From: Phenylobacterium sp.
Lineage (GTDB): Bacteria > Pseudomonadota > Alphaproteobacteria > Caulobacterales > Caulobacteraceae
DNA length: 50,876 nucleotides
NCBI RefSeq assembly: GCF_016793285.1
Contig: NZ_JAEUMO010000230.1
Coordinates: forward strand, 1 to 50,876
Direction: 5' to 3'
Part shown: positions 1 to 50,876 of the stretch, piece after piece
How the letters are laid out: each line of letters starts with the position of its first letter
How positions within the stretch are numbered: the first letter of the stretch is position 1
The notes under the pieces: model-generated
Told to the model about the DNA's origin: nothing
The model's input: the letters and a program-made list of their open reading frames with translations, nothing else
The model's database searches: none
Translations under genes and position numbers: made by a program

Positions 1-103
1 GCGCCGCCGAGGCCAGGGCGCCGCCGCCGCGCAGGAGCCGTCGCCGGTCGATAGAGCTCACGAGGTCATCCGCCGTCACTGCGGACCCGACGCCGCACGC
101 CAT
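1..103 (-). CDS. Tat-exported protein, N-terminal fragment (partial)
   Basis: Only the first 34 codons are in the window; the gene continues past the left edge. From an ATG at 103 the reading frame contains SIDRRRLLRGGGALASAA, a twin-arginine signal (RRxLL followed by a small hydrophobic stretch), so the product is probably exported folded through the Tat system. A GTG at 61 in the same frame would put the arginines closer to the N-terminus and is an equally good start. The mature domain is not visible, so no function can be given. It diverges from the CusF-like gene at 223. Confidence 0.5.
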   Translation of the reverse strand, partial: MACGVGSAVTADDLVSSIDRRRLLRGGGALASAA

Positions 104-222
104 CTCTACGCACCGCCGCGGGCCGCCCCTCATCGCGCGCCCGCCTGAGGGCTCCGCCCGCACGCTGCGTATGGGAACGGGAAGGTCGGCGCCCGTGGCT
201 CGATCCCGTTTCCGGAGTTCGC

Positions 223-534
223 ATGAAGTACGCCCTGTCCGCCGCGATCCTGACGCTCGCCTCCCCCGCCTTCGCGCAGCACCCGGCTCACGGGGCCGCG
301 GGCCAGCCGTCGGCGTCCGCTGCGGGTCCGATCAAGGCCGCCGGGGTCGTGAAGTCGGTCAACCCGAAGGCCGGCACGGTGAAGATCCATCATGCTCCGA
401 TCCCGGCGCTGAAGTGGCCCGCCATGATCATGGATTTCAAGGCTCCACCCTCGGTCATCGCGGCGGCCCGGGTCGGACGGTCGGTCACCTTCACCCTGAA
501 CGCGACCGGCGATCAGGTCACCTCGCTGCAGTAG
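223..534 (+). CDS. CusF-like periplasmic copper-binding protein
   Basis: A 103-residue secreted protein: residues 1-18 form a Sec signal peptide ending in FAQ, followed by a His/Ala/Pro-rich linker and a small OB-fold domain. His57, Trp65, Met68 and Met70 reproduce the spacing of the Cu(I)/Ag(I) ligands of E. coli CusF (His36, Trp44, Met47, Met49), where the Trp caps the metal. CusF is known as a periplasmic metallochaperone for the CusCBA efflux pump; no CusCBA genes are in this window, so the partner is unknown here. It stands alone on the plus strand, tail to tail with the membrane-anchor gene ending at 542. The assignment of the fold is secure; delivery to an efflux pump is inferred. Confidence 0.85.
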   Translation: MKYALSAAILTLASPAFAQHPAHGAAGQPSASAAGPIKAAGVVKSVNPKAGTVKIHHAPIPALKWPAMIMDFKAPPSVIAAARVGRSVTFTLNATGDQVTSLQ

Positions 535-541
535 CAGCGCT

Positions 542-1216
542 TCAGGGCCGCACGGCCGGCGCCGCCGCGAGCGGCCGGATGCCGGCGAGGTTGCCCTCCT
601 CGCCGGCCGGGACGAGCTGGTAGAAGCCGGAAAGCCTGAGCCGGATCGTGATGGGCCGGTCCGAGCGGTTACGGAAGTACCAGCCGTGGATGCCGTCGAC
701 CGGCGCCGTCAACGAGCCGTTGGCCGCGGCGCCGCTGCCCTTCCCGTAGTCGGCCACGCTGACGGGACCGCCCTTGGCGTCGGCCGCCACCGTGTGGCCG
801 TGAAAGTCGAACATCAGGTCTTCCGGAACCGCGAGATTCTCGGCCTGCCAGGCGTAGACGAGGCTCGCGCCCTTCGGCAGGCGGACCTTGAACTCCAGGG
901 CGTTCCTGCGCCCCTCGTCGCCGTCCGCCGCCAGCGGGATCTCGAAGGTGTCGGTGCGGAACGCCGCGGGCTGCCGGACCGCCGCCGGCGCACCGGCGGC
1001 GGCGGGCGCCAAGGCCACCTCCTCCGGGGCCCAGAGACGCGAGAGGCCCGTGGCGCGGCCGAGGCCCAGGGGGTCCTGGTCGTACTCGGCCGGGAGGACC
1101 GCGGCGAAGGTGATGACGACGGCCGTGGCGGCCGCGGCGCCGATCGAGATCAGCAGCGTCCGCTTCGACGGCACGGCTTCGGGCGCGGGCAGGGAGGCGT
1201 TTGGGTCCGACATCAC
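542..1216 (-). CDS. Transmembrane anchor protein of unknown function
   Basis: A 224-residue protein with one N-terminal membrane span at about residues 18-40, followed by an LPAEYDQDPLGLGRATGL segment that recurs in proteins annotated only as transmembrane anchor protein. The remaining 150 residues form a periplasmic domain rich in beta strand, with Trp/Tyr-rich stretches (YAWQAEN, GIHGWYFRNRSDRP). No catalytic motif is apparent. The start ATG at 1216 overlaps the stop of the HupE-like gene by four bases (ATGA), so the two are translationally coupled and form the end of a long minus-strand operon. The association with HupE and a CusF-like neighbour suggests a role in metal handling at the inner membrane, but this is context only. 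Confidence 0.6.
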   Translation of the reverse strand: MMSDPNASLPAPEAVPSKRTLLISIGAAAATAVVITFAAVLPAEYDQDPLGLGRATGLSRLWAPEEVALAPAAAGAPAAVRQPAAFRTDTFEIPLAADGDEGRRNALEFKVRLPKGASLVYAWQAENLAVPEDLMFDFHGHTVAADAKGGPVSVADYGKGSGAAANGSLTAPVDGIHGWYFRNRSDRPITIRLRLSGFYQLVPAGEEGNLAGIRPLAAAPAVRP

Positions 1217-1905
1217 GCCGGGTCTCCGTAGACGAGGCCGCCGAGCTGGAAGCCGATGAGGACGAAGCCTGCCAGCATGAGCAGGACGTTGGCGGCGACC
1301 GACATGCGCCGGTAGCCGGGCAAGGTGCGCCAGATCATGATGAGCGCCAGCATGAAGGTGAGCGCGATCATCTGGCCGATCTCCACGCCGACGTTGAACG
1401 ACAGCATGTTGACGATCAGCCCGTTCCTGGGAAGCTCCAGCGCCTGCAGCTTGGTCGCCAGCCCGAACCCGTGGATCAGCCCGAACCCGAACGTCGCCGC
1501 GCGGGGATCGGGCTGGACGCCGAACAGGGTCCGGAAGCCGCCGAGGTTGTCGAACGCCTTGTAGGCCACGGAGAGCCCGATGACGGCGTCGACCAGGTAC
1601 GGGTTCACGGCGATCTGGCCGAGCACCCCGGCCAGCAGGGTCAGCGAGTGACCTACCGAGAACAGCGTCACGTAGAGCGCGACGTCCTTCATCCGGTAGA
1701 GGAAGAAGATGACGCCCAGGATGAACAGCAGGTGGTCGTACCCCGTCACCATGTGCTTGGCGCCGAGGTAGAGGAACGGAACGACGTCGGGTCCGGTGGT
1801 CGACGCCACGAACGCCGCGTCCTTGCCGCCGATGCCGTGGGCCGCCGCTCCGGACGCCGCGAGCGCGAAGAGGACGGCGGCGGCCGGCGCCGCCCAGCGC
1901 GTCAC
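1213..1905 (-). CDS. HupE/UreJ-2 family membrane protein
   Basis: A 230-residue integral membrane protein with a signal-like first span (ending ASGAAAHG) and six to seven further hydrophobic helices. Family hallmarks are present in order: GYDHLLFILG, VGHSLTLL, FGLIHGFGLA and NVGVEIGQ. HupE and UreJ proteins are thought to move nickel or cobalt, and the conserved His and Asp in these motifs are the likely metal ligands; this sub-family (without the N-terminal soluble domain seen in the other two copies in the window) has no defined substrate. It overlaps its upstream neighbour (DUF5666-like) and downstream neighbour (anchor protein) by four bases each, so it belongs firmly to the same operon. 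Confidence 0.75.
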   Translation of the reverse strand: MTRWAAPAAAVLFALAASGAAAHGIGGKDAAFVASTTGPDVVPFLYLGAKHMVTGYDHLLFILGVIFFLYRMKDVALYVTLFSVGHSLTLLAGVLGQIAVNPYLVDAVIGLSVAYKAFDNLGGFRTLFGVQPDPRAATFGFGLIHGFGLATKLQALELPRNGLIVNMLSFNVGVEIGQMIALTFMLALIMIWRTLPGYRRMSVAANVLLMLAGFVLIGFQLGGLVYGDPA

Positions 1906-2216
1906 TTCCTCGCCGCAGGCGGATTGATGGTCACGTCGATGGCGACCAGGTCTTCGAGGCTGTCGCCGAAGCCCAGGGCCTTGACCGCCTGGCCGACCTT
2001 CAGGTCCCTCGACGAGACGCGCTTGCCGGCCACGACGACGCGGGTGTTGGCGTCCATGCCCAGGGTGAGGACCTTCCCCTCCTTCGTCCGTACCTGGACG
2101 GTCTTGGACGTCACCGCCGTGACCTGGCCGGAGACGGTCATCTCATCGTGCGCCAGGGCCGGCGCGGCCAGCGCCAGGAGCGCGGCGGCGGTCAGAGGGA
2201 CGAGCAGCTTACGCAT
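1902..2216 (-). CDS. Small periplasmic OB-fold protein (DUF5666-like)
   Basis: A 104-residue protein with a clear Sec signal peptide (cleavage likely after PALA, residue 22) and a single small beta-barrel-like domain: VSGQVTAVTSKTVQVRT, then GMDANTRVV and LKVGQAV. This strand pattern is that of DUF5666 and related OB-type domains. No Cys or Met-rich metal site is visible; the mature N-terminus has one His (HDEMT). It starts 12 bases after the HutC-type gene stop and overlaps HupE by four bases. Function is unknown; its place between a regulator and a metal-transport-type protein suggests periplasmic binding or assembly. Confidence 0.55.
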   Translation of the reverse strand: MRKLLVPLTAAALLALAAPALAHDEMTVSGQVTAVTSKTVQVRTKEGKVLTLGMDANTRVVVAGKRVSSRDLKVGQAVKALGFGDSLEDLVAIDVTINPPAARK

Positions 2217-2228
2217 CTGAAGACTCCT

Positions 2229-2987
2229 TCACGTAGCGGCGGGGCCCGGACCGGGCGCGAAGCGGGCGACGAGGTCGTAGGCGTCGCCCGGGAACGTCAT
2301 GCGGACGTGGGTGATCTTGTCGCCGACCCGCCAGGTCCGGCGCTCGACGACGAGGCAGGCCGCGGTCGCTTCGATCCGCAGGACCGCGGCTGTCGGCCGG
2401 GTCACGTTCACCGCGCTGATCCGGTGCTCGGCCTCGGTCCAGGCCACATGGGCCAGGAGCCAGCTATTGGGCGGCGTGACGGCGAAGTCGACGCGTTCGG
2501 CTTCCGGCACCGATTCGAGATTGATGACCCGATCCTCGAGGGCGAACGGACGGCCGCCCGCGCGGTGCAGGCACCGCAGCACCAGCACGTCGACGCGGTC
2601 GGCGAGGTCCAGGGCGGCCAGCTCCTCGCGCGAGGCCGTGCGGACCTTCCGGGAGAGGAGTTCGTAGCCGTAGGGCTCGCCGCGCGACGTCACCTCCGCG
2701 GCGATGTCCGGCACGTCCATCACCGCGGAGTGGATGCGCGGGCGCGCGACGAAGGTTCCGACCTTGCGCCGCCGCTCGATGAGGCCGGACTCGGCGAGCG
2801 GCTCCAGCGCCCGGTTCACCGTCATCCGCGAGCAGCCGTAGTGGGCCATCAGTTCATGCTCGAACGGAATGCGATGGCCCGGGGGCCAGGCGCCGGAGAG
2901 GATGCGCTCCGACACGTCCGCACGGATGCGGCGAAGCAGCGAGGGGTCGTTCGGAGGGGTGCCGGTCGGCACGGCGCGCTCCTCCAT
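2229..2987 (-). CDS. hutC: HutC-type GntR family transcriptional regulator
   Basis: A 252-residue repressor with an N-terminal winged helix (residues 17-85; HELMAHYGCSRMTVNRAL is the recognition region) and a C-terminal UTRA ligand domain. Sequence such as FALEDRVINLESVPEAE, TPPNSWLLAHV, WTEAEHRISA and CLVVERRTW closely follows HutC, the urocanate-responsive repressor of histidine use. No hutU, hutH, hutI or hutG gene is present. Instead it sits one base after a PepSY gene and 12 bases before the DUF5666-like gene, inside a metal-type operon. It may act on distant hut genes or have been recruited to this operon; the symbol reflects sequence likeness only. Confidence 0.75.
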   Translation of the reverse strand: MEERAVPTGTPPNDPSLLRRIRADVSERILSGAWPPGHRIPFEHELMAHYGCSRMTVNRALEPLAESGLIERRRKVGTFVARPRIHSAVMDVPDIAAEVTSRGEPYGYELLSRKVRTASREELAALDLADRVDVLVLRCLHRAGGRPFALEDRVINLESVPEAERVDFAVTPPNSWLLAHVAWTEAEHRISAVNVTRPTAAVLRIEATAACLVVERRTWRVGDKITHVRMTFPGDAYDLVARFAPGPGPAAT

Positions 2988-2988
2988 C

Positions 2989-3726
2989 TCACCGCGGGTC
3001 CTGCACGCGGCGCGCGGCGCGCCGCTCGAACGGCGCGATGAGCCACGCGACGTCGGCGCGGCGGAAGCTTCCGAACAGCAGGATCAGGCCGCTCAGCGCG
3101 AGCCAGGCGACGCCACACGCCACCGTCACGATCAGCGGATGGTTGAAGCTCTCGCGGGCAGTGTAGTCCATGATGTGGAACATCCAGGCGATGTCCCAGA
3201 GCCGGGACGCATCCGTCTTGGCTCCGAGCACTTCGCCCGTGGCGCGCGACACGAAGAGGGCGGTGTGTTCGCCGTCGGCGTAGGCGACGCGCCAGACGGG
3301 CCGCGCCATCTTCCGGGTCTCGTAGGTCGAGCCTTCGACCAGCTTCACGCTCTCGACCGGCGCCGCGCCGGCGTAGCGCGCCGTCGCCAGCGTGCGGGCC
3401 AGCGCCGCATCGACGGCGAAGGGGCGCCCCGTGTCGGCGTCGAGCAGGCGCACGGCGCCGTCGGCCGTCGTGACCTGGTAGGCCCATCGGTCGAACAGCG
3501 GCTTGAGTTCGAGCTTCACGAGCGGCGCGCCGAGCGGCGCCTGCACCACCGCCAGCGGCGCCGGCGACGGACCGTAGGTCAGTTGGGCGACGGGCAGCAC
3601 GGCGTGCTCGCCTGCGACCTTCTGATGATCGACCAGCGCCATGACCGCGCCGCTCAGCGCCCAGATCAGGAGCTGCAGCCCGAGGACCAGGCCGAACCAT
3701 TTGTGGAGGGTGCGGATGAGGAACAT
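2989..3726 (-). CDS. PepSY-associated transmembrane protein (second of pair)
   Basis: A 245-residue inner-membrane protein with an N-terminal span (FLIRTLHKWFGLVLGLQ), a periplasmic domain of about 150 residues containing a PepSY-like strand pattern (DADTGRP, VSRATGEVLG), and a C-terminal span after the conserved WMFHIMDY motif. I start it at the ATG at 3726 because a longer frame from 3816 runs into the upstream gene, and FLIRTLHKW aligns with the start of that gene's product. PepSY_TM proteins often accompany TonB receptors and can act as inner-membrane ferric or flavin-linked reductases, but the His residues here (HKW, MFHIMDY) are suggestive only. It is a tandem paralogue of the gene at 3732-4436. 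Confidence 0.7.
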   Translation of the reverse strand: MFLIRTLHKWFGLVLGLQLLIWALSGAVMALVDHQKVAGEHAVLPVAQLTYGPSPAPLAVVQAPLGAPLVKLELKPLFDRWAYQVTTADGAVRLLDADTGRPFAVDAALARTLATARYAGAAPVESVKLVEGSTYETRKMARPVWRVAYADGEHTALFVSRATGEVLGAKTDASRLWDIAWMFHIMDYTARESFNHPLIVTVACGVAWLALSGLILLFGSFRRADVAWLIAPFERRAARRVQDPR

Positions 3727-3731
3727 GGCCG

Positions 3732-4436
3732 TCACGCCGCCTTCGGCCGGCGGCGGCGCCGGAAACTGTAGAGGAGCAGCCATGCGCCGGTCAGCGATGC
3801 GGCGAACGCCATCCACGTCGCCACGCGGATCAGCGGGTTGTTCACGTCGCTCCGCGCCTCATAGTCCATGATGTGGAACATCCAGAGGAAGTCGTATGCC
3901 CGCCACAGATCGTGGCGGCGCGCCACGAGCTCGCCGGTGAGCGGCGAGATGTAGAAGGTCGGCCGCCAGGCGCCCTCGAACTCCACGCGCCAAAGCGGCA
4001 GCGGCCGGGACTGGATCTCGGTGGGCCTGGACGTCGTCAGCAGTTCGGCACTGACCACCCTGCCCGTCTCGGCGAACAGCGCCTGGGCGCGGGCGCGCGC
4101 CGCGGCCTCGCCCAGCGGCGAGAGCTTCTCGCCCGTGCGCGCATCGAAGAGCGCCTTCCCGCCCTCTGCGTCCACGACGTAGACCGGGCGGCCGACCTGG
4201 GTCTCCAGTTGCGCGCTCCGGAGGCCAGGCGCCAGGTGCGCCAGGTGGGCCGGCTCCAGCAGCCCGGCGATCGCGAGGGGCGGGGCCGGCGCGGGCCGCA
4301 CCAGCCGGTCGCCGTGGATGATGTCGATGTGGATGGCCGCCATGTAGAGGCCGCTGACCGTCCAGAAGACGGCCTGGATCGCGATGATGAGCGCGAGCCA
4401 CTTGTGGGTCGTCCGCGCGAGGGCCGGCAGTCGCAT
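3732..4436 (-). CDS. PepSY-associated transmembrane protein (first of pair)
   Basis: A 234-residue protein of the same plan as its downstream neighbour: N-terminal span starting RTTHKWLALIIAIQ, periplasmic PepSY-like domain (DARTGEKLSP, ISPLTGELVAR), then LWMFHIMDYEARSD and a final membrane span ending in a basic tail (RRRRRPKAA). The shared MFHIMDY and NNPLI/NHPLI motifs show the two arose by tandem duplication and diverged. The gap to the next gene is five bases. Likely inner-membrane partner of the TonB receptor upstream in the same gene string; the reaction is not known. Confidence 0.7.
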   Translation of the reverse strand: MRLPALARTTHKWLALIIAIQAVFWTVSGLYMAAIHIDIIHGDRLVRPAPAPPLAIAGLLEPAHLAHLAPGLRSAQLETQVGRPVYVVDAEGGKALFDARTGEKLSPLGEAAARARAQALFAETGRVVSAELLTTSRPTEIQSRPLPLWRVEFEGAWRPTFYISPLTGELVARRHDLWRAYDFLWMFHIMDYEARSDVNNPLIRVATWMAFAASLTGAWLLLYSFRRRRRPKAA

Positions 4437-4475
4437 CTTGGGTCCTGATGGTCGGTTCGTTCGCGGCCCGTCAGA

Positions 4476-5483
4476 TCACCAGTTGGGATCCATGCTGGGC
4501 GTGCCGGGGAAGCGGACGACGTGGTCGCCGTACAGGGGGTCGTAGTAGTGGCCGCCGTCCTTGTAGTCGGGGTTCCACTGCCGGACGCCGTCGGGACGCA
4601 GGCGGTAGAGGTAGGGCGACACGAGCAGGCGCTCGAGGTGCCAGCGTCCGGCCGCGCCGGACGGGATGTCCTCGCCCGAGCCGTAGAGCATCAGCCCGCC
4701 GTCGGCGTAGACCTCGTGCGCCGGGCTCGTCTCCTTGTATTCGTGGCTGACGTTCATGACCTTGTGCCCGATCTCGTGGGCGACGGTCCGGCGTGCGCGG
4801 GCCGGCGTCGAAAGGTTGTCGAGGGTGATGACGCCGCGATACGCCCGCGGGATCGTGTTCCAGTACGAGTAGGACGGGAAGGAAAGCCCGCCCGTCCGCA
4901 CCATCTTCACGGTCCAGTTCCGCGCGTCGGACCGGTCCAGGAACGGCATGATCACGTCCTGCAGGGCCACCAGATAGATCGTGCGGTCGCCGTCCTTGCG
5001 CGGCTCGATCATGCTGTCGAACGCGTCCCGCGCCATCTGCGTCAGCTCGCTCGGATGGCGCGTGTTGCCCTCGTACATGTTGATGTACTCGGTGTCGGGG
5101 ACGCGCGGGATTTCGTTCGCCTGGATCGCGAGGAAGCGCGGATCGACCGCGCCCGTCCTGACCGCCACCAGATTGATCTGGACGCCGGTCGGCCGGTAGA
5201 TCTCCTTCGCCGATCGCACGCCCTCCAGCATCTGCGCCAGCGTCAGCTTGTTGAACGACGGGTCGAAGTTCGACGGGATGTAGATCACCACATCCATCGT
5301 CAGCTTGCCGCGCTCCAGGTCCTTGTTGAAGGCGGCCAGGTCGACCGAGTCCACGGACTTCCAGACCACCTTCCTGGCGGGAGGCGCCGCCGCGGCCGCG
5401 GACACCGCCATGCCGCCTTGCAGGCACAGCGCCGCCAGGACCGCCAGCAGGGGGCGAAAAGCCTGCACGCGTCGCGCTCCCAT
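4476..5483 (-). CDS. Secreted metzincin-like zinc metallopeptidase
   Basis: A 335-residue secreted protein with a signal peptide (residues 1 to about 33, Ala-rich end). The catalytic region reads TVAHEIGHKVMNVSHEY: HExxH with the Glu base and a third His. It is followed about 20 residues later by GGLMLYGSG, a good match to the metzincin Met-turn. In typical metzincins the third ligand is 10 residues after the first His; here the nearest His is 11 after, so the loop seems one residue longer. The ATG at 5483 overlaps the stop of the cupin gene (ATGA) and fixes the start; a long frame reaching 6278 is a shadow of the cupin gene. Substrate unknown, probably periplasmic or extracellular protein. 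Confidence 0.7.
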   Translation of the reverse strand: MGARRVQAFRPLLAVLAALCLQGGMAVSAAAAAPPARKVVWKSVDSVDLAAFNKDLERGKLTMDVVIYIPSNFDPSFNKLTLAQMLEGVRSAKEIYRPTGVQINLVAVRTGAVDPRFLAIQANEIPRVPDTEYINMYEGNTRHPSELTQMARDAFDSMIEPRKDGDRTIYLVALQDVIMPFLDRSDARNWTVKMVRTGGLSFPSYSYWNTIPRAYRGVITLDNLSTPARARRTVAHEIGHKVMNVSHEYKETSPAHEVYADGGLMLYGSGEDIPSGAAGRWHLERLLVSPYLYRLRPDGVRQWNPDYKDGGHYYDPLYGDHVVRFPGTPSMDPNW

Positions 5484-6169
5484 CAGGGCTTGATCTTCAG
5501 GACGGCGTCGAAGTTCGGGTTCACGCTGCGCGCGAACGCGATGGCCGGATCGTCGGGCTTCAGCTCGCTGTAGTAGAAGGCAGCGCCGTTCCGGCGGTCC
5601 TTGTCCGTCGCCGCGCGCATCGCCTTGATGCCGCGGTTGAACACGTCGTAGTCCTTGTTTTCGCCCTTCGGCTTCACGACCAGCAGCAGCGCGGGCTCGT
5701 TGAACGGCGCCTCCCAGCCCGTGGGCATGTTGTCGCCGAAGCGGAACAGCGTCCCGGCCTGCATCACCTGGCGCTTGCCTTCGCTGGCCAGCACCCACTT
5801 GCCGCGCACGGTGTAGATGATGCTGCCGATGTCGTGCGGGTGCTCGGCCAGGAACATGCCCGGCTGCAGCTCGATGAAGAACGCCCGCGTCTCCTCGGCG
5901 AACAGCAGCGGCCCGAACACGCCCTCGTGGGTCGCGACCGCCGACTTGTTCTTCACGGCGTCCTCGATGTTCGGGATCACCTCCACGTTGGTCGCCAACT
6001 GGACGTAGGACGGCGCGATGTCGGTGGCGGGGACCCTGGTCTTCGGCTTGATCGCCGGCTTGGTGGCGCCGTGCGCAGCGTGCGCGCTGTGCGCCGCGTG
6101 CGGGTCGGCCTGCGCCAAGGCCGCGGCGGGCAGCGTCAGCGAGAGGAGGAGAGCGACGGCGAGCCTCAC
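5483..6169 (-). CDS. Periplasmic cupin-domain protein
   Basis: A 228-residue secreted protein. After the signal peptide (VRLAVALLLSLTLPAAALAQ) comes a His-rich linker (DPHAAHSAHAAHG) that could bind metal, then a single cupin fold: FFIELQPGMFLAEHPHDIGSI and YTVRGKWV, with the paired His residues of the first cupin motif (HPHD). The GTG at 6169 is chosen because AAGGG lies seven bases before it and it places the signal peptide at the N-terminus; an ATG at 6232 would add 21 residues without a clear ribosome site. It is the first gene of the tightly spaced operon and lies 119 bases after the TonB receptor. Enzymatic role not known. Confidence 0.65.
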   Translation of the reverse strand: MRLAVALLLSLTLPAAALAQADPHAAHSAHAAHGATKPAIKPKTRVPATDIAPSYVQLATNVEVIPNIEDAVKNKSAVATHEGVFGPLLFAEETRAFFIELQPGMFLAEHPHDIGSIIYTVRGKWVLASEGKRQVMQAGTLFRFGDNMPTGWEAPFNEPALLLVVKPKGENKDYDVFNRGIKAMRAATDKDRRNGAAFYYSELKPDDPAIAFARSVNPNFDAVLKIKP

Positions 6170-6288
6170 GGGATACCCTTTCGATCTGCGCGCGCCGGGA
6201 GGCGAAGGCTCCGGGCGGGTTGGAGGAAGCATCGGGTCGAGGTGCGCCGGCGAGGTGTCGGAGGATCCGCCGGCGCACCCCTTGGGGG

Positions 6289-8961
6289 CTAGAACTTGTA
6301 CGTCAGGCGCACATAGCCGCGTCGCCCCACCAGGTCATAGACGAAGGTGTCGGTGTTGCCGTCGGTGAAGCTGGGCAGGAACGGCGCATCCTCTTCGAAG
6401 ATGTTGTCGACCCCAACCGCGACCGTCGCGTCGTCCATCAGCCGATAGGCGAACTGGGCATTGTGGTAGAAGACGTTGGGCGTGCGGTAGCCCAGCGCCG
6501 TGGGCGCGGCGCTGAGGTCGGTGGCCTTGCCGATCCACTGGATCGTGTAGCTCGCGCTCCACTTCGGATCGTCCACCGTCAGCGAGGTCAGCCCGCGCCA
6601 CTTCGGATAGCCGCCGATCCCCCCGCCGATCCGGCCGCGGTAGATGATCGGCGCGCCGCCCGGGAACGGGATGATGGTGTAGTCCTTCAGGTAGGTGACG
6701 CTGCCCGTCAGGGTCGCCCGGCGCGCCATCACGTCGAACGCGTAGGTCGCCGCGGCGTCGTAGCCCTTCACCGTCTCGGCGCCGACGTTCACCTGTTGCG
6801 ACGAGAGGAAGTTGATCTCGCCCGTCAGCGTGTTGCGGGTAAAGTTCTGCGCGGAGCAGAACGGGTGCGCCAGGTTGGGCGTGTTGTAGCAGACCGACAG
6901 CTTGGTCGAGCCGGTGATCGAGCGGATCGCGTTGTCGATGTCGATCTTGAAGTAGTCGAACGTCAGCGACAGCCCGGGGACGACGGGCGGCTCCCACACC
7001 AGGCCCAGCGTCAGCGTCTCGGCCTCTTCCGGGATCAGGTTCACATTGCCGCCGGTGGTGGTCAGGATCGCGTTGTTGGGCTGGACGTAGTTGGCGGGGA
7101 CGCCCGTCGCGCGACAGTTCGCGACCAGGGTCGCGTTGGTGCTGGTCGAGTAGCGGCTGCAGGGGTCGGTGGTGGTGAGCTGGCCCTGGGTCAGGCCGCT
7201 GAACAGCTCCGCGACGTTCGGGACGCGGAACGCCGTGCCCCAGGTCGCGCGGGCGCGCAGGCCGTAGGCGATCGACCAGTCCAGGCCGGCCTTGTAGTTC
7301 ACGTCGCTGCCGAAGCGCTTGTAGTCGGAGAAGCGGATGGCGCCGTCGAACCGCAGCGACTCCACCATCGGCAGGTCCTTGAGCAGCGGAACGCTGAGTT
7401 CGCCGTAGGCTTCGACCGCCTCGACCGCGCCCTTGATCGGGCTCTGCTGGTTCGAGTTCGCGATGCCCAGCACGATCAGGTTGTCGGGATTGCGGAAGCC
7501 CTCGTCCTTCCGGTACGTCGCGCCCGCCGCCACCTGCAGCGGACCGGCCGGAAGCTGGAACAGCGTGCCCGTTGTATCGAAGCTGAGGTTCAGCGTCTCG
7601 TTGCCGCCGGTGTCGATCGTCGTGGTCAGGATGTAACGGAGCACCTCCGGCGTGACGTCGCCGGCGCCGAGGTAGTCCGCGCACGGGATCGCCGCGCCCG
7701 GCGTGAACGAGCAGACGGCGGTGTTCAGCGTGTTGGCGACGTTCTGCCGGTTGGCGATGTTGGTGAAGCCGTCCGTTCCCGTGCTGCGGCCGTAGTTGGC
7801 CGAGAGCTCCCAGGTCCAGTCCTTCCCGAACTTGCCGCGCGCCCCCGCCGTCGCCTGGTAGGTGTTGGTCTCCTGGAAGGCCACGCGTGAGCCGCCTTCG
7901 ACCAGGCGCCGCTGGATCACGGTCACCGTCTGGCCCGTCGGGTTCGTCGGGTTGCTCGCCGCCACGACGAGGTTCGTGAGCGTGCCCGGCGTCGAACTCT
8001 GGTCCGTCTTGCGGTGCGTATAGAGGAACTCGCCGAAGAGCTGGATCCCCTCCGCCACCTCGTACTCGCCGAACACCCCGGTCGTCAGGCGCTCGAGGGG
8101 GTTCACGGCGTTGAGGTAGTTGTTCCCCTGGAAGCCGTGGACCGCGACGTTGTACGGCGCGAACGTGTTGCCGCCGGTGAAGTTGATGATCTGGCCGTTC
8201 GGCAGCGAGGCGCGACCGCCGGCCGTGGCGCCGCTCCCGGAACAGACGAGCGTCCCGCTGGCGCCGCTCTTCTGGCAGCCCGCGCGGCTGAACATGTTGA
8301 CCGGCTGGGTCACCTGGTAACTGGCCGCGAACTGCAGGTGGCCGCGGTCGGTGCGCAGGCCGTAGGCGGCGTCGGCCGTGAAGTCGGTGCCATCGCCCTC
8401 GTCGCTTACCCCGTAGCGGGCGGCGACCTCGAAGCCCTCGATGTCGGTGCGGGTGATGATGTTCACGACCCCGGCCACCGCGTCGGTGCCGTAGATCGCC
8501 GAGGCGCCGTCCTTCAGCACCTCGATCCGGCCGATGATGGACGCGGGGATGGTGTTCAGGTCGGGCGCACTGTTGGCGCCGGTGCCCCCGTTGACGAGCC
8601 GCCGCCCGTTCAGCAGCACGAGGGTCCGGTTGATGCCGAGGCCGCGCAGGTTGACCGTCGCCGTGCCCCAGCCCCGCGACGCCCAGTAGGCATTGCCCTG
8701 GCCGCCCGAGTAGCCGGCCGCCGCGGGCAGCCGCTGCAGCATCGTCTCCACGTTGACGATGCCGCTCTTGGCGATCTCTGGCGCACCGATCACGGTAGCC
8801 GGCCCCACGCCCTCGATGTCCGCACGCTTGATGCGGCTGCCGGTGACGATGACTTCGCCCACGTCGTCGCCGTCGGCCGCCGCCTGCGCGAGCGCCGCGC
8901 CGGACGGCATCAGCGCCGCGCATGCGCCAGCCATCAGAAGTCGCTTGCCAAGCCCGTTCAT
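6289..8961 (-). CDS. TonB-dependent receptor
   Basis: An 890-residue outer-membrane receptor. Residues 1-26 are a signal peptide; a TonB-box-like EVIVTGSRI follows, then the plug domain (VNLRGLGINRTLVLLNGRR, VLKDGASAIYGTDAVAGVVNIIT) and a 22-strand barrel ending in the C-terminal aromatic signature YVRLTYKF. The plug motifs are those of the large receptor group common in Caulobacterales and sphingomonads that takes up sugars, small peptides or chelates. The ATG at 8961 has GGGGG seven bases upstream; a TTG two codons earlier is less likely. Followed by a cupin, protease and two PepSY proteins, so it is probably co-transcribed with them. The ligand cannot be read from sequence. Confidence 0.88.
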   Translation of the reverse strand: MNGLGKRLLMAGACAALMPSGAALAQAAADGDDVGEVIVTGSRIKRADIEGVGPATVIGAPEIAKSGIVNVETMLQRLPAAAGYSGGQGNAYWASRGWGTATVNLRGLGINRTLVLLNGRRLVNGGTGANSAPDLNTIPASIIGRIEVLKDGASAIYGTDAVAGVVNIITRTDIEGFEVAARYGVSDEGDGTDFTADAAYGLRTDRGHLQFAASYQVTQPVNMFSRAGCQKSGASGTLVCSGSGATAGGRASLPNGQIINFTGGNTFAPYNVAVHGFQGNNYLNAVNPLERLTTGVFGEYEVAEGIQLFGEFLYTHRKTDQSSTPGTLTNLVVAASNPTNPTGQTVTVIQRRLVEGGSRVAFQETNTYQATAGARGKFGKDWTWELSANYGRSTGTDGFTNIANRQNVANTLNTAVCSFTPGAAIPCADYLGAGDVTPEVLRYILTTTIDTGGNETLNLSFDTTGTLFQLPAGPLQVAAGATYRKDEGFRNPDNLIVLGIANSNQQSPIKGAVEAVEAYGELSVPLLKDLPMVESLRFDGAIRFSDYKRFGSDVNYKAGLDWSIAYGLRARATWGTAFRVPNVAELFSGLTQGQLTTTDPCSRYSTSTNATLVANCRATGVPANYVQPNNAILTTTGGNVNLIPEEAETLTLGLVWEPPVVPGLSLTFDYFKIDIDNAIRSITGSTKLSVCYNTPNLAHPFCSAQNFTRNTLTGEINFLSSQQVNVGAETVKGYDAAATYAFDVMARRATLTGSVTYLKDYTIIPFPGGAPIIYRGRIGGGIGGYPKWRGLTSLTVDDPKWSASYTIQWIGKATDLSAAPTALGYRTPNVFYHNAQFAYRLMDDATVAVGVDNIFEEDAPFLPSFTDGNTDTFVYDLVGRRGYVRLTYKF

Positions 8962-9021
8962 GATCAAACCCCCAATGGATCCCGCATCGGGCGCCGCGTT
9001 CCGCTGGTCGCCACAAGGCGC

Positions 9022-9046
9022 GAAGGAGCCGACGGAAGGGTGTCAA
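9022..9046 (-). promoter_or_regulatory. Possible promoter of the TonB receptor
   Basis: On the minus strand TTGACA (9046-9041) is followed after 11 bases by GCTCCTTC (9029-9022). This resembles the Caulobacter housekeeping pattern TTGACGS, 10-14 bases, GCTANAWC, with mismatches in the -10. The start site would fall about 55 bases before the receptor ATG. Weak on its own. Confidence 0.3.
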
Positions 9047-9055
9047 CGTCAAGTC

Positions 9056-9067
9056 ATGTATATACAT
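9056..9067. promoter_or_regulatory. Perfect 12-base palindrome, possible operator
   Basis: ATGTATATACAT is its own reverse complement and lies 10 bases upstream (on the minus strand) of the putative -35 of the TonB receptor. The position suits a regulator-binding site; the protein is unknown. Confidence 0.35.
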
Positions 9068-9298
9068 AATGAAGGCCGAGTTTCGGTTGTTTTTGCCGAG
9101 ACTCTGTCGGATTTTCCCGCATCCGCCTCGCATTATGCCCCGAATTGGGTATTTTTATCTTGATATTGGGGAATATCCCGCATTTATCGCGTTATTTTTG
9201 TCTTCGTCGCCGCGTTGACAGTGACCATCGGCTTGACAGCCAAGCAAGCATAGGAAAGAGGAATAATTGTGCAGGATAAGTGTGCGATGAGGGGGACT

Positions 9299-9314
9299 CG
9301 TATCAGATGATACG
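9299..9314. promoter_or_regulatory. Perfect 16-base inverted repeat, possible operator
   Basis: CGTATCA and TGATACG flank a two-base GA centre, giving seven-base arms. It lies in the noncoding gap about 340 bases before the TonB receptor start and 205 bases after the sigma-factor stop. Such a compact symmetric site suits a dimeric regulator, but no neighbour can be tied to it. Confidence 0.35.
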
Positions 9315-9518
9315 ATCTCATCAGGCAGCTTCAGGATCTGGACAGAGCGGATTTAGGATCTCGAATACCTGCATTTCCGACTGAATACATGACATTCGCA
9401 TCGCCGGAGCGGCGTGCGGTCCTGGCCCCGCAAGGCGGGACGAACGGGCGCGGATGAGCGCCTCGCATCGACATACGCAGCGGCGAAGCGCACCCCTCAG
9501 GACCGACGTGCGGTCCCG

Positions 9519-10097
9519 TCAGGACGCGTCGTCGCCGAGCTGCAGGAGCTCGGCCAGGCGCCGGCGCGCCCGGTAGACCCTGATCTCCACCGCCTTGGCA
9601 GTGAGCCCGAGGACCTCTCCGGCCGCCTGCTGCGACAATCCCTCGAAGACCGTGAGAATGAGGGGCTCCTTGAGGCCGGCCGGCAACCCGGCCACCGCGC
9701 GGTCCAGCCGGTCCAGCCGCTGGCGCGTGATCAGCGACATCTCGGCGTCGGGGCTCGGATCCGCGCGGCTCTGCGCCTCGAAACCTTCCGGATCGGCCTG
9801 CCCGAGCACGACACGGCGCAGATAGCGCCGGCGGGCGCGGTCGCGGCACTTGTTGAGCGCGATCGCACGCAGCCAGACGCCGAACGGGCGACTGTCATCG
9901 TAGCGGGCCAGCGCCTTCCAGGCGGACACGAAGGTGTCCTGCACGACATCGCCCGCAGCGTCGGGATCGCCCGTGTACCGCCTTGCGAAGCGGAAGAGAT
10001 CGTTCGTATGCGCCCGCATGAGCCGGCCGAATGCGGCGTCGTCGCCGGCCAGCGCCCGCGCGGCCAGGGCGGCGTCCGGTGCGCCTTCGCCGGTCAA
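9519..10097 (-). CDS. ECF sigma factor, CnrH-like
   Basis: A 192-residue sigma-70 family protein with region 2 (DLFRFARRYTGDPDAAGDV through VSAWKALARYD, residues about 30-72) and region 4 (GLSQQAAGEVLGLTAKAVEI, then VYRARRRLAELL) and nothing else, the ECF plan. I take TTG at 10097 as start: it overlaps the stop of the upstream gene (TTGA), gives the usual ECF length, and no ATG or GTG lies before region 2. Last gene of a three-gene unit with the order anti-sigma, periplasmic metal sensor, sigma, as in cnrYXH of Cupriavidus, where nickel or cobalt sensing frees the sigma factor. The metal here is unknown. Confidence 0.85.
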   Translation of the reverse strand: MTGEGAPDAALAARALAGDDAAFGRLMRAHTNDLFRFARRYTGDPDAAGDVVQDTFVSAWKALARYDDSRPFGVWLRAIALNKCRDRARRRYLRRVVLGQADPEGFEAQSRADPSPDAEMSLITRQRLDRLDRAVAGLPAGLKEPLILTVFEGLSQQAAGEVLGLTAKAVEIRVYRARRRLAELLQLGDDAS

Positions 10098-10534
10098 AGG
10101 GTCTCTTCGGTGAGGGCCTGCGATATGCGTTGGTCGTAGCGGGCCGCCTGCGCCGGCGTCAGGATCTTCCGCATCTCCAGAACGTGGAGGATGGTTTCCT
10201 TCTGCAGTTCGCCCATCGTGTGGTGGAAGCGTTCGACCGCAGCCTGGACCTCGGGCGAGTAGGTGTGCCCCGACTGAATCGCCGCCGCCAGCGCGGCGTT
10301 CGCGGCGCGAAGTTCCGCTTCGCGCGCCTTGCGCCGCACGGCGAAGTCGCGCTCCAGCGTTTCGAGCTGCGCGTCCTGGCCGGCGCTGAGGTCGAGTTCC
10401 TCGTGGACGAACTCGTGCAGCGACGGTGGGTCCGGCTCGCGCCCGAAGATCCTCGCGCCCGCCCAGGCCCCCACGCCGATCGCCGCCAGCGACAGGACCA
10501 GCGTGATCAGCAGGTTTCGGGAGACCAGCCCCAC
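10094..10534 (-). CDS. Periplasmic heavy-metal sensor, CnrX-like
   Basis: A 146-residue protein with one N-terminal membrane anchor (NLLITLVLSLAAIGVGAWAG) and a helical periplasmic domain: HEFVHEELDLSAGQ, a long charged helix, then FHHTMGELQKE and LEMRKILTPAQAARYDQ. This matches the heavy-metal resistance / CnrX family, in which His, Glu and Met residues of the helical hairpin bind Ni or Co; the HEFVHEE and FHHTM segments hold suitable ligands. The GTG at 10534 shares one base with the TAG stop of the preceding gene, which decides the start. Expected to pass the metal signal to the membrane anti-sigma protein encoded just upstream. Confidence 0.75.
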   Translation of the reverse strand: MGLVSRNLLITLVLSLAAIGVGAWAGARIFGREPDPPSLHEFVHEELDLSAGQDAQLETLERDFAVRRKAREAELRAANAALAAAIQSGHTYSPEVQAAVERFHHTMGELQKETILHVLEMRKILTPAQAARYDQRISQALTEETL

Positions 10535-10821
10535 TAGTGCCTGTCCAGCAGCGTGGAGGGCGCGAACACGCTCGCGACCTGGAACGCCGCCACTTCCGGC
10601 CTGGGGGCGGCCTCGCGCGCATGCGCGGCCCCGAGCGCCGCGCCGGCTGTCAGCGCGAAGACGACCGCACCGGCGCGGGCCGGCAGCAGCCATGCGTCCA
10701 CCGAGCGCGCACGGCGGACGCGCGCGATGCGCCGCCACGCTCCGGGACCGATCTGCGACAGGTCCGCATCCGGCGGCGAGGCCCGCAGCGCTTCGATCAG
10801 GTCGTCGAGGGAAGGTTTCAA
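10534..10821 (-). CDS. Membrane anti-sigma factor, CnrY-like
   Basis: A 95-residue protein. An N-terminal cytoplasmic part (KPSLDDLIEALRASPPDADL then GAWRRIARVRRARS) would hold the sigma factor; a single membrane span follows (ARAGAVVFALTAGAALGAA) with a short periplasmic tail. I start at TTG 10821 because AGAGG lies seven bases upstream; GTG at 10836 adds five residues and cannot be excluded. Small size, one span and position first in the unit match CnrY. Sequence likeness to CnrY itself is low, as is usual for this class, so the call rests on architecture and gene order. Confidence 0.6.
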   Translation of the reverse strand: MKPSLDDLIEALRASPPDADLSQIGPGAWRRIARVRRARSVDAWLLPARAGAVVFALTAGAALGAAHAREAAPRPEVAAFQVASVFAPSTLLDRH

Positions 10822-10982
10822 GCGGTCGCCTCTCACTGCGTCACTAGACCCTATACGACAGACGGTCCCGGCCCCCTCACCGCCCCGGGGTCTGAACACC
10901 GCCCGTCATGGGATACCGCGTCCGGGCGGCGCCGGTCGAGCCTGCGGCAGGCCGCTCCCGCCCGGGCGCGGACTCGGCTCCC

Positions 10983-11008
10983 CTGACGCTACGTCGCCGC
11001 GCTATAGG
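10983..11008 (+). promoter_or_regulatory. Promoter of the thiolase-like gene (Caulobacter-type)
   Basis: CTGACGC (10983-10989), an 11-base spacer and GCTATAGG (11001-11008) fit the Caulobacter housekeeping consensus TTGACGS, 10-14 bases, GCTANAWC, with one mismatch in the -35 and two near the end of the -10. It lies 40 bases before the ATG at 11048 in the right orientation. Confidence 0.45.
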
Positions 11009-11047
11009 GTGCGCCGCGCGTGCGCCTGGATGCCAGAGGGGACGAGA

Positions 11048-12604
11048 ATGGACGACAATACGCCCGTGATCATCGGTGTCGGCGAGGCTTCCGAGCGGAT
11101 CGGGGCGCCGGACTACGCGGCGCGCTCGCCCGTCGAACTCGCCGCGCTGGCCGCCAGGGCCGCCCTGGACGACGCCGGCGCCGCCGTGGAGATCGCGCCC
11201 CGGATCGAGGTGATGGCCGCAATCCGGCAGTTCGAAGTGTCCGGCCCCCGCGCCGTCGCGCCCTTCGGCAAGTCGAACAACTTCCCCCGCTCGGTGGCCA
11301 GGCGGATCGGCGCCCACCCGCAGCGCGCGATCCTGGAGCCGGTCGGCGGCCAGGGCCCGCAGCACCTGGTCAACGAATTCGCCCACGCCATCGGGCGCGG
11401 CGAGATGCGGCTGGCGCTGATCTGCGGCTCGGAGGCGATCTCCACGGTCCGTGACCTGGCCGGCAAGGGCGAGACCCGCGACTGGTCCGAAGCGGTCGAG
11501 GGCCAGCTCGAGGAGCGCGGCTACGGCGTCGACGGGCTGGTCGACGCGGTGATCGCCGAGCACGGCGCGCGCACGCCCATCCAGGTCTACGCGATGTACG
11601 AGAACGCGCGGCGCGCGAAGCGCGGGCTGACCCGCGAGGCCTACCTGCGGGAGATGGGCGAGTTGTTCGCGCCCTTCACGACCGTGGCGGCCGGCAACCC
11701 GCATGCCATGTCGCAATCGGTGTTCACCGCCGGGGAGCTGGCGACGGTGACGCCGCAGAATCGCGTCGTCGCCGACCCGTTTCCGCGCCGCATGGTGGCC
11801 CGCGACCAGGCGAACCAGGGCGCCGCGGTGCTGATCGCGTCCGTCGGCATGGCGCGCGAGCTGGGCGTGCCGGAGGACCGCTGGGTCTACCTCCACGGCG
11901 GCGCCGACGTGACTGAGCGCACGCCGTTCCAGCGCAACGACCTGGCGGCCTATCCCGCCGCGGTGCTGGCCGCCAAGCAGGCGCTCGCGGGCGCCGGCGT
12001 GGGCGTGGACGAGATCGCCGCCTTCGACCTCTATAGCTGCTTCCCGGTGGCGGTCTTCAGCGTGCGCGACGAACTGGGCATCGCGGCGGACGATCCGCGC
12101 CCCCTGACGGTGACCGGCGGCCTCCCGTTCTTCGGCGGCGCCGGCAACAACTACTCGATGCACGCGATCGCCAGCCTCGTGCGGGCGCTCCGGGCGAAGC
12201 CGGGGTCCTACGGCCTGCTCGGCGCGAACGGCGGGTTTCTGTCCAAGTATTCGGTCGGCGTCTACGCGACCAGGCCGCGGGATTGGCGGCCCTTCGACAG
12301 CGCCGGGCTGCAGGCCGAGATCGACGGCTGGTCCGCGCCGACCCCCGCACCCGACAGCGCCCTGGAAGGCGCGGTCGAGACCTACACGATCGACTACGGC
12401 CGCGAGGCCCCGCATGGGGTGCTCGTCTGCCGGACCGACGCGGGCGAGCGCTTCCTGGCCATGACTTCGCCGGACTATCCGGCGGTGCTGGAGGCCATGC
12501 GGGCGCAGGACCCCCTGGGCGCGCGCGTCTCCTGCGCCCTGGACGAGCGCGGTCGCCGGGTCGTCGAGGCGATCGCGATCCGGAACGGCCCCGCCGCGGC
12601 CTGA
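11048..12604 (+). CDS. Thiolase-like acetyl-CoA acetyltransferase
   Basis: A 518-residue protein of the thiolase superfamily, SCP2-thiolase-like branch. Visible signs are the opening TPVIIGVGEASERIG, a GGQGPQHLVNEFAHAI segment at the place of the usual nucleophile loop, FDLYSCFPVAV, and GGLPFFGGAGNNYSMHAI followed by LLGANGGFLSKYSVGVY near the end. The N-terminal nucleophile Cys of classical thiolases is not obvious (the loop reads EPVGGQGPQ), while a Cys in DLYSCFP is conserved in this branch. Start ATG at 11048 is preceded by AGAGGGGAC. Likely handles an acyl-CoA intermediate in the degradation routes around it, together with the SDR and crotonase; the exact substrate is open. Confidence 0.75.
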   Translation: MDDNTPVIIGVGEASERIGAPDYAARSPVELAALAARAALDDAGAAVEIAPRIEVMAAIRQFEVSGPRAVAPFGKSNNFPRSVARRIGAHPQRAILEPVGGQGPQHLVNEFAHAIGRGEMRLALICGSEAISTVRDLAGKGETRDWSEAVEGQLEERGYGVDGLVDAVIAEHGARTPIQVYAMYENARRAKRGLTREAYLREMGELFAPFTTVAAGNPHAMSQSVFTAGELATVTPQNRVVADPFPRRMVARDQANQGAAVLIASVGMARELGVPEDRWVYLHGGADVTERTPFQRNDLAAYPAAVLAAKQALAGAGVGVDEIAAFDLYSCFPVAVFSVRDELGIAADDPRPLTVTGGLPFFGGAGNNYSMHAIASLVRALRAKPGSYGLLGANGGFLSKYSVGVYATRPRDWRPFDSAGLQAEIDGWSAPTPAPDSALEGAVETYTIDYGREAPHGVLVCRTDAGERFLAMTSPDYPAVLEAMRAQDPLGARVSCALDERGRRVVEAIAIRNGPAAA

Positions 12605-12637
12605 CGCCGAAGCCTCCGGCCGGGGCGCCGTCGCGCG

Positions 12638-13420
12638 CTAGAACGCTTCGCCGTGCAGGTCGAAGTAGGCGCGGTAGGGGACGCCGCGGCCGGTGAGGAA
12701 GCCGGCGTCGACCGGCAGGACGACGCCGGTGATCGCGCGCGCCGCGGGGCTGGCCAGGAAGTAGCAGGCCTCCGCGATGTCCTCGGGCTCCACCACGCGC
12801 TGCAGCGGCACGTTCGCAGCCGTGGAGGCCTGGCGCTCCGGCGGGATGTCGCCGCCGCCCATGCGGTTCGACATCGGCCCGGGCGCAACGGCGTTCACCC
12901 GGAAGCCGTGACGGCCGAACTCGAAGGCGGCCTGCCGCACGAGGCCGTCGAGCGCCGACTTGCTGGCCGCGTAGTGGACGCCCGACATATAGGCGACATG
13001 GCGGCTGGCGATCGAGGAGATCACCGTCACCGAGGCGCCCGGGCCCGACGCGTTGGCGGCGGCGGCCTTGATGGTCAGGAATGCGCCGGTGAGGTTCACG
13101 TCGATGACGCGCCGCCAGTCCTGGGCGCTCATCTGCGGAATGGTGTGGCGGCTGGCGACGCCCGCGGCGCCGGCCACGGCGTCGAGCCCGCCGCGCGGCT
13201 TCGCGAAGGCCTCGACCAGCGGCAGGAACGTGGTGTCGTCGGTGACGTCGCAGACGAAGCCCTCGGCGCTGAGGCCCGCGGCGCGGATCGCGTCCACCAC
13301 GGCGGCGACGCCGTCCTCGCGGGCGTCGAGGACGGCGACGTGCGCGCCGGCCTCCGCGAAGCGCCGGGCGATGGCGGCGCCGATGCCGGCCCCGGCGCCG
13401 GTGACGAGGGCGGTCTTCAT
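12638..13420 (-). CDS. Short-chain dehydrogenase/reductase
   Basis: A 260-residue classical SDR. The Rossmann motif TGAGAGIG is at residues 8-15; NAG is replaced by GAAG at the end of beta 4; the catalytic Ser is in ISSIASR and the Tyr and Lys in HYAASKSALDG. The C-terminus has an extra YFDLHGEAF tail. The ATG at 13420 overlaps the stop of the alpha/beta-hydrolase gene (ATGA), so the two are one unit. A much longer frame that extends upstream to 15061 is a shadow of the hydrolase and HupE genes. Most likely oxidises a hydroxyacyl or alcohol group of a catabolic intermediate; substrate unknown. Confidence 0.82.
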   Translation of the reverse strand: MKTALVTGAGAGIGAAIARRFAEAGAHVAVLDAREDGVAAVVDAIRAAGLSAEGFVCDVTDDTTFLPLVEAFAKPRGGLDAVAGAAGVASRHTIPQMSAQDWRRVIDVNLTGAFLTIKAAAANASGPGASVTVISSIASRHVAYMSGVHYAASKSALDGLVRQAAFEFGRHGFRVNAVAPGPMSNRMGGGDIPPERQASTAANVPLQRVVEPEDIAEACYFLASPAARAITGVVLPVDAGFLTGRGVPYRAYFDLHGEAF

Positions 13421-14187
13421 GTCGGGAAAGCGCTCCTTTGCGCGGACAGGAACTGCTCCAGGAGGCGCAGCACGAGGTCGGGCCGGTCCAGCAGCGAGGC
13501 ATGGCCGGTCATCGGCATGACGTGCAGTTCCGCGCCCGGGATTTCGCGGGCCATCCGGCGCGAGCCTTCCAGGTTCGGGTCCTGCTCGCCGGTGGCCAGG
13601 AACGTGGGGACCGCGATCGCCGCGAGGCCGTCGGTCCAGGCGGGATGCCCCGCCAGGGTGCGGGCCGAAACGCCGGCCCCCTCCGGATCGCGGCGGGCGA
13701 ACCAGCGCCGGTCGATCCGCGGCGTCGGGATCGCGGCGGCGTCGCGCAGGGCCCGCGCCTGCGCGCTGCCCGTGGCGCGCACCGCTTCCGGCGCAGGGGG
13801 GCCGCCGGTCGCGTCGAACAGGATCAGCCGCCCGACCCGCTCCGGCGCCTGCAGCGCCATGCGGGTGGCGACCCGCGCGCCGTAGGCCATGCCGCACACG
13901 CTGGCCCGGGCGCACCCTGCAGCGTCGAGCACCGCGAGCGCATCGGCGAGATGGGTGTCGAGCGTGTGCGACGCCGGCGGCCCCGCATCGCTGTCGCCGT
14001 CGCCGCGGCGGTCGTAGCGTAGCACGGCGTAGCGCTCGGCCAGGGCGGCCGTCGCGCCGTCCCAGATCCCCAGCGCGGCCGTGGCCATCGAGCACAGAAG
14101 CACGGCCGGCGCGTCCGCGGCGCCGTCGCGCCGCCAGGCGATGCGAACCCCGTCGGGGCGGCTCAGGACGGCGTCGGCGCCACTCAT
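13417..14187 (-). CDS. Alpha/beta-hydrolase fold protein with Ala at the nucleophile
   Basis: A 256-residue alpha/beta-hydrolase: LRYDRRGDGDSD, then the nucleophile elbow reading CGMAYGARVA, the acid in GEQDPN and the His in MTGHASLLD. The elbow normally reads GxSxG; here residue 101 is Ala (GCC codon at 13885-13887), one base away from Ser (TCC). The acid and His are kept. So either the protein is a non-hydrolytic relative or it has recently lost activity. The start is taken at ATG 14187, with AGAGGAG upstream, rather than 14244. The product resembles 3-oxoadipate enol-lactonase-type hydrolases in plan. Coupled to the SDR by a four-base overlap. Confidence 0.75.
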   Translation of the reverse strand: MSGADAVLSRPDGVRIAWRRDGAADAPAVLLCSMATAALGIWDGATAALAERYAVLRYDRRGDGDSDAGPPASHTLDTHLADALAVLDAAGCARASVCGMAYGARVATRMALQAPERVGRLILFDATGGPPAPEAVRATGSAQARALRDAAAIPTPRIDRRWFARRDPEGAGVSARTLAGHPAWTDGLAAIAVPTFLATGEQDPNLEGSRRMAREIPGAELHVMPMTGHASLLDRPDLVLRLLEQFLSAQRSAFPT

Positions 14188-14380
14188 GCTCGTCAGGCTC
14201 CTCTCGTCGATGGGCGTCCTGGGCCGCGGCGTCATCCGGCTCACGTTTTAGGCGGCGGATTTCGGGATACCATATGGCGGCGAGGAATGTCGGCATTCCC
14301 GCGCGTCGGTGGACCAGGCTCGGGACCGCGATATACCGGTCACTCAAAGCCGCGAGAGACGGCCAAGGGAACGACCGATC

Positions 14381-15580
14381 GTGGCTTCCGGATCGCACGC
14401 TCAAACGCCATGGATACGCCGCCTCGCTGCGGTGGCGGGCGCGTGGCTGTCGGCGGCGCTCCTGCTCGTCGTCGCCGCGGCGCCGGCGCAGGCGCACAAC
14501 CTGCCCTACGCCCTCGTCGACCTGCGGATCGGGCCGGGAGGCAAGCTCGACATCGCGCTCCGCTGCCATCTGACGCCGCTGGTCCAGGGTCTGCCCCAGG
14601 GCGCGTCTGACGACGCGGTCGCCGCGCGGCTGATGGCCATGAGCGACACCGAGATCGCCGCGCGATCGGCCGAGGTCGCCGGCCAGATCCGCGCGATGCT
14701 GAGCCTGCGCGCCGACGGCCGCCTCATCGACGTGGCCGTGCGGATGCCGACGCCGGGCCAGATCCGCGCCGAGGCCGCGACGCCGCGCCTCAGCCCCATG
14801 CCGTCGGAGCCCATCGCGATCACCGCGCAGGCGCCGGCCGGAACCACCGTCGTCGACATCGCCCTGCCGCCGTCCCTGGGGCCGGCCGTGCTGTCCACGC
14901 GCTATCCCGACGGCACGACCACCACGGCGCCCATCCCCGACGGCCAGCGCAGCCCGGACCTGCGCCTCGCGGGCCCGAGCCCCGTACTCGACCACCTCGA
15001 CGCCGTGCTTCGGTTCGTGCGTCTCGGCTTCGGCCACATCCTGCCCGGCGGCCTCGACCACATCCTGTTCGTCGTGGCGCTGGCGATAGGCGCGCCGCGG
15101 CTAGGCCCGCTGGTGAAGCTCGCCACCGCCTTCACGCTCGCGCACTCGCTGACGCTGAGCCTCGCCGCGCTCGGGTTCGTCTCGGCCCCGGCGTCGCTCG
15201 TGGAGCCCGCGATCACGCTTTCGATCGCCGTGGCGGCGATCCTGTCGTTCCGCGCGGCCTCGGGCGATGTCGGCTGGGTCCGACTGGGCGTCGTGTTCGG
15301 CTTCGGCCTCCTGCACGGCCTGGGCTTCGCCGGCGCGCTCGCCGAGACCGGCCTGCCGCGCGGCGCCGAGCTCACCGCCCTCGCCGCCTTCAACGTCGGG
15401 ATCGAGCTGGCCCAGATCGCGGTCATCGTCCTCGTGCTGGCCGCGCTGCGCCTCGCCACGCTGCTGACGCGCGACCCGCTGCTGATCTCCCGCCCCGTCA
15501 CGGCGTGCGTCGCCGTGGCCGGGCTCCTCTGGACCGCCCAGCGCCTCGTTCTCGAGTTCGCGCCGGCCACATTCGGATGA
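14381..15580 (+). CDS. HupE/UreJ family protein with periplasmic N-terminal domain
   Basis: A 399-residue protein: signal/anchor (SAALLLVVAAAPAQAH), a periplasmic domain of about 170 residues, then a membrane domain carrying GGLDHILFVVALAIG, LAHSLTLSLAALG, FGFGLLHGLGFAGALAE and NVGIELAQ. These are the HupE_UreJ_2 motifs. Start GTG at 14381 has AAGGGA upstream; earlier GTG at 14309 gives an unlikely basic leader. It overlaps the following DUF3604 gene by ATGA. The same pairing of HupE and DUF3604 occurs again at 23.5-27.3 kb, so they probably act together. Metal transport (Ni or Co) is known for founding HupE members only; here it is inference. Confidence 0.75.
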   Translation: MASGSHAQTPWIRRLAAVAGAWLSAALLLVVAAAPAQAHNLPYALVDLRIGPGGKLDIALRCHLTPLVQGLPQGASDDAVAARLMAMSDTEIAARSAEVAGQIRAMLSLRADGRLIDVAVRMPTPGQIRAEAATPRLSPMPSEPIAITAQAPAGTTVVDIALPPSLGPAVLSTRYPDGTTTTAPIPDGQRSPDLRLAGPSPVLDHLDAVLRFVRLGFGHILPGGLDHILFVVALAIGAPRLGPLVKLATAFTLAHSLTLSLAALGFVSAPASLVEPAITLSIAVAAILSFRAASGDVGWVRLGVVFGFGLLHGLGFAGALAETGLPRGAELTALAAFNVGIELAQIAVIVLVLAALRLATLLTRDPLLISRPVTACVAVAGLLWTAQRLVLEFAPATFG

Positions 15581-18249
15581 AGGACCTACGCCCCATGACC
15601 CGCTGGTCCCGCCGCCAGACCCTCGGCGCGCTCGCCCTCGCGGGCGCTTCGACCATTCCGCTCGGCTGGGCCGCCTCGCAGACCCTGCTGCAGCCCGAGG
15701 CGCCCGCGCCCGGCGACTACATGAGCCGCTCGCTGCGCAAGCGCGTCGAGCAACTGAAGCGCGACGTGGCGCTGGCGCCGACGAGCGTCGCCACCACCCG
15801 GGCGCGGACCGAGGTGCTCTACGCCTGGATGAACGCGCTGTCGCTGACCGGCCAGTACCTGCACCCGGACATCCCGCAGCTCGTCACCACCATGAACGCC
15901 CCGGGCTTCCCCCAGACCGGCGAGCGGGCGAAGAACCGCATGCTGGCGGCGCTCGACCAGTACGTTCGCACGCTGAGCGCCCTGGAGAAGAACCCGAAGC
16001 TAACCGGAACGGTTTCGGCCAGGACCGAAGGCCCCTGGTATGTCGACGGCTACGTCCAGTTCGAACAGACCTACACCGTGGGCGAGGCGCCGCTGAAGGC
16101 GGGCGGCGGGATCGTCATCCCGAACCACTTCTACTTCACCTTCGCCGACCTGCAGGCCAGCGATCCGCACGCCGACAACTACATCTCGTGCCGCACGTCG
16201 AACCCGGCGGTGAGGATCGTGCGCGACACCTTCCCGATCGCCGGGATGTTCTCCACGGGCCTGGGGGTCGGGGAGATGCCCCGCGTGTTCTTCAGGATCG
16301 CCGAGGGCGAACTGAAGGCCGGCGAGACGGTGACGGTCACCTACGGCGACCGTTCGGGCGGCTCGAAAGGGCTGCTGCTGTTCCAGGTCTCCAACTCGGG
16401 CGTCCGTTTCCCGTTCTGGGTGATGACCGAGAAGGACGGCCTGCTGCTGACGCCGCGCGAGGTCACGACGCCGCTGCTGGGCGGCCCGGCGGCCAGCGTG
16501 CGGGGCTTCAACCCCTCGATCGTCGAGCCGAACGAGCCGTTCGAACTCTCGGTGCGCACCGAGGATCGCTTCCGGAACCTCGCGACCGGAGGCGCGCCGG
16601 CGTGGACGGTGCTCCTGGACGGCAAGCCGTTCCGCGAGATCCCGGCGTCGGCCAATTCGATCACCGTCCTGCGCGACGTGAAGATCGCCGCCCCCGGCGT
16701 GCATCGCTTCCAGATCGTCTCGGCCGACGGGCGCTTCAGGGGCGAGTCCGCGCCCGTGCTGGTCGAGGCCGACCCCACCGACCGCATCTTCTGGGGCGAG
16801 ACCCACGGCCACTGCGGCTTCTCGGAAGGGATGGGGCTGGTCGACGCCTACTTCGAGTTCGCCCGCGACGAGTCGCGGCTCGATTTCGTCAGCCTCACCG
16901 AGCACGACCTGTGGATGGACGCGAGCGAGTGGGAGCAGATGCGCACCGCCGCCCGCAAGTTCGACGCCCCCGGCCGGTTCATCACCTACATGGGCTACGA
17001 GTGGACGGTGCTGTCGGCCTATGGCGGCCACCACAACGTGATCTTCCGCCGCCTCGACGGGGTCCAGCCGGTCCCGAGCCAGCTCTTCCCGGCCCTGCCC
17101 GACCTCTACCGGGGCCTCAGGAAGCACTACGCGCCGAAGGACGTGCTGGTGATCCCGCACGCTCACATGACCGCCGACGCCACGCAGAACGACGCGGCGC
17201 TGGAGCCGGTGGTCGAGATCGTGTCCGAGCACGGCATCTTCGAGTGGCTGGGCCAGCGCTATCTGGCGAACGGCTGGCAGCTCGGATTCGTGGGCGGCGG
17301 CGACGACCACCTGGGCCACCCCGGCTACAAGATGCGGCCGCTGGGGCGGTTCTACTTCGACGGCACGGGCGGGATCGCGGCGGTCAACGCGCCGGCCAGG
17401 GACCGCGACGTCCTGTTCGACGCGATCAAGGACCGCCGCACCTACGCGACCACCAGCGACCGGATCATCCTGAAGGCGGCGCTGAACGGGACGCGGATGG
17501 GCGCCGTGGCGCCGAGCGCGGCGCGGCGCGTGGTCGAGGGCGTCGTCCATGGCACGGGCCCGATCCAGTCGATCACCCTGGTCAGGAACGGCAAGGACCT
17601 GGAGAGCCGCAACTTCGAGGCCCCCGACGGCGCCGGCGACGGCAACATGGTCGAGGTCGACTTCTGGTCGACGTCCGAGCCCGGCAAGCCGCTGGAGGGT
17701 TCACGGACCGAGCGGGTCTGGACGGGAACGATCAAGGTGACCGGGGCCAGGCTCGACGGCGCGTTCAGCCCGCAGGTCGAGGCTCTGAACTACCTCTCCG
17801 AGTGGGTGCGGCCGCAGCCGGGCGCCGCCGACACCGTCACCTTCCGCCTGACCACGCGCGGCTATGCGAAGGCCGTGCGCCTCAGGCTCGGCGGCGACGT
17901 CTCCAAGGCCCGCGTCGAGGTGAGCCTCGCGCTCGTCGGCGGGGCGAACGCCGTCCACGCCGCCGACGTGCCGCCGCCCGGCCAGGCACGGGACCTCGCC
18001 GTCCCGCTGCCCGTCCTGGCGAGCGGCGCCACGCCCTCCAGCGCCTCGCAGGACCGCATCACCGTGCGCCAGATCCGGCCCGCGACCGAGCGCGACCGGA
18101 CCTTCCGCTTCGAGGACTCCGAGGCGCCGAAGGATGGCGACAACTACTACGTCCGCGTGGTCCAGGCGGACGGCGCCGGGGCGTGGTCGAGCCCCTGGTG
18201 GATCGGCGCCGTGCGCGCGCCGCGCCGGACGGCGCCCGGCCGGGGGTGA
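15577..18249 (+). CDS. DUF3604 protein (PHP-like metallohydrolase), Tat-exported, long form
   Basis: An 890-residue protein with a Tat signal (WSRRQTLGALALAGAST), about 370 residues of N-terminal beta-rich domain, and a DUF3604 core with PHP-type metal motifs: GETHGHCGFSEG (near residue 408), SLTEHDLWMD, VIPHAHMT and GGGDDHLGHPG. These His and Asp residues would bind two or three metal ions for phospho- or other ester hydrolysis. The ATG at 15577 overlaps the HupE stop; ATG at 15595, with GAAGGA ten bases upstream, is an alternative that puts the RR motif nearer the N-terminus. No member of DUF3604 has a settled substrate as far as I know. Longest of three DUF3604 genes here and the only one with the large N-terminal domain. 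Confidence 0.78.
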   Translation: MKDLRPMTRWSRRQTLGALALAGASTIPLGWAASQTLLQPEAPAPGDYMSRSLRKRVEQLKRDVALAPTSVATTRARTEVLYAWMNALSLTGQYLHPDIPQLVTTMNAPGFPQTGERAKNRMLAALDQYVRTLSALEKNPKLTGTVSARTEGPWYVDGYVQFEQTYTVGEAPLKAGGGIVIPNHFYFTFADLQASDPHADNYISCRTSNPAVRIVRDTFPIAGMFSTGLGVGEMPRVFFRIAEGELKAGETVTVTYGDRSGGSKGLLLFQVSNSGVRFPFWVMTEKDGLLLTPREVTTPLLGGPAASVRGFNPSIVEPNEPFELSVRTEDRFRNLATGGAPAWTVLLDGKPFREIPASANSITVLRDVKIAAPGVHRFQIVSADGRFRGESAPVLVEADPTDRIFWGETHGHCGFSEGMGLVDAYFEFARDESRLDFVSLTEHDLWMDASEWEQMRTAARKFDAPGRFITYMGYEWTVLSAYGGHHNVIFRRLDGVQPVPSQLFPALPDLYRGLRKHYAPKDVLVIPHAHMTADATQNDAALEPVVEIVSEHGIFEWLGQRYLANGWQLGFVGGGDDHLGHPGYKMRPLGRFYFDGTGGIAAVNAPARDRDVLFDAIKDRRTYATTSDRIILKAALNGTRMGAVAPSAARRVVEGVVHGTGPIQSITLVRNGKDLESRNFEAPDGAGDGNMVEVDFWSTSEPGKPLEGSRTERVWTGTIKVTGARLDGAFSPQVEALNYLSEWVRPQPGAADTVTFRLTTRGYAKAVRLRLGGDVSKARVEVSLALVGGANAVHAADVPPPGQARDLAVPLPVLASGATPSSASQDRITVRQIRPATERDRTFRFEDSEAPKDGDNYYVRVVQADGAGAWSSPWWIGAVRAPRRTAPGRG

Positions 18250-18265
18250 CCCGCCCGAGCCTTCC

Positions 18266-18289
18266 GGGGGCGCGGCCGTTCGCGCCCCC
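18266..18289. terminator. Bidirectional terminator-like hairpin
   Basis: GGGGGCGCG and CGCGCCCCC form a perfect nine-base stem with a six-base loop, exactly between the convergent DUF3604 and MFS genes. There is no U-run, as is common in GC-rich alphaproteobacteria, so it may only be a weak or factor-assisted terminator. Confidence 0.5.
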
Positions 18290-19719
18290 TACTTCGCGAC
18301 GAGGTCCTGCTTCAGCCAGCGGCAGGTCAGGAGGAAGAACGCGCCGCTGGCGGCGTAGAGGCTGGCCGTCACCAGCAGCGACTGCTGCAGGCTCTGCGGG
18401 TGGGCGACCGCGCAGACCTGTTCCAGCTTCGCCGGAAGGTTCGCACGCGCCGCGCCCTCGCAGGCGGCGCGGGTCAGGTCGGCGGCGCCCAGGCCCGCGG
18501 CCTTCATCCGGAACAGCACATCGCTCAGCCAGCCGATGAACAGCGGCCCCAGGCCGTAGCCCAGCAGGTTCAGCATGAACATCAGCACCGCCGTGGAAAG
18601 CGCCCGCGTCTGTGCCGACACCACGCCCTGCCCGATCGTGTACTGGGCCGCGAGGTAGCCGTACTTCGCGCCGCCGCCGATCACGAGACCCAGCAGGCAG
18701 AGCCGCAGGTCGTGGGTCGTGAACGCCAGCACGTAGAAGGGGACCGAAATCGCCATGCCCGCGGCCGGCAGCCACGCGATGGCGGTGGTGCTGCGCGACC
18801 CGATCTTCTCGGCGAGCCAGCCCGTGCCGAGCGTCCCCAGCGACGAGGCGATGGCCACCGGCACGTTGATCATCAGGGCCGCCTCGCCGGCGGTCAGGCC
18901 GAAGCTGCGGTTGATAAAGAGCGACTGAAACGACGAGATGCCGTAGCCGCAGAAGGCCGCGATGGTGGCCGCCGTCGTCATCGACCAGAACGACTTCTTG
19001 GATGCGATCTCCCTCAGGCCGTCGGCGAAACGCACCGTCTCGCGACGCGGCGTGCCCGGCGGGTCGGTGTAGCCGCGCGGCGGCTCGCGCACGGTCAGCT
19101 TCAACGCCACCGCCACCAGCAGCCCCGGCACGCCCAGGATGAAGAACGCCCAGCGCCAGCCCAGCGCATCGGTGATCGGTCCGCCGATCACGTTGGCCAG
19201 CATGGTCCCCAGCGTCACGCCCATGGCGTAGTAGCCGAGCGCGGTCGAGCGGGCCCGCGGCGGATAGTAGTCGGCGATCAGCGAGTTGGCCTGCGGCGTG
19301 CAACCGGCTTCGCCGATGCCCACGCCCACGCGGCAGGTCAGCAGCACCCAGAACGCGCCGATGGTGATCGAACCGATGGTGACCTCGGCGGCCAGGCCAC
19401 AGGCGGCGGTCATCAGCGACCAGAGCGCTACGCAGATGCTCATGATCCAGACGCGGTGGCGGGTCTCGGCGATCTGCGCCAGCGGCACACCGACGATCGT
19501 GTAGAGCAGCGCGAAGCCGAAGCCGGTCAGCAGGCCGAAGCCGGTGTCGGAGATGCCGAGCTCGGGCTTCATTTGCGGCGCCACCACCGACAGCAGCGAC
19601 CGGTCCATGAAGTTCAGGATGAAGATGAAGAGCAGCGCCGTAAGGACGTAGGTCCGGTACGGGCGCGAGCCGTAGCCGTGGATGTGACCCTCGTGCGCGG
19701 GCGCGCCGGCGGCGGACAC
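18289..19719 (-). CDS. MFS transporter, spinster-like
   Basis: A 476-residue membrane protein with twelve predicted spans. Signature regions include LNFMDRSLLSVVAPQMK in span 1, ADYYPPRARSTALGYYAMG after span 4, and a WRWAFFILGVPG segment, the pattern of the spinster-like MFS group found in many alphaproteobacteria next to lipid or steroid degradation genes. The start is GTG at 19719 (GTG-TCC), seven bases after the SDR stop. It forms a two-gene unit with that SDR and is divergent from the alkylsulfatase operon. Likely moves an organic acid, lipid or alcohol product; the direction and substrate cannot be read from sequence. Confidence 0.8.
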   Translation of the reverse strand: MSAAGAPAHEGHIHGYGSRPYRTYVLTALLFIFILNFMDRSLLSVVAPQMKPELGISDTGFGLLTGFGFALLYTIVGVPLAQIAETRHRVWIMSICVALWSLMTAACGLAAEVTIGSITIGAFWVLLTCRVGVGIGEAGCTPQANSLIADYYPPRARSTALGYYAMGVTLGTMLANVIGGPITDALGWRWAFFILGVPGLLVAVALKLTVREPPRGYTDPPGTPRRETVRFADGLREIASKKSFWSMTTAATIAAFCGYGISSFQSLFINRSFGLTAGEAALMINVPVAIASSLGTLGTGWLAEKIGSRSTTAIAWLPAAGMAISVPFYVLAFTTHDLRLCLLGLVIGGGAKYGYLAAQYTIGQGVVSAQTRALSTAVLMFMLNLLGYGLGPLFIGWLSDVLFRMKAAGLGAADLTRAACEGAARANLPAKLEQVCAVAHPQSLQQSLLVTASLYAASGAFFLLTCRWLKQDLVAK

Positions 19720-19725
19720 AGGGCG

Positions 19726-20517
19726 TCAGCCGCCGGCCAGGGACGCGGCGATCTTGTCACGCAGGCGCACCATGCCGCCGATCCAGCGATCGTAGTCGCT
19801 CGTCTTGCGCTGCATGTAGGTCAGGACCTGCGGGTGCGGCAGGATCAGGAAGGTTTCGGCGGCCAGGCCGTCGACCACGCATTGCGCGACCTCGGCCGGC
19901 GACAGCACGCCGTCGACCGCCTGCGAGCCGCGGGCGTCTCGGATCATCGGCGTGTCCACGGCCTGCGGACAGAGGATCGAGACGCCGATGCCCTGGCTCC
20001 TGTGGGTGATCGCCAGCGCTTCGGCGAAGCCGGTCGCCGCGTGCTTGGTGGTCGCATAGACCGGGCTGCCGGGCTGGCTCAGCAGGCCCGCCGCCGAGAC
20101 CGTGTGCAGGAAGTACCCCCCGCCGCGGGCGATCATCCCGGGCAGCGCCGCGCGCGCCGCATAGACGTGGGCCATCACGTTGACCTCCCAGCCCAGCGTC
20201 CAGACCTCGTTGGAGGCCGACGTCGCGTTGTTGAAGTCGGGGTCGCGCACGGGCACGCCGGCGTTGGAGCACATCAGGTCGATGCGGCCGAAGCGCTCCT
20301 CGGCCAGCGCCACCATCCGCTGCACGTCGGCCTCGACGGCGACGTTCGCCTGCGCCGGGACGCCGCCCACGGCGTCGGCGGTCGCCGCCGCCGCCTCGCC
20401 GTCGAGGTCGGCGACCAGGATTCCCGCGGCGCCTTCGGCGTGGAACCGCTCCGCCAGGGCCTTGCCGATGCCGCCGCCGCCACCCGTGATCACGACGACC
20501 TTGCCCTGCAGGTTCAT
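19726..20517 (-). CDS. Short-chain dehydrogenase/reductase
   Basis: A 263-residue SDR with TGGGGGIG (cofactor binding), CSNAGVPV (NAG motif), VSAAGLLSQPGSPVYATTKHA (Ser, Tyr and Lys of the active site) and a C-terminal part (LPHPQVLTYMQRK) found in SDRs acting on larger hydrophobic substrates. The ATG at 20517 follows GGGGAGG by a good spacing. It heads the SDR-MFS unit and shares a 160-base divergent promoter region with the alkylsulfatase gene. A plausible role is oxidation of a fatty alcohol, the product of alkyl sulfate hydrolysis by its neighbour; this is inference from position. Confidence 0.8.
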   Translation of the reverse strand: MNLQGKVVVITGGGGGIGKALAERFHAEGAAGILVADLDGEAAAATADAVGGVPAQANVAVEADVQRMVALAEERFGRIDLMCSNAGVPVRDPDFNNATSASNEVWTLGWEVNVMAHVYAARAALPGMIARGGGYFLHTVSAAGLLSQPGSPVYATTKHAATGFAEALAITHRSQGIGVSILCPQAVDTPMIRDARGSQAVDGVLSPAEVAQCVVDGLAAETFLILPHPQVLTYMQRKTSDYDRWIGGMVRLRDKIAASLAGG

Positions 20518-20588
20518 GGCGAGCCTCCCCGGCGGTTGATCCGCCCCGGGCGCGAACCTGAGGATTTGGGCCCGCCTCGTCAATCCAT

Positions 20589-20602
20589 TTGATACCAACT
20601 CG
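20589..20602 (-). promoter_or_regulatory. Degenerate copy of the TetR-site motif, divergent promoter
   Basis: Read on the minus strand this is CGAGTTGGTATCAA, matching 12 of 14 bases of the CGACTTGGTTTCAA motif found next to tetR at 37294 and 38062. It lies six bases upstream of a TTGACG -35-like element (20583-20578) for the SDR and about 80 bases before the alkylsulfatase start. Two CATTTGA repeats (20586 and 20606) lie 20 bases apart around it. Confidence 0.4.
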
Positions 20603-20679
20603 GAACATTTGAATTGAACCGCGCTTCCGGTAAGCCTAGCGTCCGCGAACGCCGCGCATCAGACGGCGAAGGGGGAAGC

Positions 20680-22539
20680 ATGTCGGAGGCCGATCCGCGC
20701 CAGGACGCGACGGACGCCACCCGCGCCGCGCACGCGGCCGTGGCGGCGAACCTGCCCCCCGACGACGGCGGCGACTTCGCGCTCGCGGCCCGGGGCTTCG
20801 TCGGCACGATCCCCGACGCCGACGTCCCCGGCGCCTGGAGCCAGCGCCCCTTCGCCTTCCTGGACGGCGAGCGGCCCGACACGGTCAATCCCAGCCTCTG
20901 GCGCCAGGCGCGGCTGAACGCCATGCACGGCCTGTTCGAGGTGACGCCGGGCGTGTGGCAGGTGCGCGGCTTCGACATCTCGAACATCACCTTCATCGAG
21001 GGCCGCGAGGGCTGGATCGTCATCGACCCGCTGACCTCTGCCGCTCCGGCCGCGGCGGCGCTGGAGCTGCTGCGCCAGCTCAAGGGCGACCGGCCGGTGA
21101 CGGCGGTGATCTACACCCACAGCCACGTCGACCACTACGGCGGCGTCATGGGCGTGCTGACTCCCGATGACATCGCCCGCGGCGTTCCGATCGTGGCGCC
21201 CGAGGGCTTCCTGCAGGCCGCCGTCGCCGAGAACGTCCTGGCCGGCAACGTCATGAGCCGCCGCGCGACCTACATGTACGGCGGTCTCCTGCCCAAGGAC
21301 CCCAAAGGTCACGTCGACTCCGGCCTCGGCAAGGGCACGTCGACGGGCAAGGTCGCGCTCGTCGCCCCCACGGTCTCGGTGACCCACACCGGTCAGTCGC
21401 TGACGCTGGACGGCGTCGAGGTCGTCTTCCAGGTGACGCCCGACACCGAGGCGCCCGCCGAGATGAACTTCCACTTTCCGCAGTTCGGCGCGCTCTGCAT
21501 GGCGGAGAACTGCACCTGTCACCTGCACAATCTCTACACGCCGCGCGGCGCGCAGGTGCGCGACGCCAAGGCGTGGGCCTTCTACATCGACGAGGCGCTG
21601 GCGATGTTCGCCGGCAAGGCCGACGTGATGTTCGCCAGCCACCACTGGCCGCGCTGGGGCGAGGACCCGATCCGCGCGTTCCTCGGCAAGCAGCGCGACC
21701 TCTACAAGTACATCCACGACCAGACGCTCAGGATGGCGAACCACGGGATGAACGGGCCCGAGATCGCCGAGGTGCTGAAGCTGCCGCCGACGCTGGAGGC
21801 GGAGTGGCACACCCGCAGCTACTACGGGACGCTCAGCCACAACGCCAAGGCGGTCTACCAGAAGTACCTCGGGTGGTTCGACGGCAACCCGGCCAACCTG
21901 AACAGGCATCCGCCGGAAGCGGCGGGGCGGCGGTACGTGGACGCCATGGGCGGAGCGGGCAAGGTGCTGGCCGAGGGCCGCCGCGCCTTCGAGGCGGGCG
22001 ACTACCGCTGGGCCGCCGAGATCGTGGGCCACCTCGTCTTCGCCGACCCCGCGAACGCCGACGCGCGCGCCCTCCAGGCCAACGCCCTAGAGCAGATGGG
22101 CTACCAGGCCGAGTCCGGCCCCTGGCGCGACTTCTACCTCACCGGCGCGCAGGAGCTGCGCAAGCCCCGGCCGAAGTCGGACACGCCGCGGCAGGCCTCG
22201 GCGGGCCAGCTCCGCACCCTGCCCGCCGACAACCTGCTGGACGCGCTTTCGGTGCGGCTGAACGGGCTCGCGGCCGGCGACCGGGCCATCGCGTTCACGG
22301 TGGCCTTCAGCGACACCGGCGAGCGGTTCGCGGTGCGGGTCGAGAACGCGGTGCTGCACCATCGCGCGGGCGAGGCCGGACCACGGGTCGAACTGTCGCG
22401 CGGCCAGCTCGTCGACCTCGTGACCGGCGCCGAGACGCTGGAGTCCGCGGGCCTCGCCGGCGACGGCGCGGGCGAACTCGGCCGCCTCGTCGCCCTACTC
22501 GACCGCTTCGACCTCTGGTTCGAAATCTCAGCGCCCTGA
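20680..22539 (+). CDS. SdsA-type alkylsulfatase (metallo-beta-lactamase fold)
   Basis: A 619-residue protein of the three-domain alkylsulfatase family. The N-terminal metallo-beta-lactamase domain has THSHVDHYGG (zinc ligands HxHxDH), TEAPAEMNFHFP and AENCTCHLHNLYTPRGAQVRD; a helical dimerisation domain follows (YHQKYLG-type region, HPPEAAGRRYVDAMGG) and then an SCP2-like C-terminal domain (ADNLLDALSVRLNGL). The family removes sulfate from primary alkyl sulfates such as dodecyl sulfate, giving the alcohol. Unlike Pseudomonas SdsA1 there is no signal peptide: the first 35 residues are polar, so it should act in the cytoplasm. ATG at 20680 follows AAGGGGGAA. First gene of a plus-strand operon. 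Confidence 0.85.
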   Translation: MSEADPRQDATDATRAAHAAVAANLPPDDGGDFALAARGFVGTIPDADVPGAWSQRPFAFLDGERPDTVNPSLWRQARLNAMHGLFEVTPGVWQVRGFDISNITFIEGREGWIVIDPLTSAAPAAAALELLRQLKGDRPVTAVIYTHSHVDHYGGVMGVLTPDDIARGVPIVAPEGFLQAAVAENVLAGNVMSRRATYMYGGLLPKDPKGHVDSGLGKGTSTGKVALVAPTVSVTHTGQSLTLDGVEVVFQVTPDTEAPAEMNFHFPQFGALCMAENCTCHLHNLYTPRGAQVRDAKAWAFYIDEALAMFAGKADVMFASHHWPRWGEDPIRAFLGKQRDLYKYIHDQTLRMANHGMNGPEIAEVLKLPPTLEAEWHTRSYYGTLSHNAKAVYQKYLGWFDGNPANLNRHPPEAAGRRYVDAMGGAGKVLAEGRRAFEAGDYRWAAEIVGHLVFADPANADARALQANALEQMGYQAESGPWRDFYLTGAQELRKPRPKSDTPRQASAGQLRTLPADNLLDALSVRLNGLAAGDRAIAFTVAFSDTGERFAVRVENAVLHHRAGEAGPRVELSRGQLVDLVTGAETLESAGLAGDGAGELGRLVALLDRFDLWFEISAP

Positions 22540-22558
22540 TCCCGGAGACCCTTCGCCG

Positions 22559-23437
22559 ATGCCGCCATTCGAGACCCTGCTCTACGACGTCGACGGCGAC
22601 GGGATCGCGACGATCACGCTGAACCGGCCCGATCGGCTGAACGCCTTCACGCCGAAGATGATGCTGGACATGATCGCCGCGTTCGACGCGACCGACGCCG
22701 ACGACGCGGTGAGGGCGGTGATCGTCACCGGCGCGGGCCGCGGTTTCTGCGCCGGGGCCGACCTGGGGGCCGGCGGCGGCACCTTCGATCAGGGCGCGCG
22801 CGAAGCCGAACGGCGCGCGGCGGGCGACACCGGCGACGTCACCCGCGACGGCGGCGGCCGGGTGTCGCTGCGCATCTTCCAGAGCCTGAAGCCGGTGATC
22901 GCGGCGGTGAACGGCGCGGCAGTGGGCGTGGGCGTGACCATGCAACTGCCGATGGACATCCGGATCGCCTCGACCGAGGCCAAGTTCGGCTTCGTCTTCG
23001 CGCGGCGCGGCATCACGATGGAGGCCTGCTCGTCGTGGTTCCTGCCACGGCTGGTCGGCCCGCCGGCCGCGCTGGAGTGGTGCTATTCCGGTCGCGTCTT
23101 CACCGCCCAGGAGGCCCATGCCAAGGGCCTCGTCCAGGCGCTCCACGCCCCCGAAGACCTGTTGCCGGCCGCCCGCGCGATCGCCAAGGGCTTCGCGGAG
23201 TCCGCGCCGATGTCGATGGCCGTGATGCGTCAGCTCATCTGGCGCGGCCTGACCGCGGACCACCCGATGGAATCCCACCGCGCCGACAGCCGGTCGCTCA
23301 GGATGCGCGGCGCCTCGGACGACGCGAAGGAAGGCATCGCGGCCTTCCTCGACAAGCGCCCGGCCGCCTTCCCGGACAAGGTTTCGGGGGGCCTGCCCGA
23401 CCTTTGGCCGGAGTGGGAGGAACCCGAATACCGTTGA
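22559..23437 (+). CDS. Crotonase / enoyl-CoA hydratase family protein
   Basis: A 292-residue crotonase. The CoA and oxyanion-hole motifs are GRGFCAGADLGAGG and NGAAVGVGVTMQLPMDIRIAS; GITMEACSSWFLPRLVG carries the second active-site Glu. The first Glu of true hydratases (in the CELA-type segment) is missing: the equivalent stretch is VTMQLPM. So the reaction may be another crotonase type, such as isomerisation or a hydrolase step. It begins 20 bases after the alkylsulfatase, consistent with one transcript, and could act on the fatty acyl chain released there. Large C-terminal part (MESHRADSRSLRMRG, DKRPAAFPDK) is normal for this sub-group. Confidence 0.8.
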   Translation: MPPFETLLYDVDGDGIATITLNRPDRLNAFTPKMMLDMIAAFDATDADDAVRAVIVTGAGRGFCAGADLGAGGGTFDQGAREAERRAAGDTGDVTRDGGGRVSLRIFQSLKPVIAAVNGAAVGVGVTMQLPMDIRIASTEAKFGFVFARRGITMEACSSWFLPRLVGPPAALEWCYSGRVFTAQEAHAKGLVQALHAPEDLLPAARAIAKGFAESAPMSMAVMRQLIWRGLTADHPMESHRADSRSLRMRGASDDAKEGIAAFLDKRPAAFPDKVSGGLPDLWPEWEEPEYR

Positions 23438-23505
23438 GCGTCGCCATGCCTGCGCTCGACCTCGCCATGCCTCGCGGCTTCTGGCGCGGGGGGCGGAAAG
23501 ACGGG

Positions 23506-23521
23506 TATCGCTGAGGCGATA
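23506..23521. repeat. Short inverted repeat in the leader of the DUF3604 gene
   Basis: TATCGC and GCGATA flank TGAG, a perfect six-base stem with a tetraloop, 20 bases before the DUF3604 start and just before its AGGGGAACGAGGGGAA ribosome site. It could be a weak RNA hairpin or a regulator site in the 104-base gap after the crotonase. Confidence 0.3.
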
Positions 23522-23541
23522 GGGGAACGAGGGGAACGCCG

Positions 23542-25494
23542 ATGAAGATGCGCAGGGAAGTCGCCCGCTATGTGATCCCGGCCGCCGTGGTAGGCGTGCT
23601 GGCCGGCGGAACGGCCATCGGGGCGCAGGTCGCCCAGCAGAAAGCCGCCGCGCCGGCCGCAGCGCCCGCCCGGCCGACGGCGAAGGCCCCAGGTCCGGCC
23701 ACGGCGCCGGCCGCAGCGCGCCTGCCGGGCTACAACACCGACCGCAATGCCTACTTCGGCGACCTGCACGTCCACACCTACCTGTCGTTCGACGCCTACA
23801 TCTTCAACGTCCGCAGGACGCCCGACGACGCCTATGCGTTCGCCAAGGGCGAGGCCATCGGCCATGCGGCGGGGTTCGACATCCGCCTCCAGGGCGGGCC
23901 GCTCGACTTCGTCGCCGTCACCGACCACTCCGAGTTCATGGGGGCCATCCGCGAGGCCAACGACCCGCACAGCCCGCTTTCGAAGCTGCCGGTGACGCAG
24001 GGCCTGTTCTCGACCGACCCGAAGGAGATCAACGCGGCCTTCACCCGCGTCGTCACCGGCTTCCGCGACGGGACGCTGCCCACCGAATTCAGCGCGCCGG
24101 AAGTCGCGTCCCGCGCCTGGCGCGAGGTGCAGGACGCGGCCGCCCGCAACTACGCGCCGGGCCGCTTCACCACGTTCGTCGGCTATGAGTTCACCTCGGC
24201 GCCGGACGGCCGGAACATGCACCGCAACGTCATCTTCAGGAGCGCGAAGGTCGCAGGCCTTCCCTACACGGCCAACCAGTCGCGCGACCCCGAGGACCTG
24301 TGGCGCACCATGGACGGCTGGCGCGCCAAGGGCGTCGAGGCGCTGGCCATCTCGCACAACTCGAACGGTTCCGACGGAATGATGTTCGACACTCAGCGGA
24401 TGAACGGCAAGCCGCTGGACAAGACCTATGCCGAGCTGCGGATGCGCAACGAGCCGCTGGTCGAGATCAGTCAGATCAAGGGCACGTCCGAGACCCACCC
24501 CTCGCTGTCGCCGAACGACGAGTGGGCCAACTTCGAGATCATGGAGAGCTACATCGGCTCGCCGGTGAAGATCACCAAGTTCGCGGGCGGCTATGTGCGC
24601 CGGGCGCTCGAGGATGGGATCATCTATCGGGACAAGCTGGGCGCGAACCCGTTCAAGTTCGGCTTCGTGGGCGGCTCGGACACCCACAACGCCGCGCCGG
24701 GCAGCGTCGAGGAGCCGAACTACTTCTCCAAGACCGGCCGCCCGGACTCGCGGCCCGAACTGCGTGGCTCTACGCCGCCGGACGGCAAGAAGACCTGGGA
24801 CGGCGTCGATGCCGGCGCGGCCGGCGGCCGCTACCAGGCCTGGGGCGCGTCGGGCCTCGCAGGCGTCTGGGCCGAGGAGAACAGCCGCGAGGCGATCTAT
24901 ACCGCCATGCGCCGCAAGGAGACGTTCGCGACGTCGGGTCCGCGCATCAAGGTCCGCTTCTTCGCCGGCTACGACTTCCCGGGCGACCTGCTGACCCGCG
25001 CCGACACGGTGCGCCAGGCCTATGCCCACGGTGTCCCGATGGGCAGCGATCTGCTGGCCTCCCGCGGCCGCGCGCCCAGCTTCCTCGTCTGGGCCGTGCG
25101 CGATCCGCGCGGCGGCTACCTGCAACGCGCGCAGGTGGTGAAGGGCTGGATCGAGAACGGTCAGGCCAAGGAGAAGGTGTTCGACGTCGCCTGCTCGGAT
25201 GGCCTCAAGGTCGGCGCGAACGGCCGCTGCGGCGACAATGGCGCGACCGTAAACCTCAAGACCTGCGAGATCGACCGCTTCAAGGGCGACGTCGAGCTTC
25301 GCACCGTCTGGAAGGATCCCGAGTTCAATCCGAGGCAGCGGGCCTTCTACTACGTTCGCGTGCTGGAGAATCCGTCCTGCCGCTGGTCGACCTGGGACGC
25401 GCTGCGTAACGGCACGCCGCCCAATCCGAAGCTCCAGCCGACCATCATGGAACGCGCCTGGTCCTCGCCCATCTGGTTCGAGCCGACGGCGTGA
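23542..25494 (+). CDS. DUF3604 protein (PHP-like metallohydrolase), copy A
   Basis: A 650-residue protein with an N-terminal membrane anchor or uncleaved signal (residues 8-30), an Ala/Pro linker to residue 60, and the DUF3604 core. Metal motifs: YFGDLHVHTYLS (His76, His78), FVAVTDHSEF, LAISHNSNGSD, GTSETHPSLS and GFVGGSDTHNAAPG. Expected to lie in the periplasm bound to the inner membrane. The 3' part (24913-25222) is almost identical to the inverted copy B at 29030-29339, while the rest is clearly diverged. It is followed by overlapping parvulin and HupE genes. Reaction unknown; a metal-dependent hydrolase of an ester in the sulfatase pathway is a fair guess. Confidence 0.8.
   Translation: MKMRREVARYVIPAAVVGVLAGGTAIGAQVAQQKAAAPAAAPARPTAKAPGPATAPAAARLPGYNTDRNAYFGDLHVHTYLSFDAYIFNVRRTPDDAYAFAKGEAIGHAAGFDIRLQGGPLDFVAVTDHSEFMGAIREANDPHSPLSKLPVTQGLFSTDPKEINAAFTRVVTGFRDGTLPTEFSAPEVASRAWREVQDAAARNYAPGRFTTFVGYEFTSAPDGRNMHRNVIFRSAKVAGLPYTANQSRDPEDLWRTMDGWRAKGVEALAISHNSNGSDGMMFDTQRMNGKPLDKTYAELRMRNEPLVEISQIKGTSETHPSLSPNDEWANFEIMESYIGSPVKITKFAGGYVRRALEDGIIYRDKLGANPFKFGFVGGSDTHNAAPGSVEEPNYFSKTGRPDSRPELRGSTPPDGKKTWDGVDAGAAGGRYQAWGASGLAGVWAEENSREAIYTAMRRKETFATSGPRIKVRFFAGYDFPGDLLTRADTVRQAYAHGVPMGSDLLASRGRAPSFLVWAVRDPRGGYLQRAQVVKGWIENGQAKEKVFDVACSDGLKVGANGRCGDNGATVNLKTCEIDRFKGDVELRTVWKDPEFNPRQRAFYYVRVLENPSCRWSTWDALRNGTPPNPKLQPTIMERAWSSPIWFEPTA
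24913..25222 (+). repeat. Near-identical tract shared with 29030-29339 (inverted)
   Basis: By hand alignment this 310-base part of DUF3604 copy A differs from copy B at six positions, with the first 119 bases perfect. Outside it the two genes diverge strongly even at conserved protein positions. The two tracts are in opposite orientation, about 3.8 kb apart. Confidence 0.85.
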
Positions 25495-26330
25495 GCCAAG
25501 ATCGACCGTCGCGGCTCTCGCGCGTCCTGCGGGAGCCGCTCGTCCAGTTCCTGGCGCTGGGCGCGCTGCTGTTCGCCGCCATCGCCTTCGCCAACCACCT
25601 GAAGCGGCCGGTGGTGCGCATCGACGCAGCCGAGATCGAGCAGCTCGCCACCTACTGGGAGCTCCAGAGCCAGCGGCCGCCGACCCGCGCCGAGCTTTCG
25701 GCCCTGATCCAAGAGCGCGTCGACGAAGAGCTCCTGGCCCGCGAGGCGATCCGCCTCGGGCTCGACAAGGACGACATGATCGTGCGCCGGCGGCTGGCCC
25801 AGAAGATGGCCTTCGCCAGCGAGGACATCGCCGCCATCCCGGAGCCGGACGAGAAGACGCTCCAGGCCTACTACGACGCCCACCGCGACCGCTACGCCAC
25901 GCCCGGGCGCGTGGCGATGCGCCACCTGTTCTTCAGCCGCGACCGCACCGGCGAGACGCCGCAGGCCGCCGCCGCCGCCGCGCTGGCCCGCCTCGAGGCC
26001 GGGGGGACCGCCGGCAGCGACCCGTCGCTCCTGCCCCTCACCTATGCCGATGTCGCCGAGACCGACCTCGACCGGGACTATGGCCCGCAGTTCGCCGCGG
26101 CCGTGCATGGGGCCGCCGAGGGCGCGTGGGTCGGGCCGGTCCCGTCCGCCTACGGGCTGCACCTGATCCGCGTGGAGCGGCGCCTGCCGCCGGTGTTCCC
26201 TCCGCTGGCGCAGGTGCGCGACGAAGTGCGCGCCGCCTGGCTGGCCGAACGGCGCCAGGACGAGAACCGCGCGTTCCGGACGTCCCTGCGCAAGCGCTAC
26301 AAGGTCGAGATCGCGGGCCTTCCGCAATGA
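25491..26330 (+). CDS. Membrane-anchored parvulin-type peptidyl-prolyl isomerase
   Basis: A 279-residue protein: one N-terminal membrane span (PLVQFLALGALLFAAIAFA), a helical SurA/PpiD-like region (LIQERVDEELLAREAIRLG), and a PpiC rotamase domain (GRVAMRHLFFSRDR through SAYGLHLIRVERR, residues about 140-245) ending in a helix. Parvulins isomerise prolyl bonds and aid folding of exported proteins. The start is GTG at 25491, which overlaps the DUF3604 stop (GTGA). The gene also overlaps HupE by ATGA, so DUF3604, parvulin and HupE are one tightly coupled unit. It may be a dedicated folding helper for the Pro-rich periplasmic DUF3604 protein or for HupE. Confidence 0.82.
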   Translation: MSQDRPSRLSRVLREPLVQFLALGALLFAAIAFANHLKRPVVRIDAAEIEQLATYWELQSQRPPTRAELSALIQERVDEELLAREAIRLGLDKDDMIVRRRLAQKMAFASEDIAAIPEPDEKTLQAYYDAHRDRYATPGRVAMRHLFFSRDRTGETPQAAAAAALARLEAGGTAGSDPSLLPLTYADVAETDLDRDYGPQFAAAVHGAAEGAWVGPVPSAYGLHLIRVERRLPPVFPPLAQVRDEVRAAWLAERRQDENRAFRTSLRKRYKVEIAGLPQ

Positions 26331-27334
26331 GGCTGCTGGCGGCGCTCTGCCTCGCCCTGACGGCGCTCTTCACCGCTGTCGCCACGGCGGACGCACATGA
26401 GGTTCGCCCGGCGCTGGTGCAGATCCGGGAGACCGGCCCAAACGCCTACGAGGTCGTGTGGAAGCGCCCGGTGGTCGGCGACATGGCGCTTCGCCTCGTC
26501 CCGCACCTCTCTGGGGGCGCCCTCGAAAAGCCGGCCGAGGTCGAGCAGGCCGCCCCGGGCTACGTCACCCGCGTCTGGCGGGTGCGAGACGGCCCGCCGC
26601 TGGCCGGCCAGACGCTGGAGATCGAGGGCCTGGCCCAGAGCGTCACCGATGTGATCGTCCGCGTCACCGCCCGCGACGGCGAGGCCTCTGACCACGTGCT
26701 GAAGCCGGCCGAGCCGCGGATGGTCCTGGGCGCGACGAAGCCCTCGGGCGTGGCGGTTCCCGCCTACCTCCTCCTGGGGGTCGAGCACATCCTGATCGGC
26801 ATCGACCACCTGCTGTTCGTGCTCGGCCTGCTGCTGCTGATCGGCCCCAACTGGAAGCTGGTGAAGGCGATCACCGCCTTCACCGTGGCCCACAGCCTGA
26901 CGCTCGCGCTGGCGGCGTTCGGGATCATCCGTTTTCCCTCGGCGGCGATCGAGGCGCTGGTGGCGCTGAGCATCCTGTTCGTGGCGCTCGAGTTGATGCC
27001 GTCGCGCCGCGCCGCCGGCGGCCTGGCGCAGCGACGGCCCTGGCTGATCGCCTTCACCTTCGGTCTGCTGCACGGCATGGCGTTCGCCGGCGTTCTCGCC
27101 GACATCGGCCTGCCCGCGAGCGCCGCGCCCGAGGCGTTGTTCCTGTTCAACGTCGGCGTCGAGATCGGGCAATTGACCTTCATCGCCGCCGTCCTGATCG
27201 TGATGGCGGCCGGCCGCCGACTGCTGGCGATGAGCCACCGCACCCTGCCCCGCTGGGCCGCGCTGGCCCCGGCCTACGCCATCGGCGGCCTGTCGGCCTA
27301 CTGGCTGATCGAACGCACCATGGCGGCGATCTAG
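26327..27334 (+). CDS. HupE/UreJ family protein with periplasmic N-terminal domain
   Basis: A 335-residue protein with signal peptide (LCLALTALFTAVATADAHE), a periplasmic domain of about 120 residues (RPALVQIRETG, VWKRPVVGDMALRL), then membrane helices with GVEHILIGIDHLLFVLG, VAHSLTLALAAFG, FGLLHGMAFAGVLAD and NVGVEIGQL. Same family and motif order as the proteins at 1213 and 14381, but closer in length to the latter. The mature N-terminus begins AHEVRP, with a His near the processed end that could bind metal. Overlaps the parvulin by four bases. Ends eight bases from the stop of the convergent sulfatase, with no terminator between them. Confidence 0.78.
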   Translation: MRLLAALCLALTALFTAVATADAHEVRPALVQIRETGPNAYEVVWKRPVVGDMALRLVPHLSGGALEKPAEVEQAAPGYVTRVWRVRDGPPLAGQTLEIEGLAQSVTDVIVRVTARDGEASDHVLKPAEPRMVLGATKPSGVAVPAYLLLGVEHILIGIDHLLFVLGLLLLIGPNWKLVKAITAFTVAHSLTLALAAFGIIRFPSAAIEALVALSILFVALELMPSRRAAGGLAQRRPWLIAFTFGLLHGMAFAGVLADIGLPASAAPEALFLFNVGVEIGQLTFIAAVLIVMAAGRRLLAMSHRTLPRWAALAPAYAIGGLSAYWLIERTMAAI

Positions 27335-27342
27335 TCTAGCGC

Positions 27343-28761
27343 CTATTCGGGCCCGCCGCCGTACAGCAGGCTACGCGGATTCACCGGCCGGCCCGCGACG
27401 AAGTCTTCGATCAGCCCCCTCACCTCGCCCGTCCCGGCGCGACCGCTCCGGTTCAACGAGCCCCAGGCGGGCGGCGGCATCGCGTCGGACCAGCGCGTCC
27501 AGTCGGCCTTCAGCCGCGCCAGCACTGCGGGCCGCGCCGCGGCGAGATCGTTTCGCTCACCGACGTCGCGGGAAAGATCGAACAGCCACCACCGGTCCTC
27601 GGCCTTCACCGCCTTCCAGTCGCCCCGGCGCACGGCGCCCTGTGGGCCCAGCCGCCAGAAGAGCGGCCGGTCCGCCGGCCCGGCGCCGCCGGCGAGAACC
27701 GGCGTCAGGTCGACGCCATCGAGGTCCGGCGTCCGGGGCGAACCCGCCAGCGCCAGGGCGGTCGCGGTGATGTCGAAGCCGGTCCCGACCGCGGAGGAGA
27801 CACGCCCCGCCGGCAGCCGCCCGGGCCAGCGGAAGATGGTGGCGACGCGCACGCCGCCCTCCAGCACCGTGCCCTTCATGCCGTTCAGCGGCCGGTTGCT
27901 GCTGGTCGTCTGCCAGGTGGGGCCGCCGTTGTCGCTGGTGAAGACGATCAGGGTGTCGCGGGCGACGCCTGCCGCGTCGACCGCCGACACGATGCGCCCG
28001 ACCGCGTCGTCCAGGGCCGCCAGCATGGCGAGGTAGGTCCGCCGCTTCGGGTCCGCCTGTGCCGCAACCCGGTCGAGGTAGCGCGCCGTGGTCTGCAAAG
28101 GGGCGTGGACAGCGTTGAAGGCGGCGTAGAGGAAGAACGGCCGCTCGCGGTTGGCCTCGACGAAGGCGACGGCCTCGTCGGTGAAGGCCTCGGTCGTGTG
28201 TGCGGGCATGGGCGCCGGCGACGTGCCCCGCAGGATGGCCTTGTCGCCGCTGGCGCCATCGGGGGTGTAGGCCATGGCCCCGCCCACGAAGCCGTAGAAG
28301 CTGTCGAAGCCGCGGCCGGTCGGCAGGTTCCCGGGCAGGTAGCCTGTGTGCCACTTGCCGACCGCCCCCGTCGCGTAGCCCTGCGCCTTCAGCCGCTCGG
28401 CCAGCGTGCCCCCGTGATCGCGCGGGAGGCCGACGGCCGGGTCTTCATACTGCGCCGGCCCGGCATTGTTCTCGAACCCGAACCGCTGCTGGTAGCGCCC
28501 CGACAGCATCGCGGCCCGCGAGGGGCCGCAACTCGGATGGTTCGCGTAGAAGTCCGTCATCCGGACCCCCTGCGTCGCCAGCCGGTCGATGTTGGGCGTC
28601 GCCACGTCCTTGCCGCCCTGGCAGCCGAGATCGCCGTAGCCGAGATCGTCGGCGACGATGAGGACGATGTTGGGCCTGCGCCCCGCCCCGAACGCCGGCC
28701 CCGCCAGGGCGGAGGCGGCGAAGAGCGCGAGGAGCCGGCGCCGGGCGAGCGGCGCGGTCAC
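27343..28761 (-). CDS. Exported sulfatase, formylglycine type
   Basis: A 472-residue sulfatase of the alkaline-phosphatase fold. An N-terminal Tat-like signal (ARRRLLALFAASALAGPAFG) precedes NIVLIVADDLGYGDLGCQGG with the Asp pair for the metal. The active-site signature is SCGPSRAAMLSGR, so Cys78 should be converted to formylglycine; GKWHTGYLP and FTSDNGGPTW hold further ligands. Acts in the periplasm on a sulfate ester. The start is GTG at 28761, overlapping the stop of DUF3604 copy B (GTGA). No formylglycine-generating enzyme is encoded in this window, so maturation must depend on a gene elsewhere. Last gene of the roughly 10-kb minus-strand operon. Confidence 0.87.
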   Translation of the reverse strand: MTAPLARRRLLALFAASALAGPAFGAGRRPNIVLIVADDLGYGDLGCQGGKDVATPNIDRLATQGVRMTDFYANHPSCGPSRAAMLSGRYQQRFGFENNAGPAQYEDPAVGLPRDHGGTLAERLKAQGYATGAVGKWHTGYLPGNLPTGRGFDSFYGFVGGAMAYTPDGASGDKAILRGTSPAPMPAHTTEAFTDEAVAFVEANRERPFFLYAAFNAVHAPLQTTARYLDRVAAQADPKRRTYLAMLAALDDAVGRIVSAVDAAGVARDTLIVFTSDNGGPTWQTTSSNRPLNGMKGTVLEGGVRVATIFRWPGRLPAGRVSSAVGTGFDITATALALAGSPRTPDLDGVDLTPVLAGGAGPADRPLFWRLGPQGAVRRGDWKAVKAEDRWWLFDLSRDVGERNDLAAARPAVLARLKADWTRWSDAMPPPAWGSLNRSGRAGTGEVRGLIEDFVAGRPVNPRSLLYGGGPE

Positions 28762-30683
28762 GCGCCCGGCTCGAACCAGATGGGCGAGGACCAGGCGCGC
28801 TCCATGATCGTCGCGGCCAGCCGCGGGCTGGGCTCGGTCCCGTTGCGCAGCGCGTCCCAGGTCGACCAGCGGCAGGACGGGTTCTCCAGCACGCGAACGT
28901 AGTAGAAGGCCCTCTGCCTCGGATTGAACTCAGGGTCGCGCCAGACCGTGCGAAGCTGGACGTCGCCCTTGTAGCGGTCGGGCTCGCAAGTCTTCATGTT
29001 CACCCCAGCGCCGTTGTCGGGGCAGCGGGCGTTCGCGCCGACCTTGAGGCCATCCGAGCAGGCGACGTCGAACACCTTTTCCTTGGCCTGGCCGTTCTCG
29101 ATCCAGCCCTTCACCACCTGCGCGCGTTGCAGGTAGCCGCCGCGCGGATCGCGCACGGCCCAGACGAGGAAGCTGGGCGCGCGGCCGCGGGAGGCCAGCA
29201 GGTCGCCGCCCATGGGGACGCCGTGGGCATAGGCCTGGCGCACCGTGTCGGCGCGGGTCAGCAGGTCGCCCGGGAAGTCGTAGCCGGCGAAGAAGCGGAC
29301 CTTGATGCGCGGACCCGACGTCGCGAACGTCTCCTTGCGCCGCAGCGCCGCATAGATGGAATCGCGGCTGTTCTCCTCGGCCCAGACACCCGAGAGACCC
29401 GAGCCCGCGCGGGCGGAGTACTGGATCGGCCCCGGGCTCGGCCAGTCGGCGGCGCCCTTCGGCTTCGCCGAGCCCCGCTGCTCGGGTGCGCCGTCGCGCA
29501 GGCCCGATGCGCCGGCGTAGGTGTTCTCGTCCACGAAGCCCGGGGTGGCGTTGTGGGTGTCGGTCCCGCCCACGAAGCCTAGCTTGAACGGGTTCACCCC
29601 CAGCTTCTCGCGCTGGAGGATGCCGTCCTCCAGGGCCCGGCGGACGTAGCTGCCGGGGAACTTCGTGACCATCTTGTTCAGCGCGATGTAGCGCTCCCAG
29701 ATCTCGAAGTTGGCCCACTCGTCGTTCGGCGAGAGCGAGGGGTGGGTCTCGGACGTCCCCTTGGTCTGGCTGATCTCGACCAGCGGCTCGTTGCGCGCCC
29801 GCATCTCGGCGTAGGCGCGGTCGACCGGCTTGCCGTTCAGCCGCACGCTGTCGAACATGATGCCGTCGGAGCCGTTGGAGTTGTGCGGGATCGCCAGCGC
29901 CTCCATGCCCTTGGCGCGCCAACTGTCCATCGCCTGCCACAGCAGCTCCGGATCGTAGACGCTGGTCGCCGAGAACGGCGCGGCCGGCACGCGGGCGGTC
30001 TTGAAAATGACGTTGCGGTGCAGGTTCTTGCCTTCGAGCGAGGCGGTGAACTCGTATCCGACGAAGGTGGTGAAGCGGCCGGGGTGGTTATGACGCGCGG
30101 CGGCGTCGCGCACCTCCCGCCAGCCCTCGGCGACGATCGTAGGGTCGTCGTACTCCTTCGGCATCGTCCCTTCGCGCTTGGCGCTGGTGAAGGCCTCGAA
30201 GCCCTTCTGGGCGGCGACGGGATCGGTGGCGATCAGATTCTGGCTGAACGGCAGCTTGCCGAGGGGGTGCCCGGGCCGGGCCGCCGCGCTGACCACCGCG
30301 AGGTACTCCGAGTGGTCGGTGACCGCCGTGAAGTCGAGCGGCGCGCCGGCCAGCCGCACGGTGTAGCCCGACGGGTGGCCGATGGGCTCGCCCTGGGCGA
30401 AGCGGTAGGCGTCGTCGGGGGTGCGGCGCGCATTGGAGATGTAGGCGTCGTTCGACAGGTAGGTGTGGACGTGCAGGTCGCCGAAATAGGCGTTGCGCTC
30501 GGCATTCCAGCCCGGCAGGTGCGCCGGCGCGGCGGCGGCCGTCGCCTTCGGCGCGGGCTTCGCGGCCGGCGACGGCGGCGGGGCCGGCGGCTTCTGGGCC
30601 GTCGAGGCGCTCACCGCGACGCCGGTCGCGACCAGCGCGGCGACGCCGGCGGCGACGACGGCGGGGACAAGCCGGCCGCTCAC
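28758..30683 (-). CDS. DUF3604 protein (PHP-like metallohydrolase), copy B
   Basis: A 641-residue paralogue of copy A. An N-terminal span (VPAVVAAGVAALVATGVAV) and Pro/Ala-rich linker precede the core: YFGDLHVHTYLS, FTAVTDHSEY, LAIPHNSNGSD, GTSETHPSLS and GFVGGTDTHNATPG. I start at GTG 30683, which overlaps the stop of the upstream sulfatase (GTGA); a frame reaching 31928 is a shadow of that gene. Lies between two sulfatases with overlaps on both sides, which ties it to sulfate ester breakdown more firmly than copy A. The 3' third carries the tract converted with copy A. Confidence 0.8.
   Translation of the reverse strand: MSGRLVPAVVAAGVAALVATGVAVSASTAQKPPAPPPSPAAKPAPKATAAAAPAHLPGWNAERNAYFGDLHVHTYLSNDAYISNARRTPDDAYRFAQGEPIGHPSGYTVRLAGAPLDFTAVTDHSEYLAVVSAAARPGHPLGKLPFSQNLIATDPVAAQKGFEAFTSAKREGTMPKEYDDPTIVAEGWREVRDAAARHNHPGRFTTFVGYEFTASLEGKNLHRNVIFKTARVPAAPFSATSVYDPELLWQAMDSWRAKGMEALAIPHNSNGSDGIMFDSVRLNGKPVDRAYAEMRARNEPLVEISQTKGTSETHPSLSPNDEWANFEIWERYIALNKMVTKFPGSYVRRALEDGILQREKLGVNPFKLGFVGGTDTHNATPGFVDENTYAGASGLRDGAPEQRGSAKPKGAADWPSPGPIQYSARAGSGLSGVWAEENSRDSIYAALRRKETFATSGPRIKVRFFAGYDFPGDLLTRADTVRQAYAHGVPMGGDLLASRGRAPSFLVWAVRDPRGGYLQRAQVVKGWIENGQAKEKVFDVACSDGLKVGANARCPDNGAGVNMKTCEPDRYKGDVQLRTVWRDPEFNPRQRAFYYVRVLENPSCRWSTWDALRNGTEPSPRLAATIMERAWSSPIWFEPGA
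29030..29339 (-). repeat. Near-identical tract shared with 24913-25222 (inverted)
   Basis: Partner of the tract in DUF3604 copy A. Identity breaks sharply at both ends (upstream of CGCAAGGAG and after GCGCGAACG), as expected for a gene-conversion patch rather than uniform constraint. Confidence 0.85.
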
Positions 30684-32197
30684 GACGCCGCCCCCGCGGC
30701 GCGGGCCGGACCGTCGGCGCCCGTGGGCACATTGGGAAACCGCATGACGCTCTCCTCGTACTCGCGCTGGATCCGCGCCACAGGGCGCCGCACCCAGATG
30801 TTGGTGGTATAGATGTTCCAGAGTTCCTTGGGGTCGTTCTCCAGGTCGAAGACCCAGGGACTCGGCAGCTCTTCCAGGTAGGAGTTGGTGACCACCTGGC
30901 CGGAGGCCACCACCTGCCCCCGCGCCGGCTCGCGCACGGCGAAGTGGACCTTGAAGTTCCTCCACTTCACCGCCAGCAGGCGGTTGGCGTGGAAGATCAT
31001 CAGGTGCTCGCGGTTCGACGTGGGCTTCGGCCCGAACAGGAAGTCGCCCTGGTCGATGGAGTCCACGAAGCGGTCCGTCGGCACGCGCGCGCCCGCGCCG
31101 GCCACGCCGGCGAGGGTCCGGTAGAAGTCCTGGATCGAGACCATCCCGTTGCTGACCCGCCCCGGCTGCGTGCGGCCCGGCCAGCGGACGATGCAGGCTG
31201 TGCGGATCGCGCCCTCCCAGCCGCTCGGGAACTCGCCGCGGAACGGGCCGGAGTCGGCGCGCCCGCCGAACTCTACGCCGATGCCCTGGAAGCTCTGCGG
31301 GCCGTTGTCGCTGCAGAAGACGACGATGGTGTCGTCCTTCAGGCCCGCCTTCTCGACCGCGTCGATCACCCGTCCGGCGTTGGCGTCGATCTCGGCCAGC
31401 GCGTTCTGGTAGGTCGAGCGGCCGGGCCTGGTGAAGTCCGGGTGCGTCAACGGCGGCTCGTGCGGCAGGGTGAAGGGCAGGTAGAGGAAGAACGGCTTGC
31501 CGCCCCCCGCCTGGCGGCGGATGTAGGCCTCGGCGCGCTCGGTGATCTCGCGGTCCATCAGCGCGCGGGCGGCGCGGTCGTAGGTGCGCACCGGGCGGCT
31601 CGCCTCGCCCTTCTTCCCCTCCATCGCCGACTGCGGCGTGAACTCCTTCGGGTCGAAGCCGGGCTGGATCGGCCAGTTCACCTCGCCGCTCGAGCGCGGG
31701 ATACCGAACCACTCGTCGAAGCCCTGGCGGGTCGGGGCGCGGTCGTCGCCCGAGCCCAGGTGCCACTTGCCGTAGCAGGCGGTGGCGTAACCGGCGTCGG
31801 AAAGCAGTTCGGCCAGGGTGTATTCCCACGGCGCGATGCCGTCCTTCAGGCCGCGCGACTCCACGATCGAGGTGCCGGTGCGGACCGGCATGCGCCCCGT
31901 CAGCAGCGCCGAGCGGCTGGGGGTGCATTCCGGCTCGGAATTGAAGTTGGTGAGCCGCATGCCTTCGGCCGCGAGGCCGTCCAGGCGCGGCGTGGGCACG
32001 CCCCGCAACTCGCCGCCGCCGTAGCAGCCCAGGTCGCCGTAGCCGAAGTTGTCGACCATCATGAAGACGATGTTCGGCGCCTTGCCCGCGCCGCCGCGCC
32101 GCTGCGCCGGCTGGGCGGCCGCGGCCGATGCGGCGGCGAACCCGGCCGATCCGGCGAGCAGTGCGCGGCGGGTGGGCAAGGGACGGGACGGCGGCAT
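30680..32197 (-). CDS. Exported sulfatase, formylglycine type
   Basis: A 505-residue sulfatase with a Tat-like signal (LPTRRALLAGSAGFAAASAAA), the metal motif NIVFMMVDNFGYGDLGCYGG and the signature ECTPSRSALLTGR, with Cys91 as the residue modified to formylglycine. In the first motif the usual Asp-Asp is Asp-Asn (VDN), as in several known arylsulfatases. GKWHLGSG and FCSDNGPQ follow. C-terminal half is of the arylsulfatase A type (DFYRTLAGVAGAG, DLENDPKELWN). Start ATG at 32197 has TAGGAG six bases upstream, 20 bases after the aminotransferase stop. Only moderately like the other sulfatase in the operon, so the two probably attack different sulfate groups. Confidence 0.87.
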   Translation of the reverse strand: MPPSRPLPTRRALLAGSAGFAAASAAAAQPAQRRGGAGKAPNIVFMMVDNFGYGDLGCYGGGELRGVPTPRLDGLAAEGMRLTNFNSEPECTPSRSALLTGRMPVRTGTSIVESRGLKDGIAPWEYTLAELLSDAGYATACYGKWHLGSGDDRAPTRQGFDEWFGIPRSSGEVNWPIQPGFDPKEFTPQSAMEGKKGEASRPVRTYDRAARALMDREITERAEAYIRRQAGGGKPFFLYLPFTLPHEPPLTHPDFTRPGRSTYQNALAEIDANAGRVIDAVEKAGLKDDTIVVFCSDNGPQSFQGIGVEFGGRADSGPFRGEFPSGWEGAIRTACIVRWPGRTQPGRVSNGMVSIQDFYRTLAGVAGAGARVPTDRFVDSIDQGDFLFGPKPTSNREHLMIFHANRLLAVKWRNFKVHFAVREPARGQVVASGQVVTNSYLEELPSPWVFDLENDPKELWNIYTTNIWVRRPVARIQREYEESVMRFPNVPTGADGPARAAGAAS

Positions 32198-32217
32198 CCG
32201 GTACTCCTACAGCAGTC

Positions 32218-33546
32218 TCAGCCCAGGCCCACGGCGAAGCTGCGCTCGAACGCGTCGAGGACGGCGGGCACGTCGTCCATCGACAGGCACAGCGGCGGAA
32301 CCATGCGCAGCACGCTGCGGTGCGGACCGGACTTCGAGACGACGATGCCCTGCCGGCGCGTCTCCTCGAAGACCGCCGCGGTCTCCTCGGTGGCGGGGGC
32401 CTTGGTCTTGCGGTCCTTCACCAGTTCGACCGCCATCATCAGGCCGAGGCCGCGCACGTCGCCGATGATCGGGTGGCGCTTCTGCAGCTCCACGAGGCCG
32501 GCCTTCAGCGTTGCGCCCACCGCCTTGGCGTTGGCCTGCAGGCGCTCTTCGCGGATCACCTGCAGCACGGCGCGGCCGGCGGCGCAGGCCACCGGATTGG
32601 CGCCGTAGGTGTGGAACAGGAACTTGTCGGCCATGCACTCGGCGATGCGGCGGTGCGTCACCACCGCGCCCAGCGGGATGCCGTTGCCGATACCCTTGGC
32701 CATGACCACGATGTCGGGGACGATCCCGCTGGCCTCGAAGGCCCAGTAGCTGTCGCCGGTCCGCGCGAAACCCGACTGCACCTCGTCGACGATCATCAGG
32801 CCGCCGGCCGCCCTCACCCGCTCCGCGGCGCCGGCGATATAGGCCGGGGGCATCTCGACGATGCCGCCGTAGCCCTGCACGGTCTCCAGGATCATGCCGG
32901 CGATGCGGCCCGAGGTGGAGGTCTCGATCGCGCGCTCCACCTCGTCGAGGTAGGGCTGGATGTCCTGGCCGAAGAGGCCGCGGTAGGCGTTGGGCTCGGG
33001 CAGGAAGGCCACGCCGCCCAACTGCGGCACGTTGTGGCGGAAGCCGGCGATGCCGGTCAGCGCCTGCGCCCCGAACGTGGCGCCGTGATAGCTGGTGCGC
33101 AGCGACAGCATGTCGATCGAGCCCGTGTAGGCCCGCGCCATCAGGAGCGCGAGGTCGATGGCCTCGGCGCCCGAGTTGGTGAAGTGGACCACCCATTCGT
33201 GGCCCGCCGGCATCGTCGCCGCCAGCTCCTCCGCCAGGTGCGCCGGCGTCGGATGGTAGAACATGGTGGTGCAGTGGGTAAGCAGCGCCGCCTGGTCCTG
33301 CACCGCGGCGACCACCGCCGGATGCGCGTGGCCCACCGAGATGCAGAGGTTCATGCCCAGGAGGTCGATGTATCTCCGGTCGTTCTCGTCCCAGAGATAC
33401 TGCATCTGCCCGCGACGGAAGATCAGCGGGGTCTTGTATGGGACGAACCGCCGCTGCGAAGCCGCGTAGTAGCGGTCACGCCGCGCGACGATCCCTTCGG
33501 TCGACCAGTCCGTGGGCAGCGGGGCGAGGGCTGTTCCGGAGTCCAC
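32218..33546 (-). CDS. Class III PLP-dependent aminotransferase
   Basis: A 442-residue fold-type I transaminase of the AGXT2-like class III group. Visible features: NSGAEAIDLALLMARAYTG (phosphate-binding region), SYHGATFG, VDEVQSGFARTG and VVMAKGIGNGIPLGAVV with Lys284 as the PLP lysine. GTG at 33546 is taken as start because GAAGGAG lies eight bases upstream; a frame reaching 34281 overlaps the decarboxylase and is spurious. The group transfers the amino group from omega-amines or beta-amino acids to pyruvate or glyoxylate. Placed 32 bases after an S1P-lyase-like gene, it could remove the amine from an amino alcohol or amino acid released by the sulfatases. Confidence 0.84.
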   Translation of the reverse strand: MDSGTALAPLPTDWSTEGIVARRDRYYAASQRRFVPYKTPLIFRRGQMQYLWDENDRRYIDLLGMNLCISVGHAHPAVVAAVQDQAALLTHCTTMFYHPTPAHLAEELAATMPAGHEWVVHFTNSGAEAIDLALLMARAYTGSIDMLSLRTSYHGATFGAQALTGIAGFRHNVPQLGGVAFLPEPNAYRGLFGQDIQPYLDEVERAIETSTSGRIAGMILETVQGYGGIVEMPPAYIAGAAERVRAAGGLMIVDEVQSGFARTGDSYWAFEASGIVPDIVVMAKGIGNGIPLGAVVTHRRIAECMADKFLFHTYGANPVACAAGRAVLQVIREERLQANAKAVGATLKAGLVELQKRHPIIGDVRGLGLMMAVELVKDRKTKAPATEETAAVFEETRRQGIVVSKSGPHRSVLRMVPPLCLSMDDVPAVLDAFERSFAVGLG

Positions 33547-33578
33547 GGGATCGTCTCCTTCCGACGTCGGGGGCGTGC

Positions 33579-34838
33579 TCAGTAGGTGGCGGCGAGGTCG
33601 CTCGTGGCCTTGGTCGCGCGGACCTCGCCGATGCTGTCGGTCATGTCGGTCAGCCAGGCCTCGCGCGCGGGGGCGTGCTGCATCGACAGCATGGTGTGCA
33701 TGCCGCGCGGCGCGCTGGTCAGGCCGGGGATCCAGCCCCGGGCCCTCATCCGCTCGGCCACCGCGTAGATGTCGACGACGTTCGATCCGATGTTGAGGAT
33801 CGTCACGTCCGGCTCGGCCCAGAGCTCCAGTTCCGGGATGGCGCGGATGCCGGCGACGTAGGCGTCGGTCATGGCCGAGAGATCGCGGGCCGCCTGCTCG
33901 TAGCCGCTGGTCCCTAGGTGGTTCAGCACCGCCCAGGCCGCCGCGACGGCGCCCGCCGGGCGCGAGCCCGACATGGTGGCGGTGGTGTACATGCCGCTCC
34001 CCCACGTGCCGAGGCGGAAGGTCGACCGCTCCAGATCCGCGCCGTCGCGGAAGAACACGGTGGACGAGGGCTTCGGCGCGAAGCCGAACTTGTGCAGGTC
34101 CGCCGACATCGAGCAGACCCCGGGATGACGGAAGTCGAAGGCTGGCGTTCCGCGGCCGATCCGCTCGAAGAACGGCGCCACCCAGCCGCCGACGCAGGCG
34201 TCGACATGCATCCAGATGCCGCGGTCCAGTGCGAACGCCGCGATCTCGCCGATGGGGTCGATCACCCCGTGCGGAAAGCACGGCGCCGAGCCCACGATCA
34301 GGAAGGTGTTCTCGTCGACCAGCCCCTTCAAGTCGTCGACGTTGCAGCGGAGGTCCGGGCGCAGGCCTGCCCGCCGCACTTCCACGTCCATCAGGATCGC
34401 GGCCTTGTCGAACGCGGGATGGCCGGAGACGGGCATCACCATGTTGAGCGGCTGACCCGCCCCGCCCTTGCCAGCGGCGCGGTGGCGGTCGCGGGCCGAC
34501 TTCACGCCCAGCAGGATGCTCTCGGTGCCGCCGGTGGTGAAGACCCCGCGGCCGCCTTCCGGCGCGTGCAGCAGGTCCAGCCCGTAGTCGATGACGTCGC
34601 GCTCCATCTGGGCGATGCCCGGATAGGCCCGCGCGGCGCCCAGCGCATTCTCGGAGAAATGCTCCATGAAGGCGCGCTTGCCGACCTCATAGGCCTCCTC
34701 GTTCGCCATGAAGAAGAAGATCGCGGTGCGGCCGCTCTTCCAGTCGGCGTCTGCGGCGGTGCGCTGGGCCATCTGGGCCTTGAGATCGGCCCAGGCGACG
34801 CCACCCGCCGGGAATGCGGCGCGGGTGTGCTTGCTCAT
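33579..34838 (-). CDS. PLP-dependent decarboxylase / sphingosine-1-phosphate lyase-like enzyme
   Basis: A 419-residue group II PLP enzyme. FTTGGTESILLGVKSARD binds the phosphate, HVDACVGGW has the Asp facing the pyridine nitrogen, and SMSADLHKFGFAPKPSSTV contains Lys250, the PLP lysine; this HKFGFAPK motif is that of sphingosine-1-phosphate lyases (HKYGFAPK). The N-terminal membrane anchor of eukaryotic lyases is absent, as in bacterial forms. So it may cleave a phosphorylated long-chain amino alcohol or decarboxylate an amino acid; the sequence does not decide. It sits 26 bases after the TonB receptor and before the aminotransferase in one operon. Confidence 0.78.
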   Translation of the reverse strand: MSKHTRAAFPAGGVAWADLKAQMAQRTAADADWKSGRTAIFFFMANEEAYEVGKRAFMEHFSENALGAARAYPGIAQMERDVIDYGLDLLHAPEGGRGVFTTGGTESILLGVKSARDRHRAAGKGGAGQPLNMVMPVSGHPAFDKAAILMDVEVRRAGLRPDLRCNVDDLKGLVDENTFLIVGSAPCFPHGVIDPIGEIAAFALDRGIWMHVDACVGGWVAPFFERIGRGTPAFDFRHPGVCSMSADLHKFGFAPKPSSTVFFRDGADLERSTFRLGTWGSGMYTTATMSGSRPAGAVAAAWAVLNHLGTSGYEQAARDLSAMTDAYVAGIRAIPELELWAEPDVTILNIGSNVVDIYAVAERMRARGWIPGLTSAPRGMHTMLSMQHAPAREAWLTDMTDSIGEVRATKATSDLAATY

Positions 34839-34864
34839 CGTTTTCGCTCCCTCGTCCGGGACGG

Positions 34865-37198
34865 TCAGAACTTGGCCTTCAGCTCCACGCCGATCTGGCG
34901 CGGGTCGTTCAGCGTGCAGCGCAGCGCCGTGGCGCCGGTGACGGCGTTGTTGAGGCCGAAGGCGGCGTTGTTGGGCTGGTTGAAGATGCCCGTGCAGAAG
35001 GTCTCGTCAGTCAGGTTCTGACCGAAGACGGCGGCCTCCCAGCGCTGCTCGGGTCCGCGGATCGCGATGCGCGCGCTGAGCTGCTGGTAGCCCTTCTGCA
35101 GCGCATCGGGATTGTTGTCGCCCGACGAGGCGAGGTTGACCTTGCTGGAGAAGGCCAGGTCCGCGCGGGCGAACCAGCTCCAGCCGTTGGAGAGTTCGCC
35201 GGTGTACTGGCCCGACAGCGTGCCCTGCCACTTCGGCGAGTAGGGCAGCCGCTGGCCCGAGAGATCCTGCGCGCCGCCGAGGCCGGGCAGGCCGGGCGCG
35301 CCCCGGAAGTCCAGGTACTCGGAGTCGAGGTAGGTCCCGGCCAGGCCCACCTGCAACGCCGGGAGCGGACGCGTGGTCAGCTCCCATTCGACGCCCTGCT
35401 GGCGGGCCTTGCCGTTGTTTCGCGTGCGGAACTGGAGGCCGTCGAAGCTGCGGAACTGCAGGTCGTTGATGTCGGACCGGAACAGCGTCGCGTTGGCCAC
35501 GAGGCGCCGCTCGAACAGTTCGGACTTCACGCCCAGCTCCCAGTTCTCGACGGTCTCGGCGTTGAAGCTCCGCGCCGCGGCGCCCACCGCCGCGGTCGTG
35601 CCCGGCGCCGAGTCGAAGCCGCCGGACTTGAAGCCGGTGGAGAAGCTCGCAAACACCATCACGTCGTCGTTCGGCTTGTAGTTGCCGGCGATGCGGTAGG
35701 TGACCTTGTCCTCCTTCAGCGCCATGTCGGTCACCTCGGCCGCCTGGGCCGCGGCGGGGTTGCGGGTGATGCCGCGGTACTTGGCGGTCTTGTCGTCCTC
35801 CGAGTAGCGGATGCCGCCGGTGACGGTCAGTTGCTCGGTCGGCTTGAAGTTGGCCTGGGCGTAGGCCGCGACCGACTCCGTGTCCTGCGTGAAGACGTAG
35901 TACGAGGCGCCGACTTTCGTGTTCGCCCGGCATTGCGTCAGGCGCGCGGCGGTCGAGGTGTTGCGGATGAACACCTCGCAGTACTCGTTGGTCAGGTCGA
36001 TGTTCTGACCGATGTCGTAGGCTTCCTCGTAGTAGAAGAGGCCCGCGACGAAATTCAGCCGGCCGTTCAGCAGCGTGTCGGGCGACAGCAACTGCAGCTC
36101 CTCGGAGTGGTTCTGGCTGTCGGCGAAGGTGGTGCGCCGCTGCAGCTCCAGCGGGATGTTCCCGTTCGAGGCCTGGTACTGGATGTTCTTCCAGTCACGG
36201 TAGCCGCTGATCAGCTTGAGCTGGTAGCCGCCGGCCATGTCCCACGTCAGGTCGCTGGCCACGCCCGTCTGGTAGTCCTTCAGGTCGCCTTCGGTCGACT
36301 GGCGCACATGGCGCGAATAGGTGTCCGAGGTGTAGGGCAAGAGGCCGGTCAGGGGGCCGGCGCCGTCCGGATCCAGGCGCGTCTGCCAGGCGGCCAGCGT
36401 GGTCGGCGTCACGGTGCTCGAGACGACGGTGATGGTGTTGTAGCCGTCGCCGCTCAGGTTCTGATAGTCGCCGCGCAGGGTCCAGGTGACGTCCGGCGTG
36501 ATGTCCCACTGGATGGCCGCGCGCGCCGAGAAGCCGTCGTTGCGGCCCATGCGCTTGCCGGTCAGGTCGTTGCGGCCGTAGCCGTCGCCCTCGTAGCCCA
36601 GGATCGAGACGCGGGTCTTCAGCGTGTCCGTGATCGGCAGGTCGCCCATGACCGAGAGGCGCTTCACGCCGTATTGGCCGTAGGTCGCCGAAACCTCGCC
36701 GCCCAGTTCGTCGCCCGGAGCGGTCGTGCGGATCTGGACCGCGCCCATCGAGGCGTTGCGGCCGAACAGGGTGCCCTGCGGCCCGCGCAGCACCTCCACG
36801 GAGCTGATGTCGTTGAGGCCCGCCAGCAGCGAGCCGATGCGCGGCACATAGACGCCGTCCACGAAGGTCGCGACCGAGGGCTCCACCGCCGTGTTCCCGC
36901 TGGTGCCGATGCCGCGCATCATGATCCGCGTGTTGCTGGTGTTCGACGAGGTGGCGAGGTAGAGGCTGGGCGTGATCCGGCGCAGGTCGCGGATGTCCTG
37001 GACCCCCGCGGCCTCCAGCGTCTCGCCGCTGAACGCCGCCACCGAGATCGGGACGTCCTGGAGCTTCTCCGCCCGCTTCTGGGCGGTGACGACCACCTCC
37101 TCGACGCCGACGCCTGCGTCCGCGGTCTGGGCCTGCGCCGCCAGCGGCGCACCGAGCGCCGCGATGGCCACTGAAAGAAAGAGCGTGCCACGCGCCAT
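34865..37198 (-). CDS. TonB-dependent receptor
   Basis: A 777-residue outer-membrane receptor: signal peptide (RGTLFLSVAIAALGAPLAAQA), TonB-box region EEVVVTAQKR, plug (LQDVPISVAAFSGE, RIMMRGIGTSG, VEVLRGPQGTLFGRNASMG) and barrel ending in a terminal Phe (IGVELKAKF). This receptor type is abundant in sphingomonads and Caulobacterales and is often linked to uptake of lipids, steroids or aromatic compounds. ATG at 37198 follows AGGGGG; the frame up to 37261 lacks a ribosome site. First gene of the minus-strand operon running to 27343, with tetR divergent. It should bring the operon's substrate across the outer membrane. Confidence 0.88.
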   Translation of the reverse strand: MARGTLFLSVAIAALGAPLAAQAQTADAGVGVEEVVVTAQKRAEKLQDVPISVAAFSGETLEAAGVQDIRDLRRITPSLYLATSSNTSNTRIMMRGIGTSGNTAVEPSVATFVDGVYVPRIGSLLAGLNDISSVEVLRGPQGTLFGRNASMGAVQIRTTAPGDELGGEVSATYGQYGVKRLSVMGDLPITDTLKTRVSILGYEGDGYGRNDLTGKRMGRNDGFSARAAIQWDITPDVTWTLRGDYQNLSGDGYNTITVVSSTVTPTTLAAWQTRLDPDGAGPLTGLLPYTSDTYSRHVRQSTEGDLKDYQTGVASDLTWDMAGGYQLKLISGYRDWKNIQYQASNGNIPLELQRRTTFADSQNHSEELQLLSPDTLLNGRLNFVAGLFYYEEAYDIGQNIDLTNEYCEVFIRNTSTAARLTQCRANTKVGASYYVFTQDTESVAAYAQANFKPTEQLTVTGGIRYSEDDKTAKYRGITRNPAAAQAAEVTDMALKEDKVTYRIAGNYKPNDDVMVFASFSTGFKSGGFDSAPGTTAAVGAAARSFNAETVENWELGVKSELFERRLVANATLFRSDINDLQFRSFDGLQFRTRNNGKARQQGVEWELTTRPLPALQVGLAGTYLDSEYLDFRGAPGLPGLGGAQDLSGQRLPYSPKWQGTLSGQYTGELSNGWSWFARADLAFSSKVNLASSGDNNPDALQKGYQQLSARIAIRGPEQRWEAAVFGQNLTDETFCTGIFNQPNNAAFGLNNAVTGATALRCTLNDPRQIGVELKAKF

Positions 37199-37257
37199 GA
37201 GCGATTCCCCCTGAAGTGCCGGCCCCCGCTGTCCTCCGCGGTTGTTCCGACCCGGTA

Positions 37258-37286
37258 ACAATGCGCTCGGATTGCCGGCCTGTCAA
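37258..37286 (-). promoter_or_regulatory. Candidate promoter of the receptor operon
   Basis: A perfect TTGACA (37286-37281, minus strand) is followed after 17 bases by CATTGT (37263-37258), a poor -10. The start would lie about 55 bases before the receptor ATG. The TetR-site motif begins eight bases upstream of this -35, a position where a bound protein could block or recruit polymerase. Confidence 0.4.
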
Positions 37287-37293
37287 ATTATGC

Positions 37294-37308
37294 TACGACT
37301 TGGTTTCA
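37294..37308 (+). promoter_or_regulatory. Candidate TetR operator, copy 1
   Basis: TACGACTTGGTTTCA, identical over 15 bases to copy 2 at 38062-38076. It lies between the divergent TonB receptor and tetR genes. The symmetric second half seen in copy 2 is changed here (TTTCACG instead of AGTCTACG). Confidence 0.55.
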
Positions 37309-37368
37309 TTTCACGCCGGCCGACGCGCACGGCTACATCACAACCGGAAAACGAGAGCGGAGAACCAG

Positions 37369-38061
37369 GTGGCGAAATCGACCGCCGTGAGCGCGGCGCG
37401 CCCGAAGACCGGCCGCGGATCGAAACCCCGGGTCAACGTCCCCGAACGGCGCGAGGCGTTCCTGCTCGCCGCCAGCCGGGTGTTCCTGGAACGTGGCGTG
37501 GGCACGGCCACCATGCAGGACGTCGCCGACGCCGCCGGCGTGCCCAAGATCCTGATTTACCGCATCTTCCGCTCGAAGGACGAGTTGCTCGACGCGATCC
37601 GCGACAAGGTGATCGAGAAGATTCACGAGGTCTGGGCCGAACCCGCCCGCACCTACGGCGGCCGCCTGCGCGGCCTCGTGCTGGCGGCCCGCGAGCAGCC
37701 CGAGCCGTTCCTGCTCGTCCTGCGCTACAGCCAGGCCGGCGTCGAAGGCCTGGACTGGCGGCAGAAGGTGGAAGACGCCATCGCCGCCTACACGCGCGTC
37801 CGCTGGTTCGAGCCGGGACCCGACGCTCCGCCCGGCGCCGGCGCCCGCGCCAACTACGCCTCGCGCCTCAACGTCGGCCAGTTCATCGACCTGACCATTC
37901 GCTGGATCGAGGGCGAGGGCGGCCTCGATGACGAGACCCGTTTCCGCTACGTGGCGCGCATCCAGCGCGAGTTCCACCGCGCCTCCCGCGAGGCGTTCCA
38001 GCTCGGCACGGTGAACATCGACTACCACCTCCCCGGCGAGGGGCCGCACGACGACAATTGA
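37369..38061 (+). CDS. TetR family transcriptional regulator
   Basis: A 230-residue regulator. A basic N-terminal tail (AARPKTGRGSKPRVN) precedes the helix-turn-helix (TATMQDVADAAGVPKILIYR, then FRSKDELLDAI, residues about 45-80); the rest is an all-helical ligand domain. I start at GTG 37369, with GGAG eight bases before; the frame open from 37216 crosses the promoter region. It is divergent from the TonB receptor operon and is followed after 63 bases by an APC permease. A 15-base motif repeated on both sides of the gene is its likely binding site. The ligand is unknown, probably the operon's substrate or a product. Confidence 0.82.
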   Translation: MAKSTAVSAARPKTGRGSKPRVNVPERREAFLLAASRVFLERGVGTATMQDVADAAGVPKILIYRIFRSKDELLDAIRDKVIEKIHEVWAEPARTYGGRLRGLVLAAREQPEPFLLVLRYSQAGVEGLDWRQKVEDAIAAYTRVRWFEPGPDAPPGAGARANYASRLNVGQFIDLTIRWIEGEGGLDDETRFRYVARIQREFHRASREAFQLGTVNIDYHLPGEGPHDDN

Positions 38062-38080
38062 TACGACTTGGTTTCAAGTC
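38062..38080 (+). promoter_or_regulatory. Candidate TetR operator, copy 2 (symmetric)
   Basis: Contains GACTTG-GTTT-CAAGTC (38065-38080), six-base arms with a four-base centre, directly after the tetR stop codon and 45 bases before the permease ATG. Its left 15 bases repeat copy 1 exactly. Confidence 0.55.
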
Positions 38081-38124
38081 TACGGTCCCGCCGCGCAAAG
38101 CCGCCGCGGGCGGCCGGGGGAACC

Positions 38125-39435
38125 ATGTTGCAAGCCGCATCGTCACCGCGGGCCATGGGCGTCGCCACGCTCGCGGCCGTCGGCGTGAACAGCATCATCG
38201 GCGCCGGCTTCTATCTTCTGCCCGCCCAGTACTTCGCGACGGCCGGCGCCTGGGCGCCGATCATCCTGCTGGTCGTCGGCGTCCTGATGTTCGCCATCGC
38301 GCTCTGCTTCGCCGAGGTCGGCAGCCGGTTCCGCGAGAACGGCGGCGCCTACCTCTACGTCCGCAGCGCCTTCGGTCCCCTCGCCGGCTTCGAGATCGGC
38401 TGGGTGCTCTACGTCTCGCGGGTCATCTCGACGGCCTCGATGTTCGCCGCGCTGGTCATGCTGCTGGAGGTCACCACCGGACGGTCGCTGGACGTCGTCG
38501 CGACCGCCGCGGTCGTCGTCCCGATGGCCACGGTGATCGCCGCGTTCTCGGTGGTCGGGGGACGCACCAACGCAGGGCTCCTGACCACGCTCGCCATCGT
38601 CAAGGTCGCGCCGGTGGTGCTCCTGATCGTCGTGGCGCTTCCCGCGCTGGACCCCGTGGCCCTCGTGCCGGCCCAGCCGCTCACCTGGCACGCGGTCGCG
38701 GCCGCCGCGGCGATGGGGATGTTCTCCTATGCCGGCTTCGAGAACCTCGCGATCCCGGCCGGCGAGGCGCGCGACCCGCAGCGCGACGTGCCCCGCGCCC
38801 TGGTGACCTCGCTCGCGGCCGGCGTCGTCCTGCTGGTCGGCGCCAACGCGGTCGCGATCGGACTCGTGCCGGACCTCGCGCTCAGCCGCCTCGCCCTCGG
38901 CGACGCCGCGGGCGCGGTGTTCGGGCCGACCGGCTGGTGGGCCATCGCGGCGACCGCCATCCTGGCCGTAGTCGGCAGCAACGCCGGCGCGCTGCTCGCC
39001 AACTCCCGCCTGCTTCAGAGCCTCGCCGACCAGGGCGACATCGGCGCCTGGTTCGGCCGCCGCTCGGCGCGCTACGGCACCCCCGTCGTCGCCATCGCGG
39101 TCAGCACCGTCCTCGTCGTGGCGCTCACGCTCACCGGCACCTTCCAGTCGCTGGTGGTGCTCGCCGTGGGCACGCGGGTCCTGGTCTACCTCAGCGTCGC
39201 GCTGGCCTCGATCCGCCTGCGCCGGGCCGAGCGCACCGGCGCCGCGCCGGCCGCCACCTACCGCATGCCCGCCGCGCCGCTGGTGCTCGCCATCGTCGTG
39301 CTGGGCTGCGCCGGCATCCTGGCGCAGATGACCCTGCCCCAGGCCGTCGCGATCGGCGCAAGCCTTGTCGTCGGGCTGGTGCTCTTCGGCGCCCAGCGCC
39401 TGCCGCGCCGGGCGTCGCAGCCCACGCCGCCCTGA
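38125..39435 (+). CDS. APC family amino acid/amine permease
   Basis: A 436-residue membrane protein with twelve hydrophobic segments. The opening VGVNSIIGAGFYLLPAQYF is the APC helix 1 motif (GxG-type unwound region that binds the amino and carboxyl groups), and MGMFSYAGFENLAIPAGEA matches the helix 6 region of amino acid permeases; the conserved RDPQRDVPRAL loop follows. ATG at 38125 has GGGGGAA upstream; the frame from 38068 crosses the operator. Being downstream of a shared operator and next to PLP enzymes, it probably imports the amino compound that the aminotransferase and lyase use. Confidence 0.84.
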   Translation: MLQAASSPRAMGVATLAAVGVNSIIGAGFYLLPAQYFATAGAWAPIILLVVGVLMFAIALCFAEVGSRFRENGGAYLYVRSAFGPLAGFEIGWVLYVSRVISTASMFAALVMLLEVTTGRSLDVVATAAVVVPMATVIAAFSVVGGRTNAGLLTTLAIVKVAPVVLLIVVALPALDPVALVPAQPLTWHAVAAAAAMGMFSYAGFENLAIPAGEARDPQRDVPRALVTSLAAGVVLLVGANAVAIGLVPDLALSRLALGDAAGAVFGPTGWWAIAATAILAVVGSNAGALLANSRLLQSLADQGDIGAWFGRRSARYGTPVVAIAVSTVLVVALTLTGTFQSLVVLAVGTRVLVYLSVALASIRLRRAERTGAAPAATYRMPAAPLVLAIVVLGCAGILAQMTLPQAVAIGASLVVGLVLFGAQRLPRRASQPTPP

Positions 39436-39438
39436 CGT

Positions 39439-39981
39439 CTACAGCGCCCAGACCCGCCCGATCTCCTTCAGCGGCACGCAGCCCTTGTAGTCGCCGGGCA
39501 CGGGATCGTAGCGCGCCGCCTTGGTCGCGCCGGCCTCGGAGGTGAAGTAGCCGACGGTCGTCAGGTCCTTCAGCACGCCGAAGAAGTGACCGCGCTGGGC
39601 CCTCGCCTCGCCGTCGTAGCGGGCGAGCAGCGCCGCCTGCTGGGCCGGCGCGAGCGCCAGGAACGGCTGGCCGTGCGCCGCCCTGGCGTCGGCGTCGATC
39701 CGGTCGAGCCCGGCCTTCACGGCGTCCCGCTGCGCCGCGCCCGACCATTCGGCGAGGTTGCGGTCGATGAAGGCGGGCACGCCGGCCTCGCGGGCCCCGG
39801 GCGTGTCGCTCGCGGGCATGATCAGCTCGGCCACCACCTCCAGACGCCGCGCCTGGTCGGCGGACAGCGCCTTGGGCGACCAGCCGAGCGCCGGCGTGGC
39901 CTGGGCGGCCGCCGCGGCGGGGATGGCGAGCGCGGTCCAGAGCGCGCCGAAGGTCAGCAGCGTGTCGCGACGGGTCTGCAT
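39439..39981 (-). CDS. Gluconate 2-dehydrogenase subunit 3 family protein
   Basis: A 180-residue protein with a twin-arginine signal (QTRRDTLLTFGALWTALA) and a domain typical of the small subunit of membrane-bound FAD sugar dehydrogenases: VAELIMPASDTPGAREAGVPAFIDRNL, FFGVLKDLTTVGYFTSE and YDPVPGDYKGCVPL. The small subunit carries the Tat signal and takes the GMC catalytic subunit with it to the periplasm. ATG at 39981 overlaps the GMC stop (ATGA), giving fixed stoichiometry. No cytochrome c subunit gene follows, so the electron acceptor must be encoded elsewhere or be a soluble carrier. Confidence 0.85.
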   Translation of the reverse strand: MQTRRDTLLTFGALWTALAIPAAAAAQATPALGWSPKALSADQARRLEVVAELIMPASDTPGAREAGVPAFIDRNLAEWSGAAQRDAVKAGLDRIDADARAAHGQPFLALAPAQQAALLARYDGEARAQRGHFFGVLKDLTTVGYFTSEAGATKAARYDPVPGDYKGCVPLKEIGRVWAL

Positions 39982-41705
39982 CAGATTTCCCCCCGCTTCT
40001 TGGCCTCGACCGCGTGGGCGCAGGCCCGCGCCGTGAGCGCCATATAGGTCAACGACGGGTTCACGCACGACGACGAGGTCATCGCCGCCCCGTCTGTCAC
40101 GTAGACGTTCCTGCACTCCCAGACCTGGTTGTGCGCGTTCAGCACCGACGTCTTCGGATCGCGGCCCATCCGCGCCGTGCCCATCTCGTGGATGCCGAGA
40201 CCCAGCGGCGAGCCGGTGTCGAAGCCGGTCACGTTCGTGAAGCCGGCCGCCTCCGCCATCTCGATCGCCTGGGCCTGCATGTCCTTGCGCATGGCCAGCT
40301 CGTTCTCGCGGATGACGGCGTCCATGGTCAGCGTCGGCAGCCCGTACTTGTCGGTCCTGGCCTTGTTCAGCGTCACCCGGTTCTCAGGGTTCGGCAGCAC
40401 CTCGCCGAAGCCGCCGATGCGAAACGCCCAGGGGCCGGGCTGGCTCAGCGCCGCCTTGCGCTCGGCCCCGATCCCCGGCTGGTCGCGATCCCAGCCCAGG
40501 CGCGCAGCCCCGCCCTGGTAGCCGTAGCCGCGGATGAAGTCCTTCCGCGCGCTCTTCTCGTCGCCCAGGTTGCGGAAGCGCGGGACGTAGATCCCGTTCG
40601 GCCGGCGGCCCGAGTAGTACTCGTCGAGATAGCCCGGCACGAGGCCCTGGGCGCCCACGTTCAGATGGTGATCCATGACGTTGCGGCCGAGCTGGTCGCT
40701 GCGGTTGCCGAACCCGTTCGGGAAGCGCCGGCTCGTCGAGTTCATCAAGAGCCATGTCGAGTTCAGCGCCGAAGCGCAGACGAAGATCACGCCGGCGTAG
40801 AACGCCTCTTCCTGCCGCGTCGCCTCGTCGAGGATCTTCACCCCCGTCGCCTTCTGGGTCTTCTCGTCGAAGATCAGGCTGGTGGCGATCGAGTTCGGGC
40901 GGATCTTCAGGTTGCCCGTGCGCTCGGCCGCCACCAGGGTCGCCGAGTTCGAGCTGAAGTAGGCGCCGAACGGGCAGCCCCGCATGCACATGTTGCGGTA
41001 CTGGCACTTGCCGCGGCCCAGCGCGAGCTGCTCCTCCGTGGGCGCCGTGAGATGGGCCGCACGGCCGATGGTGACGCGGCGGCCGAACTTGCCCTCGGTC
41101 GACGCCTTGAAGGCCTTCTCGACGCAGTTCATCTCCATCGGCGGCTGGAACACGCCGTCGGGAAGCTGCGGCAGGCCCTCGGCCTGGCCCGAGACGCCGA
41201 TGAACCGCTCCACGTAGTCGTACCAGGGCGCGATGTCGGCGTAGCGGATCGGCCAGTCGACGCCGACGCCCTGCCTGGCGTTCGCCTCGAAGTCGAGGTC
41301 CGAGTGCCGGTAGCTCTGCCGCGCCCACAAGAGCGAGCGGCCGCCGACGTGGTAGCCGCGGATCCAGTCGAACGGCTTGTCCTCGGTGTAGGGGTTCTCG
41401 TCGTCCTTGACGAAGAAGTGCTGCGTGTACTCGGTCAGCGCATAGCCGGTGCGGTTCTGGACGGGATAGTGCGCCTTCAGCTCGGCGTCCGGCAGCTTCG
41501 CCCGCGGGTACTTCACTTCCCACGGCGCGGTCTGGGCCGTCGGATAGTCCTCGATGTGCTTCACCATCGGGCCGCGCTCGAGCACGAGGACCTTTAGCCC
41601 CTTCTCGGTCAGCTCCTTGGCGGCCCAGCCGCCGGTGATGCCGCTGCCGATGACGATGGCGTCATAGGTGCGTTCGGCCTTCGCCTTGCCGGTGAGGTTC
41701 GCCAT
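39981..41705 (-). CDS. GMC family FAD sugar dehydrogenase, catalytic subunit
   Basis: A 574-residue flavoprotein. YDAIVIGSGITGGWAAKELTEKG is represented by the GxGxxG start of the FAD fold; VGGRSLLWARQSYR follows; CQYRNMCMRGCPFGAYF holds the Cys set that binds an Fe-S cluster in bacterial FAD glucose dehydrogenases; GIHEMGTARMG and SSSCVNPSLTYMALT carry the catalytic His and Asn. It lacks its own signal peptide and is expected to leave the cell with the Tat-tagged small subunit. Context with a TIM-barrel protein and a Gfo/Idh enzyme fits glucoside 3-dehydrogenase, which makes 3-keto sugars; gluconate or sorbitol dehydrogenase are other options. Confidence 0.85.
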   Translation of the reverse strand: MANLTGKAKAERTYDAIVIGSGITGGWAAKELTEKGLKVLVLERGPMVKHIEDYPTAQTAPWEVKYPRAKLPDAELKAHYPVQNRTGYALTEYTQHFFVKDDENPYTEDKPFDWIRGYHVGGRSLLWARQSYRHSDLDFEANARQGVGVDWPIRYADIAPWYDYVERFIGVSGQAEGLPQLPDGVFQPPMEMNCVEKAFKASTEGKFGRRVTIGRAAHLTAPTEEQLALGRGKCQYRNMCMRGCPFGAYFSSNSATLVAAERTGNLKIRPNSIATSLIFDEKTQKATGVKILDEATRQEEAFYAGVIFVCASALNSTWLLMNSTSRRFPNGFGNRSDQLGRNVMDHHLNVGAQGLVPGYLDEYYSGRRPNGIYVPRFRNLGDEKSARKDFIRGYGYQGGAARLGWDRDQPGIGAERKAALSQPGPWAFRIGGFGEVLPNPENRVTLNKARTDKYGLPTLTMDAVIRENELAMRKDMQAQAIEMAEAAGFTNVTGFDTGSPLGLGIHEMGTARMGRDPKTSVLNAHNQVWECRNVYVTDGAAMTSSSCVNPSLTYMALTARACAHAVEAKKRGEI

Positions 41706-41706
41706 C

Positions 41707-42669
41707 TCAGACCTTCGCCAGGAAGTCGTAGGAGATCTTCGCCGCTTTGATCCGCGGCCGCTCGAACGGCGCCTCCTGCTCGACGTAGAAGTGGCGCACG
41801 CCGGCCGCGTAGGCGGCAGGGAGCAGGGTCTTCCAGTCGATCTCGCCGGAACCGATCTCGGTCGGATCCATGCGCAGCTCGAAGTTGGGCTTGGTCGAGG
41901 CCTTGAGGTCCTTCACGTGCATCATGGTCACACGGCCCTTGTGCTTCCTGATGAAGGCCGCCGGGTCGACGCCAGCGGCGGCGATCCAGCCCACGTCGGC
42001 CTCGAAGGTCACCAGCGCCGGATCGGTCTCCTTGATCAGGATCTCGATGCCGGTGGTCGATCCCTGCGGCGCGAACTCGAAGTTGTGGTTGTGGTAGCCG
42101 AGCCTGATCCCGGCCTTCTTCAGCACCGCGGCCTTCTCGTTGAGGAAGCGGGCGTTCTCCTTCCAGTCGTCGGCGTTCATGGCGGTCAGCACCCTGCGCA
42201 GCCAGCCGGCGATGTCCTCGCCCGACGCGGGGCGCAGGCCCAGGCGCTCGGGGATCCGCGGGCTCGGCATCACCGCCTGCGTGGCGCCCACCGCGAGCAC
42301 CGAGTCGGCCAGCTTGCCGAGGTCGCCGTCGAGGCCGCCGTCGGGGCCCATCGCGCGGCTCTGCACATGGACGCTCGTGGCCTTCAGCCCCACCTTGTCC
42401 AGCGCCGCCCGGAACTGCGCCGGCGTCTTCCCGTAGAAGCCCGCCAGCTCGACGGTCTTGTAGCCGGCCGCCGCCACCGCCGCGAGCGTGCCGTCGAGGT
42501 CGCGCGCCGCGTCCGGGCCCAGGGTGTAGAGCTGGATGCCGATCGGCAGGCCCTTGCCCGCGAAGAAGGGCTTGGCGGCCCCGCTCGCGCCCGTCGCTGC
42601 GGCGGTCATGGCCGCGGCGCCCGCGACGAGGAAGCCCCGGCGATCGAGGCCGGTTCGTTCGAGCAGCAT
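41707..42669 (-). CDS. Tat-exported TIM-barrel sugar isomerase/epimerase-like protein
   Basis: A 320-residue protein with a Tat signal (LDRRGFLVAGAAAMTAAAT) and an AP-endonuclease-2/xylose-isomerase-like TIM barrel: IGIQLYTLG, GYKTVELAGFYG, GYHNHNFEF, VTFEADVGWI, MMHVKDLKA and EIGSGEIDW. The Glu, Asp, His and Glu in the later motifs form the metal site. Periplasmic members next to GMC dehydrogenases are thought to act on 3-keto sugars or glycosides, by isomerisation or elimination of the aglycone. Ends two bases before the GMC start, and heads that operon. A palindromic LacI-type site lies 118 bases upstream. Confidence 0.8.
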   Translation of the reverse strand: MLLERTGLDRRGFLVAGAAAMTAAATGASGAAKPFFAGKGLPIGIQLYTLGPDAARDLDGTLAAVAAAGYKTVELAGFYGKTPAQFRAALDKVGLKATSVHVQSRAMGPDGGLDGDLGKLADSVLAVGATQAVMPSPRIPERLGLRPASGEDIAGWLRRVLTAMNADDWKENARFLNEKAAVLKKAGIRLGYHNHNFEFAPQGSTTGIEILIKETDPALVTFEADVGWIAAAGVDPAAFIRKHKGRVTMMHVKDLKASTKPNFELRMDPTEIGSGEIDWKTLLPAAYAAGVRHFYVEQEAPFERPRIKAAKISYDFLAKV

Positions 42670-42786
42670 GTGGCGTCTCCCCTGATCATCGCTTCCCAGC
42701 CCACGACGGATGGCGGCGCACGGCGGATGGCGGCGCGCGCCGGGGCCCGAGGAAGCTGCCGGCGACCGTTCCCGTCGCTTTTCTGA

Positions 42787-42800
42787 TGTAATGCATTACA
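42787..42800. promoter_or_regulatory. LacI-type operator, perfect palindrome
   Basis: TGTAATGCATTACA is its own reverse complement. It lies just after the lacI stop and upstream of the TIM-barrel/GMC operon. The same core (TGTAA, ATTACA) recurs at 43876-43889 upstream of the MFS gene, so both divergent sugar operons should be under LacI. Confidence 0.7.
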
Positions 42801-42828
42801 CGCACGCGAACACCTGTCGACTCCGTTG

Positions 42829-43833
42829 TCAGGCCGCTGGGCCCGTGGACGCGCGCACCACCAGTTCGTGCGCCAGGGTCACCGGCTCGGCCGGAGCCGG
42901 CTCACCTGCCAGGATGTCCAGCAGCAGCTTCACCGCCGTACGCCCGATCTCGGCCATCGGCTGGCGCACCGTCGTCAGCGGCGGGTCCAGGAAGCGCGCG
43001 TAGCGGACGTCGTCGAAACCGACGATGGAGAGCCCCGCGGGACAGGCGACGCCCCTCGCCCGGCAGGCGGACAGGGCCCCCACGGCGATCTCGTCCGAGA
43101 AGCAGAAGACCGCGCTCGGCCGGCCGGCCGCCGCCAGAAGCCGCGTCGTCTCCTGCAGCCCCGACTCGATGGTGTAGTCGGCGTGGACGACGGCCAGCCC
43201 GCGCTCCGCGCCCGCGGCGACGGCGGCGCGCCGCACCCCCGCCAGCCGCTCGCGGGTCAGGTGGCTCTCCAGCGGGCCCGCGATCACGCCGACACGGCAG
43301 TGGCCCATGGAGTACAGCAAGCCCATCGCCTCGGCGGCGGCCCGCGCGTTGTCGATGTGGACGCCGGCGACGCCATGCTCGGCGGAGAAGTCGCAGGCGT
43401 TGACCAGTGGCGCCTGGGCGCCCCGCGCCGCCACCACGCGCGCCAGCGATGGCGGCATCCGGTGGCCCAGGAAGATCAGCCCGTCGGCCTCCTTGCGCAG
43501 CAGCATCTCGGCGTACTGCGCCTCGCGGCTCTCGTCGCCGCGGGTGTCGCCCAGCAGCACCGAATGGCCCGCGGCCTGCGCCGCCTCCTCGGCGCCTCGC
43601 AGGACCTCCGAGAAGAAGGGGTTCGAGACGTCGGGGACCATCACCATGATCTTCGACGTCCGCAGCATGCGCAGGCTCTTGGCCGCGTGGTTCGGGGCGT
43701 AGTGCAGCGCCTCGATCGCCTCCTGCACGCGCGCCCGGGTCTCGGGTTGCACGATCTCGGGATTGGAGAGCGCGCGCGACACCGTGGCGGTCGACACGCC
43801 GGCCCGCGCAGCCACGGCCTTGATCGTGCTCAC
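42829..43833 (-). CDS. LacI family transcriptional regulator
   Basis: A 334-residue repressor with the LacI helix-turn-helix and hinge (TIKAVAARAGVSTATVSRAL, then PNHAAKSLR) and a periplasmic-binding-protein-like sensor domain (MVMVPDVSNPFFSEVLRG, VGVIAGPLESHLTRERLAGV, CFSDEIAVGALSACR, GFDDVRYARFLDPPLTTV). Start is GTG at 43833, preceded by GGGGAG. Encoded between the TIM/GMC operon and the MFS/Gfo operon, with matching palindromes beyond each end of the gene. It therefore probably represses both operons, and itself, until a sugar or keto-sugar binds. Confidence 0.87.
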   Translation of the reverse strand: MSTIKAVAARAGVSTATVSRALSNPEIVQPETRARVQEAIEALHYAPNHAAKSLRMLRTSKIMVMVPDVSNPFFSEVLRGAEEAAQAAGHSVLLGDTRGDESREAQYAEMLLRKEADGLIFLGHRMPPSLARVVAARGAQAPLVNACDFSAEHGVAGVHIDNARAAAEAMGLLYSMGHCRVGVIAGPLESHLTRERLAGVRRAAVAAGAERGLAVVHADYTIESGLQETTRLLAAAGRPSAVFCFSDEIAVGALSACRARGVACPAGLSIVGFDDVRYARFLDPPLTTVRQPMAEIGRTAVKLLLDILAGEPAPAEPVTLAHELVVRASTGPAA

Positions 43834-43873
43834 CGGCTCCCCGCTTGATCTGCCCGCCCCGATGGGCGATGAA

Positions 43874-43891
43874 GATGTAAAGCATTACATC
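43874..43891. promoter_or_regulatory. LacI-type operator, imperfect palindrome
   Basis: GATGTAAAGCATTACATC (43874-43891) is symmetric except for one base pair beside the centre. It is 40 bases before lacI and 15 bases before the MFS start, overlapping the expected transcription start zone of both. Confidence 0.7.
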
Positions 43892-43905
43892 AGGGAGGGG
43901 AAGCG

Positions 43906-45357
43906 ATGGGGGAATCGAGTTCGCCGGCCGGAGTCGAGGGCGCGCGCCTGTTCACCGGCAGTTGCGCCGCCGTCACCGCCCTGGCGTTCAGCTTCGCGGC
44001 CATGAGCGGCGTGATGTACGCCCTGAAAGGCGAGTTCCTGCTGACCAACGCCCAGGTGGGCCTGATCGGCGGCGCCGGTCTCTGGGGCATGGCGATCTCG
44101 CAGATCGGCTTCTCGTCGGTCGTCGACGTGGTGGGCATGAGGAACCTCATGCGCCTGACCTTCGTCGGCCATGTGGCGGGCGTGCTCCTCTTCGTCACCG
44201 CCACCGGCTTCGGCGGGCTCTTCGCCGGCGCGCTGGTGATGGCGATCGCCAACGGCGTGATCGAGGCGGTGTGCAATCCGCTCGTCGCCACGCTCTATCC
44301 GGAGCGCAAGGCCAGCATGCTGAACCGGCTGCACCTCTGGTTCCCGGGCGGCATCGTCCTGGGTGGCCTCGCCATCTGGGGCCTCAGCTACACCGACCTC
44401 TCCTGGCGCTGGTCGATGGCCGTCGTGCTCGCCCCGGCCCTCCTCTACGCCGCGCTCCTCGCCACCGCGAAGTTCCCGCCCACCGAGGCGGCGCAGCATG
44501 GCGCGAAGTTCACCGACGCCTTCCGGGCGGTGTTCACCACCCCGCTGCTCTGGCTGTTCCTGGGCCTGATGGCGATCACCATGAGCCTTGAGCTCGGCCC
44601 CAACCGCTGGATTCCGGCGGTGCTGGAGGCCGGCGGTCTCTCGGGCATCCTGGTGCTGGTGATGATCAACGGCGTCATGGCGGTGGCCCGCGCCAACGCG
44701 CATGCGCTGCTCTCCCGCGTCTCGCCGCCGGTCGTGCTGATGATCGGCACGGGCGTCGCGGGCCTGGGCCTGCTCTGGCTGTCCTATGCGAGCGGGCTCG
44801 GCGCGACCGTGGCCTCGGCCCTGGTCTTCGCGGTCGGCATCGCGGTGGTGTGGCCCACCATGATGGGCTTCGTCTCCGAACGCGCGCCGCGCACCGGCGC
44901 ACTCGGCCTCGGCCTCATGGCCGCCGCCGGCTCCCTGGCCGTCGGCATCGTCACCACGCCGCTGCTGGGCGAGATCGCCGACAAGCACCTGCCGCAGATC
45001 GCGCCGGCCGCCGAGGTGCGCACGATCGCCGCCCAGGTCGCCGCACAGCCCGGCGTCACCGATCCGAAGCTCAAGGAAGAGGCGCTGGCCATGGCCGGCG
45101 CGGCGGCGCTGCCCGCGGAGACCGGCGACCTCCTGCGCCGCGCCGCCGCCGGCGAAGCAGGTCCCGACATCGCCAAGGCCGCCGGCCCCGTGCTGGCCGC
45201 CGCAGAGAACAAGAGCGGCCTGCTGAGCTTCCGCTATCTCGTGCCGTTCGCGGCGCTCGTCTGCCTCGTCTTCGGCCTGGTGATCCTCATGGACCGCCGC
45301 GCCGGCGGCTACGCGGCCCAGGTCGCACGCGCCCAGTTCCAACAGGAGACCCGATGA
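43906..45357 (+). CDS. MFS transporter (sugar-type)
   Basis: A 483-residue membrane protein with about twelve spans. Features include GEFLLTNAQVGLIGGAGLWG, a LNRLHLWFPGGIVLGG segment like the fucose-type MFS group, and a long charged insert (VRTIAAQVAAQPGVTDPKLK, residues about 365-430) before the last span, probably outside the membrane. ATG at 43906 follows AGGGAGGGGA and lies just after the LacI site. It overlaps the Gfo/Idh gene by ATGA. Likely imports the oxidised sugar made in the periplasm by the GMC dehydrogenase. Confidence 0.82.
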   Translation: MGESSSPAGVEGARLFTGSCAAVTALAFSFAAMSGVMYALKGEFLLTNAQVGLIGGAGLWGMAISQIGFSSVVDVVGMRNLMRLTFVGHVAGVLLFVTATGFGGLFAGALVMAIANGVIEAVCNPLVATLYPERKASMLNRLHLWFPGGIVLGGLAIWGLSYTDLSWRWSMAVVLAPALLYAALLATAKFPPTEAAQHGAKFTDAFRAVFTTPLLWLFLGLMAITMSLELGPNRWIPAVLEAGGLSGILVLVMINGVMAVARANAHALLSRVSPPVVLMIGTGVAGLGLLWLSYASGLGATVASALVFAVGIAVVWPTMMGFVSERAPRTGALGLGLMAAAGSLAVGIVTTPLLGEIADKHLPQIAPAAEVRTIAAQVAAQPGVTDPKLKEEALAMAGAAALPAETGDLLRRAAAGEAGPDIAKAAGPVLAAAENKSGLLSFRYLVPFAALVCLVFGLVILMDRRAGGYAAQVARAQFQQETR

Positions 45358-46580
45358 CCGTCCCGCCCCTTCGTATCGGCTTCATCGGCTCCGGCTTCAT
45401 CGCGAAGTTCCACCTCAAGAGTTTCGAGAGCGTCCGCAACGCCCAGATCACCGGCGTCTTCAGCCCCACGCCCGCCAAGCGGCAGGCGCTGGCGGACGCG
45501 GTGAACGCCGCCGAACTCGGCCCCTGCACCGCGCACGACAGCCTGGAGTCGTTGCTGAACGCCCCGGATGTCGACGCCATCTGGCTGCTCTCGCCCAACG
45601 ACACGCGCCTGGACGTCATGCGCGCGCTCAACAAGGCGGTGAAGGCCGGCACGTCGAAGGTCCGCGCGGTGGCCTGCGAGAAGCCGCTGGGCCGGACGCT
45701 GGCCGAAGCCCGCGAGGTGCTGAGCCTCGCCGAGGACGTCGGCCTCGCCCACGGCTACCTGGAGAACCAGGTGTTCTCGACCGCCGTCGAGCGCGGCAAG
45801 GAGATCATCTGGCGTCGCGCGGTCCCCGCCACCGGCCGCCCCTACCTCGCCCGCGCGGCCGAGGAGCACTCGGGCCCGCACGAGGCCTGGTTCTGGCGCG
45901 GCGACAAGCAGGGCGGCGGCGTCATGAGCGACATGATGTGCCACTCGGTCGAGGTCGCCCGCTTCCTGCTGACGAAGCCCGGCGCGGCGCGGAACAGCCT
46001 GAAGGTCACCTCCGTCCAGGGCTCCGTCGGCTACCTCAAGTGGAGCCACGGCCGCTACGCGAACCAGCTCCAGGAGACCTACGGCAAGGAGGTCGACACC
46101 GTCCGCCGCCCGATCGAGGACTTCGCCCGCGCCACCGTCACCCTGGAGGACGAGGCGGGCCAGCCGCTGATCATCGAGGCCTCGACGTCCTGGTCCTACG
46201 TGGGCGCTGGCCTGCGTATCGACCTGGCGCTGCTGGGCCCCGAGTACGCGATGGAGTTCAGCTCGCTCAGCCCGGCGCTGAAGGTGTTCCTCTCGCGCGC
46301 CATCACCGGCGAGGGCGGCGAGGATCTGGTCGAGAAGCAGAACGCCGAGCAAGGCCTGATGCCCATCGTCGAGGACGAGGCCGGGGTCTACGGCTACATC
46401 GGCGAGAACCGCCACATGGTCGACTGCTTCCGGCACGGCCGCGCGCCCATCGAGACCTTCGAGGACGGCGTCGAGGTCGTGCGCATGATCATGGGCCTCT
46501 ACAAGTCCGCCGAGGAAGGGCGCGTCATCGCCGTCGACGATCCCGGCCTGGAAACCTACGTCCCCGAACCGGCGCGGTAA
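45354..46580 (+). CDS. Gfo/Idh/MocA family oxidoreductase
   Basis: A 408-residue NAD(P)-dependent enzyme. The Rossmann start is GFIGSGFIAKFHLKSF, the EKP motif reads CEKPLGRT, and the C-terminal sheet domain has WFWRGDKQGGGVMSDMMCHSVE with the likely catalytic His. No signal peptide, so cytoplasmic. In keto-sugar pathways such enzymes reduce or oxidise C3 of the sugar ring, reversing or completing the periplasmic step. ATG at 45354 overlaps the MFS stop, with AGGAGA just upstream. The pairing with the MFS gene under a LacI site supports a role in using the imported sugar. Confidence 0.85.
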   Translation: MTVPPLRIGFIGSGFIAKFHLKSFESVRNAQITGVFSPTPAKRQALADAVNAAELGPCTAHDSLESLLNAPDVDAIWLLSPNDTRLDVMRALNKAVKAGTSKVRAVACEKPLGRTLAEAREVLSLAEDVGLAHGYLENQVFSTAVERGKEIIWRRAVPATGRPYLARAAEEHSGPHEAWFWRGDKQGGGVMSDMMCHSVEVARFLLTKPGAARNSLKVTSVQGSVGYLKWSHGRYANQLQETYGKEVDTVRRPIEDFARATVTLEDEAGQPLIIEASTSWSYVGAGLRIDLALLGPEYAMEFSSLSPALKVFLSRAITGEGGEDLVEKQNAEQGLMPIVEDEAGVYGYIGENRHMVDCFRHGRAPIETFEDGVEVVRMIMGLYKSAEEGRVIAVDDPGLETYVPEPAR

Positions 46581-46591
46581 GGTTGCCCTGA

Positions 46592-46606
46592 CGCGGCTAA
46601 GCCGCG
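46592..46606. terminator. Weak convergent hairpin
   Basis: CGCGGCT and AGCCGCG surround a single A between the Gfo/Idh and cupin genes, and the arm overlaps the cupin stop codon. In RNA this would form a five-base stem with a five-base loop on either strand. No U-run. Confidence 0.3.
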
Positions 46607-47031
46607 CCGTAGTGGACCAGCACGATGCACCCCGTCTTCGTGGTCCAGCGCGGATGCGCCCCGCCCTCGGGCGTGCCGAGGTAGTCGCCCGGACCATAGG
46701 ACTGGTCGTCGATGACCAGGTCGCCGGCGACGACCACCGTATGCTCGAAGCTGCGATGCTCGTGGTCGGGGATCGCCGCACCCGGCTCGCAGCGCAGCAG
46801 GTACGTCTCCCGCGTCCAGAGCCGCTTGAACGTCACCCCCGGCGCGTAGGCGCGCCAGCGGCCCTCGCCGACCCGGTCCTGGGTGTTGGCGAGGCCGAGC
46901 CCCTCCATGCCGCCCGCGATCCGCGCCCAGAGCTTCGCCGGCGGGTCCTCCGCGGGCATGGCGAGGTCGAGCCCGGCCAGATGCTGGTCGGTCTCCTCGT
47001 CGACGAACCAGGGCGCTTTCCTGCCCGTCAT
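46597..47031 (-). CDS. ChrR-like single-domain cupin protein
   Basis: A 144-residue protein with one cupin domain of the ChrR type: PDHEHRSFEHTVVVAGDLVID, YGPGDYLGTPEGGAHPRWTT and GCIVLVHYG. ChrR proteins are zinc-binding anti-sigma factors with an N-terminal sigma-binding domain (HxxxCxxC) and a C-terminal cupin. Here the N-terminal 60 residues have no such Cys/His motif, so only the sensory cupin is present. It overlaps the ECF sigma gene by four bases (47028-47031), and the pairing suggests it modulates that sigma factor. It could also be a stand-alone cupin enzyme. Confidence 0.75.
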   Translation of the reverse strand: MTGRKAPWFVDEETDQHLAGLDLAMPAEDPPAKLWARIAGGMEGLGLANTQDRVGEGRWRAYAPGVTFKRLWTRETYLLRCEPGAAIPDHEHRSFEHTVVVAGDLVIDDQSYGPGDYLGTPEGGAHPRWTTKTGCIVLVHYGAA

Positions 47032-47537
47032 CCCGCCAAGTTCTCCTTCAGCGCGGCCACGCCCCGCCGCACCCAGCTCTTCACCGTCCCGAGCGGCGCG
47101 CGCATATGCTCGGCAAGCTCGGAATGGCTCAGTCCATAGACGTACATGAGCACCACCGCATTCCGATGCGCCTCGGGCAGATCCTCCAGCGCCTGCCTGA
47201 GACGCGGATGCACCCAGGTGTCGTCCAGCGGCGGCGACTCCAGCTCGTCCGGCAGGGCGGCCATCTCGCGCGGCCGGCAGTCGATGGCGGCGTGGCGGGC
47301 CACAATGGTGATCCAGGTCGAGGGCTTGCCGCGCGCGGCGTCGAAGCGGTGGGCGTTCTTCCAGATCTTCAGGAACGCCTGATGCGCGGCGTCCTCGGCC
47401 AGCGCTGCGTCGCGCAGGATGCGCCTGGCGATGCCGTAGAGCCGGCCGCCGATCAGCCGATAGAGCGCGTGGGCCGCCTCGCGGTCGCCCCGCCCCATCG
47501 CCCCCAGGAGGCGCGCCAGCTCGCCCTCGTCCAGCAT
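47028..47537 (-). CDS. ECF sigma factor (partner of ChrR-like cupin)
   Basis: A 169-residue sigma factor: region 2 (LYRLIGGRLYGIARRILRD, AAHQAFLKIWKNAHRFD, KPSTWITIVARHAAIDC) and region 4 (LPEAHRNAVVLMYVYGLSHS, APLGTVKSWVRRGVAALK). I start at ATG 47537, giving a normal ECF length; the frame is open to 47684 but the added 49 residues look like a translated leader without a ribosome site. The sequence is of the kind paired with ChrR-type regulators that respond to singlet oxygen or related stress. The 80 bases upstream (47685-47765) are AT-rich and probably hold its promoter. Confidence 0.83.
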   Translation of the reverse strand: MLDEGELARLLGAMGRGDREAAHALYRLIGGRLYGIARRILRDAALAEDAAHQAFLKIWKNAHRFDAARGKPSTWITIVARHAAIDCRPREMAALPDELESPPLDDTWVHPRLRQALEDLPEAHRNAVVLMYVYGLSHSELAEHMRAPLGTVKSWVRRGVAALKENLAG

Positions 47538-47765
47538 CGATCTCACATACCCGCGTCGTCCGACGGCCGCATCCGTTTCGACCCGCGGCGGGGTAGCCCC
47601 CGACGACAGGTCAGCGCCCCTGCGGGCGCCGAAACGGACGGGAGAGGATACGGCGGTCATCGCGGCAAGTATGCGGGATGTCATAATAATTGTAGAGTAT
47701 TTATTCCAATCAAAATGAAATCAATTCTGGCGGAATCGAGTTTTCCTCCGGATCATTTCACATGA

Positions 47766-48590
47766 TCATTCGTCGTTCGGAATATTCAGTAGCGCTCCGC
47801 AGGCTTTGCAGTGTACGGCGTCCGGATCATGGCGCATCAGGCCGCAGTCCTGGCAGGTGAAGCGGACCTTGTAGGGCCGGATCAGCGTCTGGGCGAAGCG
47901 GACGAAGAGCGTGATGCCGCTGATCATGATCACGATGGTCAGCAGCCGCCCCCAGGCGCCCGGAAGCGTGATGTCGCCGAAGCCGGTCGTCGTCAGGGTG
48001 GTGACGGTGAAATAGAGCGCATCGACGTAGCCGTTCAGGCCGGGATGGCTGCGTGCGAAGCTGGCGTAGACGAAACCCGTCGCTACGAAGATGAACGTGA
48101 CCAGGGTGGCCAGCGATTTCGAGACATCCTCGACCCGGCTGTCGTCGTAGCGACGGCCGACCGTGTCCCAGAAGATCTCGCTGTGGAGCACCGACCACAG
48201 CCTCAGCACCCGCAGGAAGGCGAAGTTGAAGAGCAGCAGCGGGAAGAGCAGCGTCACCAGCACGAAGAGGTCGAGCCACGTCGACAGGCGGCGCAGGAAG
48301 ACGCGGAGGCTGGTGTCGGCGAGCGCGCGCGCCCCCACATCGAGGGTGAGCACCAGCGCCACCACATAGTCCAGCGTCAGGTAGACGGGGTAGTAGTCGC
48401 GCAGGAACGGCGCGGCGATGAAGAAGCCGATCAGCAGCACGTCGATGGCGATGACCCAGAGGCGGAAGCGGACCGCCTCGGGCGAGGCCCCGTGGTAGAG
48501 TTCGCGCAGGCGCACGCGCAGCCGCGGAAGCGCTCGTCGCCTTCCCGGATCGCCCGCCACGCCCTGCTCCACCAAAACCTCCTCGGCCAT
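47766..48590 (-). CDS. Potassium channel family protein with C-terminal zinc ribbon
   Basis: A 274-residue membrane protein with about six spans. Spans 1-4 are compact (RLWVIAIDVLLIGFFIAAPF, YVVALVLTLDVGARAL, FVLVTLLFPLLLFNFAFLRV); the pore region reads YFTVTTLTTTGFGDITLPG, a TTGFGD filter close to the canonical TVGYGD. After the last span comes a cytoplasmic tail CQDCGLMRHDPDAVHCKACG, two CxxC pairs that should bind one zinc ion. The channel lets K+ across the inner membrane, and the ribbon may gate it or bind a partner. Start ATG at 48590. The stop lies 80 bases from the ECF sigma open frame. Confidence 0.8.
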   Translation of the reverse strand: MAEEVLVEQGVAGDPGRRRALPRLRVRLRELYHGASPEAVRFRLWVIAIDVLLIGFFIAAPFLRDYYPVYLTLDYVVALVLTLDVGARALADTSLRVFLRRLSTWLDLFVLVTLLFPLLLFNFAFLRVLRLWSVLHSEIFWDTVGRRYDDSRVEDVSKSLATLVTFIFVATGFVYASFARSHPGLNGYVDALYFTVTTLTTTGFGDITLPGAWGRLLTIVIMISGITLFVRFAQTLIRPYKVRFTCQDCGLMRHDPDAVHCKACGALLNIPNDE

Positions 48591-48663
48591 GAACCCCGGA
48601 GGCGGCCCGCGGGTTCATTCGGCCTGACGCGCAGCGTGGCGCGGTCAGCGAAGGAGCACAACC

Positions 48664-48846
48664 ATGCCCGCCAAGTCCGCCGCCCAGCAGAAAGCCGCCG
48701 GGGCCGCCCTCTCCGCCAAGCGCGGCGACACCCCCAAGAGCAAGCTCCAGGGAGCCTCGAAGTCGATGCTGTCGATGTCGGAGGAGGAACTCGAGAGGAT
48801 GGCCCACACCCGGCGCAAGGGTAAGCCCGAACACGTGAAGCACTGA
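48664..48846 (+). CDS. DUF3008 family small protein
   Basis: A 60-residue, Lys/Ala/Ser-rich cytoplasmic protein beginning MPAKSAAQQKAAGAALSAKR and ending in a basic tail (RRKGKPEHVKH). The AQQKAAGAALSAKRG stretch and the SMSEEELERMAHTRRKG segment are the DUF3008 pattern, seen in many alphaproteobacteria and often stress-induced. ATG at 48664 has GAAGGAG eight bases upstream. Divergent from the K+ channel across 73 bases. No function is established for the family to my knowledge. Confidence 0.75.
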   Translation: MPAKSAAQQKAAGAALSAKRGDTPKSKLQGASKSMLSMSEEELERMAHTRRKGKPEHVKH

Positions 48847-48924
48847 GCCTCTTGCCGCGCCCGCCCCCGACCGGCCAAGCTCGCCGCTAACCCGGCCATC
48901 GAGTCCGGGGCGGGAGGGGCTTCC

Positions 48925-50406
48925 ATGGATCGGATCACACGTCGGGGTTTGGGCGCGCTGGGCTTTGCCGCGCTCGCCAGCGAGGCGTTCGCCAAGGCGC
49001 CGGCGATCAGGTCGGCCTGGCCCGACGCCACCGAGACCGCGGCCATGATCCGCGGCGGCCAGTTGTCGGCGCTCGAGGCCACGAAGGTCGCCATCGAGCG
49101 GACGCTGAACCTGCAGCCCAAGCTGAACTTCGTCGTCGCCTCCGACTTCGACCGCGCGCTGAAGCGGGCCGCCGCGGGCGCACCCGCCGGCCCGTTCGGC
49201 GGCGTGCCGTTCCTCGTGAAGGACCTGGACGACTTCATCGGCCTGCCCACCCGCAACGGCAGCCGCGCCTTCCTGCCTCTGCCGCCGGCCACGAAGCAGG
49301 ACGCCCTGATCGACGCCTACGGCAAGGCGGGGGTGAACGTGATCGGCAAGTCGGCGACGCCCGAGGCCGGCTTCCTGCCCACCACCGAGCCCTTCGCGTT
49401 CGGCGCGACCCGAAATCCCTGGGACATCACCCGCTCCTCCGGCGGTTCGTCGGGCGGCGCGGCGGCGGCGGTGGCGTCCGGCGCGGTGACCGTCGCCCAC
49501 GCCAGCGACGGCGGCGGCTCCATCCGCATCCCGTCCTCCTGCTGCGGGCTCTTCGGCCTGAAGCCGTCACGCGGCCGCACGGTCGACGCGCGGGCCGACA
49601 CCAGGGTCAGCAACATCGGTGTCAGCCATGTCGTCAGCCGCAGCGTCCGCGACTCCGCGGCCATGTTGGCGGCGACGGAGGACTCGGGTCCCGGCGCCCA
49701 GCACGCGCCGGTCGGCCTCGTCACGGCGCCGCTCAGGCGCAAGCTGCGCGTGGGCCTCGTCATCGACGGCGGCGCCGGCAAGCCGCCCTCGGCCGAGGTG
49801 AGGGCCGCGACCGAAAGTTCGGCCGCCCTGATGCGCGACCTCGGCCACACGGTGATTCCCACGACGTGGCCGATCCCGCAGACGTTCATCAACGACTTCC
49901 TGCTGCTGTGGGCCTCGGGCGCGGCGGGCTTCGCCGACGCCATCGCGCAGATCGCCGGCCGACCGGCGGACGGCACGCTCATGGAGCCGTTCAGCCTGGG
50001 CCTCGTGGATATGTCGCGCCGGGCGCCGAAGGATGCCCTGCCGCAGGCGATCGGGCGGCTGGAGGCCGCGGCCAAGGCCTACGGCCGGTGGTTCGACGAC
50101 AACCGCTTCGACGTGATCCTGTCGCCGGTGCTGGCCTGGGCGCCGCCGAAGCTGGGCGAGGTCGGCCCGGCCGTTCCGTTCGACACGCTGGTGGAGCGCC
50201 TCATCGAGTATGTAGGCTACACGACCGTCCATAACGTAGCGGGCGCGCCGTCGATGAGCGTGCCGCTGAACTGGACTCCCGGCGGCCTGCCCGTCGGCAC
50301 GCAGTTCGCCGCCCGCGTCGGCGCCGAAGGCCTCCTGTTCCAGCTCGCCTATCAGCTCGAAGCCGCCCGCCCCTGGGCCGACAAGGCCCCGCCGGTGCGG
50401 ATCTAG
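48925..50406 (+). CDS. Amidase signature family enzyme, Tat-exported
   Basis: A 493-residue amidase with an N-terminal twin-arginine signal (RITRRGLGALGFAALASEAFA). The catalytic triad is visible: Lys99 in VPFLVKDLDD, the cis-Ser at residue 175 or 176 in SSGGSSGGAAAAVASG, and the nucleophile Ser199 in DGGGSIRIPS. Such enzymes split amides (aryl, peptide or lactam types) through a Ser-Ser-Lys mechanism. Being exported, it likely acts on an external amide. ATG at 48925 has GGGAGGGG upstream. Its stop overlaps that of the convergent serine hydrolase gene (stops at 50404-50406 and 50403-50405). Confidence 0.85.
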   Translation: MDRITRRGLGALGFAALASEAFAKAPAIRSAWPDATETAAMIRGGQLSALEATKVAIERTLNLQPKLNFVVASDFDRALKRAAAGAPAGPFGGVPFLVKDLDDFIGLPTRNGSRAFLPLPPATKQDALIDAYGKAGVNVIGKSATPEAGFLPTTEPFAFGATRNPWDITRSSGGSSGGAAAAVASGAVTVAHASDGGGSIRIPSSCCGLFGLKPSRGRTVDARADTRVSNIGVSHVVSRSVRDSAAMLAATEDSGPGAQHAPVGLVTAPLRRKLRVGLVIDGGAGKPPSAEVRAATESSAALMRDLGHTVIPTTWPIPQTFINDFLLLWASGAAGFADAIAQIAGRPADGTLMEPFSLGLVDMSRRAPKDALPQAIGRLEAAAKAYGRWFDDNRFDVILSPVLAWAPPKLGEVGPAVPFDTLVERLIEYVGYTTVHNVAGAPSMSVPLNWTPGGLPVGTQFAARVGAEGLLFQLAYQLEAARPWADKAPPVRI

Positions 50407-50876
50407 ATCGAGCCCATCGCGGTCCAGACGCCCATGGCGAGGCCCAGCGCGCGCATGTCGCCCTGGGTCGTCGGCGCCATCTTGTTCATGGCGTAGCTGA
50501 TGGTGGTGCGCGCCTTCATGTCGATGAGGATCAGCGAGCCGCCGTAGCCGCCCCAGTACATGCTGTCCTGCGGGTTCGGCAGCGGCAGCACGCCCGAAAG
50601 GCCGAAACCCAGGCCGAAGCGCGCCGGCGTGCCCAGGATCAGGTCCTCGCCCTCGACCTGCAGCTCCAGCGCCTTGCGGCAGCCCGCCTCGCTCATGAAC
50701 CGCCTGCCCCTGGCGACGCCACCGTTGGCCAGGATCGTGTGGACCAGCGCCACCGATCGCGCATTGCCCGTGCCGCCGGCGGCCGGGATCTCGGCCCCGC
50801 GCCAGGCCCGCGTCTTCGTCGCCGAGACGTCGATGCCGGGGTTCAGCGACATGTTCGCCTGCAGCTCGGTCTGGCT
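50403..50876 (-). CDS. Beta-lactamase-family serine hydrolase, C-terminal part (partial)
   Basis: The frame is open through the right edge, giving 157 residues of the C-terminal half. GGTGNARSVALVHTILANGG and RFGLGFGLSGVLPL are typical of class C beta-lactamase-like esterases and carboxypeptidases, and WGGYGGSLILIDMKARTTIS is represented by the third active-site motif (a GGYGGS in place of KTG). The Ser-x-x-Lys motif lies beyond the window, so activity cannot be judged. It converges on the amidase gene with overlapping stop codons. Confidence 0.75.
   Translation of the reverse strand, partial: SQTELQANMSLNPGIDVSATKTRAWRGAEIPAAGGTGNARSVALVHTILANGGVARGRRFMSEAGCRKALELQVEGEDLILGTPARFGLGFGLSGVLPLPNPQDSMYWGGYGGSLILIDMKARTTISYAMNKMAPTTQGDMRALGLAMGVWTAMGSI

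Follow-up and report, generated by a model that had tools for sequence, protein, structure and literature searches.

Analysis of a 50,876-nucleotide stretch of a Phenylobacterium sp. contig (NZ_JAEUMO010000230.1), hereinafter the window, suggests that positions 18289-39435 probably constitute one catabolic regulon under TetR control, directed at a sulfated organic compound and made up of core genes plus an amine module that is optional. This proposal draws on sequence comparison, namely the gene order, an 18-bp palindrome apparently shared by the regions before each transcription unit, and the lack of the entire module in a collinear congener. The initial annotation had described a shorter region (27343-39435) as a minus-strand operon of six genes headed by two divergent plus-strand genes, and all eight genes were recovered at the location that it had given, as were the intergenic gaps of 26, 32 and 20 bases followed by two 4-base overlaps.

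The operon starts with a core gene encoding a TonB-dependent receptor (34865-37198, minus strand; PF00593/PF07715; 93% identity to its counterpart in the congener G031), followed on the same strand by the genes for an S1P-lyase-like PLP enzyme with a changed phosphate pocket (SPL, 33579-34838; PF00282), a class III PLP enzyme, either an aminotransferase or a lyase (AT3, 32218-33546; PF00202, 302 bits), an FGly-type sulfatase with a CTPSR motif (sulfatase A, 30680-32197; PF00884, 176 bits), a DUF3604 protein (DUF3604b, 28758-30683; PF12228, 700 bits) and a second FGly-type sulfatase, with a CGPSR motif (sulfatase B, 27343-28761; PF00884, 209 bits). The divergent plus-strand genes, whose start codons were chosen in this analysis, encode a TetR-family regulator (37369-38061; PF00440, 50 bits) and an APC-family amine/amino acid permease (38125-39435; PF13520, 118 bits), so that the Pfam matches agree with the earlier family assignments throughout. 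The co-regulated unit appears to be larger than this region and to begin at about 18289, which adds to the operon an MFS transporter (18289-19719, minus strand; PF07690, 156 bits; 97% in G031), a short-chain dehydrogenase (SDR, 19726-20520, minus strand; PF00106, 132 bits), a metallo-beta-lactamase-type (MBL) alkyl sulfatase (20680-22539, plus strand; PF14863, PF14864 and PF00753 with 212, 77.5 and 72 bits), an enoyl-CoA hydratase/isomerase (crotonase, 22559-23437, plus strand; PF00378, 173 bits) and a paralogue of DUF3604b (DUF3604a, 23542-25494, plus strand; PF12228, 724 bits). The MFS carrier and the SDR belong to the core, as do DUF3604b and sulfatase B, and the crotonase gene adjoins DUF3604 genes in another locus (L042) as well. 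Also located in this stretch, on the plus strand, are genes for a PpiC-type peptidyl-prolyl isomerase (25491-26330; PF13145, 71 bits) and a HupE/UreJ-like membrane protein (26327-27334; PF13795, 157 bits), the start of the latter being picked by comparison with locus L175.

The four best places of the 18-bp palindrome in the window are putative TetR operators located in the SDR/alkyl-sulfatase divergent promoter (20590-20607), in the TonB/tetR divergent promoter (37243-37260 and 37291-37308) and upstream of the APC gene (38059-38076). A matrix built from seven sites in loci L042 and L043 of two other species gave scores of 22.8 at 20590, 21.5 at 38059, 16.9 at 37291 and 15.8 at 37243, against a best score of 15.7 and a median of 10.8 in 60 Markov shuffles; the L042 and L043 sites were chosen by eye once the window motif was known, which makes the predicted operator somewhat circular, and the sites at 20590 and 37243 are outside every training set. 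The pattern TGNTMCSANNNSGKWWCA has four places in the 4.49-Mb genome, all at this locus, but it was written with the window sites in view, so that these matches arise by construction and only the absence of other matches is informative. Across the six genomes carrying the regulon, 16 of the 18 places fall in the locus, compared with four places in total over four other genomes and a single match of the reversed pattern across all 10; of the places outside the locus, G021 and G022 have two apiece and the others lie in G443 and G444. The pattern is absent from G032, although homologs of the TonB receptor (partial), MFS carrier, SDR and alkyl sulfatase are present there. Furthermore, the TetR helix-turn-helix is nearly identical across six loci. 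Because the palindrome occurs at the promoters of the unit and nowhere else in the genome, we consider 18289-39435 a putative TetR regulon of approximately 21 kb in which every promoter would carry the predicted operator. The proposal of one regulated unit thus gains from the recurrence of one putative operator ahead of APC, of tetR and of the TonB operon, and TetR together with one 18-bp site could report the inducing compound, which would make the question of the substrate testable with few constructs.

The genome of G031 is collinear with the window over 18289-30688, 34817-38049 and 39440-41147 at approximately 88% DNA identity, whereas window positions 30689-34816 and 38050-39439, that is, SPL, AT3, sulfatase A and the APC permease, are missing. 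Because G031 is collinear yet lacks them, these four genes can be regarded as a module that is either present or absent on top of a sulfatase core, and this natural pair of genomes sets the amine module apart from that core. Their joint absence is also consistent with the earlier suggestion that an amino product enters through the permease, although the separability of the PLP genes, sulfatase A and APC had been overlooked, as had the arm comprising the alkyl sulfatase, crotonase, SDR and MFS carrier. The order TonB-SPL-AT3-sulfatase A-DUF3604 with divergent tetR-APC recurs in two Phenylobacterium metagenome-assembled genomes (MAGs; L039, identical to L040, and L041) and can therefore be taken as more than chance. 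The other loci with the whole module number four, all of them labeled as MAGs.

Both sulfatases of the operon combine the PF00884 domain with C-x-P-S-R, the motif of FGly (type I, S1) sulfatases (CTPSRSALLTG at residue 91 of sulfatase A, CGPSRAAMLSG at residue 78 of sulfatase B), and both have what was judged by eye to be a Tat-like export signal. Matches to the FGly maturation enzyme (FGE-type, PF03781) are found on three contigs of the same genome (C141, C240 and C64). Among solved structures, sulfatase A matched 7aj0 with 243 bits, and sulfatase B is closest to S1-type sulfatases including carrageenan sulfatases (276-282 bits). Orthologs of sulfatase B with 62-80% identity are present in G031, G443, G444 and G445; none was found in G011 (best 43% overall, 47% over part), the contigs of which break inside DUF3604. 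The third sulfatase has the MBL domain with HxHxDH (HSHVDH at residue 147) and the dimerisation and C-terminal domains of type III alkyl sulfatases, with no export signal by eye. It was tried as a marker of the core and rejected: of 60 relatives, with this genome counted among them, 35 have a match at E 1e-150, identities above 80% outside this genome come only from G031, G011 and G032, and in the three loci read (L205-L207, from G033, G034 and G014; 71-73% identity) no other core gene adjoins it.

To our knowledge, DUF3604 has no assigned function. The predicted structure of DUF3604b (pLDDT 85.5) produced a single Foldseek match at E <= 0.001, to the PHP-like protein 3e38 (E 4.6e-7; next 7ug9, E 1.9e-3), with a TM-score of 0.31 of the query, and because this score is low the support is limited to the PHP part. 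Residues H26, H28, D78, H79, E166, H222, D330 and H332, assigned here as metal ligands, are invariant or nearly so in 29 alignment rows. DUF3604b is read here as a predicted exported PHP-type metal-dependent hydrolase; assignment to the CehA/McbA metallohydrolases (NCBIfam NF038032) was discarded (20.3 bits against the curated cut-off of 80). The regulon groups DUF3604 and three sulfatases, two of the FGly type and the alkyl sulfatase, under a single predicted operator.

The closest solved relatives of SPL are 5eud and 3mad (StSPL; 251 and 250 bits). The PLP lysine in the HK motif and K317 of S1P lyase are retained as K250 and K256, the K317 equivalent being K in 97 of 102 rows, and N126 is retained as N64, whereas three of the five phosphate-pocket residues differ, with Y105, A103 and H129 replaced by F43, F41 and G67, respectively. 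These three residues and N126 are reported to form the substrate phosphate pocket; the Burkholderia pseudomallei enzyme carries Q at the position of H129, yeast enzymes mutated at the counterparts of Y105 and H129 show only partial impairment, and the mutant at the A103 position is inactive but may have misfolded (PMC6148460). The changed pocket weakens the case for SPL as a cleaver of long-chain-base phosphates.

AT3 has the class III PLP fold, and its closest solved relative is the ethanolamine-phosphate phospho-lyase 6tor (human ETNPPL; 292 bits, next 230 bits), which gave rise to an initial reading as a proven phospho-lyase. This claim was dropped because GPHR, shared with 6tor, varies among AT3 orthologs and because AT3 departs from known phospholyases at two more stretches. 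NNVxxVGH and GKPMGNGHP, which 6tor and 5g4i both have and which are named here from our alignments rather than from the literature, read GMNLCISVGH and AKGIGNGIP in AT3, whereas both are present in L162, a protein from a congener (378 bits to 5g4i). Assignment as PbfA (NF049939) was likewise rejected (253 bits, where the cut-off is 525).

Among the alternatives, a tentative one, well short of even probability, is that SPL decarboxylates an anionic amino acid and AT3 transaminates the resulting amine; serine-O-sulfate or phosphoserine would then yield the ethanolamine ester, for example, or cysteate would yield taurine. The best NCBIfam model of SPL is indeed the tyrosine/aspartate decarboxylase MfnA, although with 215 bits it falls under the cut-off of 299, and with the bulky F41 in place of A103 the pocket would fit a smaller head group. 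Small-molecule carriers also adjoin the SPL-AT3 pair, namely a PhnCDE phosphonate-type ABC transporter in G146 and TRAP transporters in Flavimaribacter, and this neighborhood therefore hints at a small polar amine. Against decarboxylation, SPL reaches only 83 bits with MfnA among solved proteins, compared with 251 for StSPL, and the K317 equivalent is conserved. Moreover, the solved taurine aminotransferase is a much weaker relative of AT3 than 6tor (160 vs 292 bits), a distance that makes a taurine/sulfonolipid route with SPL giving taurine less likely.

That the PLP genes are unrelated insertions into a general sulfatase scavenging operon seems unlikely. The core of G031 stands without them, and in L046 and L174 the SPL-AT3 pair occurs without orthologs of these sulfatases, so the SPL-AT3 reaction need not involve sulfate. 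However, G031 lacks sulfatase A and APC as well as the PLP genes, and five species have SPL, AT3 and sulfatase A together, despite a rearranged order in two (L042 and L043, where no APC ortholog was found within the stretch read at each); in L043, sulfatase A and SPL have two operator-like sites between them. The initial annotation had named, as evidence against itself, homologous loci in which PLP genes and sulfatases never occur together, an objection that falls because both co-occur in other loci.

A sphingoid route, in which a sulfated sphingolipid is desulfated, SPL, as a true long-chain-base-phosphate lyase, releases a fatty aldehyde along with phosphoethanolamine, and AT3 acts as phosphoethanolamine phospho-lyase, is improbable: the nearest solved relatives, the retained SPL residues, the partial impairment of the yeast mutants, the PhnCDE neighbor and the suitability of the alkyl sulfatase, SDR and crotonase for a lipid chain speak for it, whereas the replaced pocket residues, the divergent AT3 stretches, carriers (TRAP, Phn, APC) ill-suited to a C18 base and the absence of a kinase among the annotated regulon genes speak against it. 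The earlier guess of a sphingoid substrate is weakened accordingly by the pocket and by the PhnCDE and TRAP carriers.

Under the favored reading of one TetR regulon, the TonB receptor would take up a sulfate ester, on which exported sulfatase B and the PHP-type DUF3604 hydrolase would act in the periplasm; the products could enter through the MFS carrier, and the cytosolic alkyl sulfatase, SDR and crotonase would process the carbon chain, all these roles being those expected of the families. Where the module is present, sulfatase A might remove one more sulfate in the periplasm and the freed small amine would enter the cell through the APC permease, whereupon SPL would cleave a C-C bond (or decarboxylate) at the PLP-bound amine carbon and AT3 would remove the nitrogen by transamination or elimination. 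TetR would keep all units repressed and release them on binding the compound or one of its products. It is a long shot that SPL and AT3 form a sulfur-based version of the S1P-lyase/phosphoethanolamine-phospholyase route, in which SPL would split a beta-hydroxy amine bearing sulfate (or another anionic group) and AT3 would act on ethanolamine-O-sulfate or a similar amino sulfate to eliminate both sulfate and ammonia. We know of no ammonio-sulfo-lyase; a chemical precedent comes from the class III enzyme GABA transaminase, in which ethanolamine-O-sulfate undergoes elimination and acts as an inactivator. A new reaction may emerge in these two PLP families, which are often labeled S1P lyase and aminotransferase.

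As the initial annotation had supposed, no described pathway with this gene set was found among CC-licensed literature, and the known systems resemble it in part. In the mammalian sphingolipid exit route, S1P lyase is followed by ethanolamine-phosphate phospho-lyase; the same two PLP families are adjacent here and the PLP lysine, N126 and K317 are shared, but the phosphate pocket and the phospholyase stretches differ, and sulfatases and TonB uptake are added. The fumonisin catabolic cluster of Sphingopyxis similarly combines a TonB receptor, a regulator, a permease and a class III aminotransferase for a sphingoid-like amine, but employs a carboxylesterase and is not known to include sulfatases, DUF3604 or an S1P-lyase-like enzyme. 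The relatives of sulfatases A and B recall polysaccharide-type S1 sulfatases with TonB receptors, in contrast to which there is no glycoside hydrolase among the annotated regulon genes. Finally, the alkyl sulfatase shares its domains and HxHxDH motif with the SdsA1/SdsAP-type enzymes of SDS degradation but appears to be cytosolic, and the putative shared operator ties its gene to a TonB operon in which FGly sulfatases are accompanied by DUF3604 and PLP enzymes.

The initial annotation had described a minus-strand operon encoding a TonB receptor, an S1P-lyase-like enzyme (here SPL), a class III aminotransferase (here AT3, treated as a class III PLP enzyme), a sulfatase (here sulfatase A), a DUF3604 protein (here DUF3604b) and a second sulfatase (here sulfatase B), together with divergent tetR and APC permease genes. 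The coordinates and gaps of these eight genes, read in the window, match those claimed, and Pfam and NCBIfam searches agree on the families; the observation is confirmed and extends to a larger unit. On the basis of a shared putative operator, the predicted regulon (18289-39435) consists of MFS-SDR, alkyl sulfatase-crotonase-DUF3604a-PpiC-HupE, the TonB operon, tetR and APC. The interpretation given in the initial annotation is partly right. Comparison with other genomes supports well the reading of this region as one co-regulated unit predicted to serve uptake, desulfation and amine use. The roles assigned to the products in uptake, their localisation and their reactions would follow from the protein families, with export signals judged by eye only.

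The putative operator ACGACTTGGTTTCA is common to the APC and TonB/tetR promoters, and the 18-base APC string has two matches in the window at up to three mismatches, compared with 0.01 on average over 100 shuffles. Further sites were found by eye in intergenic regions of related loci. A ten-site matrix picks a putative site in the SDR/alkyl-sulfatase promoter, which was absent from its training set, and across other loci, 1,207 kb in total, reaches scores of at least 18 at 0.008 per 10 kb. A stricter matrix was built from seven sites of the related loci L042 and L043 alone, which had been picked because they resemble the motif seen in the window. Its four top-scoring window positions are 20590, 38059, 37291 and 37243, and 15.8 was reached by none of 60 shuffles. 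An IUPAC pattern composed with the window sites in view has four places in the source genome (an assembly of 271 contigs), all within this locus. Elsewhere, the places falling in the locus were 3/3 in G011 (a congener), 3/3 in G031, 2/3 in each of G443 and G444 and 2/2 in G445; G021 and G022 have two places each, G032 and G033 none, and a control pattern gave one match in 10 genomes. Two L043 sites before SPL are not matched by this pattern. The helix-turn-helix of TetR is nearly identical in six loci, with whole-protein identity to the window dropping to 60%.

The collinear congener G031 shares 18289-30688, 34817-38049 and 39440-41147 at 88-89% DNA identity, the third block ending where the fetched stretch ends. 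It lacks 30689-34816 (SPL, AT3 and sulfatase A), so that DUF3604b directly follows TonB, and 38050-39439 (APC), with about 235 bases in place of the latter; no SPL match was found in G031, and its best AT3 match is only 40%. In this one genome pair, four genes at two sites are thus present or absent as a set, through either deletion or insertion. Another G031 contig (C26; L177 4320-8262) carries a trio of PpiC-, HupE- and DUF3604-like genes, and no homologues of the two FGly sulfatases or the alkyl sulfatase were found in the 13 kb read around it, which suggests that PpiC, HupE and DUF3604 work together.

A search of named species genomes, run with SPL aligned to the orthologue from G011, yielded 140 relatives, of which the best 80 loci were kept. 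Five of these (L040-L043 and L046) have an AT3 orthologue (67-93%) within the fetched stretch, and four of the five additionally encode DUF3604 and an orthologue of sulfatase A (69-88%). The L040 contig, from a Phenylobacterium, is identical with that of G011. Of the remaining 75 loci, 7 have less similar class III genes (26-36%) in the vicinity of SPL. L040 and L041 keep the gene order of the window, and sulfatase B beside DUF3604b is not visible there because both contigs stop within DUF3604b. Separate contigs of the L041 genome carry the end of DUF3604b, sulfatase B, HupE and PpiC, ordered as in the window (L181), and MFS, SDR, alkyl sulfatase, crotonase and DUF3604a (L208). The L042 genes run SPL-AT3-sulfatase A, and 4-6 kb from them are sulfatase B and an FGE-type gene; L043 has SPL-AT3-DUF3604 with sulfatase A divergent; and the Flavimaribacter locus (L046) has a remote member of the sulfatase family (27% to sulfatase B) 8 kb away from SPL. 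Among 60 relatives, the source genome included, the levels of 80% for SPL and 90% for AT3 are exceeded only in that genome and in G011. In a sample of 385 genomes of the class, again including the source, three others have AT3 at 52-66%. AT3 homologues adjoin SPL and PhnCDE in G146, a DUF3604-like gene in G138 and an FAD oxidoreductase in G130 (on a 5.9-kb contig).

Several of these neighbourhoods have features of their own. In G146 (C90; L174 1177-9165), AT3 (52%) and SPL (46%) stand in a row with a MocR-like regulator and PhnCDE, an ABC transporter of the phosphonate type, which would give the same enzyme pair a different uptake route. The L042 island (Phenylobacterium RI_411, 1148-15472) also contains FmdA/AmdA, a PfkB-like kinase (by eye), the FGE gene and a second class III PLP gene. 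In one of the loci without an AT3 orthologue, from a Lautropia MAG (L063 3518-5471), an SPL homologue (43%) is followed directly by a sulfatase gene (40% to sulfatase B) that is incomplete because the contig stops within it.

The best solved relatives of SPL are S1P lyases (251 bits; MfnA, 83 bits). The substrate phosphate site of S1P lyase is reported to comprise Y105, H129, A103, N126 and K317 (PMC6148460), and the window SPL has F43, G67, F41, N64 and K256, respectively, at these places. In an alignment of 102 rows, with the window SPL as bait and a few duplicates included, H occurs in 2 rows of the H129 column (G in 79), A in 4 of the A103 column, Y in 28 of the Y105 column and K in 97 of the K317 column. 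The guess of a sphingoid substrate is weakened. All seven AT3-paired SPLs have F43, N64, G67, R70, K250 and K256, and position 41 is F except for Y in L046. A quick maximum-likelihood tree places these seven in one clade of ten distinct loci (SH-aLRT 99), the members without AT3 pairing being L044, L045 and L054; five label changes were counted, partly from unlabelled duplicate rows, and long branches were flagged elsewhere in the tree. In Tianweitania (L054 8004-12766), the SPL homologue (58%) is flanked by gamma-glutamyltranspeptidase and an MlrC-like protein.

The best solved relative of AT3, ahead by 62 bits, is 6tor, human ethanolamine-phosphate phospho-lyase. However, AT3 does not have the stretches NNVxxVGH and GKPMGNGHP, which 6tor shares with 5g4i and with L162 of a congener. 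Characterised class III members are reported to be mostly aminotransferases, a few being lyases (PMC8154272).

Both FGly sulfatases contain the CxPSR motif, and FGE-type genes are located elsewhere in the source genome; with 15 PF00884 matches across that genome, sulfatases are in themselves nothing unusual here. DUF3604 is modelled as a PHP-type protein, its putative metal-ligand columns are conserved in the alignment, and its score is under the CehA/McbA cut-off. The family has seven matches (about five genes) in the source genome and occurs in 24 of 60 relatives, the source included. Over their 3' 645 bp (24850-25494 and 28758-29402), DUF3604a and DUF3604b form an inverted repeat of 91% identity, compared with 79-85% in two other parts common to both genes; gene conversion is possible, and this may account for the contig breaks within these genes in related MAGs. 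Outside the predicted regulon, 14309-18249 encodes a second HupE-like protein followed by an 890-aa protein at only 58 bits to DUF3604, and the gene for a relative of the latter (25%) adjoins AT3 in L173.
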